Shown piece by piece: positions 1 to 64,000 of a DNA stretch of 64,000 bases (the first letter of the stretch is position 1; every line of letters starts with the position of its first letter). Origin of the DNA: Zygnema cylindricum (lineage: Eukaryota; Streptophyta; Zygnematophyceae; Zygnematales; Zygnemataceae). The stretch spans positions 1-64,000 of the forward strand of contig JBBHKE010002200.1 in NCBI GenBank assembly GCA_037447655.1, read 5' to 3'. The notes under the pieces were generated by a model that worked only from the letters and a program-made list of their open reading frames with translations, did not search any database and had not been told where the DNA came from. Position numbers and translations under genes: made by a program.

Positions 1-104
1 CCCTAAAAAACCCTAAAAAACCCTAAAAAACCCTAAAAAACCCTAAAAAACCCTAAAAAACCCTAAAAACCCTAAAAAAACCCTAAAAAACCCTAAAAAA
101 CCCT
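1..104 (+). repeat. Telomere-like tandem array, 10-bp unit CCCTAAAAAA
   Basis: About ten near-perfect copies of CCCTAAAAAA start at base 1; one unit is 9 bp and one is 11 bp, and the array ends at CCCT before unique sequence. The C-rich strand reads 5'->3' from the left edge, as expected at a left chromosome end. The G-strand unit would be TTTTTTAGGG, longer than the usual plant TTTAGGG. A subtelomeric or internal array is the alternative, because the window edge may not be the chromosome edge. Confidence 0.8.
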
Positions 105-167
105 CCGACGTTCCTTTATCCTTCTCAGCCGGCATGGTTAAGCCCAATGTCGCTACCTGGAAGGCCG

Positions 168-236
168 CTTCATATGCCGAATTTGGCTGCTACACATGCC
201 GAATTTGCCTGCTACACATGCAGAATTTGCAACTTA
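168..236 (+). repeat. Three ~21-bp direct repeats
   Basis: Three consecutive copies of a unit around ATGC(C/A)GAATTTG(G/C)CTGCTA lie between the telomere-like array and the first copia remnant. The last copy diverges. No function is suggested. Confidence 0.6.
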
Positions 237-244
237 ACAAAAAA

Positions 245-2178
245 GTGACAGCTGGAAACTGACTGATCTTCCTCCCAACCGCAAGGTCATAGGTTCAAAG
301 CGGGTCTTTTGAATTGAGACAAAGGCAGATGACTCCCTTGACCGCTTCAAAGCTCGATTTGTCGCTAAGGGATTTCTCAAGAAAGGAAGACCTAGATTTC
401 ACCGAGACGTATCCTCCCGTTGCTAAATTTGCCTCCATCCACATCTTCCTCTCGATTGCCGCCTCTCAAGACTAGCATGTCCATCAAATGGACGTCTAGA
501 CAGCCTTCCTCTATGGTGCATTCAAAGAGGAAATCTTCGCTCGCCAACCGAAAAGGTACATTTCCTCAGGCACATAGCACCTCGTCTGTCGCCTCCTCAA
601 GTCTCTACCCAGCCTCAAGCAAGCTCCACAAGTTTGAATATCCATACGGCCTCAAGCAAGCTCCACGAGTTTGGAGCCAACACCAAAAGGTTGTTTTTCT
701 TAGTGAAGGCTTTTTCAAATTGGCAACAGATTTCTGCATATACATTAGAGGTAAATGAAAAACTCTAATCATTGCCATTATCTAGGTAGATGGTCTCCTC
801 CTCTCCAACCCATCCTTCAATGAAATCTTTTAGTCAAACACATGCTAAACTCTCATTTCTCCATTACAGATTTATGAGAGTTAGAGTATTGCCTTAGCAT
901 CCTAGTAAGTCGTGATAAGCCGACCAAGAGCCTCTACGTCTCACAAGAAAAATACATTACTGAAGTTTATGGCAAATTTCCTATGTTTAACTGCATACAG
1001 GTCTCCACCCCACTAGATGCAAATAGAAAACTTATTAGCAACTCCAATGGGTCTGTCCATGGAGAAATTCATGATTCATTTCGATCCATGGTAGGCTCCC
1101 TCATGTGTGCGACGACGGGCACTCCACAAGATATTAAAGTTGGCCACCTCAACTCGTTTTTTTCTAACTCCTTACTTGAGCACCCCCTTGCCGCAAAGCG
1201 GATCCCTCGCTACCTCAAAAGTACCCAAACTCTTCCTCTCACCTTCTTTGGCACATCCTCTCTAGTTCTTGTTGGCTTTTGATGAGGATTAGGGGAGTGA
1301 AAATATCCACAGCTTCACTACTGGCATCTGCTTCTCTCTCGGAGGAGCTCTAATCTCAGTGGCATCCAACAAACAACCGACATCTCTAGTCTCTTTGGCA
1401 TCCAAGAAACAACCGACAGTGGTTCTGTCTTCCACAGAGGCGGAGTATATGATAGTGAAGAAAGAGGCGGAGTATATGATAGTGAAGAAAGAGGCGGAGT
1501 GTACGATAGTGGCTCTGACTTCCACAGAGGCGGAGAATACTAGCTGTCTTTTACGAAGGTGGATTATTGTCTTCCACAGAGGCGGAGTATATGACAGTGG
1601 CTTTGTCTTCCACAGAGGCGGAGTATATGGCAGCCACACATGCCGCCAAGGAAGCCATATGTCTTCGATCTCTTCTTTCCAACCTTCAGTTCTACACAGA
1701 GGCCGAGTATATAATGGCTTTGTCTTCCACAAAAGCGGAGTATATGGCAGCCACACAATCTGCCAAAGAAGCTATATGGCTTCGATCTGTTTTTTCCAAC
1801 CTTTAGTTTTCTACAGAAGCGGAGTATATGGATGCCACACATGCTGCGAAGGAAGCCATATGGCTTCGATCTCTTTTTTCCAACCTTCAGTTCCCTCTAT
1901 CTTCCCCAACTACAATATTTTGTGACTCTCAAGGAGCCCTTGCCATTATGAGCAACCTAGTCCACAATCGACGCACCAATTGACGCACCAAACACATTGA
2001 CTTATACATCTACATACAGTACCATTTTACGCGTGAGGCTATTGCGGCTGGCACTCTCACGTTCCTATGCTTCTAGACTTCCCTCTAAATGGCGGATTTC
2101 CTCACCAAGGCCCTCCATCGACCTCAATTTGAACTTCATCAAACTTCAACCAGACTTAACTTCTAGCAAAGAGGGGGG
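245..2178 (+). pseudogene. Decayed Ty1/copia pol remnant A (RT-RNase H)
   Basis: Broken reading frames carry copia reverse transcriptase and RNase H signatures in the correct order. Near 255-400 there is LPPNRKVIGSK followed by a KAR.VAKGF-like block. Near 983-1282 come a VSTPLD block, an SMVGSLM block and an RYLK block. The RNase H motif STEAEYM follows from about 1430, and an HFT...ADFLTKAL-like C-terminal block lies near 2020-2120. Frameshifts and stops are frequent and the gag, protease and integrase parts are absent. A purine tract near 2166-2177 precedes a TGTTAG sequence that looks like the start of the 3' LTR. The piece is dead and 5'-truncated just inside the telomere-like array. Confidence 0.85.
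1428..1895 (+). repeat. Tandem amplification of the RNase H motif inside copia remnant A
   Basis: A unit built around TCTTCCACAGAGGCGGAGTA, which encodes the copia RNase H motif SSTEAEYM, is repeated about eight times with units of different length. Longer units also repeat the following stretch encoding an AATHAAKEAIWLRS-like segment. A normal copia RNase H has this motif once. Reading frames shift between units, so it is a minisatellite within a dead gene. Confidence 0.85.
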
Positions 2179-2557
2179 TGTTAGAAGATCACACTTTGAT
2201 AGAAGTATCTTGTATTTGGAAAACTAATGGCGTCTTATAATACCGGAATCTAGAATTGTAGAATGCTTCAATATCTAGATTTTTGGTATTCAGTCTGTTA
2301 GGTTGTCTTTTTCTGTCTGATCAGTTTGTCTGATCAGCTTTACGCACTCCGCGTACCCCAGGTACGATCAGATTAGAATCGGGTCAAAGATCTGTCTATA
2401 AATCTTGACTGGATCTTTTGAGTGAAGGGTCAAGTGACCCTTTGAGTTAAGAAAGTTTCATTAGTTTCCAAGGGGTCACTCTTGGATATTTTTTCTCTTT
2501 CCTATTTAAAGCCTGTTTTATGTTTCATTTTTCTCCATTTCAAAATTTACATTTCAG
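2179..2557 (+). mobile_element. Probable 3' LTR of copia remnant A
   Basis: It begins TGTTAGAAG directly after a G-rich polypurine tract at the end of the RNase H remnant, as expected for a copia 3' LTR. TATTTAAAG near 2512-2520 could be a TATA element. The end is placed at a CA near 2557 by convention only, because no second LTR is present to define it. Confidence 0.5.
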
Positions 2558-4065
2558 GCTACCTTTATTCCACTCTATTTTCTGTTGCCATGACTTCTAA
2601 TCTCATTGTGCCATGCTACGTAAGCTTCCATATGGATGAAGGAGATATTAGGTGAATTGGGGATTTTAGTTGGATGTATGCGTATGTATTTCGACGGGTT
2701 CCATGGCACTTGTGAGAAATCCTGTATTCCACAAGTTCATGAAATATATTCGCAGGCATTTTGTTTGTGATTTGGCGACAGAGAAAGAATTGGAGTTCAG
2801 TTTAAGTTTCGATATTGGAGGAAGCTACTCCTATTGTTAATTCAACATCTATTGTAAATGTCAAGGAAATCCAAAAAATTTCGAATTTGAACGAGAATTG
2901 GGCGGGCAAAATGCTATCTCAATTACGCTTTTTCCACTTCCTTTGACTTCACATGGTAGTCCATTTTGTACTCCAGCTCTTTTGTGAATTTATGATATTC
3001 GTTTTTTTTTTGTTTTTCTGCATATCTTACCATTCTTTCAAAAAAATATATATATCAAAAATCCTCGTTACAAGCTTTGCTCTTAGATATGGATCTTAGC
3101 TTGAAGGCAACCAAAAATTACAGGCTTGTGATTTATTTGCATGGCTCTTTGACCACTTTTATGATCGATAGAACCTAGCTTTGTCTTTTAGATTTAGAAA
3201 TAACGCGAACAATTGTGGCTCCATTGAAGAAAAAATCGGTATGAGCAAAAAAAAAATGGTTCGTATGTATCGGTCTTATCTACAAAGCTCAACTGCAAGT
3301 ACATTCATTTTTATTTTTCGAGGGCGTTTGTGCAGCCATTTTAGCCACCAATATGTACTTTGTCGACAATCACGGTATATAGTGCTGAAGGATCTAGTAT
3401 TAACAAATTGATATAAAGAAATAGGTTTCATAACTCGTCCTTTATATTTATTACTAATGGGTTATATTTGGTGTTTTGGTTCAATCGACCACAAAAAATG
3501 CGGATGACACGAAACATGCCCTAATCTCGGGTTCCTTAGACCGATTAATTAGGGATTTTCGCAAGTGAGAGTATCTCTAAAGACGCACGCAAAAATCTTT
3601 TGTAAGAACTTCTCCCTACAGGGGGGTTTATGACAATATAGAGGCAGTCACGCAAAGTGAGGGAAGGAGTTATGATGATAGGAACAGGAGAGATAGTAAT
3701 GGGAGTTAATTAACACTAGGCTCAAATACGAAGCGCCAAACATTTGTCGGTTGGTAGCTATACTTATGCTTTCACAACAGTTTAAAAAAATCCCACACTG
3801 GTTTTTGTTGGTCAGTTCCACAAGTGGGGAGTCTTTCCTTCAGTCAGGTCCACTTTTCCAAAATATCCCAGGCAAGATCCGACAACATGATATGCTTCAC
3901 ATTATAGCCATTTTTTCCTGATAAAATGTAAGGATTGATAACAACCATACATGTAATTACGCATCTATATTTCAAACACGAACAAAAGAAATTTACAGCA
4001 CTAAATTCGTCCTAAGAAGCTGGCATTGATGTTTTGTTATGGGATATTAAACTTTTCATACTCAC
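2558..4065. other. Stretch with no recognised gene apart from a small copia scrap
   Basis: AT-rich sequence. Apart from the RNase H scrap near 2690-2810 I see no convincing exon on either strand. I searched the minus strand for further 72-nt LRR exons of the gene that ends at 4066 and found none with good splice sites. Confidence 0.5.
2690..2812 (+). pseudogene. Copia RNase H C-terminal scrap
   Basis: An isolated block translates to NPVFHKFMKYI, then a RHFV.DLATEKELEFS-like segment. This matches the C-terminal RNase H segment of the intact copia element near 62160-62250. It is flanked by unrelated sequence and cannot be functional. Confidence 0.7.
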
Positions 4066-4137
4066 AATGATCTAAGCTTTCGTAAATTTCCCAGAGACGT
4101 TGGAATGGGTCCACTTAACTCATTAAAAGATAAATCC
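4066..4137 (-). CDS. Exon 8: 72-nt LRR exon
   Basis: Exactly 72 nt between TGTCTTTCAG and GTGAGT, phase 2 at both ends. It encodes a canonical plant LRR with DLSFNELSGPIPTSLGNL. The good donor implies further exons downstream, but none is recognisable between here and the telomere-like array. Confidence 0.75.
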
Positions 4138-7100
4138 CTGAAAGACAAACCAATGAAACAATATGGTAATAATCATGTTAAGCTCATGCTATCAAATTCC
4201 GTTAGGAACACCTTCTCAATTGAATTCAAATGTGACTCAAGAGAATTCAATATCAGCATTATGGTTTAGCTTCATCAATCGTTGATGCAAAAAAAAATTT
4301 ACTCCACAAACTTTAAAAGGAAGTTGTGCCACGAATTTTTATCACCAACACGTGTTAATATCGCCAATTAAGTAACCAAGCCTATATCTTCACTTACAAC
4401 TCTACAAGAGTATCCAAGAGGCCTATAACTTCCGATATGTTCCCTCTGAAACCAAGTCCTGAGAGTTGCCTGCATCAAAAAACAGGAACCTTTGATAATC
4501 ACTTTATTATTTTTACAAACCATGCATATATTGAGGATCACTGATCAGATAAGCTTGCTAGACAATGAGGGTTTGGAATTAAAAATAGTGGTTAAACATC
4601 CAATCATGCAACATTCATTGGACTCTAAATACTTCCTTTGTTTCAATGTCCTCCAACGGCTCTTTCTCTCAAGATAAAGCCAGGGAGTGCCAACAAGGGT
4701 TCATGTGGTTAGACTACTGGAAATTAAGGGGAACTGCTCTCCATCCCTCCCCCCCCGTTTTTGGGTTGTCAGCCTAAATTCTAGTGTTTCTACTCTATTT
4801 CCATAAGTAGATCCATGACACTCTTATGCTCCTCAGGCAAGCCTTTCATTAATGCCATGGCTTACTGACCATTGAAAAGTCACCTCTTAACTGGTACTGC
4901 ACAAACAGCCTTCGTAAACCATTCAACTTTCAGTTGTGCTACCTTTTTTACACTTATAATCAGAAATAGTAAAAACTATATTAGTCGAATGCTATACATT
5001 TGTTTCACATTTTGGACGATTTTTCATTTGGATATTTGCTACTACCAAGTCTTTTGTCGTCGCCCGCTTGAGAACATTCAAACAATGGGGGTCCTTTTTC
5101 ATCCTACAACTAAAGTATCATGATTCTGTCATTGAGATCCTACTCTTCGAAGTAGCATTGTATCACGTCTGCCCAGTACAAATAGTCTAATCCATCAAAA
5201 TCTGTAGCGCCATCAAAAATCGGCAGAGTTGGGTGTGGTCCCATACCTGTGACTACTGTGATTCTACACTTGCAGAAGCTTCAGACATGATTGCTTACAA
5301 AAGGCAACCAAAAATTGAATTTTGAGAGCAAAGAACTTTATTTGGGTAGATCGGACAATTTCAGTGAAAGAGGGACTTCAAAAATAAGGAAATATAATTC
5401 CAACTCACCTAAAGAGACATGCAAAAACCTCAACCAAGACGAATACGAGAGCACACAGAAGCAGCTCACGAAACTTCCTTTGTCTCTCGAATGTACATTC
5501 TGTCAAGTTTTCTAAGGATTCCTACTCTGTTCATATTTTGTTCTATCCTGGTTTTTCCCAACCTATCAAAGTATCGTGAAGTACACTTTGTACAGCGTGG
5601 TCCAGTATGTTTACCTTATTAGAGACTAAAACTGTCATCTAAGCCATTAGATTTTCACTTTTTGAAATTTTTGAAGTTCGAGTATCGCATTGATATTTAT
5701 TTTCGGCCGTTTGTTTTTTTGTATCCTTTTCAGGTGAAAAGTCGTTTATAGTGTAACTTTTACTTTCAGACTAAATCTGGATAATGATTAACAGTAAACA
5801 CTGGAAATAAAATCTAAGTCATAGCTCTTTCTCACACTCAAGTTAAAACTTACTGAAGCTAAATTTTATAATTAGGAAAATGTGGTCAAGATGTGTTTTC
5901 ACATTTTTTTGGAGCCTAACGTCTAATGTAGGCAGCCAGAGTCAGCCCCTGCTTTCAGATAAACAACAATGAGAATGTATAAGCCCCTCCACCAATTCTA
6001 AGCCTCCATTAGAAGACTAAGTTTTTGAGTTGAAAAAACCCCGGGGGGAGGGGGGGTGTTGCCCTTGGGGGTCCAGTGATTTATTATTATGATCAAAAAG
6101 AACATGTCTTTCGATAGTGTGCTGCCTATAAGTAAACAAGAGGCACAAGATTTTTCAGATCTGGATGAAACGACAATGATGTTTCCTCCTTTGTACAACG
6201 GACTTCTCACGATTCTCTGAATTGAAATGTAACCAGCTTTCCAAAAGACACCAAAGAGGAACACTCGGTGATGCCACATTCAAAGGAAGGCACAGCGGAG
6301 GAAAGTTAGATAATGAATCCGAAGCTTCTATCCATGTGTAGGAGCCGCCATCTCGTTGAGGAGCTCCAAGCCACTCTCGTAACCAAGATCACCTTCGGTG
6401 ATGGTAGGAGTGTGGAACCCAATGCAAAAGGGTTGCACTCTTATTGAATATTGAGGGGAAACCCGTTAAACATTTGTTAGATGATGTATTTCCGGTGCTT
6501 AATTACAAAAGAAAAAATAAATTACCTTCATGATGAAATAAAAGGGTTTACGATTGTTTTGGAAAACGGAAAACAAGTTGTGAGCAATAATGGGATGATA
6601 GTGGGAGTAAGAATTAGGAGAGCCAATTATATACTGAGATGGATCAATCAAAGGATGTAACAAAAAACAAAGTTTTGTACACGAGTGCTATGACTAAATG
6701 TGATCTTTGGCATACGAGGTTAGGACATATGTATTATGGCCAATTTGCAAAGAATGGTTGAGAAGAAAACGATTGAAGAATTCCAAAGTAACAAAGAATT
6801 CAAATTTCAAATGTGATAGATGTTTCCCTTTGTACACGAGTGCTATGACTAAATGTGATCTTTGGCATACGAGGTTAGGACATATGTATTATGGCCAATT
6901 TGCAAAGAATGGTTGAGAAGAAAACGATTGAAGAATTCCAAAGTAACAAAGAATTCAAATTTCAAATGTGATAGATGTTCTTTAGGGAAAATCTATAAAC
7001 TGCCATTTTTGTACGAAGAAAGCCATTGAGCAGCAAATTTCTAAGACACATTCATTTAGATGTTTAGGGACTAACCAAGTTGCCTCTTATAGGAGGGGCT

Positions 7101-10100
7101 ATATATATATATATATATGCATCTACATATATAATATAAATACACCAAATTTACCAAAGTACATTTTATGAAAAGAAATGATGAATCCAGACAAAGTTCA
7201 AGAAGTTTACAGTCTTAAGTGAAAAATTGAATGAAAACATTATACAAACAGTTTGTTCAAATATTGGTGGAGAAAACATCTAAAATGAATTTACATAAAT
7301 TCTTAAGATAAATTGGATTACGCATCAGCTAACAATGAATTTTAAGTTTTGGGTAGAGGCAATAAACTCTGCACCATATGTGAAAAACAAATTAAAGACA
7401 AGGGAAATAAAAGACAAGACACCATATGAATTGTGGACCATGCAGAAAACCAAGGGTATATCATTTTAGAGTATTTCAAAGTCAAATCTTTGTAAATGAT
7501 CTACAAAAATGAAAATTGGAGCTAACAAAAATGATCGACATCCTGCTAGGGTATGATGATCAATGTATAAGATATTTGGGTATATTGGTAGTAAGGAACG
7601 TTAATACAGAGGATGAAGGAAAACAAGGGATGTTTTCAGCTTCCTTTCTGAAAAAAAGGACAAATGAGCAACCGTGCTGGAAAAGGATGTCATTTTTAAT
7701 ACCTATATCTCTACACTTCAGGATACTTCGAAGGACAAAGATCAACCCGGAAGAGACAAAACTGGAGGCCGAAAAGGTCACACACCTTGGAGAAGAACAA
7801 CATTGCCTTCAATACCGGCTACAACTTTTTAAGAAGACAAAGGGTGAATGAACGGCTTAGGGGAGCCAATAGGCCGTGGCAGTTTTAACAATACAAGAGG
7901 ATTTTAACTCAATTAAAAGAGAGCTCTGAGTCACAACAGTGAATAATGAAATGGAGTCAATTATGGAAGCACAAACTTGAGAATTAATAGAGCTTCCCCA
8001 AGGAATTAGAATTAAATGGGTGTTTACAGTGAAAACAAACCCAAACAATACCATATAGAGAGATATGAAGCTAGAATATTAGCAAATGGGTTTAACTAAA
8101 AGGAAGGGATAGACTTTGAAGAAACCTTTTCACCAACTGTTAAATATCCGTCAGCTCTTATTCTTTTTACTCTACATGCCATTGAAGATTTGGACATACA
8201 TTAGATGGATGTTAAAATTGCATTTTTGCGAAGAACTAGACTAAGTGATATACACAAAGCAACCTAAATGTATGGGGAGGTACAAAAAAAGAATCTCGTA
8301 TATCGGTTGGCAAGGTCTTTGTACGGTTTGAAACAACCACCTAGGCAGTGGAACACTAGTTAGATGAGTTTTTGATCAATAAGATTCATTTTTTATAACT
8401 TAGTCTTTGTCATGAAAGGTAACAATCTGGATGAAGTGACTTTTTATTGTTGTATATGTGGATGATCTGTTGAAAATTGGTATGTCTGAAAAGTTTTCAA
8501 AGTAAAAATGGCTTTAAGCTCACACTTTGAGATGAAAGACCTGCGGGAAGCTCACAAAAATTTAGGCATCCAAGGAGAAAGAGAAAGAAAACAAGAAAAC
8601 AGTATTGTTAACAAAAACGAAGGCTATTGGGAATATGCTAGATTATTTTGGAATTACTAATGCAAAATGACATATAACACCTGTAATTTTCAAACACAAA
8701 CTAGAAAAAGAATATGAATTTGGACTAGACGAGAGTTACCGAGTCAGAGGAAAAAGAGATCATGTCACCAATTCCTTGACAGAAGGTAGGCAGCTTGATA
8801 TATTTCGTGAATTGCACTAAGCTTGATATTGTAGCTACAAATAGGATCGTTTACACACCAGCGTGCGCATTACACAAAAAATCACAAGCGGAAGCATACT
8901 CCGATGCTCACAAAAATATTGACGTCACAAATGGTTCAACTCTAGGCCAACTGCACTAATATTAAGAGGAGTCCATTTACTCACACTCTCTCACACACAC
9001 TTCCTCCTTGCAACTTCAGTCAAAGCTTAGAATACAACTCACAGATAGCGGCTGCTAGACCAAAAGAAACCTACCTTATTCCTAAAGGACAAAGTGGCCG
9101 CACTCACCAAAACCATATTAAAAGACAAACAATGTTCCACTAACCAAGACATACATTAACAAAACAAAACCTGCACAGGACAGCTTGTACAGTTTTAACG
9201 CGAAACCAAACAAGCAACGAAAAAATAAACAAAACATACAGAACTGAATTGACGCACTTAACCAAACACTTAACCAGTTCTCACAGTGCCACTCCTAACA
9301 GTCCCCCTCCCTTTGTGTGTATCAACACTAACTATCAAAACGAGCCTAACTTGGGTCAACCCTTGACAAAGACATCATGCATGGCTAATTTGGTAAGCAT
9401 ATCAGCTGCTTCCTCAATAGTAGCTTCAAAACTAACTCTTTATCGCTGACCAAATCCTCCACAAAATGTCACTGAATTTTGAAAGTTGTCCTATTAAGAT
9501 ACACTAGATTCTTTACCTAAGCAATGGAGCTCATTCGGAATAGATTCTAATGCAGCCCACACTATATCCCAATTCATTCAACGTCTCTTTCACCCAAAAT
9601 GATGCCTTGGTCGCATAGCAAACTGCCATGTACCCGGCCTTTGTAGATATTAGGGGCCACAATAGGTTGGAGCATGGAACCCCATGAAATAACAGCTCCA
9701 TAGAAATCTAAAGCGTAACCTGAGGTAGACTTTCCGGAATCAAAATCCCCACCTTAGTCACTATCATAGTAACCATAAAATTCCAAGTCCCACTCGAGTG
9801 GAAGCCAATTCAACACCAAGTGTACCAACCAGGTACCTACAGATTCGCTTGATCGCTTTCCAATGAATCTTCTACGGGAGCGTAACAATAACCGCTGATC
9901 ACAATAACTCAACACAAATATCTGGTCCTGTTCCGACATTAAGGTACATGAGGCAACGACCATCTATTTTACATCTATTGTTTCTCAGGTTTCAAACTTA
10001 CGAAACTAAAATTTCAGATCCAACGGTGTAGACAGTAGTTTGGCATTTGACATAAAATAATTGGCTACACTTCATTACAATATTGTTCTTCACCAAGCTT

Positions 10101-13100
10101 GATACGACCAAAATCATTTCTAAACACCTCAATCCCCAAAATGTATCTTGCCCATTCTATATCAGCAACTGCAAAATGTGACTTTCCAGACCGCCTAACA
10201 CCATTAACACCATTATAAGATCATCCACATAAATTGAAAAGGTAATTTGGTCTTCACCTTCACCCTTCCTAGACCCTTGATTTGGGACGGCTCTCACAAA
10301 ACCAACATTTAAAAAAGCATTACTTAGCCTAAGATACCAAGTCTTGCACGTCTCCTTAAATCTATACAAGGATTTCCACAAATCCACACACTACCAGGTT
10401 TAGCTTTTACCCCCTCCAGGACTTTTCTTGAAGACCTCCTTCTTGAGTTCTCCATTTAGGAAGTTCGTATCCATGCCTTTCAGATGTATATGTTTCTCTG
10501 TGGTCCTTGACAAGGTCACAATCTTCTTCAGAGAATCGATCTTGACCACGGGAGCATTGATCTCCATGTAGGTCACTCCCTCTTTCTGTTGACAACCTTT
10601 ACACACAAGTTTGGCCTTATATTTCATGACCTGACTTGACGAGCGAGTCCTACTTAGCATCGATAGCTTTCGTCCCGAAAGATAAATCTACCTCTTCAAA
10701 CGTTTTTTTATCAAACACTGGCTTATAATCCTCCTCCCAAGTTGGGTTTCTATTTACTTTCCCGATCCGCTCACTCTTTATCTTCAAAAAAAGACTATAA
10801 GTGGTATAACAGGAATCCATCTACTTTAGAATTTGAAAGGAATAGGAGTTACAAATGTTTGCCACCTTTACAATCATGAGATAACCTATGAAGACTCTTT
10901 CCTTTCTTTTCTGTAGTAATCCTACAAAGAACAGTTATATTCTCTTCTTCATTGTCTCTTTCACTCTCTGGTGGTAAACTCGACTTTGGAGTTTGACCTG
11001 AGTCTGATTACTTGACCTAGAACTCATGGTACCATCATCGCTGACCACATTGCCAAAATTTAGACTGTTAGCATCAACCTTAGCCACACAACCAGGTCTG
11101 ACATATTTACCCTTAGTCGTTGATACCTCTTCCTCTTCCAGTTCGAAATTCTCTTAATCTTGGAACTCCTGCACATGGTTTCTCAAAGTCCTAAACCAAT
11201 TCTTCGGAAGATTTCATGACGGAGTCGGGGTCCTTGTGGAACTCCTCATTCCTAGACTGTAGACGAAGATTCTCTTAGGGGTCGAACACATGGTACAGAT
11301 TGTCGTCGATACTCTACCCGACAAAAATCTTTGGATCCCTTTTCCAAATCCTTAGGTGCTAGACAGATGGCACTCTCTCACGTCAACAGGTGTCTTATCC
11401 CAAGAGACTAAAGTTACTCTACGATTGCAAACATAGTTGGCAGTGTATAATGCATCTCCCCACAAATAAATAGCAAACTTGATACTATGGATCATGGCTC
11501 TAACCATCTCTTGCATGGTCATGTTCTTCCTTTTTGAAATTTCATTACACTAATGTAACAAAGACAAATGACAGTGAGTTGCTACCTTATCCCCCTCTTT
11601 TTGCAAAACTCCTTGAAGGCTAGGAACTCTTCTCCATTGTCGAACCTCACTACAACTTTTGTTCAAAATGTCTTTCCACCATAAATACCCATGCCGTAAA
11701 CGTGCTTAAAGTTTCAAACTTTCTCCTCAATAGGAACACCCATTAATTTCCTAGAACAATCCCTACTGTCACCAAGATATACTGATTACCAACCTAGCTT
11801 TTCGGTTTTCCACCACGTAGATCAGCGTGTATAAACTCTTACGGGTACTGAGTTCTAACGTCCTTGACAAGATGAGGTTTTTGAATATATCTATCCTTAC
11901 TTCAACCATTATAACCATCTACCTTTTCACTAGTCATAAGTTCCATCCCTTAGACAGGTGATTTCTTAACCATTCTCTTCACCTCGGAAGTATGACAAGC
12001 TGATTTTTCCATAAGCCCAAGTCTCCTTTCTCCACTCTCAGTTGGTTCACTAAGACCACGGTATGAGCTAATTACGCATACCATCACTAACGAACCTTTC
12101 TTCAACCTGTATTCTAATGGAGTTATATACCACTATGCTTAGATCCTCCATAGTTGTGACCCTGCCTCCACCCTTCCACCCTTTTGAACCTGATGCACGC
12201 TAATAAGGTTCACAGCACCATTATGAATGTACAAGGTGTCGCAAAATCGGGCCTTGGTACTTTCTCTTCACCGTATGTATTTTTAACTAGTGGTTCTAAA
12301 CTGTCGGTTCCATTAGTATCAGCAAGAATGACGTGTCCACTAGTAACAATTATCCTTTTACAGACTATCAACATCTTGATGTCAGCGAATCAACATCTTA
12401 ATGTCAGCGAATAAACCTTTACCAGTACATACATGGTGTGTTGCTCCTACACCTATATCCAATCCCTAACCTTGTTTCCATCACCTACAGGAATCAAAGT
12501 CAAGTCTAATGACATTTCCAAATTTTGGTCTCCGTCATCAAAAACATCTCCAAACTCAGTGACATTACCTTGTTCGCCATCATGATAGGGTCCACGACCT
12601 CATCCCGTTGTCCTCGATCTTGGTTATCTCTGCCATGACATCTGTCATTGTAATAGTTGGGACCACTGCAAACTTGGTTAAAGCATTGAGTACATTTATG
12701 TCTCCAGCGCTGGCATATGTAGCACTGTTTATTCTTGTCTGGACAGACACCTACAATATGTCTTGATTTTTAGCACTCGTAACATGTCAAAAATTGAGGA
12801 TTAGCATCTGATTGACTCTGTGATATACTAGTCTGGCAAGTACCTCTGCCGCCTTTACCAACTGCTTTTCCTCCTACACCTTTTCTCCATTGGAGTGAAT
12901 TTAGATCCGAGGCTTTTTTGCTTACATTAAGATTTCATGTACTCCCTTACCTATTACTCCCTAGAATTCTCAATTGTCTTTAGGTGATTCACCACAAACT
13001 CAAAAGTAGCTTTTCTCTTCGATTGAATAACCTCAGGAGAGGTTGCAAACCTCTTTGTTAGACTACCCAAAAACACCTGCAACTTTCCATTCTTTGGTAG

Positions 13101-16100
13101 AACTCTACCGAGACTAGTTAGATGCTCTACCAAACCCTAAAAAACCCTAAAAACCCCAAAAAAATCCCAAAAATTGGGAGGCAGATAAAAGGGTTCTCAG
13201 ATATCTTGTTGAAACTAGAAATCTATGGTTCACACAGAGAGGGGACAAGGTCCACATAAGTACATGTCGTGATGCATGTCATGGGGATGTTCCCAGTAGA
13301 ACGTCCACCAAAGGGTATGTTATCTAGATTGGGCAAGGAACCTGATGCTGGAGTAGCAAGCTCTAAAAGGTCACAGCTCAATCTAAAACGGAAGCTGAAT
13401 ACATGGCTGCCATGTGGCAGTCAAAGAACTACTGTGGAGGAAAGCATTCCTCCAAGAGTGAAGGGCTCTTGCAACAGGGAACTCAGATCATGTGGTTTGA
13501 GAATCAAGCAACCATATCAGCGGCCACCAACCCATCTCACCACTTTAAGAGCAAGCACATGGGCATAAGGTTGTATTTTGGACAAGAGAAAGATTTTCAA
13601 AGATCATCAAACTCAGCTTTCTACTTGATGAGAAAATAATTGCCGATTAGCTTTCCCAGCCCCTAATTTGGATTAACGTCGGTATGCATGTGGTCTCAGT
13701 GAGTAAATCTTCTAAGGCTTAAGGGGAGCACTGTAGAAGTAAACTTTAGTAAGTTTTCGATTGAGTGAGATAGAGCTAGGCACTATAATTTAGTTGGACT
13801 ACCTATTGCTAACTTCTAACCAGACTTAGTGTGAAAGTAGGAAGTACAATTATAAACTATTTTCACGTGAAAGGACAGAAACAAACAAACGGCCGCAAAT
13901 GAATATCGACGTGAAACTCGTATTCTGGAAATTCCGGGAAACGAAATTATAATGGCTTGGATTAAAGGGACCTGTTTTGTCCAGTAAGGAAATTCCAGGT
14001 ACAGCTTAAAAAAACCTCCGAGACCACACTGTACAAAGTGTTCTTCACGATTCTCTAGTAAGTAAGGAAAAACCGGGAAAGGATAGAATATAAATTGAGT
14101 CTGAATTTCCCGAAAAAATAAGAGAATGTACATTTCGGAGACAGAGTAAAATGTTGCACCAAGTGCTGTCTGAAGGAACATCTGTGAGGTGCTTTTGCGT
14201 GCCGTTGTATCTGTATTAGCTGATATTTTTGCATGTTTGTTTAGCTGAGTGGAAATCACTACCATATAATTTCAGGTCCCTCTTTCACTTAGATAGTTAG
14301 ACCTGGCAGCATAAAGTTGTCTGTTTGCAATTCAAATTTGGGTGACTTTCTATAAGGAATTACGTCTGGAGATTTTGCAAGTGCTACACAAGAATCACAG
14401 GAATTACATTTCTATGATCTTTTAGAATTTATTGAACGAAGAAGCGAGTGTCTTCCCATTCTTCAGTCCACTCCGGGCAGACGCCACAATAAGTTTGCTT
14501 GAATTCTGGGGGGAAGTACAGCAAATTTGGTCAAGTGTAAAGAAAAAAATTGAAGTTATGTCTTCAAAAACTACGAGATGTAGTGATTTACAAAGTTTGA
14601 ATAATGGGAGACATAAAAATTTTGTGACGGGGAAGAACTACATTAGAGAGGAAATGAGGCGCAAGTAATCATGAAACATTTTGAGAGATTGTTAAATTAG
14701 TATTTGTTTTTTTCCATAAAGGCGTTAGCTTCATTATCAATGGTTCGGATTTCAAATTTATAGAAATTCGTTATTATAATTCATGCAGGATGCATATTAT
14801 ATCCACTAAAAATTAAATACACATACAATTTGATTACAATCTTGTTCTCGCAAACTACTCGAAGCCAGCTGCACACTTCCTTTGAAGATTTCCATGTTGA
14901 AAGTCTGTTAGATTGGTCGATCAGCCCATCTTTGAGTTGCAGCAAAATGCTTCCTGGTCCCACATCATCCATTAAAAATCTTCAATATACCTCCTTGTTC
15001 ATTCGCTAAGAGCTCTTTACTTGCATTGCTATGAAAATTTCGCCATTTTTTGGCAGGACATAAATACAACTATAGCTGTGGAAATTTCTGACATGATGGT
15101 CATCATGCTAACCATGATCCGAAAAACTAGACATTTATAATTTAACATAGAGTATCATTGATATGATTATAATAAAAGGTTAAAAAATAACAGGTTCCTA
15201 TGTGTAATAGACTGATACCTATTTTTTTTTCCAAATTGTCACCTGTTTGATGTTATACTCTTCATCTATAGAAGCGATCCAAATCGTCACTCGATCTTTT
15301 TCCAGCGATATTATATCCTTCTATTTTAAGTTTTCATTGAATGGTGTGTGCAATGTATGTTTTTTTAAATGGTCCGGGCCGTCGATAAAGTTCTCTTTTA
15401 GTATGTTAACATTTTTTTTTTAATAAATTAAAACAGGTTTTCCATCCGTCATCATTAGAAAACTATGACAATGCGCAGGAGATTTCAACGAACCCTGACG
15501 ACTGAAGCATACATACTCACTGCAGTTTTTTCTATCTTGGTTTCAAAAAAAAAAGAGAATAAGAATGTGCATAATTTTAATTGGAACAACTAGACACTTG
15601 TCGATTTGAATTGATTTTGGCTGATATCCGTTTGTTTAGAGTACTAGTTAAAATTAAAATGGGAAAGGTGCAAAATGTGGTGGAAAATGAGAAGGTTGGT
15701 GGCATATAAGAACATGAAAAATCGGAAAGTTAGAACTTAGAATAAATAAATGAAACCAACAAAATAACTAAAGTGAGGGCGGAGGGGGTGAAGGGAGAGT
15801 AGGTACTACGAGCTAAGAAATGATAGAATAACCTATTACCTGGTGTTGATGGTGGTGGTGGCGAACTTTGAGGAAGAGGACTCCATGAAGAAGGTGGAGG
15901 ATTTGGAGGAGGTGAAGAAGGTTGAAACTTTGGTGGGTTGGGAGGTGAGGAGGGAGGTGGTCGGGGAGGTTGCTTAGGGGGGGGTGGAGGAGGGCGGCGG
16001 GGAGGCGGTCTAGAAAGGGGGGGAGGACGAGGGGTTGGTGAAAGAAGAGAGGAAGGAGGGGGCGAATAAAAGGTTGAAGGGGTTGGAGGGGGGGGAGGAG

Positions 16101-19100
16101 AGGAGAGAGGAGGCGGAGACGGAGGAGAGACACGAGAGGGAGGAGGGGCCGGGGAAGGGGGTGGAGAAGAGGAAGAAGGGGGCGGAGATTGGGGCGGTGG
16201 TGACTGCGACACTACAAAAAAATGAAAGAAGAAGCCCCATCGTCAGGCAAGCCATGTCTTACCACATGAACATCAATGCTTTCCAGAATGTGGAATTCTT
16301 TGAAGGTCCATTAGTGGCAAGCAATTTATTGTTTTGAAAACCATTTTTCTGTTGCAATCATTTCGAGGCAAGGTTGGAGGATTGAGAATGGGAGGAAGAT
16401 ACATAAAGGAAAAGAACTACGTGGAGAAGATAGGGGTAACAAGCTGAAGGGGAGGATAACATGGAGTTGTCGATGGCGTAGTTGATGAGGGATGTGAGAG
16501 AATAGGATTGGGGGTGGAGAGTGGACGACTTTGGGAAAAACAAGGTACAGAATATGCCGGTAATTTCTTATGTACATGTTTGAATCAACTCCCTATTTCG
16601 TCAAACAAACAGAATCTTTGAAATTTCAATACGGAAATCAATGTAAGATTTTGTTTCGACGAGACTAGTTCACTCCACGCGTTTCAGCTTAAAAAACTCG
16701 TAATCAACCTAGTTTACACTAAGTTACAAGTACCATAAGTGTGTATTTCAGAGAATTCGTCATAAAATATAGTCTGAATTGTTTCATGTCAGATTCTGTG
16801 TTGTGTATACCTCTATTATAACATACATATTGCTGTAGGTTTTATGCAATTGACAACTAATAATCACTATATAGCAACATCCAAAACAAATATGTTTAAC
16901 GTATTAATTCTATGCATTTAACTTTTGGTCATCTACCAATTCTAAAAGGAAAAACATGACGACAAGCTTTGCACCTAATTAGGGTTTTTTTGGATTTTTA
17001 TTATTCAAACATAATTTTTTATTCATTTCTGTTTTTTATAAACATATACAGTGTTAGATAAGAATTTGTTTTTTGACGAAAGTCAAGTTTGCCTTTGCGT
17101 TGACATTCTGTTTTATGAGCTCTTTGACTTTCACTCGCTTAGCTGTCATGATCTTATTGGGCTACACATTGTTGAATGCTTGTCCAAACCAGGTAACTCA
17201 TTTATCTGTGGATTAACGAACCTCTTCAGATATTAAAAAGAGAAAATCGGTTAAGAAATTTGATCAACTGGCCTTCTAAAAAAAATTATTGCACGTTAAT
17301 CACAAATTGAAATCCAGTATATTTCTAGAAAAAAAACGACCATATGTAACTCGTGTATAAAAGTGAAAAGAAAATGAAAACAAAAAAAAAATGATATGGG
17401 GGACATTCCGTACATGCGAGTAGTTTCATATTTTCTACCTTTTCTCAGACCCCTTCCAATGTCAGCAATGCCTCCTCAACTCTTCCATGTTACCCCACGC
17501 AATTGCCTATCTAAACGAGATATACTCTCTCCAACATGAAATTTTACATAAAGGTTTGCGTTTGATGAAGAGATGGTGTTTTTTGATTGTTGAATGCGCT
17601 ATTCGCGCTTGGAAAATTTGTGACAGATATCACTGAGGTTTGGTGAATCAACACGTGAACTAGAAATGAAAAGTACAATAGTAGCGTGATGGTCAAGCCA
17701 AAGGACCAGATTTTTAAAATTATGATGCATACTTTAGAAAAGTACAAAAATTGCACAACAAGTTAAACAACAGTACGATTGCTTTAACTTAGATTGCAGG
17801 AAAGTACGATACAAATATTATAACTTAAAACATAGGAAATTCAGCTTTGTTTTACAATTTCAGGTTGATGGTTGTTAAGCAAATGTGATCATTAAGATCT
17901 TGCACCACAACTTTAAGATTCGTTGACCAATCAATTGTTTGAACAAGTGCGCTTCCATTTTCACTACAATTAGAGGAGGCACAGAAAGCTAGTGCATTAC
18001 ATACAACGACTAGCAAAAATATTGTGATTTACCTATGATCGAATTGCAATCGCTAGAGGAAACAGAAGCTATTCACATGCTTTCGAATGGGTTCAATACT
18101 ACCTGGGAAATTGCTGTCAAAGCTCCAAGATTGAATCCCATGAATGTCGACGCAGTCACTAGTTCCGGCGGAGAATCCAAGGTATGCCAGAGTAACTGTT
18201 TGGCACGTGGCGCAGGCAGATGGCCTCAACAACTCGCAAAGAGATTTCCTGTATGTAAGCAAAGGCGTTGGTGGCTTTGAATTCTGTTTGCTGATATACA
18301 CTTGCAAACTTTGACGTGTGCCATCATACTCCACCCATGCGTACTTGATGGAGAGACTGAAATCATCCAGAATAGTAGTTGTATTGTATACCACAGGCGC
18401 AAAAGCAAATTTTTCACGTATTCCCACGTATCTTCCAGGAGGATCGTAGCTGTTTCTCTTCGTGTCAAAGATAATGCTCACACTCCCCACAACAGGCTGA
18501 CCTGTGTACTGCAGTGCAAGTGCTTCACCTGATCCTCTCAATTTGGAAAAGTCAATGTTTGACCCAAGAATGGTGAAGGCAATGCCGTCGCCATGGCACA
18601 GTTTCTTGTTGCTGGAGATGCTGAAAGAGAACTGCGCGTTGAATGAAGCTGGTTGACACCCGCCAGTGCCACTATCTCGGAGAAGAGGGACCAGATTCCG
18701 ATAAAATGCTTGTCCAGCGTTGAAATAACTAGCCGGTGTAAGTTGAAGTCGGGGGTATACGAGTTGAGATGATCCACTTAAGGTAAAAAATGTAGATGAA
18801 TTGAAATCCGCAAATGAAAACGCAGTGTAACCTGGTGGATGACGTTTGGAAATTGGATAAGAAAAATACAGATAGAAACATATATGGCATTGTACAGCCA
18901 TATAGCCAAAAACATAATCTATCACAGATTCAGCTCTTGATACTATTACCATGGGTACAGGTTTCCACACAATATCTGGTAGGGCTCAGCACTTGGGGAT
19001 GTGTGTTTCTTTGACTAGACGTGAATTTAAACAGCAAAATACAGACAAGTGGGACAAAGCTTTAGCAGATTTTTTTCCTTCTCAATCTCATAAATAACAG

Positions 19101-22100
19101 TGTGAGACAAAATCAAACATAGGTAACGAAATACCGTTTTGTTTGGTTCATTCATGACGATGAGACACTAAATTTTGACATTCAAAACGAATGAACTGCA
19201 ATGAACATTATAGGAAAGAGCAATTTTGTAAAACAAATCCAACCATACTACAAGTTTTATAATATAAACCATAGGAAAGTAAAACTTTGTGCTGCAAGTT
19301 GGAGTTTGATTTGATATGAATTGAATATAGGTAAATGTTGAAGTTGGCATAAAGTTATTTTGGCGGAGAGATTTTTACTGTGACAATTTAATCGATAAAC
19401 TAATTGTGACGCTTGCAATGCGTAGTTTAAAGTGTTGTGCACACGCCTAATATTGTCGTTCGCGCAGAGCAGCTCACTTAGTGCGAAAGAAATGAAGTTA
19501 CACGACAAGGAAAAATTGTAGAAACTTCTTTCAAGATAATTCTTGAGAGTGAAATCATTATTAAGGGTAATTTATGCTTGTCCTACTCTAGGGTATTTCA
19601 CCTGAATTTTACGTCCCGTTACATTCATTTATTTGTCACTCGCCTGAATTTGCATGTACGGCTCTATTAGTCTATTTTTTCAAGAATGTCTCTGTTTGCA
19701 TCTATTTACTTACGCGCGTACTACAGTACCTTTTGTCTTTTGTGCACTACTGTTATTTTGCTCTATTACAAAAGATTAGATCCATTACTTCGATTTGGTT
19801 CCACGTATCTTTTGTTGTTCACTGCCCAGCGATAGTCGTAACATCAGATTTACGGATCTTCGAGTACAATGCATTTAAAGCGCACGATAAAATCCACACT
19901 AATTAGTATTGTGCGACTTTGTATAAAAGGATCTCTTCGAAGATCAAAAGAGTAAACTTTTTCAATCATCAAATGGGTTGAAAAGAAACAAATTTTCGCT
20001 CCTCCTACACAATAGCCTACAAAACCAGGTTTTCAAGGGAAAAGGTGCACATAAAGCCGCATTTCTTGCACCTATTCTGCCTGTAATCAAACCCTAATAC
20101 CAATCAACTCAACAAGATTCACGTTTTTTTTTCCGTACTAAACAAAGAATCAACACGGACTTAACCATTTACAATATGTAACATCTAAAATAAGAAACAC
20201 TACACCAGATCCCCATGTTTCTTACAAATCAAGTCAATATATACAGCAAGCTGGCAATTTTGACAGCCTGTCACGAGCATGGTGGATTCTAATAGTGACT
20301 AGGTTATCTGAACTCTACTATCTTGTTATGTACTCCTTAGATGGATATTTCAAATAATCTGATTATGGTGCGAATGCCCCGTTTACTGTGATTGACTTCT
20401 TTGCTAAACAAAATCCAACCAGCCCCTCGGAGTCAACCAAATAACCATCACATTTCGGCCCCATTAGGCCACTTTTCGGACCATTACAGGACCGATTACC
20501 CACTAAAGTTCAGATTTATGCCATTTTATTCGGAGCAGGGATTTATAAACGACCTAGTCATTGAAAGCTGGTCGTCATGTCTACCAATCATACTAAAGGA
20601 AACATAGCGCTGTTTCAATACGAAGAAAGCTAAACAAATGACTCAGCGATCAGTGTTGACATTTGCCTATCGCTACCTGTGAGCGGAAGGACGAAAGCGG
20701 TGAAAGGAAGCTAAAGGACCAATAGCTGTCCAAAAGCTAATTAACTTTTGCACAATCTAATTAAATCACATATTTTGCATGATTAGTTATTTTGGAAAAA
20801 TATTCATCACTTTTTATAACAAAGGAGTCAAAAAGAAACATATGATGCTCCGGAGCGAAGAGATACAACAAACGAACCACAAACAAAGTACTGGACCGAA
20901 ATTAGTGATTGAGAGAATCAATAGAAGAAGTCCGATGCATAGTAAACAAAACACTTACTTGGATTTTTCGTGTACAAATACCCAAAGCCCACTGTTAACC
21001 AAGCTGATCTATCGGCATTCGACTTTATCCAACATTTTGTTTCATTTTGAATCCTAAAGCCTGCACAGGTGCAGTCGTCTGCGCACTTGCTTTGGCATTC
21101 CGCCACGCTCGCATCGTAATAGGCGATGTCGTTTCCGGCCACGTCCGTGTTGGCGTAAGGCGTGTAGGCGTACAGAACATCCTTGCACGCTTGGCCATCT
21201 GCATGGTCAAATGGATCCGGGTGACAAATTGTTTAATATATGCTTCAGTCTAAATGGAAAGAAAGGAAATAAACATAGAAGTACGAAATGTAGCTTTTAC
21301 ATCGCGCCACTACCATATTTCTAAATCAATCCCCCCCCAGTTGGACTTTACATTTTTTTAATTTTGCGTACCATATAGCTAAGAATTCACGGGAAAAACT
21401 ACTCAAAATAATAGCAGTAGACATTCAGATCAAAACGAGAAATATTAATTAAAACACAAACGTCAGGAGGAATCGCCCTTTGCAACTGCTGACGTGTTGG
21501 AAAGTTTACCTTTTGCCATTCACTATCCTGTCCTTACTTAAAGCAGATTAAATGCGGGAAATGATGAACGCATGCGATGACGTGATGGATTACGATCAAT
21601 TTCTGTGATAGCGACAAGAAAATAGTTGAGCCTGTCTGCTCACATTCACTTGATATTGCATCTTCCAACTCACCATAGCCATAAACACGGACTTCGCAGA
21701 GTGAGAGTATTCTATTTGGACCACTTAGGCGTACCCAAACGTATCGCCCGGAGCTCAAGCATGTCTTTGTAAAGGGTCGTGCAGCCCCGGATCCATTGTA
21801 ATAATTGGCAGAGTCGCACTCTTTGTTTCCGTCCCTATCCCACCTTCGTTTGCTTGTTCCCACCCATACTTGAACCCCAATCATTCTTTCCAGACAACAG
21901 TTTACCCGGGCCCATAGCTCCACATTCTCAATTTGTGAGGATTTCCCGAGGTCCACCATCCACCAGGGGTCAGTTTCGCCATCATTGGTTGTCGCATTCA
22001 AATAGGTGTGTGAACAGCTGCCGCCGCTGAAAACTCCATTCACATCGCCGTCAACTGCAAAGTTTGCTGGATAGCGGACTCCACGACTGGCAAACGTGCT

Positions 22101-24210
22101 GCTCTGGTACGCGGGACGGCCCATGGCGTAATTTACTAGAAGAAAAACCACAAAGATTGTCGCTCTCAGGCACTCAAACAAAAACAACTGCTACATGACG
22201 GCTTCGACACCATGAACAGATAAACAAAACGATAGCGATAGCAGAAATACACTTGAGAAGAAGATATTACAATTGAGCGAGAATTGGTTTCATATCTTAC
22301 TCAACAGTCAATCACCAAGAATCAAATTTAACTGGATCAAATTCGAGAGAAAAATATCAAAGAACATGAGATGAAGATTTTAATCAAAATCTAGGCCCTC
22401 TAAATCAAGCCAGAAACTATTTTTGTCCCGTATACTCTGCTCTTTAACCCCTGCCTGCTGCAGGATGCTAAGGCTGCTAGCTACAAGCTGTTAAACTTCT
22501 GTGGTCAATAATTACAACAGAAATAGACATCCTCACATGGTTTAGTTTCTAGAACAGGCTAACGGAGCAATGGGATTACTACACGTTGTTTTGACAACAA
22601 TAGAAGCATGGAACACCATCAGTAGCTAGTAGAATAACGAGCTTTTTAGATTCGAGTGCCATTAATTCGAATTTAGGTTCGAGCAATGTGGACGGAAATT
22701 GTATGATTACCAAATGAAGGTTAAGAACGTAGAAACTAGTGGTACTAATGCTATCTTATGGCCAGAGGCCAAACAACCGGCGTTCATATAGTGTCTGTAA
22801 CCCTAATAGCAACTCTCTGGGCACTTCAACACCAACGACAAAACATCAAATGTGTTTAAACGTACAGTGTGCTCTGTGCACTCTGTTGGAAAGACAACAA
22901 CTTCCTTTCCAACAATAACAGACCGCATGACATCCATCTGAAGATCATGTAGGACAAAGAAACCTTGAAATAAAGGAGCACACTTGCCATAATGTTATGG
23001 GTCTTATGTCGTGTTATTACATCAAGGTTGCCCGAGTTTCAAATCAAATGGACAGGATTTGTTAGAATCACTTTGTCATTGACGTGTCATCTCCATTAGT
23101 TAGGGACCAGGGCTATGGACATCGTTAATCTGCTTTGAACATACTACAAAAAAGTTAACAAAATGGTATTTCATACTGATTTTTCTGTCAAAAGGGGTAA
23201 AAAACAAGTGCCTGTCAAAAATGAAAATGATCTCTAGAGATTTGAAAACAGAATATACAACACCGTGAATCGCTGTTAGTGTATTTTAGTGTAAAGAAAG
23301 AAAAATTGTTACTAACGTTATTTTGGGTTCATAAACTTAAACCTAACAAAAAATTAACGATAATTAACACACATCTCACTTATTTATGTACATATTCCCG
23401 TAGTGTAGCCGCTGTAACCTGTATTTACAAAGCCAACGTTTGAGCATGTGAGAACAGGTTTGAGCGTTTTTTTCTCGTGATAAATCCTAAAAGTCAAATC
23501 TACGTGCGCTTTCCCGTGTCGACGCCGTTGCCTGTCACTTTTTTTGTACTTCTGTATGAATTAATGAGCATTTTTTATAGGGGACCCACACATTTCGTAC
23601 ACTACACTATTTATATACCTCTTGAAGCTTTTATGCTTTTGATAGAGGAATGCTCTCCTATGACCATAATCACACAGTGCTGGTTTTCGTACGAGCCGAA
23701 AAAAATGGTGATGCCAATAGCCAAGGTTGGACTTTGAACACGATACTTCGTTGGGCGTCTCATCGATCTTAAGTTACTTGAGACAATGCAATTATAGTTG
23801 GGTTATAAGATTTTTGTCAATGTCAGCACCTCTAAGATTCCATTGGTAAAAAAAAATATAAAATAAAAGTATAATTGACACAACTGGGAATAAATTATTG
23901 AGCATACGATTATTGACCGTTGATATACTACATAACATCATCAAATCTATGCAAATAACAAAAATAATCATCTGAAACGGGAATTGGCTAAATTTGAGAA
24001 CATTAAAAGTTGATTGAACGAGGACTTTGGGTTAAGGGGCTTACCTGGAATAGTTGCGAGGTAGGCTTTTGGGAACACTCGGCTGAACGTTGGATCATAT
24101 TTTTGTGAAGGCGGCGCGACACACCGTACTCCCAAAACGAAAACATAGAGCATAAAGAAAGAAATCGCACATGGAATGATTTGTGTGGATGAGCCACCAA
24201 CCATGCCCAT
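4066..24210 (-). CDS. Multi-domain secreted lectin-PAN-LRR protein gene (eight exons, 3' end not found)
   Basis: Eight minus-strand exons join in one frame: 24210-24045, 22135-21674, 21198-20959, 18831-18103, 16211-15840, 14953-14827, 4469-4398 and 4137-4066, giving 2240 nt or about 746 codons. Order: signal peptide (residues 1-~30), F-type lectin (~56-209), PAN/apple (~210-289), L-type lectin (~290-532), Pro-rich linker (~533-656), LRR N-cap (~657-698) and two 24-residue LRRs. All junctions before the LRR cap are phase 1, so each domain is a removable module; later ones are phase 2, as in plant LRR genes. The large introns contain copia debris. Likely role, inferred: extracellular carbohydrate recognition, perhaps the ectodomain of a receptor. 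No stop, transmembrane or kinase exon was found before the left end, so the gene may be truncated. It could also be two adjacent genes split in the 10-kb intron between exons 6 and 7. Confidence 0.7.
4398..4469 (-). CDS. Exon 7: 72-nt LRR exon
   Basis: Exactly 72 nt between TTTTGATGCAG and GTAAGT, phase 2 at both ends. It encodes one 24-residue repeat with an LSGLGFRGNISEVIGLLDTL pattern. The single-nt start completes a Leu codon begun by the TT left by exon 6. Length and phase match plant LRR receptor genes. Confidence 0.7.
4690..5275 (-). pseudogene. Retrotransposon gag scrap (minus)
   Basis: Minus-strand translations give a LPIFDGATDFDGLDYLYWAD block near 5150-5235 and MALMKGLPEEHKSVMDLLM near 4805-4860. 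Both resemble LTR-retrotransposon Gag segments. Stops and indels separate them. It lies within the long intron between exons 6 and 7 of the lectin-LRR gene. Confidence 0.5.
5300..5740 (+). repeat. Dispersed repeat copy 1 (paired with 13860-14300)
   Basis: The segment with AATGTACATTCT near 5490, TTCTATCCTGGTTTTTCC near 5540 and CACTTTGTACAG near 5586 is clearly related, in opposite orientation, to 13860-14300. A shorter relative of the GTACAAAG segment sits on the minus strand near 6190-6230. The family is unknown; similarity extends over non-coding positions, which argues for a transposon. Confidence 0.55.
5741..6359. other. No gene recognised
   Basis: Intronic sequence of the lectin-LRR gene with a short G-run near 6040-6057 and a possible scrap of the dispersed repeat. 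A minus-strand frame at 6279-5998 has no recognisable domain. Confidence 0.4.
6674..6979 (+). repeat. Exact tandem duplication, ~151-bp unit, period 155
   Basis: The stretch 6674-6824, carrying the copia pre-integrase motif, is repeated at 6829-6979 with no differences seen. The copy restores neither frame nor function. Its near-identity in an otherwise decayed element means it is recent, or an assembly duplication. Confidence 0.85.
7098..7120. repeat. Short (AT)n microsatellite
   Basis: About ten AT units inside copia remnant B. Confidence 0.8.
8840..9300 (-). mobile_element. Probable 3' LTR of copia element C
   Basis: On the minus strand the purine tract CAAAGGGAGGGGGAC (9301-9315) is followed at 9300 by TGTTAGGAG, a copia-type LTR start resembling the TGTTAGGAT of element D. 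The far end near 8840 is a guess, because no partner LTR survives. Confidence 0.55.
8840..13131 (-). mobile_element. Decayed Ty1/copia element C (minus strand, 5' end missing)
   Basis: Read on the minus strand the order is gag, zinc knuckles, integrase, RT, RNase H and 3' LTR. Gag near 12960-13125 resembles that of the intact element at 57688. Two CCHC knuckles lie near 12690-12790, with a stop inside the first. The integrase block FDNGEEF is near 11620. RT blocks are VKIDSLKK and FLNGELKKE near 10450-10560 and YVDDLI near 10215. The RNase H GYYDSD block is near 9755-9775. It belongs to the same lineage as element D but is full of stops. The 5' LTR and gag N-terminus are cut off at ~13132 by telomere-like sequence. 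It lies sense within the long intron of the lectin-LRR gene. Confidence 0.85.
13132..13178 (+). repeat. Interstitial telomere-like tract
   Basis: AAACCCTAAAAAACCCTAAA and degenerate CCCCAAAAAAA / TCCCAAAAA units follow the broken gag end of copia element C. The unit is the same 10-mer as at base 1. On the other side a plus-strand copia RNase H scrap begins. Confidence 0.75.
13180..13731 (+). pseudogene. Copia RNase H remnant (plus strand)
   Basis: Broken frames give an RYLVETRNLWF block, SKTEAEYMAAMWQSKNY near 13385-13430 and ENQATISAATN...SKHMGIRLYF near 13498-13580. These are the RNase H and C-terminal segments of copia pol. A purine tract AAGGGGAGCA (13721-13730) and TGTAGAAG at 13732 suggest a following 3' LTR. 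Opposite orientation to element C. Confidence 0.75.
13732..13860 (+). mobile_element. Possible LTR start after the RNase H remnant
   Basis: TGTAGAAGTAAAC follows a polypurine tract. The downstream end is not definable and the dispersed repeat copy 2 begins near 13860. Confidence 0.35.
13860..14310 (-). repeat. Dispersed repeat copy 2 (paired with 5300-5740)
   Basis: The minus strand shares GTGAAAGAGGGAC, AATGTACATTCT, TTCTATCCT and CACTTTGTACAG blocks in the same order as 5300-5740. An open frame here (14265-13816) is not conserved in the other copy and is not considered a gene. Confidence 0.55.
14311..14826. other. No recognised feature
   Basis: Intronic sequence downstream of the LRR N-cap exon. 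A short plus-strand frame at 14432-14668 has no recognisable domain. Confidence 0.4.
14827..14953 (-). CDS. Exon 6: LRR N-terminal cap (LRRNT_2-like)
   Basis: It encodes about 42 residues with the plant LRR N-cap pattern: ILLQLKDGL, then SNRLSTW, then a CSWLRVVCEN block with the paired cysteines, and a VIKL ending where the first repeat starts. The acceptor GGGACCAG gives phase 1 entry and the donor GTATGT gives phase 2 exit, exactly the change expected where an LRR array begins. Exon length is 127 nt. Confidence 0.75.
14954..15839. other. Intron 5 of the lectin-LRR gene
   Basis: AT-rich with T-runs. No exon or mobile element recognised. Confidence 0.5.
15840..16211 (-). CDS. Exon 5: proline-rich (extensin-like) linker
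   Basis: It encodes 124 residues that are mostly Pro and Ser in SPPP and PPPPP runs, as in hydroxyproline-rich cell-wall proteins and pherophorin hinges. The acceptor is a strong polypyrimidine run ending TTTTTTGTAG and the donor is CACCAG|GTAATA. Both ends are phase 1, matching the exons on either side. It is probably a glycosylated extended hinge between the lectin fold and the LRR cap. The strand is fixed by splice signals; the opposite strand has only low-complexity Arg/Glu-rich frames. Confidence 0.75.
16212..18102. other. Intron 4 of the lectin-LRR gene
   Basis: AT-rich sequence with no recognisable coding exon on either strand. Additional small exons with phase 1 ends cannot be excluded. 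Confidence 0.45.
18103..18831 (-). CDS. Exon 4: L-type (legume) lectin domain
   Basis: It encodes 243 residues covering a whole legume-lectin fold: TAFSFADF start, LQLTPAS, AGQAFYRN, AQFSFSIS, a CHGDGIAF block carrying the conserved Asp, IIFDTKRNSYDP, a WVEYDGTRQSLQVYIS block, YLGFSAGT and the terminal IQSWSFDS. In the metal-site motif the usual Glu before FDT is Ile and the usual His after the DP segment is Tyr, so metal and sugar binding may be altered. The acceptor is CATCCACCAG and the donor is CCAG|GTAGTA; both are phase 1. Extra Cys pairs such as CATC are not typical of soluble legume lectins. Confidence 0.85.
18832..20958. other. Intron 3 of the lectin-LRR gene
   Basis: No domain-bearing exon recognised. 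A relatively GC-richer patch near 20400-20600 has open frames but no recognisable motif. Confidence 0.45.
20959..21198 (-). CDS. Exon 3: PAN/apple domain
   Basis: It encodes about 80 residues with six or more cysteines in the PAN/apple arrangement: an early GQAC, NTDVAGND, then a SVAECQSKCADDCTCAGF-type core and KCWIKS. PAN/apple modules mediate protein or carbohydrate contacts outside the cell and occur in plant G-type lectin receptor kinases. The acceptor is ATGCAG and the donor is CCAA|GTAAGT; both are phase 1. An upstream in-frame TAA near 21230 shows that the exon cannot begin much earlier. The acceptor's pyrimidine tract is weak. Confidence 0.8.
21674..22135 (-). CDS. Exon 2: F-type (fucolectin) lectin domain
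   Basis: It encodes about 153 residues with the F-type lectin/discoidin-like pattern: an N-terminal RPAYQSSTF block, NFAVDGD, a GGSCSHT block, PWWMVDLG, an ARVNCCLERM block, VQVWVG and a C-terminal LCEVRVYGY. F-type lectins bind fucose through a His and two basic residues; the His in CSHT and the Arg in ARVNCC are present. The usual DCC-type pair reads NCC here. The acceptor TTTTTCTTCTAG precedes the exon and the donor is G|GTGAGT. Both ends are phase 1. A Met codon at 22187 lies inside the upstream intron and was not used as a start. Confidence 0.85.
22136..24044. other. Intron 1 of the lectin-LRR gene
   Basis: Mostly unrecognised. Near 23255-23290 it contains one degenerate end of the CACCG...TTAGCG inverted-repeat element family. 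Confidence 0.45.
24045..24210 (-). CDS. Exon 1: start codon and signal peptide of the lectin-LRR gene
   Basis: The ATG at 24210 opens a peptide with a hydrophobic core (IIPCAISFFMLYVFVLGV, about residues 11-28) followed by RC and a polar stretch, which fits a secretory signal peptide. A second Met at residue 3 is an equally possible start. The exon ends at CCAG|GTAAGC with one base left over (phase 1). That base joins exon 2 to give a Val codon. Codon 1 is chosen because it is the first Met in this open frame; there is no transcript support. Confidence 0.65.
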
Positions 24211-24405
24211 ATTTTGAATATCTCGTTCACTTCTTTCCTCTCTCGCTCCCTTCCCACTCCCTCTCCCTGTCTCTACGATGTCACTCTCCTTCCTCTCCCT
24301 CTCCCCCCTATTCTCTTCCCCTCCACTTTTCTTCCTGTTTGATGGTCAACTTTCACACTGCAAAACACCAATGTTTTTGACAAATCAGTTTTCGAAATTT
24401 GAGTA

Positions 24406-24430
24406 ATTATTCATGTTTTTATAAAGTTTA
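24406..24430 (-). promoter_or_regulatory. Possible TATA box upstream of the lectin-LRR gene
   Basis: On the minus strand TTTATAAAAAC lies about 210 bp before the ATG at 24210. Between them is a purine-rich stretch on the coding strand (CT-rich on plus, 24228-24335) that could be the 5' leader. AT-rich context makes chance matches likely. Confidence 0.25.
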
Positions 24431-26181
24431 TTAACTTTCTATGTCTGTTCTGTTTTTTTAAATTGTATCGTATTCAGCGTTAAGGGTTTCCGGGGCAGAA
24501 AATGAGTATATGAATACGATAAAATAGACAAATTCTTATAGAAAATCCTTTAAAAGAAATTGTACTCTTCTTCAAGATGTGTGGTAACGACAGCTTTTTT
24601 GGGGTTTTCTCTTGGGTTTAGACATTTATTGAGATTGCACTATTTTCGCTACTAAGACGACTGTCTTTGGAGAAGAAATGAAGCTGAAAGAAAAAAACAG
24701 TAGCTTAAAAATGCGCACTTTCACTATTAGATATTTTCCATAATGATCAAGTTTATGAAACTGGTGAATGCAGACTGATCATTGTCAACCATTATGACAT
24801 TTGGTCTTGTCAGGTTTTGTTTAAGCAAACCAGGAAACACTTTTGTTGAACGACTTGGTCCAGACTACGAATGATCACATGCAGATGTGTAAACATTGGA
24901 TAATAAAACGTCAGCACTGGCACCCTTCTACAATTTTGAATACTAAGAATGTCAAGCAGTTCAATTTGTGAAAGATTAACATTAAACCTGTTATGGATTC
25001 ATCCTTTCATTCCGAATGTTTGGCATAGGGTCACGTTTCACATTTTATTAAAACGTTTGCATCTGTTTCGGATGTCTTTCTTCAAACAGTTTCTTCTACG
25101 CCTTGAACCATTGTCACTAAAAATAAAAGCTATCTTCCTTCCAGCTCATTGGATTAAAATTATATTTTTCACCTATGTGAAGCCAAGGTTTTGTCGCCAT
25201 TGAGAAAAAAAATAAAAATTGAATAAAATACACAAAGAAAGAAGTGGATCAAAAAGTGTTAATAAATCATACTTTAAATGGAGACACTGTGATGGAATTT
25301 TGCGTGGTGGGCGACATTTTATGAGTTGTTAAATACTGACGACTTTACCTATACTGAAATGTTATAGAGGCAAAAGTAGAAAGGTACATATTTGCCTATT
25401 TGGGGTTTTCTAGAAGTTCGATAGGTTTGTCTGAAAGAGTATCAACTTTTTTACAAACATCCAAAATGGAATGTAGATTTTTACATGTATTCGATGAAAA
25501 GAATCAACTAAAATTAGATTAAGTCAGACACTTACCCTTCTTTGCAAAATAGGTGAACTTGCAGCACATGCCTCAGGAAGGAGAAACTTCAGGGCGGGTT
25601 AAAAGATACGAGTGCTTCGTTGAACAAACTGCCAAACTGTTGTTTCAACGCACGGCACACTTCAAATGTCACGCAGAGGAGACATTCGGATGCCAGGCGA
25701 ATGTACGGACGGGGCGACGTTTCATCGCAGCAAACGCCTCTGTCATGGAGTCGTCCGTAGAGTGGTAGATGGGTGTTCACAAGTACTGTACTGTAGTTCC
25801 GTCACACAGTTCGAATGGGAGTGTGCCACGTACAGACATTGAGACATGCTCGGGCGACAAAAAGGTTTACAGTCAGGATAAAGACACGGCGTCAAATTAC
25901 GGACTAACACTAATAATGACTCACGGTATAGCTTTCTGGGATCCGTAATTTTCGTACCATGTCAGCGTTTTTTTCATTTTTTTGAAAAACTTGTTTAATG
26001 AGAATCGTTCACGAATCGACACGTGTCTACGCGTAAACAGAGCCCTTTCAAAAAACTTTTTCGGTTTTCGCATCCGCAAAGCAATCGCTCCATCCAGCCA
26101 GTGCTGTCCTGTACGGCGGATGTCGAGAGTCCTCGACGGTACGGCACTACATGCCAGAGGTCGATAAGTCAAAATTTCAGA
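24431..26181. other. Intergenic stretch upstream of the lectin-LRR gene
   Basis: Unrecognised sequence. A GC-richer patch at 25553-25780 is open on both strands but shows no domain or splice context that would mark it as a gene. Confidence 0.4.
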
Positions 26182-26559
26182 TACCCGAATCCGACAGTTT
26201 TTCTGTTTTCAAACTGAATATCCTTAATCCGGCCGGGTTACTGCACGCTCCTGAATTGTAACCCGGTACCCGATACGCGTTCACGCAGAAAAAGGTAAAC
26301 CGAAACTCGATTTCTCGCGATTACCCTTACCCGCCCGTACCCGAATAATTACAAAATTACACTGCTCATCGTACCCCTCGTTTTCTCCCACGATCCCAAG
26401 AATACAAAGTACAATAATGCTGGATGCCCGTACCCGAATTTGTTTTATTTTTTCTGAATCACCCGGCCGAATCCGGCCGGCCCCCCCAAAATTTGGCACC
26501 CGAATTCGTTCCGGATCTGACTCGGCCCGCCGGGTATGGATATGGTACGGATTCGGGTA
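26182..26559. mobile_element. TA-flanked inverted-repeat element, TACCCGAATCCG termini
   Basis: Perfect 12-bp terminal inverted repeats TACCCGAATCCG (26182) and CGGATTCGGGTA (ending 26559) bound a 378-bp segment rich in internal TACCCG words. No coding capacity. The ends fit a non-autonomous DNA transposon inserted at TA. Confidence 0.55.
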
Positions 26560-28130
26560 CCCGATTGCAACCTGTGCTACATGCTATTTACAAGTACGAT
26601 ACCTACATACTAAACATTGGTGCCAGATAGAAATGATGGCCGATGGCACCTTCACGTGTCGTACCATCCACCCATATCCACCAGAAAATCATTGTTGAAA
26701 GAAGTCCTATTTGTACTCCCTTTATCCACTATTGAATTTTGTTGAATGCCCCCATTATGGATTTTGGGTTTTATAACATTATTGTTTATTTTGTCCAATA
26801 GAATAGCATGATCATACTAATATTAGTGGTGTATTGGTCGCGTTTTGCCTATAACTGATATGTAGCTTGTTTTTACTTAAAGATAAACAAAGTATTGGCT
26901 AATCTATCGGTTAGGGAATTATCGTGATTGATTAACTATATTTCGCGATGAATTACCAATAAACGTCGGGCCGATAACTATCGACGCTAACTCAGTAGTG
27001 TGGTACAGGGAAAATTCTCAAAAGCCACTCCCCCTCATGATAGCTCCATACACATTTCGTACATCTTTTACGTACCATACTTTCTTACTCTAATACATAC
27101 CATCCCCCCAAAACCGATATCATCGACGATAGTTTTTGTTGGTCTTCGAGCGATATATCGGGAACCCTCACCGTTTGATAATTGATAATATCAGTGTCAT
27201 GCTCATCGCGATAAGAGATTTCCCACTACACAACCATACAGATACTACATTCAGGTTGTACGTTTGGGAAATCTTTAATGATTTTCAATATTTGGACACA
27301 AACCTACTTGGTACCGCTCAAAATAAGAGATGAGTGTTTGAGTTCGTTTACTCGCAAGACTTGAAAGAATATTAACCTAACAAACAGAGTATATTTGAAT
27401 GTCCTCATACAACTACTCACAACTTTTGATAAAGGAACAAAATATATCGTACGCGTTTCGACTAACAAATGTTCACGATATAGATGCACGTCTTTTGTTA
27501 CACGTGTTGAGATGAACGCCACATAACTAATTTCCTTGCTTGAAACGTCTTTAAAAATCAAAGGACGTAATTCCCAAAAGCCCTAAATGCACTTACATAC
27601 TAATTGCCCGTAACGAGGCTTTGGGCGAAGGAGAAATTGTCGGTCGAAAGTAAAAATGGTAAAGCACCATTTTTTCAACCACCGCCAATTTCCTACCATA
27701 GTAACTTCTAGTTTTGGTATGGCATTGTAAGAGTCTAAATTTCCATTCGAATAAACCATGCGAGTATCTCGGTAAACTTCGTACACGTTTAAGTGCTCGC
27801 AAATTGAAAAAAGATCAAAATTATAATTTTTTGAACTAAATAAAAGAGTAACAAAAAAATTTGGTGTGTTATTGCAAGATACGTGCGCAAGGTCCTTCGG
27901 ATGTTGCGGAATTCGACATCCAATGTGGTAGTTATTCCTGGTATGAATTCATATCCTGTAAAGGCAAATAACTCATCGTAATTGTTATTATTGGATCAAT
28001 AGAAATAAATTGCGAGAAGAAGAAATATTTAGCACAAAACAATGACACAACGGAAGAATTCACAAAAAGGAACAATCGACCAAAGGGGGGTATGTATCTT
28101 TTAGCCGAAGCCTCTTTTTCATCAACTTTC
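26560..28130. other. No gene recognised
   Basis: Contains CGATATATCG-like words near 27115-27200 and 26930-26990 that may be further decayed inverted-repeat elements. No domain was recognised in the short frames. Confidence 0.4.
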
Positions 28131-28134
28131 ACTC

Positions 28135-28375
28135 TTCTCTCCTCTACACTCCGAAAATGATCACTTACATCAATTTTTACTCTTCACTCCCCAACCTTCC
28201 TAATTTGATCACTTTACTCCTCACTCCACTGCACTCCAAATTGGATCACTAACGAATGATGACTCTCAGGATAATACTCCTTGACACCTCTATACTCCGA
28301 ATGTATCATTATGGATCCTTGCCACATGCGAATTGATCACAAAAAATCTTCACCACCTCCGAATTGATAAAAAAG
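28135..28375. repeat. Degenerate minisatellite, ~45-bp unit
   Basis: Five to six diverged units share CTCCGAAT..GATCACTT-like cores, for example near 28150, 28200, 28235, 28295, 28330 and 28360. Non-coding. Confidence 0.55.
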
Positions 28376-29445
28376 TATTCCCAAACTAATGGTAAACCAA
28401 GTAGCTTTCTTTTTGATGGGTGTGTTTTAGGGAAAATTCAATCAACTCCTTTTTCGCATAGAACGTAGCATTAAAGTTTTAAATGTTGCCAAAAAAGTCG
28501 CCGAAAAAGTCTTAGATTTGATTCATTCTAGTGTATGCAGACGTTAGTGTTGGGTATCGAGGACCTTTTGCCGATATTCGATTTATATCGAATTTCAAGT
28601 ACCCGATAATTGATATATCCCTTCGATATATCTAAAATCAAATTATCGCGACATATCGCCGATGTATCGTATCGCCAATATATTGAGGCATTTAAAAAAT
28701 ATAAAATGAAATTTTTCACAGGTCTCCAAAGTCACGTGCCTTCGGGACAAGGTGACCGTATTATTTTGCCGAAAAGAAATACGGTTTTTTCTTGAAAAAC
28801 AGCAGAGTGAAGGAGATCTTTGAGGTACATTGACGCGGTACACTTGCGAAGTACACGTACATAATACGCAAGTACGGATTTCCATACGAAAATGGTTGTT
28901 TTTCAAATCTTTGACGATTTTAGAGATTTTATCGTCAACTTATAAGGAACCACTCAAATCATAACACGTATGTAAAAACTTGTTTACACACGATATGCGA
29001 TGTAACCGAGGCCTCTGTAATACATAAATTTTGTTGTCCGTACTATTACAGAGACCTCCTGATGTAACCATACCCCAAATAAGTAATTATATGAATCACA
29101 GAATTAGGGTACTTTCACATGTAACCGAAACTTAGTCTTTTTACTTTGTTTTTTAGCGAAGATTCTCCGTACAATTTTCAAAGCATTCGGATGTAAACGC
29201 AACAAAACTTGTTACTTTACAAAGGTGACTCACGTAGACGAGACGTGTACGAAACAGTGACAGGTGATGTGATACACAAAATTATGCGAAACTTCAACTC
29301 ACCTGGAAATTGATTGGGACATTGTCAACGTGGAGACTTTAAGCACTCTACCGTACTTGCTCAGCTATTCCACAAAACGCCCTTCTCTTCTCTGCAGTAT
29401 CATGTCTTTGTACTTTCCACTACCTTTCTTCGCCATTAGTGCAAA

Positions 29446-30082
<637 letters not shown>

Positions 30083-30954
30083 AGAAATGCGGTTTGTTTT
30101 TCGCTTTCCCGATTGTCGAAAGGTGCCCAATGTTTTTCCTACGCCGTATATGTGAAGGCACGTGTGTTTGAGAAAGGAGTGTTACGACAAAGAACGTTGA
30201 GGAAGGATATGAGGGGAAGGAAGGAGGCACCTTCACGCTTTTGCGAAATGGCGTCCGTTGGTCGTGACCCCTCCACGGCCCCTGTACGGAAAACAGCGCA
30301 CGGAATACGGTTCGTACATGCCGTAAACGTGCATTTGGTTTTTTTTTTGGTACTCCGCGCTCGGGAATAGTAAAAAACTTCCGGCACATGTTACAACGTC
30401 TGCCTATTCGCTCGCATCCTGGAACTTTAATTAAAACCACCTCGCGAGGTGATTTGATTTCAAGTTTGAAGATGAGCTGGAATGACGTGAAAATGGGTCG
30501 CTAGAAGTGAAACTCGCTAGACGACAAACTGCATCGACCTAAACGACAAATTACAGTACATTTAAAGTTGCAATTTGTACGGTATTAATTTCGTTTTTTT
30601 GGTACGGCTGCAGATTTTCTCGTTTTTTTCTAAGTTACAGAGGAAAACGACAGAAAATAACTGTAACTTTAGCACATGCGAAAGTACCCTTAGTACTTTT
30701 TTGTCGGTTACATTTTGCGGCGTCTACCTTTAAGTCACGGAACGAAAATCACGTCGTACGTGGCGTGTCAAACAATTTGTCTTTTTCGCTAAAATTACAT
30801 ATTATATAGAAATATAAAATATTAAATAAAAAAATACTATATATCGCTAACTTATGTTTGTCTCGGTCCGATGTATCGAGGATTCTGCTAGATCGATATT
30901 TGATATATCGAATATCGAAATTATCGCGATATAAATTTACCCGATACCCAACAC

Positions 30955-31494
30955 TACACCGCCAATCGTTATTAGCGTTGTGTACACTAATTCTATCATG
31001 CTTTTTTTTTTATTCTCCACTAGTGTAGTTCATTCTATTTTTTTTCTTTATTCTATTTAGGGTAATTTTCAATACGTTGTTTCTTAAATAGGGTCGTGTA
31101 CGGTCAGTGTCACACCGTACATAAATGTACCTTTTTAAGTTAAAAATTACAAGAAATTAGTTTTAGTAACCGCAGACGCATGAGAATGTGCGTTCTAAAA
31201 AGGAAAAAAAACCAGGTCGTAAAAATTCCCGTTCCCACATATTCGTTCGACAGCCGCGTTTCGACTGTGTGAATGTACGATTTGTGTACGATTTGTCAGA
31301 TTTTATACTGAGACCTATATTAGTGTAAGCATGTTTGCGACCAACATTTTTTTTTCAAAGATCCAAATTACCATAATCAAACAATTAGAATGTATGACTT
31401 TTTCCAAAATTTTCAAATTATTGAATAGCGTATACCACTGTAATTATTATTATACACTAATCGAATTTCCACGCTAATAACGATTGGCGGTGTA
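30955..31494. mobile_element. TACACCGC element, copy a (540 bp)
   Basis: Terminal inverted repeats TACACCGCCAATCGTTATTA at the left and the complement ending GGCGGTGTA at the right. It shares its left TA with the end of the 2.4-kb element before it. No coding capacity; probable non-autonomous DNA transposon. Confidence 0.75.
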
Positions 31495-31875
31495 GCGGAC
31501 GTGCAAATGTCCCATTTTTAGGAGGGAAAAAAATACACGTTGATCCTCACTGTTGATTTCAACAGATACACTCAAGTATACCTTTATGAAAAGTGAAGTA
31601 TTCTTTCAAGATTAACGAACTTGGAGCGAGAAACTACATGGGAGACCGATTATTCATCTCCGATATGATATTGGAGTGTTACGGAGTACATTTGCGTGGT
31701 TCACACTTGGAAAAATGGGAAAAACGATGTCATAAATTTTGGGATCCGTACGCTAAATTTCAAAAAATGACAAAAAACGCGAGCGGTTGGTTTCGACCGT
31801 TTTGGAGCGTAGCGGCGGACAAAAGATGCAGTTACATGCGTCAAAACTCGACAGCTCCGTAAAGCAAACGGCAAC

Positions 31876-32078
31876 TACACCGCGAATCGTTATTAGCGTT
31901 GAGAAATTATTAGTGTAAAGAAAAAATTAGCGTCATTCATTCTAATTTAGTGCCGGGAGACGTGGCAGATTATGGTCCACGACCTTAAATAGTGTAGTTT
32001 ATTCTATTTAAGGTATTAATGTCAAAATTTTGGGGTGCCGATATAGAGTTCATAACGCTAATAACGATTCGCGGTGTA
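31876..32078. mobile_element. TACACCGC element, copy b (203 bp)
   Basis: Inverted-repeat ends TACACCGCGAATCGTTATTA and TAACGATTCGCGGTGTA. The interior matches copy c at 45336 over its whole length in the opposite orientation, and both are 203 bp. A clear MITE family. Confidence 0.85.
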
Positions 32079-32650
32079 CCGTCCGCCATCGGACATCATG
32101 TTCGGAATGCACTTTTTCGTTTTTGAAGAATTTAGAAAACGAAGCGCACGGACGTGAACCGTACAAGAATTCATTCCGTCGCAAACTTATGAACAAACTA
32201 GGGGACCAATCACATAAGAGAACACGTAATGTCAAAAAAAAAAAAAAAAAAACACCGATGGAAAAAAAGGTTTGTGTCCAAAGTTCCTTCGCGGTTATTT
32301 TCGGTCTGTACAAACGCTTGCGTGGCAGTACATTTTGGTTTGGAAGGATTCGTACATATTATGTCCGCAAAGCGTTGTTCCTACGGACAAGTGGCTCGTA
32401 TCACGACACACTAGTTGACGTAGGCTAGCGTCACGTGCCAGTTCACGGCGGACAAAAAAAAGTACCGTTTTCATACCATACCGTTTTCTCTTTTTTCAAG
32501 TGTGAACCACGCAATTGGTTTGAATCCGTACATTCAATTCGGTCACGCGCCACGTCGCGTTTCAATGTGTTCCGTACATTTTAGTTTTACGCACGTCTAT
32601 GTTTCGTTTCGGTGCGTTTTGGTCTCGTACTGTCAGACCTGCATTCACAC

Positions 32651-33268
32651 TAGAAACGGATGGTGAATGAGATGACGAAATGAATGCTCCCGTACCATTC
32701 ATTTCACAAAAAAACAAAAAACAGAGGCGCCAAACAGTTCGACCGCTCGGCTGTCAACCTTTTTGGAGCGTAGCGACAGACAAAATATACTTTTTGGAGC
32801 GTAGCGACTGACAAACATACGGTCAAGTGCGTCAAAATTTGACAACTGTGGTAAGTCATCTTCTTTTCCGTAAACCCTTTTCGGAATGCAGAATTCCGAC
32901 TTTGAAGAAAAATGAAGTCGTATCCCGAATGAATGATCCGTACTGTAACTATTTTTTTTTAAATGATGACCCATTATCAAATAACCAATCAAAATCCTCT
33001 AAAACTATGTTTGTTTGTTGGATTTTTTTTTGAACCGTCCCTTTTTGTTTGGATGCTCGTTCGGTCACCGTGGAAAAAATATATGTTATTGTACCTATGA
33101 AATCGATGGATTGGTACGGACGGATATGAGTCGTCGGCGTCTACTTGTACGGCAACATGAATCACATCGCGACGTTTTTGTTGACGTCAGATGACGTCAA
33201 GGGCAATTCACGTCCAATCAAAAAAAAAAGGACATTCGTTTCTTCATCTCATTCAACATCCGTTTCTA
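32651..33268. mobile_element. TAGAAACGGATG element (618 bp)
   Basis: The ends TAGAAACGGATG.TGAATGAG and its complement, terminating CATCCGTTTCTA, form an inverted repeat of about 39 bp with few mismatches, bounded by TA. It contains two copies of a TTTTTGGAGCGTAGCGAC word near 32760 and 32790. Non-coding. Confidence 0.75.
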
Positions 33269-33285
33269 GCATAGTTCAAAACATA

Positions 33286-33870
33286 TAGTTCAAAAGTAGG
33301 TGAAAGTAGGCCCATACAATATGCCTATTGTATGCAAAACATACAATATGCCCTTAAGACCCATAGTTGGTAGAAAAATTAGGGGTTGAGCACATCGACG
33401 ATTCGCGACCAAATATTGAAAAAATCGACAAAAAAAAGTGATTTGAGGAAAACTTTTACCGTTAGAGTCAAGATCGACGTCTCGAGTATGATCTAAGAAG
33501 ATCACATGAAAACCCATATCAACAGTGGGCCGCATCCGGAATTTTGAACGCCGCTGTTTTAGTTCAAAAAAATCTCGGGCGCAGAATTCGATCACGTCCT
33601 TGAAATAGTCCACAGCGAACACCCATCGGATGCACCAGTGAGTTTAGTGCCTTTTCATCAAAGGATAAAGCGCCCGAACGGTTCAAAGTAGGCCCATACA
33701 ATATGCCTAAGCAAAAACAATATGACCTTAAGACTATTGTGAACTATTCGGACCAAAATTGGACCAATTAAAACTAGGACCAAAAAATTACTTTCACCGT
33801 GATTGATCGGACGGTCATCAAAGTAGCATCTAAGAAGATCACATCCCATAACACAACTACGATGAACAAG
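33286..33870. mobile_element. TAGTTCAAAAGTAGG element, partial or nested copies
   Basis: The left terminus TAGTTCAAAAGTAGG at 33286 is followed by CCCATACAATATGCC, AAGAAGATCACAT and other words shared with 45728-46050. A second start-like block GGTTCAAAGTAGGCCCATAC lies at 33678. The right terminus was not found. Confidence 0.6.
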
Positions 33871-36800
33871 GCACCTAATACTTGGTTTCAGTGTAAATCG
33901 CACATGTTCACTTGTATATTGATCTTTACCTTTGTTGAGGTTTGGTTCGGTCGTGGTGGTTTAAGCACACTGCTATGTCCTAGCTTTCGTGATTGTTGTT
34001 TGTTTGAGTGTCTTTGTTTTATATGCCCCTTCTTTTGTGTGTTCGTTTCTTTCGCCTCTTTTGTACGTTTTGCCTGGTTCCATTCACAAAGCTTTTCAGT
34101 TTTGGGTTTGAGTCCACTTTTATTGTCCTTCCCTTTGTACTCAAGACTGTTTATTATTGTGCTTTCTAAATAAATTATTGTTTATTTCAAATAACGTAAT
34201 GTAGTATGGCTAGGGTAAAGTTCCATTAGGACGTGTAATTGTACGACCAACATTACTGGCTGTAATATTTTGGACTGGTCCATCGTGTAAAGTCTGTAAA
34301 CCTCGAGTTCTAGTGTGTGGTCCCACGTTAAATAAGACCAGATATTAAATCATCAAATATTTTTATCACCGACCAATTTTGACTTAAATTTTTCATTTGC
34401 ATACCATGTACCTGTGTACCAAGTCATCGTACGACAGAACTCCGGTACGCTGCTTTGGACAAGGTGCTCCAGTGGTCGGCACTCTATGGAGAGAAGAGGG
34501 AGAGCCTGAAAGTCCTCCACCTTCTGTCCTGGGGTCCTTTTATCGCTGACCTTTGTCTCTGGTTTTCCGAAAACTTATGCAAACAAGAGAAATTTCGGAT
34601 GTTCCTCAGCGTGCTTTGCCAACCTGGGCGATCCATGGGGCAGTTTGTGGCGGCTTCTGACTTCTGCTGCATGCCGTGCACTAGTTTTGGTGTGACTTGC
34701 TCAACTAATTTTTATTATGGTGTTTTCTCTCGCTGTTGCTTTTGGTTTTGCTATTCTTTACGTTTCCTTCTTCCCTACGGACTCGACCCTTCCACGCTAA
34801 CTTGGGTGGTTTACCATCTCACCTTTCTAATAAAGCTCATGTCATGCTTCATGATGTTTATTCTTCCCTGGGTTTTTCTACGTATTCTGCAGTTACTGTT
34901 TTTCTTGCAATTTGGTGTTAAAAAGCTCCAACAGAGCACCCATTCATCACCTGCTGATTTTAATGTTTCCCTCCCCAAATGGTAATGATGAAATGCTTAT
35001 GAAGTCCATTTTGCAAGTCAACCTGCTCCACTAATTTCTAGTTTCACAATGCACGTTTTAAGTATTCACCAATTAGAAGCTGCACATACTATTTATTACA
35101 CGACAAATATTAACTTTTCATGTTTAATTACTGCTTAGGAGTTTCTCCTCTCCCCGTGTTTTATTCAGAGCATGTGCCCATCATACAAATATAGAAACAG
35201 AAAGCCGAATGGGAAGTCACAAAATTTTGCTGGGCTATAAAAATTCCTTAGTTGGTTCAAGGTTTTGGAAACCACCATTTGCCTTTTCAGCCACTCCATC
35301 CAGAAAAATCCATGCCATATTCACCCCATAGTTTTCAAATGTGCAAAGACAATGACCCCGTAGTGCACATGTGCCCATGCGGTACAATACGAGCACAGTT
35401 CAAGGTACAACCGCACACAGGGATTCCATTTGTTCATACTTATTTAAATTTTACTTCGCCTCTTCCACCATCATGCCCCAAGCCAAGACATGCCCCGCCA
35501 TGCGAGACTGGCGGGTGGATCGACAAAACACACCTGTGACACGCGTTATGTATGCATGAATTTTACAGATCAGGCTGCTTACAGATCCGCCTGTCCCTCT
35601 CCCTCTCTCTCCCCCTTTCCCTACCTCTTTCGCTCTCACACTCTCCCTCACTCCCTCCCGCACTCTCTCCCTCTCTCTAAAAGAAACAGAAGTCTCATCC
35701 TCAGACCGGTGGAAGACAGGCATAGGAGTATCATCGGATACTGGAGCCTTAGACCAATTAAGAAAAAAAGAGACGATAAAGATAGTAATTTAACCGAATA
35801 AATGGAGCACCAGCATCTTAAAATTCAAATTATCCACTAAAGCTGTTTTCTTCAAGAATAATAATAATAATAAAAGAAGTCGAAAACCGTTCTGTCTATA
35901 AATAGAAACAGTTGTTCTTATATTACAAAGACTCCTCGGCGCACAACTCCAGACCCACAACTTAATATTATGCTCTGTCCCTAGTCACCATGAATGCCCC
36001 ACATGGCCCCCACCCAGCTAGAACCAACCTGTCACAAACCCTTACATCTGTAAACGACCCCCATGACCCCCCTTAGGCTCCCTGGCTCTCCTCAGCGTCT
36101 AAAGCTTCCATTCAGATATGCATTCATTCCCGTTTCCTCGACATAGCAGTCCCGACCGTCCTGGGCGTGACATGTCAAGCCCACCTGGGAAAGAATTCCT
36201 AGGTTGACGAGTTGCCAACATCATCGACGCAAAAGAATGTGATTTTTTAAAACTCTCGATTATATCCAGCACTCAGCCTCGTATGGACCGAAACTTGTTT
36301 CAACCAAGTAACCGGTTTTTGGCAGTTTGGTTTACACCCAATCGATATCAGTTGAAAGCAGAATGGTTCAGTTCGGCCACACCAAGCCCGGTTTGAATCG
36401 ATGTACAAATGTACGATCTTACAGTTAAAAATAAATTACATATTAATTAGCCTACTAATGCACGGAATATGTACAAATAGCACGCAAAATTTGAAAAAAC
36501 AACATTTCAGTATTTTCTAAAGGTTATCTTAACGTTTTTAATCTTTCTAAAAAAGTTTAACGGTTTAATGGTTTGCACAGTTCGGTTCGGCAGAATCCAA
36601 CAGCGTGCTTTGTTTCGCAAGTCACAAATCCAGGTTCAAACTGAACCGGTCGGTTAGACCCACATGGAAACCGAAATGAAATGGACCGAACAGAGCCCAG
36701 GGCTAACTGCATCGCTGCATGGCCATATGTTCATCTAAACATACGATACTTGCATTAGTTTGATCCAGAGCGCCTACTCTACAGATCCTATAATGTTGAT

Positions 36801-37450
36801 TACTGGAAGAGAGTCAGCCTGTTGGTGAAGTGATAAGAGACAAAAAGGACAAAGATTTCCAAGATCTTTCCAGTGCCTTCAGGAGCACATATCTAAGGAT
36901 GAGATTGAAGTATGTACACAAACAAACAAGAAAAGTCCTGTGGTAGTATGTTTATACATCTGTAACTCTCACATAAAATGGACAAAAACGAAACTCCCAA
37001 GGGTGAAAGTCAAACAAAATTGCACTTTTAAATATGATGAAACCATAAAATATGCCTAGTCCCTGCGATAAATGGACCTATACAATCATAGCCCAGCTTA
37101 TTCAAAAACCAGAATATAGAAAGGTCTGGCACACAAACATTAAGTCTTCATCTAATTTTTTAAAAAAATTCTGCTTCAAAAAATACGTTGGATAAAAATG
37201 TGCACCGTATTCGTGCAGTCTCCCAACAAATGAACTACAGGATGGTAAACCAAAGGCTTTCCAATGTATCATAATCAGGTGAAGCAAACTAGCATACCGA
37301 AAAAGTTGTCAAAAGCCGTTAAACACCTCCAAAGTGCTGATGCCGCAACCAAAGCGCATCCCCCGCCGACATTTCCTTCTTTCTCCCTTACAAAATGTGT
37401 ACGAATCTGCACATACATCCAGCTCCGTAACGCACGAAATTGTCACTCTC
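33871..37450. other. No gene recognised; CT-rich and palindrome-like patches
   Basis: Open frames at 34455-34985 and 35252-35801 have no recognisable domain. 35590-35680 is CT-rich. CTATAAATAGA near 35897 is TATA-like and could belong to a solo LTR. 36290-36690 is rich in ACCGGTT/CGGTTCGG words in both orientations and may be a fold-back element. Confidence 0.4.
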
Positions 37451-37469
37451 AACTCTCAAAGGCTACAGT

Positions 37470-37662
37470 TGGAGGTGGAGGGGGGTGATAGGGGTGAGGG
37501 GAGGGGGAGGGAGAGGGAGAGAGGGGGGGTTGAGAGGAGGGGGAGGGGGGGGGAGGGGGGGGGGAGGGGGGGGGGGGAGGGGGAGGGGGAGGGGGGGGAG
37601 GGGGAGGGGGAGGGGTAGGGGAAGGAGGAGGGGTAGGGGAAGGGGGAGGGAGGGGGAGGGCC
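37470..37662. repeat. G-rich purine tract (GGGGGA)n-like
   Basis: About 190 bp almost entirely G with A, forming GGGGGAGG-type words. The open frames it creates on both strands are compositional artefacts. Confidence 0.9.
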
Positions 37663-38029
37663 CCTTACAATTGCTTTCCTCCACAATATTTACCTTTTAT
37701 GAACTCATTTTCCTCCATTTTTGCCATTTTTTCTTTTTTCTTTCCCTAGATATTTCCTCGTTTTTCCTGATATTTTATGTTTTTTCCCGCTTTTTTTTCT
37801 TCATTGACCTTCATCTTCCCCTGTTTTCTCCTTTGTTTCCCCCTTGTTTTTTTCCCGGTTTTTTTTTCATTTTTCCTCGTTTTTTCCCTGCTTTTTCCCC
37901 CGTTTTTTATACGCATAAACTTTCTTTTTACTTCCTTTTTAATCTTTTTTTTATTTCAGAGAACTTTACAATCTCCCTCAGATTTTGAGAAAAATGGGGT
38001 TCCAGTAAATGGGTCCCGGTGGCTTCGAA

Positions 38030-38270
38030 TAATTGGAGGACCGGGAGGGGGGGGGGGGGGGTCCCATGGACCTTTTAGCCCATTTGGAACCTTCTAGAGT
38101 ACGTTTTCATTTTTTATTTTTTTTATTTTATTTTTGTTGTTTTTTCTGGATTTTTTTTTTATTTTTTTTGGGCCGGGATTTTTTGGAAGGGGGGGGGGGG
38201 GGGGGGGGGGGGGGGGTCGCATGGTTCTTTTAAGCCTCATTTTGACCCATCTAGAGGACTTTTTTTTTTT
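38030..38270. repeat. Direct repeat carrying poly-G runs (15 and 28 G)
   Basis: Two ~90-bp segments about 150 bp apart each read CCGGGA, a G run (38047-38061 and 38189-38216), then a CATGG..CTTTTA..CC...TCTAGAG block. T-runs follow. Such G runs are prone to miscounting in assemblies. Confidence 0.75.
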
Positions 38271-38379
38271 TTTGCTGTTTTTCTAGGGGGTTTTTTTTTT
38301 TTTGTTGTTTTTCTAGTGATTTGTTTTTTTGGGGGGGTTCTAAAATTGAAGAAAAGCCTAACTCAAAAGATTGAACTTG

Positions 38380-38585
38380 TGTTAGTGTTAAGAAACAACT
38401 AGTATGAGGACTGTTTTAGTGTTAGTAATTTCATTTCCGGTGCGCATAACGTGGTCGATTCTGAACCACTAAACAAGTTGGCGTAAAGAAAAAAAAACAA
38501 TTTAGCATTGGTAGCACTATTTTGTGAGGGCAAAATAACCGGGATCGGATCAGTGTTATTAACGCTAATAGCGATTCGCGGTGTA
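38380..38585. mobile_element. TACACCGC element, right end only
   Basis: Ends AACGCTAATAGCGATTCGCG followed by GTGTA at 38585, the right terminus of the TACACCGC family. The left terminus is not recognisable. Confidence 0.5.
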
Positions 38586-38957
38586 CTCTTTGTTCTATAA
38601 CATCATCCAGAATTTCTTGCAGAGTTGGGAACAGAATTTTTTGTATCGAAATTCACGGTGTTGCACAAAACTCTCAGAAAAGACCATAGGATACACATCC
38701 ACAGCCAGAAAGCAACTCTACAACATGAACACCTGAAAAAATTGTACTCGGAGTGTCAGAGCCCACAGCAAAATTTTAGTGAATCAAATAATAAAGGTCA
38801 ACAAACATGCATCAACACCCTTTACACTTGAAAGAAATTCATCAGTTTCAGTGAGAAACGTAGATTCGATTGCACGGATATTTTTAGGACACTTCACATA
38901 TTTACTGTTGAGAACACTACCTGAGAGCCGACACGTACTTCTTCTGCACAATCGTAC

Positions 38958-39118
38958 CTGGCAGGCTCTGGTTTGTTCCTTCTGCCAGGCTTCGCCTGAG
39001 TCTGCGCCAAACACCTCACTTGCTTATCCTCAAAAACAACAGTACTTGCTGCCGTCCAGTCGCAAAGCAATAGTCCCATTCTCTTGAGCAATGCATGCAT
39101 CTTCTTCTTGTCCAGCGC
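38958..39118 (-). CDS. Possible exon of an unrecognised gene
   Basis: A 161-nt minus-strand segment between a good acceptor (TTTTCAATCAG) and a donor (CCAG|GTACGA) is open in one frame. It encodes a Lys/Arg-rich segment with ALDKKKMHALLKRMG and CDWTAAS blocks. I do not recognise the protein. It lies downstream of PEX11 on the same strand. It could be part of a separate gene, a 3' UTR exon or chance. Confidence 0.3.
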
Positions 39119-39236
39119 CTGATTGAAAATTTGAGGAATCACTAGAGAAAATAGCTTCACCCTTGCCAAAACCACACAAAGGTCAACGACTACCAAGTTG
39201 TTCGTGCTCCTTTAATCAAGTCTAGCATTGTAGTCC

Positions 39237-39293
39237 TGCTATCAAACGAGTTACATCACTACCTGCTACCAAACGAGTTACATCACTACCTAC
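39237..39293. repeat. Two 28-bp direct repeats
   Basis: CTATCAAACGAGTTACATCA and CTACCAAACGAGTTACATCA start 28 bp apart. Confidence 0.85.
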
Positions 39294-39514
39294 AGAAACC
39301 AGCCCAGCGTGGCATTTTCCCATCACCCGGTGGTGGAGATTCGGCCACAACACCACCAGCTTGAGTAGGAGGCGTAAACTTTAATTCCATCACCTAAATT
39401 ACTATGAGATAGGACCAACCCAGGAATCCTGCCTCCCAATTCCCGATTCTGCCAACAGAAGTGAGTCTGTCCAAACAAGCCTGAGGATTGCTGACCGACA
39501 AATTGCTACTGGCA

Positions 39515-39760
39515 ACCGAACTTGGAGACACTTTTCCCTGTTGCAGTGCAAAAACCGTCGGGGCCCCTAATGATGGAAAGTCCATCAGCACTGCTGCCTC
39601 AAACACGGCCTGCTGAGCTCTTTCTTTGAAGTGGGGGAATTGAGGCCGGAGTGAAGCTTGGAACAGATAAAACTGGGAGACACTTCATTCCGTGTTGAGG
39701 TGGGAACTCTCTCAGGACTGCCTGTTAATGGAAAGTACAACAGTCAGCTGGCTGAACTCC
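39515..39760. repeat. Degenerate direct repeat, ~150 bp apart
   Basis: GGAGACACTT, a GTTG segment and TAATG.AAAGT recur in the same order at about 39521-39600 and 39668-39755, with open frames on both strands. The coding strand, if any, is undecided. Confidence 0.4.
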
Positions 39761-40494
39761 TCGTTCGAAGGACGGACTGGAGGAAAGAGTGGAGCTGCGG
39801 AAGATGGTGGACTTCCAAAATAAAATCTCCAACAGAATCCAGAGCCGAATGTGCACGTGAAACAACGTGAGAAACTTAACTTTCAAGTTGTTGTCGTCAA
39901 TCATGGTCTCAGGAAAAATTATACATTAACCAAAACCGGCTGACATTGCAAATTATCGTCAAACCTTGGCGAATTTTGTAAACCTGACTGACATTCCCAA
40001 TTAAATTGTTGGGACCACAATAAAGAAGACATTCGCACGCAAGGGAACAAAAACTTATGAGCTAACAGATCGAGAGTATAGTCTAGGCCTAAAATAGACC
40101 ACTACTACACTATTTCAAAACTATCATCTTATTTCGTTCCTCTTTTTTTTTTCCGGTGACCAAAAGAGTATTCTCTATAATAAGGTACTTGCCAGGCATA
40201 GTATTCGCTCTAATGAAGTACCTGCCAAGCAAATCCTACACTCCACATACACTCTTTAGCTTTGTTGGTCTTGCTCGAGAAAATTCCTGACATGATACCT
40301 CAAAGCTTGCAGTGGAAAATATTTCAGATTCCAAGATTGAACACCATTCACAAACGGCACACAGTGTGACAACAAAAGTTGAAAGTGAAACCCTTCAAGC
40401 AACAGTCCCTAACTCCAGGACAGTTCAGTTGAAGTTAAGAAGGTCAAACAGAGAGGCAATTTACAGAAAGCCAAAAAACCAGGTTTAATTGCAG
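39761..40494. other. No gene recognised
   Basis: Downstream flank of PEX11, which probably includes its 3' UTR. No polyadenylation signal was singled out. Confidence 0.4.
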
Positions 40495-41888
40495 CTAAGA
40501 AGGTGAAATAGAATGCCAATTTTTGTGAGCACTAATGAGAGCCGATAACAGGCCGGCTCCGGCAAGCATCGCTGGTCTCGCTAGAGGACCTTTCCCCTCC
40601 CATATGTCGTTAAGGGCTAACAAACCATCAGCGAAATCCTGAACCACAGACAGCGTTTTTAGGAACTTCTTAAATTGAACAGCTTGAAGTTTTCTCAAAG
40701 TCTTCTCCCTTTCCTCAACATTAATCTGACCTTCACCATTTCTCTGCAAATCAGTCAAAAGCTTAGCCTCTGTCTCCATAAGGGAAAGTATATGAAGGGA
40801 CTTTAGGGCGACTGAACCAAAGTAGCCGATGAATTCCGCCCAGGCACTTATCTTTTGAAGCTTGTCGCTGTGGTGCTTGTCAATGGCTCCAGCTTTCACC
40901 TGTTGGAAACAGAACAGTGTCGCAGGTCAACGGACTGAAATGCACATCAGTACACCGTGCACCCGCTGTTAGCATGATGGTTTTCCCGCCCAAGTGATGA
41001 AAAAAACATTGACGCTAACTGCGATGCGCGTTGGTGCCATAAACCGACAAAAACCAGCATTTGCTTGTGATGAGAAATCTACCGCACTCCAGTGAAGATG
41101 CACAATTGGCAAAAACTCACACACTACTAACTCCCAAACGGCCCAGAAAACTGGATGAAACTAAACTGAGGCTTGTCATAACCATGGAATTTTTCATGAA
41201 CCTGTAGTTCATAGGAGTACATTCTCACTGTTTCAGAAAAAAATTGCATTCCCCTCCATGGAAAAAAAAAAAAACTATTTAAACCAAATAAAAGCCAGCA
41301 ACCGTTGATGGTCAAAAAGAAATGTCACTGTTGTATGTGAAGAACTTTTCAAGACTTTAACAAACACTGATGACGTCAGACTTTAAAACTGGCATTAGAA
41401 ATTAGCCCTCTAGCCGATTTTTCTTTTCCTTCGTGAAGAAAAAAAAAAAGCTCAACTGAAGGGTAAACAAAGAAATAAATACAAAAACAGGGAAATAAAA
41501 CTAAGGACCTTACCAGCCACACAAACTGCTCCACGAAATAATACACACCCTCCCCTGTGGTCGCCACTAGTTCCAAAAGTCCTTCGGTTGTCGTTAGCGA
41601 CGTTCTGCGCAGCGTGTTCACATTCTGCAGAAACTTCCCGAGCCGATACGCCTTCCGACTGGCGCCCACGCTGGACTCGAAACTCCTCAGCTTCTGCGCG
41701 ATATCCGTTTTGGATTCCCGCAGAGCCAGCGCAAGAGCTAGTTTGGCCGAATACCGACAAATCTTGAGGGTTTTGTCGATACCATCCCTTTTCTGCAGAA
41801 ATGCGACTGTTTGATCGAGAGTGTCCGCTCGATGGCTGCCTTTGCTCATAGCGAATACGACGGTGCAAGTTGCAGCAGCCTCGTTCAA
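40495..41888 (-). CDS. PEX11: PEX11 family peroxisomal membrane protein (two exons)
   Basis: Exon 1 is 41888-41514 and exon 2 is 40899-40495, 780 nt including the stop, or 259 residues, the usual plant PEX11 size. PEX11 proteins sit in the peroxisome membrane and drive its elongation before division. Exon 1 has the family N-terminus: TLDQTVAFLQKRDGIDKTLK, then ALALRESKTD, then LRSFESSVGASRKAYRLGKF. Exon 2 has the C-terminal block: LSVVQDFADGLLALND, then an ARPAMLAGAGLLSALIS segment and AHKNW. The donor CTG|GTAAGG and acceptor CCAACAG|GTG are both phase 0. Start choice: the first Met is at 41888; a Met at residue 14 (41849) is the alternative and gives an N-terminus more like plant homologues. 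No disruption is seen, so it looks functional. Confidence 0.88.
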
Positions 41889-42737
41889 GTCCTGCTAACG
41901 ACCTGCGAATCGATGGTCCCTCCGGAAATAGCGAAGGTTACGGCCTGGCAAGGGAGATAGATGATTCATCGATTCTTTTCTCCGAGGGTTCTCCGGCTGG
42001 GGACAACATAGCCAGGGTGACGGTTGCAAGTCCACGTGGCGTAAAAAGGAGGCCCCTCTCCACATTTATCTAAGATCGACAAGGGAAATACTGACGTGGC
42101 AGAAGATGTCACAAATCCTTTAGGTAGGTGTACGGTATCGTTCACGCTTCCGTTCGGTATCGAACTACAGCACTGTACTGCAACTTTCGACTATACAGTA
42201 CGGAACGAAAAATCGCATCTCTGGCAGGATGGTGCCGATTATGACATTGCTGGCAAGTAATGTAGCCCATCCTTCCAATTTCCACGTGGTTGTCCTACCA
42301 TCGCACGACGATCCGTTACGATCGAAAACGCTTCTTTAAATAATTTATAATTTTTTTGTTTTAAAATCGAACGTTCACGCTGTACAAACAAAAAAAACAT
42401 TAGAAAAATATAACCACAGACGAGAAAAGTAGAACAAAAAGGCACAGAACTAAAATGAAAGGTTTTTCTACATTAAAATTGAAATTGGATGCACACGACC
42501 AAACTCCTCCATTATTTGAGTTGAACTCCCTTTGGGCGTTTATGCGTGTAGCGGTCGCGATCACTTACGTGTGACACAACACAATAGACCTCGACATCAT
42601 TGGGGAAGAACAAAGGTGAGTTTGTTTGAGAAACTCTTATAAAAGTTTTGTGATGGTTTAGTCCTCTTTTTGACGTTTTTTGTCGGTTGTGTCGCTAACG
42701 ACATTCGTATTATTGGCCCGTCCGACACGGTTGTTCC
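41889..42737. other. PEX11 upstream region; nothing else recognised
   Basis: Should contain the PEX11 promoter on the minus strand, but I see no clear TATA element near the start. The rest has no recognised domain. Confidence 0.4.
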
Positions 42738-43223
42738 TTGCTTTTACCAATTTGTAGAGCAAATTTCCAAAATACACGTTTCCGTCAAAGTCACGAAAGG
42801 TGTCCCATAGAGCCCTGTTGGTCTATCATCGTTCTCTCTCTCCCTTCAAGATTTTGCATTTCCACTAGTCATGGTATATGGGCTTTAAGCTCCCCTATCG
42901 GAGCCCCTTATTTTGTTAACCAGTTTGTTAAAGACGCCTTGTTGGAAAATCTTTCCCACTCTGAGGACCTTCTCAAACTTTTGAAATCACAAGTGGCGTT
43001 TGCTATCTTAACTGGTCGCTTTTCCTAACGCCCGTTTTACTGGGAGAGCAATTTACCTCCCAACTCCCTTTCCTTTTCTCCCTTTCCGAATTTGTTGATC
43101 ACCTCGTTGCGATTGTACATCAACTTGTCCACCATGGTAAAGTAAAAGCCCGAAAAAACTACTCGCTCATAGACAAGTTGCTTTACTAATCTCTTGCGGG
43201 GGTCTCAATTTCTGTCCAAAAGC

Positions 43224-43293
<70 letters not shown>

Positions 43294-43917
43294 AGGGGGG
43301 GGGGAGAAAGAGGGAGACCCCAAAGAGTTGGGCTTTAGTGGCGCCTATTATTACTTTAAGGATTATAAAGGACGATACTCCTACTTTACCTCATGCGCTA
43401 TCTCACGGTTAATGAGGAAGTATTGCCATTTGAACAAACATTATTACTTACTCGAGCGCTCTTACCAGTCGAGGCTCAAGTTGAAGTTCTCGCACTATCT
43501 TTCCTCGTCCCCAAAAGCTACTCACGTGTGCAAAAACACGTCGATGATAAGGTAGCTACTCTCGAAGATAAAGACTTACTTGAGGCGCTTTTAATAGTTG
43601 ATGGGGGATGTTGGCTCCAATATTATTCGAGGCCTGGGGTTGGAGGAAGTTTTGTTCACACACCAATTTTTGCTTCACGCCGTTTAGCTTCTCCTCAAAT
43701 TTTTGCTACGTTTCGCTTAGAACTTGGATTGGCGCACCCTTTGCTTTCCTCGCTGCATCTCTTGTCAACCTCTAGACGAACAAGGGGTCCATTCGTTCCG
43801 TTTTTGACAAAATGGGGAGCGATCAACAATACACAACATATTGTGAGTTACAATCTTTCATGGGTTGTGAAACGTGATACATATTTAAACTCGTTGCTTT
43901 GCATTACAAAAAGTTAA
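42738..43917 (+). pseudogene. Unrecognised coding-like stretch, frame-disrupted
   Basis: An open frame at 42738-43028 is followed after a stop by more coding-like sequence. A WALVAPIITLRIIKDD block (about 43330-43390) shifts frame near 43395 into a long open frame to 43917, with LTVNEEVLPFEQTLLLT, a KSYSRVQKHVDDKVATLEDK block and LLIVDGGCWLQYYS. A (GA)n tract interrupts it. I do not recognise the family. A decayed transposon protein or a broken host gene are both possible. Confidence 0.35.
43226..43290. repeat. (GA)n microsatellite, ~65 bp
   Basis: Uninterrupted GA units followed by a G run. The Arg-Glu repeat frame is an artefact. Confidence 0.95.
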
Positions 43918-44165
43918 AAGAACTAAATATGTAACGCATTTTATCCGTATGAATGAAACCCTTGTGTCGATGGTCATCAATTGTTTATTGTTACAATCAT
44001 GCTTTGTACTTTCATGGTCTAAACTTCGTATTTTTGGAAATAGAGTTTTATTCACGTATTTAGTGAGAATGAGAACTTGAGACGAAATTTTGTACGGACT
44101 CATGATAATGAGAATGTTCGTACAGACCATAGATGTCCTATGTGCATAAAACGCACAGAGTAAAC

Positions 44166-44340
44166 TACATCGCCAATCGCTATTAGCGTAAAGGAATAAA
44201 CAACGTAAAAGAAAAATGAGCCTGATTAACGATAGGGTAAATCATTTAATATAATTTGAAATCATGGTTTTTTTTTAAATTGTATAGATGATTATATTTA
44301 AGAAGAAAAAAAATTATGGGGCACCGAGATTGGCGGTGCA
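44166..44340. mobile_element. TACACCGC family element, copy d (diverged, 175 bp)
   Basis: Begins TACATCGCCAATCGCTATTA and ends GATTGGCGGTGCA. These are inverted repeats of the same family as copies a-c, with mutations at the outermost bases. Confidence 0.6.
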
Positions 44341-44471
44341 ACAATTAATACGTACAGTGCGCATCAATCGATTTTTAAATCTTTAAAGTTCGTACCTTTC
44401 TTCGCATTCGTACACTTACGTACAACTTTCATGTATGACAGTACATTTTAGGGTTATTTAAGGGTTTTGGG

Positions 44472-44836
44472 TAGTTTTGGGTATCGGGTGAAATCATATC
44501 GCGATAATTTCGATATTCAATATATTAAATATCGATTGGTCAGGGTCCTCGATATATCGTACCGGGACCAACATAAACTATCGCGATATATTTGGTAAAA
44601 GTAGTTTTTCGTACAGATACAGTAATGAATTTTGTACGGAAAATGTATCCCCAAATGTGCGCCGGAGGGGTTTGAATAAAATTAGAAAAATAAAATAATA
44701 AAAATATTTGTATATATCGCAAAAATATCGCGATATGTAGCTTCTTGATATATCTAGGCGATATATCGAATATCGTCTCCCTGAAGTTCAATATATATAT
44801 CGAATATCGGCAATAGGTCCTCGATACCCAACACTA
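44472..44836. mobile_element. TAGTGTTGGGTATCG family, short copy 2 (365 bp)
   Basis: Starts TAGTTTTGGGTATCGGG and ends CGATACCCAACACTA. Interior has many CGATATATCG words. An internally deleted relative of the 2.4-kb element. Confidence 0.7.
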
Positions 44837-44897
44837 GTTTTAGGGGATTTAGTGTATATTGTCGTTTATTCCGTATTTTTAATTACAACTGTTTTAG

Positions 44898-44960
44898 TAG
44901 TGTTGGGTATCAAGGACCTTTTGCCGATATTTAATATATATCGAATTTTGGGTAAGTGTC
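44898..44960. mobile_element. TAGTGTTGGGTATC family, left end only (copy 3)
   Basis: TAGTGTTGGGTATCAAGGAC followed by TTTTGCCGATATTTAATATA matches the left end of copy 1. Similarity fades after about 60 bp. Confidence 0.55.
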
Positions 44961-45335
44961 CGTATTTTTCCATACCTTTTACGGGTATTTATTTCAGATT
45001 TTTTACAGTAGGCTGCCGTATATTTCCGTTATATCAAGGACAACTGCGTTACACTTTTTCGTACATTTATTGGCATTTCCATCCATTTCCGTGCATTTTA
45101 GGGTTATTTAATGCGGGGATTTTAGGGTTCTTAGGGTACATTCTTGTACGTCCCTATATAATTCATGACAACTGTCTTAGATTTCTCAGCTGATACCGTA
45201 TGTATTCCGTACATTTTTAGCCTACATTTTTAGATTATTAATGGATTTTCTTAGGTCACACTTTATTGTAATTCGTACATTTCGTACAGTAAAAAGTACG
45301 AAATTTGCGAGTATGGGAAACAAGTGAATATAACG

Positions 45336-45538
45336 TACACCGTGAATCGTTATTAGCCTTATGTACGCTATATCGGCACCCCAAAATTTTGACATTGATA
45401 CCTTAAATATAATAAATTACACTATTTAAGGACGTGTACCATAATTTGCCACGTCTCCTGGCACTAAATTAGAATGAATGACGCTAAATTTTTCTTTACT
45501 CTAATAATTGCTATACGCTAATAACGATTCAAGGTGTA
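45336..45538. mobile_element. TACACCGC element, copy c (203 bp)
   Basis: Ends TACACCGTGAATCGTTATTA and TAACGATTCAAGGTGTA. Interior is the reverse complement of copy b with scattered differences. Confidence 0.8.
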
Positions 45539-45727
45539 GTTTTCGGGAAAAAGTCGAAATCCGTATGAATTGGACAACTATGGTACGGACATTATTCCCT
45601 CGGTTGGGTTGTTGACCAGTGCCGTACGGTACAATTAATGAGCTGTACACTGGATTCAACCGGCAGGAAATTTGCTGATTTCCGTCATATCGTACCGTCC
45701 TGTTTTCATCTAACTCTCTTCCAGTCA

Positions 45728-46646
45728 TAATTCAAAAGTGGGTGACCGTACGCCCATACAATATGCCTATTGTACGCAAAACATACAATATGCCCTTAAG
45801 ACCCATATTGTATAGGCCGCAAAATGAAATAAAATAGGAACAGGGTTGAGTTGCACATCGATCGATAGAGAATTAAACGACATGTCTAAATTTTGAAAAA
45901 AAATCGGACAAAAAAAAATATTCATGTGAGTTTTGAGGGACTTTTAATTTAAACCGTAAGATTTGGACGATCGGACGGTCGCTGATAAAAGTAGGCGATT
46001 TAAGAAGATCACATGAAAAGCCCACAACACAACTTACGAAAGGACAATCTGTCATATTAGCGTCTGCAATTTTGAGGGCCACACTAAATAAAGCCTCAAA
46101 ATGATCAACAAGGCAATATGGGACGATAAAAAAAAAAAATGCCACACTGCCAAAAAAATTACCAAAACCTACGGACCTACCCCGTTGGTGGCTGCAAAAA
46201 AAACTTTCCGACAAATCTATGAACTATCCGTACTCTCTCTCGTCGCACTCTCACCGCTGAAAATGAAAAAAAAATGTCAGTTGCAAAAATGCTTACACTA
46301 ATATAGGTTACCGTACAAAATCTGACAAATTGTACAAAATTTGAATGTTCACACGGTCGAAACGCGGCTGTCAGACGAATATGTGTGAACGGGATTGTTT
46401 ACGACATGTTTTTTTTTCACTTTTTAGAACGCACATTCTCTTTTTTTTCCCACGGAATGTCATCCTAAGCCGTGTCAGTTCGCTAAAAAATTTCGTCCGG
46501 CGGCGTGCACCGTACTTTGATGTGATGTCAGATTCGGACGTTCGTACAGGAGTGTGCACGAGGCACACGCATACAGTATGCCTACGTTGCGCGAGTTTTG
46601 TGCGCCTACCAAAGGCCTACCATAAAAAAAGCCTACTTTTGAACTA
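45728..46646. mobile_element. TA-flanked TAGTTCAAAAGTAGG element (919 bp)
   Basis: Left end TAATTCAAAAGTGGG and right end GCCTACTTTTGAACTA are inverted repeats bounded by TA. Left interior matches 33286-33600, and the 46300-46470 part is related in inverse orientation to 31180-31330. Open frames on both strands near 46475-46960 overlap the right end and show no known domain. Confidence 0.65.
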
Positions 46647-47408
46647 TGCTTCCAATGGACGTTTCTTCTTTTTCCTTTCGAATGCACATCTCGCGCGAGA
46701 GAGGCGGAAGGCCGTCGATGACGGATGGCGAAAGCCGGCAGCTGACGGCCAATTTGGTCGAATTGAAGTCTGGTCGTCGCCCGCACTTTGTGCACAAAAG
46801 TCAGTTTCGATGCAGTTGCCGTACGCGGTACGCCGTACGGGAATTGAAGGAGCCCGCTACAGTCTTCTCCGACGCTACAACACTTTGGGCTTTTCCGGCC
46901 GCGCACCGCAATTCACTGCGATTCTCCGTTCGAAATTTTGAACCGGCCACGCGTCACAGCTAGTTAAAACTGCGCCGCGGGCGACCATACGCCTATGACC
47001 GTCGATCTGGTCAACGACGGATCTAGAGCCTCCAAGGTTTTTCTTTATCTATCTGTACCCTCTGCCCTCGGTGAAATTCTTTATAAATAGTGACTCTGGA
47101 CAGAAAAGAAAAACAGCCAACGAAGCAAACTCACTAAGGCCTGTTCTCCATTAGGCGGTCCCAGTAAACATACGGAGACGTCTATTTTTTATGTTTACTG
47201 GCACGGCCTTCCATTATGTCGTTCCAGTTAACATCGTTTCTTAATTATGATTGGCGCCATGTAGGTTAGAGTCAAGATTTTGAAAATTTATCAAATATCT
47301 TCAATGGAAAGTCAGAACGAAAAATTTGTACCGTCTTTAGATTTTGAAAATCTGTAAAATATCTTCAACGGGAAGTCAGAACTAAATATCTGTACCAGCG
47401 TAATGTAC
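46647..47408. other. No gene recognised; TATA-like motif and short fold-back
   Basis: TTCTTTATAAATAG near 47078-47091 resembles a plus-strand TATA box, but no gene with a recognisable product follows. CAGTAAACATAC and ATGTTTACTG near 47163-47202 form a short inverted repeat. Confidence 0.35.
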
Positions 47409-47582
47409 TTAAAATATAATACGATTATGCTCTAAGTCTCTAACGTACTATGTGTACCTTCATCAGGGTTTGTAACAAACCCTAACTTCCTCACTGCAAT
47501 GGCTTTTATTTGAACGCCTGCCTCCAACGGAAAGCCTCTGCCGTAATATGTGACATCTGTCACATTTTTACGTGTGTTAATA
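47409..47582 (+). repeat. Direct repeat DR1 (pair of 48318-48484)
   Basis: About 170 bp with AGGGTTTGTAACAAACCCTA, then an AATGGCTTTTATTTGAACGC block and GGAAAGCCTCTGCC. Repeated in the same orientation at 48318-48484 with roughly a dozen differences. Confidence 0.8.
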
Positions 47583-47583
47583 C

Positions 47584-48322
47584 TAGTGTTGGGTATCGGG
47601 TAAATTCATATCGCGATAATCTCGATATTTGATATATCGAATATCGATCGAGCAAACTCTTCGATATATCGTACCGAGACCAACATAAATCATCGCGATA
47701 AATATCGCGGTATATAGTATTTTTTTTATTTTAATATTTTATATTTTAATATAATATGCTATTTTAGCGAGAAAAAAAAAATTGTCTGATACGCCTTGTA
47801 CGACGTGATTTTCGTTCCGTGACTTAAAGGTAGACGCCGCAAAATCTAACCGACAAAAAAGTACAAATTCTGTAATTCATATGATTACTTATTTGGGGTA
47901 TGGTTACATGAGAAGGTCTCTGTAATAGTACGGAAAGCAAACTTTCTGTATTGCAGCGGCCTCGATTAACATCGCGTATCTTCTATAAACAAGTTTTTAC
48001 ATACGTGCTTTGATTTGAGTGATTCCTTGTAAGTTAGACGATCAAATCTCTAAAATCGTCAAAGATTTGAGAACCGACCATTTTCGTATGGAAATCCGTA
48101 CTTGCGTATTATGTATGTGTACTTCGCAAGTGTACCGCGTCAAATGTACCTCACATATCTTCACTCTGCTGACTTTCAGGAAAAAAACGTATTTCTTTTC
48201 GGCAAAGATTTTACGGTCACCTTGTCCGAAGGCAAATGACTTTGGAGACGTGAAAAAATTCATTTTTTTTTAAATGCCTCGATATATCGCCGATACCATA
48301 TATCGGCGATATATCGGCTTAA
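47584..48322. mobile_element. TAGTGTTGGGTATCG family, copy 4 (inverted, one end missing)
   Basis: It starts with TAGTGTTGGGTATCGGGTAA, the complement of the right terminus of copies 1 and 5, and then carries their interior in reverse. The other terminus is lost where DR2 begins. It lies exactly between DR1 and DR2. Confidence 0.65.
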
Positions 48323-48484
48323 AGTAAAGTACAAGTATGCTCTAACGTACTATTTGTACCTTCATGAGGGTTTGTAACAAACCCTAACTTCTTCACTGCA
48401 ATGGCTTTTATTTGAACGCCTGCCTCCAACGGAAAGCCTCTGCCATATTATGTGACATCCGTCAAATTTTTACGTGTGTTAATA
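48318..48484 (+). repeat. Direct repeat DR2 (pair of 47409-47582)
   Basis: Second copy of the repeat described for DR1, immediately after inverted-repeat element copy 4. Confidence 0.8.
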
Positions 48485-48587
48485 TTGTGAAAGCGCGGCA
48501 AACTGTGGACAGTGGATGGCTTGTACGACGTGTTCGGTTCTCATTGCCTGTTCGTGTTGGCGATTTTTTTTACTCTTCACTTGAACA

Positions 48588-48720
48588 TCGCGCACATCGT
48601 CCAGGGTGTACATCGCGCACATCGTCCAGTTTGAAGAGACTCTCTTCAAACTGGACGATGCACGCGATCGTCCAGTGTGAAGATTCTCTCCTCGGCAGGA
48701 GAGTATCTTCACACTGGACG
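48588..48720. repeat. Twin hairpins with a shared CGTCCAGT stem end
   Basis: Hairpin 1 has 20-bp perfect arms (48620-48639 and 48641-48660) beginning CATCGTCCAGTTTGAAGAGA. Hairpin 2 has 24-bp arms (48669-48692 and 48697-48720) with one mismatch and a 4-base loop, beginning CGTCCAGTGTGAAGAT. Two direct copies of CATCGCGCACATCGTCCAG precede them. They could fold as small-RNA-type precursors or be a transposon scar. Confidence 0.85.
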
Positions 48721-48920
48721 ACGTGCGCAATTGCTTCGCGAATCTAGAAAAGCTAAAAATCGTAGATAAATACGCCTATAATGTTGGAGCGATCTAAACA
48801 ACATGTTTCATCATGTTTCGTCTGACAAAAAATAATAAACTGTACGAATCTGTACGAAAGTGTACGGCGTCCAGTAAACAACACCACTTTTCCTCTAATT
48901 GAAGTTCACCCTAAGAACAG

Positions 48921-49743
48921 TAGTGTGGGGTATCGCGGACAATTTGCCGATATTCAATATATATCGAATTCCGGGTTCCCGATAATCGATATATCACTTC
49001 GATGCATCGAAAATGAAATTATCGCGATATATTGCCGATATATCTAAGCAATAAAAAAAATGATAATAATAATCCACGTCATCAAAGTCACGTGCCTTAA
49101 GACATGTTGACTGTAAAATCTTTGCCGAAATGAAATACGGTTTTTTCCCGAAAGTCAACAGAGTGAAGGAGATCTTTGAGGTACATTCACGCGGTACACT
49201 TGCGAAGTACACGTACATAGTATACAAGTACGGATTTTCATACGAAAATGGTCGGTTTTCAATTTTTTGACGATTTTAGAGATTTGATCGTCTACTTATA
49301 AGGAACCACTCAAATCAACGCACGTATGTAAAAACTTATTTACAGACGTTACGCGATGTAGCCGAGGCCTCTGTAATACAAAAAAATTGTTGTCCGTACT
49401 ATTACAGAGACCAAATCATGTAACCATACGGCATACCCCAAATAAGTAATTATATAAAATACAGAATTAGTACTTTTTTGTCGGTTACAATTTGCAGCGT
49501 CTACCTTTAAGTCACGGAACGAAAATCACGTTGTACGTGGCGGCGTATTAGACAATTTGTCTTTTTCGCTAAAATAACATGTTATATAAAATATTAAATA
49601 AAAAAAATACTATATATCGCGATATATATTGCGATGATTTATGTTGGTCTCGGTACGATGTATCGAGGACTGTACTCGATCGATATTCGATATACCGAAT
49701 ATCGAAATTATCACGATATGAATTTACCGGATACCCAACACTA
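48921..49743. mobile_element. TAGTGTTGGGTATCG family, copy 5 (823 bp)
   Basis: Begins TAGTGTGGGGTATCGCGG and ends GGATACCCAACACTA. Interior (49070-49340 and 49470-49700) matches the left and right parts of the 2.4-kb copy 1, including the GAAGGAGATCTTTGAGGTAC word. It represents the element without the AT/palindrome block. Confidence 0.8.
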
Positions 49744-49980
49744 AAAAATACATTCCACAAATACAAAAGGAAAAACCCATCCAAAAGTTTTAGCCCTTCG
49801 AATCTTTGTTCATAGTAAAAGGAGCAGCCATGGTGGCTCTAAGAGATACACAGAGGAAAAAGAATCTCATGGCCAAGTCAAAATCTGTCTTCCAAACTCA
49901 GTTGGCGCTTGGTAATGTGCGCCGTGGCGTTGGCGATGAGCCACACTCTTTTTTGTGCCGAGGCTGCGCGCAATTTCTGT

Positions 49981-50420
49981 TGTAATATAATTAAAGCATT
50001 CTATAATTCTATACTAGTTTAGAGTTCTACACACTACACTATTATTGTGTTTTAGCGTTCTGTACTTTACTTAGTGAATTGTACAAACCTTCGTTAACGT
50101 TGATGATTCTTTCCGTAGGAATCTTTTGTCTTTGATTCCTTTTAGCATAACTAGTTGTACCTCCTTAAGCATAGATTAGATGAACCTATTGTAGCCTTTT
50201 TGGCTACCCTTTTACTTTGTCTTACTATAAGACTTCCTTGCGTTGTCATGTAAATTAATTAATTGAAAAGACACTCAAACGATAAACCTCTCACTTTTTC
50301 CCCTGTTTGTTGTTTCCCTACCTTGTCTTTTCTATTTTGGCCTTCTTTAATATTTTGGCCTTTTTTCAACTATTTTGTCATATTAATCATTTCCGTCTCT
50401 TATGACCTCGAATTCAATAG
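49981..50420 (+). repeat. 5' terminal repeat of element E
   Basis: Begins TGTAATATAATTAAAGC and matches 54882-55330 with many small differences. Similarity runs past a TTATGACCTCGAATTCAATA block that includes the Gag start codon, so the repeat is longer than a normal LTR alone. Confidence 0.8.
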
Positions 50421-53400
50421 GTTATGGGCCTAGTCCTTCGTCCGTATTCAGCTCTGTTCCCAAATTTCAAGGCGACAATTTTTATGACTGGATGTTTTAT
50501 GTCCAGCATTTATTTTCTTTTGAAAATTTTTGGGGCCACATCAGAGGCACTGTAACGATACTTGTCCTTCCTTCCGCCAATTTTGACACTTTTGCTGCCG
50601 CTCAGACAGCTCTAGCTTTGTGGGTGGAGAAAGATTTTGTTGCGTTTTTTCTGCTTGTCCTCTCTTTGAATGTCCAGATCGCGAAATGAATTCCCGCTGC
50701 GACGACTTCGCATGAGGCGTGGCAAATTCTATGCAGCGCTTACGAAATGGATACGTGGCCTTATCGGTTGGCGCTACGCGGCTAATTCAACAATATTCAA
50801 AAAGATCCGAAGGAATCTATGCTCGATTTCATTTAGCGAGTTGAATCGCTGGCCGATCGTCTTAAATGTATTAATTATACGGTCACCCATGAAGATATGA
50901 TAAGTACAATTTTGGTTGGCTTGCTGTTATCTTTTGATTCTTTTGCAAGTATTGTTGCATTTTCTGATCTCACCAATCGTCTGTTGAATGAGGAGACACA
51001 ATTAAATTTAAATAAACCTGTCGTTTCTCTCGATGGGTCCGCATTAATTGTCTCTTCCTCCATAAAAGCTCTAACCCTTGCAGGATCTTAGCTTTTCTGC
51101 AAATACCGCAAAGAGCGCGACCATGTGGTCGACGCGTGCCCAACATTGACCAAAAAGGGGGAAAAGGAACGTGTGGCAAGAGGACCGCGAGGCTTACTTC
51201 AGCTCCTCAAAATCTAAGGTCCTTTGCGTATCCCCATGCCTCCACGCCGCCAACTTGTCATGCGGCGCACGCGACGGTCAAATTCCCTTTTTCGTATGGA
51301 CCTCTGCCACCATGGTACCCCCCTCCCAATAATTACTATCCTCCACAAAATGCGTCGTTTTCACATGACCATCTGTCCGCCAATCCAAATGCCGATCCAC
51401 GTCACCTACAATAATACCTGTCGTAGGTACTCCTGTCCCGATTCCATCCATTGACTATGGGTACGTTTTTTCCACATCAAGTAATCCTTGTGATTGGTTA
51501 ATTGATTTGGAGTATCACATCACATGTGTTGTCGTCGTAATCTCATGATTAATGTTGTTCCTCTTAAAGTTTTTTTAAGCATTTTTTAAGGAACAACATG
51601 ATGCAAACTTCAAATTTCGTTGGACAGGTCCATATTAACAGTGATTCGCTCGCCTCTCGTCTAATAATCTTAGACAACGTTTAATTTGTTTCAACGTTTA
51701 TTTTGTTTCTGACCTCACCGGAAATCTTTTTTCTGCTAGTTCGGCTTTACACCATGGGAGTTTTGGTGTCATTATTGAATCCCACGTTCAACTATTTTCT
51801 CCCACTAAAGATCTCATTGGTAGTGGCACTCGGATAGGAAATCTCTATGTTTTGACTTTTTTTCAAGATATTGCTCATGCTTTTATTGCCCATTCTCCCT
51901 CTTCTTTTTTTTTTTCTTACATGGCATCTTCACTATTGCCATTTAAATGGTGTTAGCCTAGCTTCCCTAGGAAAAGGCCTTGAACTTGGAATTGATCAAT
52001 TTAATGAGAGCAAAATTGACTTTTGTCATGGATGTATTCTTGGAAAGATGCCTCGCTTGCCTTTTCCTTCCTCTTCTTCTCGCTCTTTGGCTCCCCTTGA
52101 TCTCATTCAGAGTGATGTGTGTGGTCCTATTCCAATTTTAAGCCTTAATGGTGCCTCTTACTTCCTCATCATATTCATTGATGATTTTTCTCGTTTTACA
52201 TACATTTATTTTATGCGTCATAAATCCGAGGTTTTCACTCATTTTCAACACTTTAAGGCGCTCGTTGAAAAATCAATTATCATCTCGCATCAAAACCTTA
52301 CGCACTGATAATGGGGGAGAGTTTGTCTCCAATGATTTCTCTGAGTTTTTACTATCGCATGGTATTTTTCATCACAAAACTTCCCCTAATACTCCCCAAC
52401 AAAATGGTGATGCTGAGCGATTAAATCACACTTTTATTGATATGACTCGCTCTCTTCTCCATTTTGCTTCTTTACCATTCCATTTTTGGGCCGAAACATT
52501 GCTAACATCTTCTTATATTCACAATGGCTCTCCTACCTCTTCTCTCTCTAGCAAAACCCTTTTTGAGGCGTGGCATGGTGCTAAACCCGATGTCTCTCAC
52601 TTTCACATTTTTGGGTGTGAAGCATACTATATAATTCTCCCTCTTTCCAATGGAAAATTAGGTGCTTGAGCCATGCGCGGATTTTTTTTGGGATATTCCC
52701 CTAATTCTAAAACGTATCCCATTTGGTGTCCCTCTTCTCGTCGAATTATCACCTCGCGTGACGTTGTTTTTCATGACACTCCTCTTATCCATAAACTTGT
52801 TCCCGATTTTCCCATCGCTCCTTTATCCAGTTTATTCCCTCCTTATGAAACTGTCCCTACTAATTTTGTTACTTCCTTGCCTATGCCCCCTTTAACACCT
52901 TCTTTTCTTACGTCCCCTTTAATCCCTCACAGTTCTCCCATTTCCTCCAGTGTTTCTCCACTTACAGAATCTGGTACTTTCTCTAATTCGGATGAATTAT
53001 TGCGCCAGGTATAATCTGCGATCTTTGGCGGTCTCCCCCGTGTGGAACAATCCGCGGCAAGTGACGCTTCGGTCCTTGAAGCGACAAAACGCGCGGATCC
53101 AACTTTAGTCCCTAACACGACAACTTTTACAGATACATGATCGAAAGATTTGTCGCCGCCCAGAGTGGTTCGCACTTCTGTTTTATTTACAACGCTGACG
53201 CCCCTTGCGAAACAACTTGTCATACGATAGAGTACAGGTCTTATTCAACCGACGTGGAAGATTCGCGAGAATCTTGCTCTCGCTAATCTTCTGAAGCGTG
53301 AAAATCTCTCCCGTTACAATGTCGGCATTAAAGCGCCAGTGCCAGAATATGGCTGGCCTTTACTCAATACTGACGCATTAATGTCAAATAACACCTGGAC

Positions 53401-54881
53401 GCTTTGTACTCTTCCCCCAAATCGGCGTGCGATTGGATCCAAGTGGGTTTTCAAAATTAAATGGTTGGCAGATGGCTGCGTCGACCGTTACAAGGCTCGT
53501 CTTGTAGCGAAGGGGTACTTACAAACTGAAGGCGTTGACTACAACGAGACTTTTGCTCATGTGGCCAAATTTGACTCCATCCGTACTATTTTGTCTCTTG
53601 CTGCTCTCCATGACTAGGAGTTACAACAACTCGACGTGAAAACCGTTTTTCTTCATAGGAGTCTTGCAGAAGACTTTTTTTATGGAACAACCCCCTGGCT
53701 ACGCTGTACCTGGTTGTGAGACACTTGTTTAACATTTACAAAAATCTATTTATTGTCTTAAGCAGGCACCTATAGTATGGCACCAAGCTCTTGTCGCAAA
53801 GTGGGTTTTCGAGAAATCAGTGCAGATCTTGGAATTAATATTAGAGATAGAAGGGATGCGTTAATAATTGTTATTGTTTACGTAGGTGACTTAATTCTTG
53901 CAGGACCTAGTAAGTAGTCCATTCACCAGGTCAAAGGCATTCTCTCTTCTTATTGGCCAATGACGGATTTAGGAGATCTTGACTATTGCGTAGGCATTAC
54001 TATCCTAGGTCAAAGATCTGCACGAATTTTGCAGATGAGTCAAAAGAATTACATTTTTGACCTCCTTTAACATTTTGACATTCCCAATTGCAATTCCGTG
54101 CCTAGTCCCCTTGATCCCAACACCACTCTCAACAAAATGTCCTCCGATGGGAATGCCCAAGGAAATATAAGCTCACTTTATCGGTCGATTATAGGCAAAT
54201 TGATGTATGCTATGCTTGGTATACGACCCGATACTTGCATCGCAGTTTGCCTTTTGTCTCAATTTTCGCATTGTGCCACTCAAACCCATCTTTAAGCCGC
54301 AATGCGTGTTCTTCGCTACCTCCAAGGATCAAAGCATCTTCATCTCACTTTTTCCCATCCTTCTCTTCTCTCACTTTCTCCGGACACTTCCGTTATTGGT
54401 TTTTGCGATGTGGATCGGGGTAATCAACCTGACGATCGTCGCTCAATTTTCGGAGTATGTTTTTCTTTGGGTGGTGGCCTCATCTTTTGGTCGTCCTCCA
54501 AGCAAACCACTGTTGCTCTTTCCTCGACGGAAGCGAAGTATATGGCCGGCACTACTGCCACGAAATCGGCTATTTGGTTCCGACGCCTTCTTTCCGATCT
54601 CTCTTTTCCTCCTTCTTCTTCCACCTCTATTTTTGTGATTCTCAAGGGGCTTTGGCTCTTATGAAAAACCCTATCCATCATTCACGCACTAAGCATATTG
54701 ATATTCAATTTCATTTTACACGTGATAAGATTCTTGATGGCATTGTTTCATTCTCTCATTGTGCCAGTGGCTCTCAACTTGCTGATTTTCTCACAAAACC
54801 TCTTCCCCGCCCCTTATTTCATCATCATATTTTTCATGCTGATCTTCGTGAATAACCATGTTTTAATCGAGGGGGGGTGGT

Positions 54882-55330
54882 TGTAATACAATTAAAGCAT
54901 TCTTTAATTCTAAACTAGTTTAGAGTCCTACACGCTACACAATTATTGTGTTTTAGCGTTTTGTACTTTACTTAGTGAATTGTACAAACCTTCGTTAACG
55001 TTGATGATTCTTTCCGTAGGAATCTTTTGTCTTCGATTCCTTTTAACGTAACTAGTTGTACCTCCTTAAGTTATGCTTAGATTAGATGAACCTTTTGGAG
55101 CCTTTTCAGCTACCCTTTTACTTTGTCTTAATATTAGACTTCCTTGGGTTGTCATGTAAATTAATTAATTGAAAAGACACTCAAGCAACAAATTTCTCAC
55201 CTGTTCCCTTGTTTGTCGTTTCCCTACCTTGTCTTTTCTATTTTGGCCTTCTTTACTATTTTGGCCTTTTTTCAACTATTTTGTCATATTAATCATTTCG
55301 GTCTTTTATGGCCTCGATTTCAATAGTTTT
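54882..55330 (+). repeat. 3' terminal repeat of element E
   Basis: Begins TGTAATACAATTAAAGC after the purine tract. It ends in a copy of the Gag start region (TTATGGCCTCGATTTCAATA), after which homology with the 5' copy stops. Confidence 0.8.
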
Positions 55331-56337
55331 GGAATGAGGATGGACGGTGGAAAAATGTTAAACCGCGTGTCTGGTCGAACGTTGATGACAGTCTCCTCCA
55401 CTTCCTTCCCCCAGTGCGACTTTTTCCTTTCCCCGACAAACGAGACCATCATAAGCATCAGGTAGGGTTGACGACCCAACTCTGTTTCTCCATTCGGCTG
55501 TGATTTCGCATTTAAAAATGGAAAAAAATATTCTTTGCATTGATTCGAATGTGCAGAGCTAGAAGCCATCAGCTGAATGCTTAAATTGTAGACTAGAAAA
55601 TCATCAGTTGGGAATCGGATGGAGAGGCTAGAGGATGATAGAGTGATGTATAAGACGATAGGGATTAAAGGGGGGGAGAATGGAGGAGGAAAGGAGGGAG
55701 GGAGGGAAGGAGGAGGAAGGAAGAGAGGGAGGGAGATAGTGAGGGTAGGATAGGTATGAAGGTAGGCAGATAGGTAGTGGTGAAAAGGGGAAATGGGTTA
55801 GGGGGAACAAAGGGAGAATGAGAGGAAGGGAGAACAGAGACGAAGAGAGAGGGAGAGAGGCGATATAATTTGCGGGAGGAAAAGAGGGGTGTAAGGGGCG
55901 GGGGGAAGTGAGGGAGAAGATAAAGGTAGGATGGTGGATACAATACTAATTCTGACCTTCACCTCTTCTCTTCAATTTTCCCCCTTGCCTCATCGCTCCT
56001 TTTCCCCATCTCACTATGTCGTCTCCTCGTATTTATTTCTCTGTTTCTTTAGCTCACATTGTCTTCCTTTGTTTGCATCTGGATCTACCTTACTACAACT
56101 ATTTTTTTTTCGGCCAATGTTCGAGCTTTGCAAATGTTGGCGGGAAAAGATGTTTTCTGAATGCTCAGGAAATCTGTAATTCCAGCCCGATCGGATTTTC
56201 TTTGTTTGTTTTCATTTCTTCTTTGAAACAAAAACGCATTAAATTTTAGCATTGATCTATTTGATATGCACGTTTCATAGGCGTGTTTATTTGAAAAACA
56301 CAAAAAAAACTGACCCAAAAGTTTTGGTCCATTTCAG
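55331..56337. other. Upstream of the proline-rich gene; purine-rich tract
   Basis: 55620-55930 is strongly purine-rich (GGAGG/GAGAG words). 56120-56160 shows a GAGCTTTGC...GCGGGA block resembling the start of the repeated domain at 63023. It may be a diverged upstream exon of the plus-strand gene. Confidence 0.35.
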
Positions 56338-56506
56338 TTTGGACGGCTCGACTGACATGGGAGTAGGGCCATACGTTATGGACTCCGTGAGTGGAGAGAT
56401 CATTGAAGTCGACAGTTCCGGAGAGGCCTCCTTCCTCTGCTCGGATAATGCGGGAACCGGCACTGGCGACCAGTCAATTCTAAACAAGTTCTGCAGCTTT
56501 AATTCT
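56338..56506 (+). CDS. Exon of a two-domain proline-rich surface protein gene (domain copy 1, first half)
   Basis: Flanked by CATTTCAG and GTAAGT. It encodes 56 codons with a SGEIIEVDSSGEASFLC block and DQSILNKFCSFNS. These align with the first half of the domain at 63023-63423 (DEVVVEVDESGSALFREC, then NSVGNQFYLNGEDA). The exon enters in phase 2 and leaves in phase 0. I do not recognise the domain. Paired Cys residues and the Pro-rich linker suggest a secreted cell-wall or matrix protein, comparable in design to pherophorins, but no pherophorin signature is evident. Confidence 0.6.
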
Positions 56507-56750
56507 GTAAGTTTAAGAAATTGAAAGAATCCAAAATCGAGTCTCATTGGCGCACGGTTGTCGGTTACGAATTGATCTCTGTGTTTCAATTTTGCGAGTC
56601 TATGTTCCTAAACCAGCTTTTTTTCAGTAACTAGAGTAGGTAATGTACAAACATACGGTGAATGGAAGCTTGAAATTCCATATGAGTCGTAACCACGTTA
56701 CGGGGATTAGAAATTGTGGCTGACGCGATCCGGTTTGACATCTATTGCTG

Positions 56751-57089
56751 GCACCCAAGAGCTACTTCCAGAACTCTTGCTTCGTGATTTCTTTCACGGC
56801 GGTACAAATCCTAGCTGACAATACCGTACTAAACCTCAACTTGGGCGACACAAACAAGCAAACTTACCCCGACGAGCGCCGATGCCTTGTCTTTGGCACG
56901 GGCCCCTCCACCGCACCTTGCACATGTTCGACTTCCTTTAAACTCTTCCCGTATCGCCTCCACCACCTCCTCCTTCACCTTCCCCTCCTCTACCTTCTCC
57001 TCCTCCTCCCTCACCTTTTCCACCTCCTCCATCGCCACCCCCACCTCCACCATCTCATCCCCCTCCTTCACCTTCACCTCCTCCACCGT
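56751..57089 (+). pseudogene. Domain copy 1 second half plus start of the Pro-rich linker (frame-disrupted, cut by copia D)
   Basis: Codons for a SYFQNSCFVISFTAVQIL block and RRCLVFGTG match the second half of copy 2 (DYFRSRCVMLPVTVF...RQCVMFKTS). The Pro-rich linker that follows, from about 56957, is in another frame and is preceded by an in-frame TAA at 56939-56941. No AG acceptor lies between, so a small indel or sequencing error is more likely than an intron. The linker is then interrupted at 57089 by copia element D. The left boundary follows the AAG before AGCTAC and is tentative. Confidence 0.55.
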
Positions 57090-57649
57090 TGTTAGGATTT
57101 GGTACTGAGAACTCTGGTAGCGACGAGTCATTCTTGTAGCTAAGGTAGTGACGACCAGCGACGAAGTAGTTTCGTCGCTGGATAGTTGAAGTACCAGCGA
57201 CGAAGAAGTTTCGTCGCTGGATATTTGAAGTGACGTGAAATGAAATGTTTGTTTCATTTCACGTATGTTTGAATAGTACTATAGAAGAGACGTGGAAATT
57301 GCTTGGTAGTTTCAGTTCACGTAGGTTCAAGTCGTACCGTGTGATTCAAGTTGGTTCGCGGTTGACTTTCCTAGTCGTACCGTGTTGTTCAAGTCGGTTC
57401 AACGTATTGGTCGTGCTTTTTACCACGTTGATTCCTACGCGTTTCTGGTCGTGTACCTATATTTATTAGTTGAGACTTTGTGGTAGAATTATCTTTTAGG
57501 AGGCATAGCTTGTTAAGGAGGCGTAGAAAGATCAGAAGTAAAAGGAAGGAAGAAAAGGAGTTGTATTTGCATTGTACTTAATATATTGAGTATCTTTAAG
57601 GAGGAACACCATTGTTGTGTGTGTATTTTATTTGGTTTGTAATCTTTCA
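57090..57649 (+). repeat. 5' LTR of copia element D (560 bp)
   Basis: Runs from TGTTAGGATT to AATCTTTCA, with TG...CA ends. A primer site follows within 3 bp. It contains three hairpins: 57155-57181, 57194-57220 and 57233-57264. TATATTTATTAG near 57460 may act as the TATA element. Confidence 0.9.
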
Positions 57650-57651
57650 AT

Positions 57652-57663
57652 TGGTATCGGAGC
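57652..57663 (+). promoter_or_regulatory. Primer-binding site of element D
   Basis: TGGTATCGGAGC differs by one base from TGGTATCAGAGC, the site complementary to initiator Met tRNA used by most plant copia elements. It lies 2 bp after the LTR. Confidence 0.85.
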
Positions 57664-57687
57664 GGGTTACTGGCAACATTTGCCGGT

Positions 57688-60600
57688 ATGGCGGAGAAAG
57701 GAAAATCCCCGACGGAAGCTAGTGGGAGAGTTAGTGGAAGAGGAGTTACAGGGACTCAATATGATGAGTATGACGAATGGGGGGAGAAAAATGTGAAGAT
57801 GGACGAAGGAACGTTTGAACGATTTCAAGAGTTTCTCAAAACACAAGTAGATGATGGAGATGGAGAAGTAAGTGGAGACTCACGCAACTCCAAGAAAATA
57901 AAGAAAAAGAAGGGGAAATCTAAACTTTATGAGGAAGAGGAGGAGAGCGAGGATGATGATTACAAAGTGTTTAATAAAACCATTGTCTTCACGGGTTCCA
58001 ACTATGCAATTTGGAAGAGATACATTCGAGGAGCATTCACACCAAAAAAACTTTGGGACATCGTTATCGGGGAAGAAACACGACCGGATCCTTCCGTGGA
58101 TCCAGCCGGAGCACATAAGTGGGACAAGAAAGATATGGCGGCCTCCACCGCACTAATACAAAGTTGTGCTAGTTCTATGCATGAACACCTTCTAACTCAT
58201 GATAGGGCTTTTGATTGTTGGACCGCTTTGCAAAATGCGTTTGAAAATGGATTTGAGGCAAATGAAAATTATCTCTTTGAGGAGTATATTGGGTTTAGAA
58301 TGAAGGAGAATGAGTCCATTGATGATGGAGTCAAAAGATTTAATGTTATCATAGAACAACTTAACTCACTCAATAACTTCCCTACAGAAAAAGAGAGGTT
58401 GTTTGTTTTCATGAGGAGCCTTCCAAGCAAGTTTGCGGTAGCAAAGGAGGTCATCAAGGGGCGAGAGAAACCAACAATGGCATACGCTATCAATCACTTG
58501 AAAAGTACGGAGAAGGAGAAAGCAACACCAAAAGAGGAAAACAAGGGGTCATCGTACCAAAGTTATCAAGAGGAGGATGACGGAGGAGCTTACAGCTTTA
58601 GGGGATCTAGGGGGCGAGGAGGTGGACATCGTGGACGAGGAGGCAGGTCACAGGGCCCAGGAAGAGGCTCATATCAACGTGATACCTCTCAGATGACTTG
58701 TTACAATTGTAACGAGATTGGGCATGGCTCTTTTGAATGCCCAGACAAAAGTAAACAGTGTAACGTTTGTCATAAATGGGGACACACTGGTCGCGGTTGT
58801 TATCAAAACAAGGGAAACAATCGCGGAGGGGGACAATTTAGAGGCGGAGGAAGTGGAGGAAGTGGAAGTAGCTCATCAGGTAGAGGGGATTTTGTTGGGG
58901 ATGGGCCAATGGGACAGGATCAAGAATTTTTCGTCTCACTTATCGAGGAATCACAGGAAAAGGAGGATATTCTATTTCACACACAAGGCAAGGAGAGTAA
59001 GGGAAAATTTAACAGTTGGATCATAGATTCAGGTGCCACACATCACATGTGTTCAGATCCAGGACTATTCAGTGACATTAGAAAACTCACTATACCAAAA
59101 TCCATCATAGTGGCTAATGGTTCAATGATGGTCATCGATACAGTGGGAACAGTACGGTTGGATCTACCAACACAAGATAGAACAGGGAAAATTAGAGTCA
59201 ATAGAGTACGCTTTAACAATGTGCTCTATAATCCAGGGGGGTGCATTAATCTCTTAAGTGTCCCACAACTTCAAAAGAAAGGAGGAAGAGCCACATGCTT
59301 AGAAGGAGGTAGAATCATTTTGAGTAGTAAAACAGGGCCATTTGCAGAAGGCATTGTGACTGAAAATATGCAAAGCAGATTGATTTGGAGAAAACCAGAA
59401 AATAGGACGGCAGATGAAGAAGGTCATCTCCATTCGGCAGAAGTCAACAAGGAGGACTTGACGTTGTGGCACCATCGCATGTGTCACACTTCAGAGAGTA
59501 ACATTAAGGAGATGATTCGTCATGGGGCGGTTCGAGGGCTAGATGTGGCAACAGGAGAGAAGGTCATTGGATGCGTTGGATGCACAAAAGGGAAACATAA
59601 AAGGAAGCCTCATCCGGTGAAAGATCTTCAATTCAAAGCGAATGCCCCTCTAGATCTAGTCCATGTAGATCTTTGTGGGGACACACATCTAGAAACCATT
59701 GGAAAAAATAAGTACATTATGGTGATAGTTGATGATTTCAGCAGAAAGACATGGGTATATCTTTTAAAAGCTAAGTCAGACGCTCTTGAAACATTTAAAG
59801 ACTTTGTGGTCATGGCTGAGAGGGAAAGTGGGAGGCAGGTAAAGGCGGTACGCTCAGACCGAGGAGGCGAATTTCTTGCTTTCGCCGATTACTGTAAAGA
59901 GACGGGGATTAAGCAGCAGTTCACGGCTCCTTATTCCCCACAATCGAATGGAATTGCAGAGAGGAAGAATCGGACATTGCAAGAGATGGTACGCGCCATG
60001 CTCCATACGACGAAACTCACGCATCGTCTTTGGGGAGAAGCAATCAGGGCAGCTAACCATATTACCAACAGGAGAATAAATTCCGCCTTGGGCAACAAAA
60101 CACCGGAGGAACTTTGGAGTGGACAAACACCTACGGTAAAACACTTAAGGATTTGGGGATGTGAGGCTATGGGATACATAGAGGAAAGAAATCGGGAGGG
60201 AAAGTTTGCTGCACGGTCATGGGAAGGATATTTTGTGGGATATAGTGAGAACTCAATGCAGTATAGGATTTACAACCCAGTCACTAGAAGGGTTAAAGAG
60301 TCTAGAAATGTGGAGTTTAATGAGAACTTGGAATGGATGGTGAAGGGAGCTAATGAGTCCAAACGAGCTCAAGATTACGAGGAGGAAAGTCATTATGAGA
60401 AGTTCAGTGGAGAGGAGGAGGAAAAGGACGAAGTTTTGTCAGAGGTAGAGACGAAGAAAAAGGTGCGATTTGTAGAGAAACCGTTAGAGAAAGTTTTGAC
60501 ACCTAAGCTTAGCGGCACCAAGTCACAAGGAGACAAGGTCACCAGAGAATCACCCACAGGCATGGACAACGTGACATCAGAAGAGACAACCCTAGAGAAG

Positions 60601-60792
60601 GAGGATGATGACAAGATTGAGAATAGTGATTCAGATAAAGAATTTGCAGATGACGTACGGAGAAGTAAAAGATCCACTAAAGGGAAGGCACCGGAACGAT
60701 TTTCACCTGGACAGTCTTATAAAAAGCAAACCAGCTACCAGAGGGCAATTTCCGAAATTAGAGAAGGAAGGGCGGAATCCTTTCTCTTATGA
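57688..60792 (+). CDS. Copia element D gag-protease-integrase ORF (1034 codons)
   Basis: Gag (about residues 1-330) contains the copia-type NYAIWKRYIRGAF block. Two CCHC zinc knuckles lie at residues 338-351 and 358-371, which is unusual because plant copia Gag commonly has one. Aspartic protease: WIIDSGATHHM with catalytic Asp447. Pre-integrase and zinc domain: LWHHRMCH and CVGCTKGK from residue 594. Integrase catalytic residues are Asp661, Asp724 (RSDRGGEF) and Glu758 (NGIAERKNRTL). The C-terminal part carries an acidic, Lys-rich stretch. Start: the first Met in frame, 36 bp after the primer site. It ends at TGA 60790-60792, with the pol frame continuing directly beyond. Confidence 0.92.
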   Translation: MAEKGKSPTEASGRVSGRGVTGTQYDEYDEWGEKNVKMDEGTFERFQEFLKTQVDDGDGEVSGDSRNSKKIKKKKGKSKLYEEEEESEDDDYKVFNKTIVFTGSNYAIWKRYIRGAFTPKKLWDIVIGEETRPDPSVDPAGAHKWDKKDMAASTALIQSCASSMHEHLLTHDRAFDCWTALQNAFENGFEANENYLFEEYIGFRMKENESIDDGVKRFNVIIEQLNSLNNFPTEKERLFVFMRSLPSKFAVAKEVIKGREKPTMAYAINHLKSTEKEKATPKEENKGSSYQSYQEEDDGGAYSFRGSRGRGGGHRGRGGRSQGPGRGSYQRDTSQMTCYNCNEIGHGSFECPDKSKQCNVCHKWGHTGRGCYQNKGNNRGGGQFRGGGSGGSGSSSSGRGDFVGDGPMGQDQEFFVSLIEESQEKEDILFHTQGKESKGKFNSWIIDSGATHHMCSDPGLFSDIRKLTIPKSIIVANGSMMVIDTVGTVRLDLPTQDRTGKIRVNRVRFNNVLYNPGGCINLLSVPQLQKKGGRATCLEGGRIILSSKTGPFAEGIVTENMQSRLIWRKPENRTADEEGHLHSAEVNKEDLTLWHHRMCHTSESNIKEMIRHGAVRGLDVATGEKVIGCVGCTKGKHKRKPHPVKDLQFKANAPLDLVHVDLCGDTHLETIGKNKYIMVIVDDFSRKTWVYLLKAKSDALETFKDFVVMAERESGRQVKAVRSDRGGEFLAFADYCKETGIKQQFTAPYSPQSNGIAERKNRTLQEMVRAMLHTTKLTHRLWGEAIRAANHITNRRINSALGNKTPEELWSGQTPTVKHLRIWGCEAMGYIEERNREGKFAARSWEGYFVGYSENSMQYRIYNPVTRRVKESRNVEFNENLEWMVKGANESKRAQDYEEESHYEKFSGEEEEKDEVLSEVETKKKVRFVEKPLEKVLTPKLSGTKSQGDKVTRESPTGMDNVTSEETTLEKEDDDKIENSDSDKEFADDVRRSKRSTKGKAPERFSPGQSYKKQTSYQRAISEIREGRAESFLL

Positions 60793-62346
60793 AAGGCAAT
60801 TACAGAAAATCGTCCGACGGACCCTCAATCATACCAAGAGGCTCGAGACTCGGACGAATGGGAGGATAAGTGGAAACCGGCGTTTATCAAAGAATTTAAT
60901 TCTGTAAAATCGAATGGGTGTTTTGAAGAGGTAGATTTACCGGTTGGTAAGAAGGCGATTGACTCAAAGTGGGTTTTTAAGACAAAGACGGGAGCTTCGG
61001 GAGAAATTCTTAAGTATAAGGCGCGGTTAGTATGTAAAGGCTTTCAGCAGAAGGAGGGTATTGATTATTCTGAGACTTTTGCTCCTGTGGTTAAGTTTGA
61101 TTCTTTGCGAGCAATTATTGCAATGGCGGCGGCGGAAGGAATGTATATCAAACAGATGGATGTAGAGACAGCTTTCTTAAATGGAGAACTAGAAGAGGAG
61201 GTGTATATGAAAATTCCAGAAGGAGTTCCTGGAAAGAATGGAAAAGTATGGAGGTTGTGGAAGGCTTTGTATGGTTTGAAGCAGGCACCAAGAACATGGA
61301 ACCATAAGCTTCACAAGGTCTTACTAATTTTGGGATTTAGGAGGCTTATTGCAGACTGTGGAGTGTATATTCGGGGAGAAGGTAGGGACATGGTAATTTT
61401 CAGTGTTTACGTAGATGATTTCATTTCTATCTCTCACAACTTAGATTTACTTGAAGAATTAAAAATTGAATTTCGGAAGTATTTTAAAATCACAGACTTA
61501 GGAGATGCACAATACATTGTGGGAGTTCAGATTCAGAGAAGGAGGAACGGAGATATTAAGTTAAGCCAGGAACAATATGCAAAAGAGGTACTTGAAAGAT
61601 TTCGGTTTTTAGATTGTAAGCCACTTGGAACTCCCCTTGATCCTCGTGATAAGCTTTCTAATTTTGTTAAAAGTCCCGATGTTGATGCCCCGTATAGGGA
61701 GGCGGTCGGAAGCTTAATGTATTTGAGTGTCGGTACTAGGCCAGACATTAGTGCCGCAGTGAGCGTGGTTAGTCGGTATTGTAGCAATCCGAAAAAAATA
61801 CATTGGGAGGCAGTGAAGAGAATCTTTAGATATTTGGCTGGAACACTTAGTCTTGGAATTGTTTATAGGAAGGGTGAGGGCTTGAGTTGTTATGGATATT
61901 GTGATGCCGACTATGGAGGAGACTATGATACAGGAAGGTCTACGTCAGGATATGTGTTTTTACTTGCAGGAGGAGCAATCTCGTGGAATTCCCGTTTGCA
62001 ACCTACTGTGGCACTTTCATCAACGGAGGCGGAATATATGGCAGCGTGTCATGCTGCGAAGAATGCTGTGTGGATTAAAGAATTTCTATCGGAGGTTGGA
62101 GTGGAAAAAGAATGCATGCAAATATTAAGTGATAATATGTCTTCCATTGCACTTAGTAAAAATCCTATTTTGCATAAGCGCACTAAACACATTAAAATTC
62201 AGTGGCACTTTGTTCGAGATTTGGTTACGGAAAAAGAAGTTGAATTTTCGTTTGTTCCTACAGAAGAACAAGCTGCTGATATGTTAACCAAAGCAGCATT
62301 AAAGGAAGTCTATGAAATGGGAAAGAAATTAGTTGGCATGGAGTAA
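60793..62346 (+). CDS. Copia element D reverse transcriptase-RNase H segment (517 codons after the TGA)
   Basis: Same frame as the ORF before it and open from the base after its stop. RT blocks: AIDSKWVFKTKTG, YKARLVCKGFQQKEG, APVVKFDSLRA, MDVETAFLNGELEEEVYM and the catalytic SVYVDDFIS (YVDD codons at 61408-61419). RNase H blocks: RPDISAAVS, YCDADYGGD, ALSSTEAEYMAACHAAKNA and RTKHIKIQWHFVRD. The Met at 61087 is internal to RT and not a credible start. Translation would need readthrough of the TGA, or the copy is dead. Confidence 0.9.
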   Translation, partial: KAITENRPTDPQSYQEARDSDEWEDKWKPAFIKEFNSVKSNGCFEEVDLPVGKKAIDSKWVFKTKTGASGEILKYKARLVCKGFQQKEGIDYSETFAPVVKFDSLRAIIAMAAAEGMYIKQMDVETAFLNGELEEEVYMKIPEGVPGKNGKVWRLWKALYGLKQAPRTWNHKLHKVLLILGFRRLIADCGVYIRGEGRDMVIFSVYVDDFISISHNLDLLEELKIEFRKYFKITDLGDAQYIVGVQIQRRRNGDIKLSQEQYAKEVLERFRFLDCKPLGTPLDPRDKLSNFVKSPDVDAPYREAVGSLMYLSVGTRPDISAAVSVVSRYCSNPKKIHWEAVKRIFRYLAGTLSLGIVYRKGEGLSCYGYCDADYGGDYDTGRSTSGYVFLLAGGAISWNSRLQPTVALSSTEAEYMAACHAAKNAVWIKEFLSEVGVEKECMQILSDNMSSIALSKNPILHKRTKHIKIQWHFVRDLVTEKEVEFSFVPTEEQAADMLTKAALKEVYEMGKKLVGME

Positions 62347-62367
62347 GAGGGGGCTTTGAGTATCTCA

Positions 62368-62380
62368 GTAAGAGGGGGAA
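62368..62380 (+). promoter_or_regulatory. Polypurine tract of element D
   Basis: AGTAAGAGGGGGAA lies directly before the 3' LTR and would prime plus-strand DNA synthesis. A similar GTAAGAGGGGG occurs 24 bp earlier. Confidence 0.85.
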
Positions 62381-62890
62381 TGTTAGGATTTGGTACTGAG
62401 AACTCTGGTAGCGACGAGTCATTCTTGTAGCTAAGGTAGTGACGACCAGCGACGAAGTAGTTTCGTCGCTGGATAGTTGAAGTACCAGCGACGAAGAAGT
62501 TTCGTCGCTGGATATTTGAAGTGACGTGAAATGAAATGTTTGTTTCATTTCACGTATGTTTGAATAGTACTATAGAAGAGACGTGGAAATTGCTTGGTAG
62601 TTTCAGTTCACGTAGGTTCAAGTCGTACCGTGTGATTCAAGTTGGTTCGCGGTTGACTTTCCTAGTCGTACCGTGTTGTTCAAGTCGGTTCAACGTATTG
62701 GTCGTGCTTTTTACCACGTTGATTCCTACGCGTTTCTGGTCGTGTACCTATATTTATTAGTTGAGACTTTGTGGTAGAATTATCTTTTAGGAGGCATAGC
62801 TTGTTAAGGAGGCGTAGAAAGATCAGAAGTAAAAGGAAGGAAGAAAAGGAGTTGTATTTGCATTGTACTTAATATATTGAGTATCTTTAA
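62381..62890 (+). repeat. 3' LTR of copia element D (truncated, 510 bp)
   Basis: No differences seen from 57090-57599. It stops at GTATCTTTAA, missing the last 50 bp of the 5' LTR, and joins directly to proline-rich coding sequence. Confidence 0.92.
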
Positions 62891-63423
62891 CCATCGCCAC
62901 CCCCACCTCCACCATCTCCTCCCCCTCCTTCGCCTTCACCTCCTCCACCGTCGCCTCCTCCCCCACCCCCTCCGTCACCACCACCTCCTCCCGCATGCAA
63001 CACCTCTTGCCCGTCCACTCCCTTGGAGCTTTGCGACTTCTATTTTGCGGGATACAAAAGCGAAATCCCAACGATTGCGCTTGTAAACGGCGAGGGGACG
63101 AGTTTGAGTACCGGTTTGAGGACAAATAAGACGGGAGATGAGGTTGTCGTTGAGGTGGACGAGTCCGGTTCCGCTCTCTTCCGAGAATGTCCGGCAGCTA
63201 CTAACTCTGTCGGAAACCAATTCTACCTAAATGGTGAAGATGCTGTTTTGAAAGCCCGGACCTTCCAAACAACTCCGGGCATCGATTACTTCCGCAGCCG
63301 TTGCGTCATGTTGCCCGTTACTGTGTTTAGAATCATGTATAAAGGTGTTGCTTTCAATGTCCCGGCTGACGATACGGAGAACCTCTTCGACACAACAAGG
63401 CAATGTGTGATGTTTAAGACGTC
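62891..63423 (+). CDS. Pro-rich linker and domain copy 2 of the interrupted gene
   Basis: One open frame runs from the Pro/Ser-rich linker (to about 62995) through a CNTSCPSTPLELCDFYFAGY block, the DEVVVEVDESGSALFREC block and YFRSRCVMLPVTVFRI to RQCVMFKTS. It ends at TC|GTAAGT (phase 2), so at least one further exon lies to the right. It is the uninterrupted version of the domain split over two exons at 56338 and 56751. The first 61 bp duplicate the linker sequence just before the transposon (57029-57089, two differences). Function unknown; probably an extracellular protein. Confidence 0.7.
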
Positions 63424-64000
63424 GTAAGTTCTTACAATTTTTTTGTTCCAATCGATCAATTGAATTTTTTACCCATGCCTCACCTACTTTGATGGAACTT
63501 AGAGAAAGCTACCCGCACTGCGGCTATTTGTTAGAAAAACCTAGTCTTATTGTGATTTTCTTAGTCAAAAATGTGTAAATAGATATTATTCTAGGCCACT
63601 GTAAATGCTTGATCATAGGTTTTTTATCATTTGTGCGGGAAATTTTTCATTTCCTCTGTATATAATCAATCAAGAATCGGTTTTTTCCTTTGTGCTTGTT
63701 GTCTCTTTATTTTTCTATGAATTGGATGAAAATAGCCCAAAGATGTTGTTACCTCAATATGTTTTTTTTTGAAGTCACCAAGTTTTTGACCAAATTAGGT
63801 GCGGGTATAATGCTTGACTTATCACTGACGGTGTGGATGTAATGAAATGCGAAATAGTTTAAAGATGTCACGCCAAAAGACCCATTCCCTTGACCAAGTC
63901 AGGAGTAGCTTCGATTTTACAAGAGGCCGAAACACAAGAAATAGAGCCAAATTTTGAAATCTCAACAGTTTTTGGTTCTCACGCACACCATCCTGGACAA
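63424..64000. other. Downstream intron or flank of the interrupted gene
   Basis: AT-rich sequence after the donor at 63424. No further exon recognised before the window ends. Confidence 0.45.

Follow-up and report, generated by a model that had tools for sequence, protein, structure and literature searches.

The question raised by this locus is what sort of protein would join two kinds of lectin to leucine-rich repeats (LRRs) in an alga, and how such a gene came to be put together. The window, as the whole 64,000-nucleotide stretch of Zygnema DNA will be called here, is C1657:1-64000, and the genome searched along with it comprises 352.8 Mb in 2689 contigs. The initial annotation had read a minus-strand gene at one end of the window as a surface receptor or secreted factor with two different sugar-binding folds, assembled by exon shuffling.

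When the eight minus-strand exons (24210-4066; Table 1) are joined, they give one open frame of 746 codons with 0 stops. All seven introns are GT-AG, with phases 1,1,1,1,1,2,2: phase 1 for the five from the signal peptide as far as the LRR cap, and phase 2 for the two within the LRR part. Recomputing the joins reproduced exactly what had been proposed for the four modules after the signal peptide, with lengths of 462, 240, 729 and 372 nt and phase 1-1 ends. The one frame carries, in this order, a signal peptide, an F-type lectin, a PAN-like module, an L-type lectin, a Pro-rich hinge, an LRR cap and two plant-type LRRs. The contig begins at window base 1, about 4 kb past exon 8, so the gene lacks its 3' end here, and the two LRRs are unlikely to be its complete LRR domain. 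A short array of TTTTTTAGGG-like units lies at the contig end (window 1-100, minus strand) and is possibly the cause of the assembly stop.

Table 1. Coordinates of the exons and of two other features of the window.
Feature	Window position	Strand	Description
Exon 1	24210-24045, 166 nt	-	ATG and signal peptide, phase 1 end; hydrophobic core from signal-peptide scan; 166 nt in C1586 too
Exon 2	22135-21674, 462 nt	-	F-type lectin (F5/8 type C), phase 1-1; Pfam PF22633, 3cqo, 1k12
Exon 3	21198-20959, 240 nt	-	PAN/apple-like, phase 1-1; weak PAN_1 below cut-off, conserved in paralogs
Exon 4	18831-18103, 729 nt	-	L-type (legume) lectin, phase 1-1; Lectin_legB, Wisteria agglutinin
Exon 5	16211-15840, 372 nt	-	Pro-rich hinge, phase 1-1; 762 nt in copy C1586
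Exon 6	14953-14827, 127 nt	-	LRR N-terminal cap (LRRNT_2), phase 1 to 2; PF08263; C1586 counterpart 62300-62426
Exon 7	4469-4398, 72 nt	-	Plant-type LRR, phase 2-2; plant LRR-RLK ectodomain match, kept in C1586
Exon 8	4137-4066, 72 nt	-	Plant-type LRR, phase 2-2; last exon found before contig end
Insert, ~10 kb	4768-14741		Exon 6-7 intron; absent from C1586; decayed copia-like pieces, minus strand (ORFs by eye)
PEX11 gene, two exons	40495-41894	-	Pfam and protein search

Using Pfam on the spliced protein, Lectin_legB was matched at 2.5e-30 (106.2 bits against a cut-off of 26.3), identifying the L-type lectin, with F5_F8_type_C_2 at 1.9e-12 and LRRNT_2 at 5.6e-7. PAN_1 stayed below its cut-off (7.5e-4, 19.7 against 21.4 bits), and a similar Cys-rich module is present in the paralogs; LRR_1 reached only 17.8 bits in the whole protein (0.0029; cut-off 20.6) and 23.3 bits in a 90-aa LRR piece. 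These matches reproduce the module order given by the initial annotation, weakly so for PAN. Among solved structures, exon 2 matches FBP32 (3cqo, 1.1e-30) and the lectin 1k12 (3.8e-11), which we take to be eel agglutinin, as an F-type lectin should; exon 4 matches legume lectins such as Wisteria agglutinin (3.2e-8); and the LRR part, with its LRRNT_2 cap and plant-type repeats, matches plant receptor ectodomains such as those of GSO1 and ERL1. No kinase match was found within the 746 codons and no membrane helix was noticed there beyond the signal peptide, the latter judged without a predictor; window 1-26000 gave no papain match.

In exon 4, compared with the Wisteria lectin, the metal site has Ile for Glu and Tyr for His and keeps the Asp of FDT; by eye, that Glu and His occur in none of 14 aligned L rows, which represent 13 different exons. 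The roles of these two residues have been taken from concanavalin A. The fucose motif of F-type lectins is given as H-X24-R-X-D-X4-basic (PMC5712786); exon 2 resembles animal, bacterial and algal F-type lectins in its sequence, its His-Arg-Arg triad and its adjacent cysteines (CC), but the spacing is 33, not 24, and Asn replaces the acidic Asp. The full triad, read by eye, is present in 3 of the 8 aligned F rows. Since the fucose motif departs from the published one at one residue and in its spacing, and two residues of the L-type metal site are missing, the protein may bind sugars differently or not at all. Judged by the F-type and Lectin_legB sequence matches, the claim of two sugar-binding folds is right, with an L-type metal site that looks altered.

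The neighbouring PEX11 gene bears on the source of the DNA. Among the best 120 of 467 protein matches, ordered by E-value, a contig protein at 84% identity comes first, followed by one from Mesotaenium (57%), a further one at 58% and one from Spirogloea (55%), the names Mesotaenium and Spirogloea being our reading of the identifiers. Identity is 57% with Closterium NIES-67, on which ground Closterium was set aside as the source, and up to 58% with liverworts and mosses. The source is therefore most likely a zygnematophycean alga, which bears out the algal, plant-lineage origin suggested at the outset. Two further features lie on the plus strand of the window. At 57643-62346 there is a copia-like element, recognized by eye, in which a single stop separates two long neighbouring ORFs (1049 and 517 codons). 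The ORF at 62891-63427 begins SPPP-rich, contains Cys towards its C-terminus and has no Pfam match.

A second copy of the gene, on contig C1586, has kept the full set of eight exons together with their splice sites and phases, and reads open over 876 codons; this conservation makes the window gene more than a chance arrangement. Exon 2 is 100% identical between the two copies (0 of 153 codons differ), and intron identity is 95.6-97.5% up to the hinge, 91.7% just past it, 87.6% between the LRRs and 69% beyond. The C1586 hinge exon (L031, C1586:61114-61875) is 762 nt long against 372, a difference of 390 nt that keeps the frame. Part of these extra 390 nt is out of the Pro-rich phase, and it is after this exon that identity between the copies drops. 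The two LRR caps differ by 20.7 nonsynonymous and 5.3 synonymous differences, small numbers that could reflect diversifying or relaxed selection. The cap and the first LRR are 0.4 kb apart in C1586 against a 10-kb intron in the window, so most of that intron is an insert; a repeat search of the insert showed no clear LTRs. Two identical 151-nt direct repeats lie inside it (window 6674-6979). In C1586 the second LRR is followed by a copia-like piece and then the contig end, so that the 3' end is off both contigs, and repeat-like sequence follows the second LRR in both copies.

Matches across the genome number at least 83 for Lectin_legB, 48 for F5/8 and 89 for LRRNT_2. Eleven paralog regions, taken from the best-scoring L-type matches, were examined; since they were chosen in this way, the proportions that follow are not genome-wide ones. 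The F-PAN-L order is found in 5 of the 11, with F-PAN present twice in two regions and L twice in three, and 5 of the 11 have a complete papain exon set (four pieces) after L. Further on, a PAN exon of another kind and an EGF-like exon are present in four of the five papain regions, and a LysM-like exon in three. The paralog exons are 32-77% identical to those of the window over the aligned pieces, and their ends largely coincide: the same phase-1 GT donors are present for F in 7/7, PAN in 8/9 and L in 16/16 of those assessed, and the same phase-1 AG acceptors in 6/7, 7/9 and 11/15, respectively, three of the four L misses being exons at 33-39% identity. Between the window gene and its paralogs, dN/dS is 0.36-0.52 for F (7 exons), 0.39-0.54 for L (11) and 0.36-0.66 for PAN (5), with maxima over all pairs used of 1.04, 0.77 and 0.97 for F, L and PAN; selection on these exons is purifying on average but loose. 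(The calculation leaves out the 39% identical L024 exon, L001, which is the L009 exon, and the PAN copies of L015 (two), L021_1668 and L028_1671; the medians omit 1 of 28 F pairs and 1 of 66 L pairs, which the dS filter removed.) The window gene is a member of a multigene family in which phase 1-1 exons have been duplicated and differently combined between genes. The modules are phase-1 bounded and recur in other contexts or copy numbers, as class 1-1 exon shuffling implies; the exon shuffling put forward by the initial annotation is upheld by the phase 1-1 exons and by the duplicated F-PAN and L modules.

By eye, an L match has an LRRNT match on its own strand no more than about 3.2 kb away on at least five contigs (C1657, C1586, C2140, C535 and C2550). 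Among the matches listed, C1657 and C1586 are the only contigs where F is near LRRNT on one strand. Two of the three L-LRR relatives, C535 and C2140, were examined; in both, L (as two exons), an LRR cap, LRR exons and papain follow on one strand. C535 has all four papain pieces and an EGF-like exon (by eye), and the examined stretch of C2140 stops within papain. Their LRR caps, the only ones compared, match that of the window at 22/43 residues in C535 and at 31% in C2140. The papain of C2027 has the Cys, His and Asn motifs of such proteases. The region L014 (C569:112500-122499) runs F-PAN-F-PAN-L-L, then papain, PAN, two EGF-like and LysM-like exons; in C569 the PAN is above the Pfam cut-off, the EGF matches are below it (18.4 and 20.7 against 21.5 bits), and the LysM-like label was given by eye, Pfam giving 12.0 bits against a cut-off of 20.9 in one exon and nothing in the other. 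In C1687 and C2415, Pro-rich sequence follows L and Pfam found no papain. The region L020 (C1687:33000-42999) has an open SPPP-rich frame of 1451 codons after its L exon, which is perhaps a wall-anchoring tail.

Compared with the papain (C1A) genes of the same genome (C1824, C2027, C569, C2586, C535 and C2140), the window gene shares either the F-PAN-L or the L-LRR modules, and the ends and phases of the F, PAN and L exons compared mostly agree. It differs in having a Pro-rich hinge between L and LRR, and in that its protease part is not seen; C535 and C2140 differ further in having an intron-split L domain and no F match among those listed.

Our preferred reading, to which we give a probability of about 60%, is that class 1-1 exon shuffling put this gene together in a zygnematophycean alga, and that the product is a secreted mosaic protein, lectin-guided and probably proteolytic. 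The relatives in the genome suggest a protease end rather than a receptor kinase. By analogy with those that run from L through LRRs to papain, the missing 3' end would contribute a papain-like cysteine protease along with further LRRs and perhaps an EGF-like exon. The product would be secreted, its signal peptide being predicted from hydrophobicity; the lectin head, if it binds sugars, would dock the protein on glycans of the wall, of the mucilage or of another cell, the Pro-rich hinge would give reach, and the LRRs would contact a protein that the protease might then cleave. Counting against a papain end, no papain follows the L exon in the stretches of C1687 and C2415 scanned, the C2140 cap shares only 31% of its residues with that of the window, and LRRNT_2 modules are also typical of plant LRR receptor-like kinases (LRR-RLKs).

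That point leads to the strongest of the alternatives, which we still regard as unlikely: a cell-surface receptor, LRR-RLK or LRR-RLP, with an unusual double-lectin N-terminus; a transmembrane helix, further LRRs and possibly a kinase would then be encoded in the missing 3' end. The LRRNT_2 cap and the 72-nt LRR exons match LRR-RLK ectodomains such as those of GSO1 and ERL1, Lectin_legB with kinase has been described in Zygnema (PMC11096116), and an LRR-RLP, CpRLP1, acts in Closterium mating (PMC5736609). Against it, both L-LRR relatives examined continue into papain, and Pfam listed no kinase family in the six stretches scanned beyond the L exon, each of 10 kb or less, so that a kinase further on would be missed. 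(In a tblastn search with the lectin-kinase protein P0011, L001-L028 matched the lectin part only, at E up to 1e-3.) The module order, the 1-1 exons, the shuffling and the plant lineage proposed by the initial annotation have stood; its surface receptor has not, given the 746 codons with neither kinase nor any noticed membrane helix and relatives that lead to a papain-like protease or a Pro-rich stretch.

Considerably less probable is that the lectin part stops at the hinge and forms a separate protein, whether secreted, attached to the wall or anchored in the membrane. Read-through past 15840 adds 35 codons with a hydrophobic tail and then a stop, with frame and stop at the same place in both copies. 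By eye, however, 9 of these 35 residues differ between the copies, against 0 of 153 codons in exon 2, and both copies conserve the hinge splice donor and the LRR-cap acceptor; the read-through form could be an isoform. A stand-alone LRR gene was also looked for: no signal-peptide exon with a phase-1 donor lies between 15839 and 14953 in either copy, in a scan whose control recovered the real one. This, together with the single 0.4-kb intron between cap and first LRR in C1586, makes separate lectin and LRR genes, the outcome named beforehand as fatal to the gene model, unlikely. Least probable of all is a decaying, transposon-broken gene that is no longer expressed, as might be thought from the 10-kb insert in one intron, the repeat-like sequence after the second LRR in both copies and the many nonsynonymous differences in the LRR cap, since neither copy, of 746 or 876 codons, has a stop, frameshift or splice-site loss, and even the 390-nt hinge difference is in frame.

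Parts of such a secreted, lectin-guided protein have counterparts elsewhere. A C1A peptidase with LysM occurs in early plant lineages and was not retained in vascular plants, and in these lineages lectin domains are also known joined to a C1A protease or to EGF-like domains (PMC6362431); the LysM-C1A peptidase resembles our proposal in joining a sugar-binding domain to a C1A protease, with no F-type, L-type or LRR named in the available text of that source. With plant L-type lectin receptor kinases the window gene has the legume lectin domain in common, and with LRR-RLKs the LRRNT_2 cap and plant LRRs; it differs in joining both kinds of ectodomain, with no kinase in the part present. F-type domains are known in green algae, with none identified in higher plants according to PMC5712786. 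The Lectin_legB proteins of Zygnema, reported in "26 different combination architectures", resemble the window gene in combining a legume lectin with many other domains (PMC11096116). The architecture seen here may already be among those 26; the main text of that paper nowhere uses the terms "F5_F8", "discoidin" or "apple". No published description of this domain order was found by title or opening abstract, a weak negative, and none of 24 distinct database matches (13 + 19; P0001-P0024) had both F5/8 and Lectin_legB in one protein, which is also weak since Zygnema proteins are possibly outside the protein library.

The surprising part is to meet class 1-1 shuffling in an organism that is not an animal. 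A review that treats the shuffling of such exons as metazoan asks why exon shuffling is restricted to the Metazoa and why the modules are class 1-1 (PMC8001218). We would tentatively suggest, at somewhat less than even odds, that this zygnematophycean alga has a class 1-1 shuffling system of its own, independent of that of animals, which makes a fast-changing family of lectin-guided proteases for cell-surface recognition; its modules would be F-type lectin, PAN, L-type lectin, Pro-rich hinge, LRR, EGF-like and LysM-like, often arranged around a papain-like protease, and the window gene would be the member that joins both kinds of lectin to LRRs.
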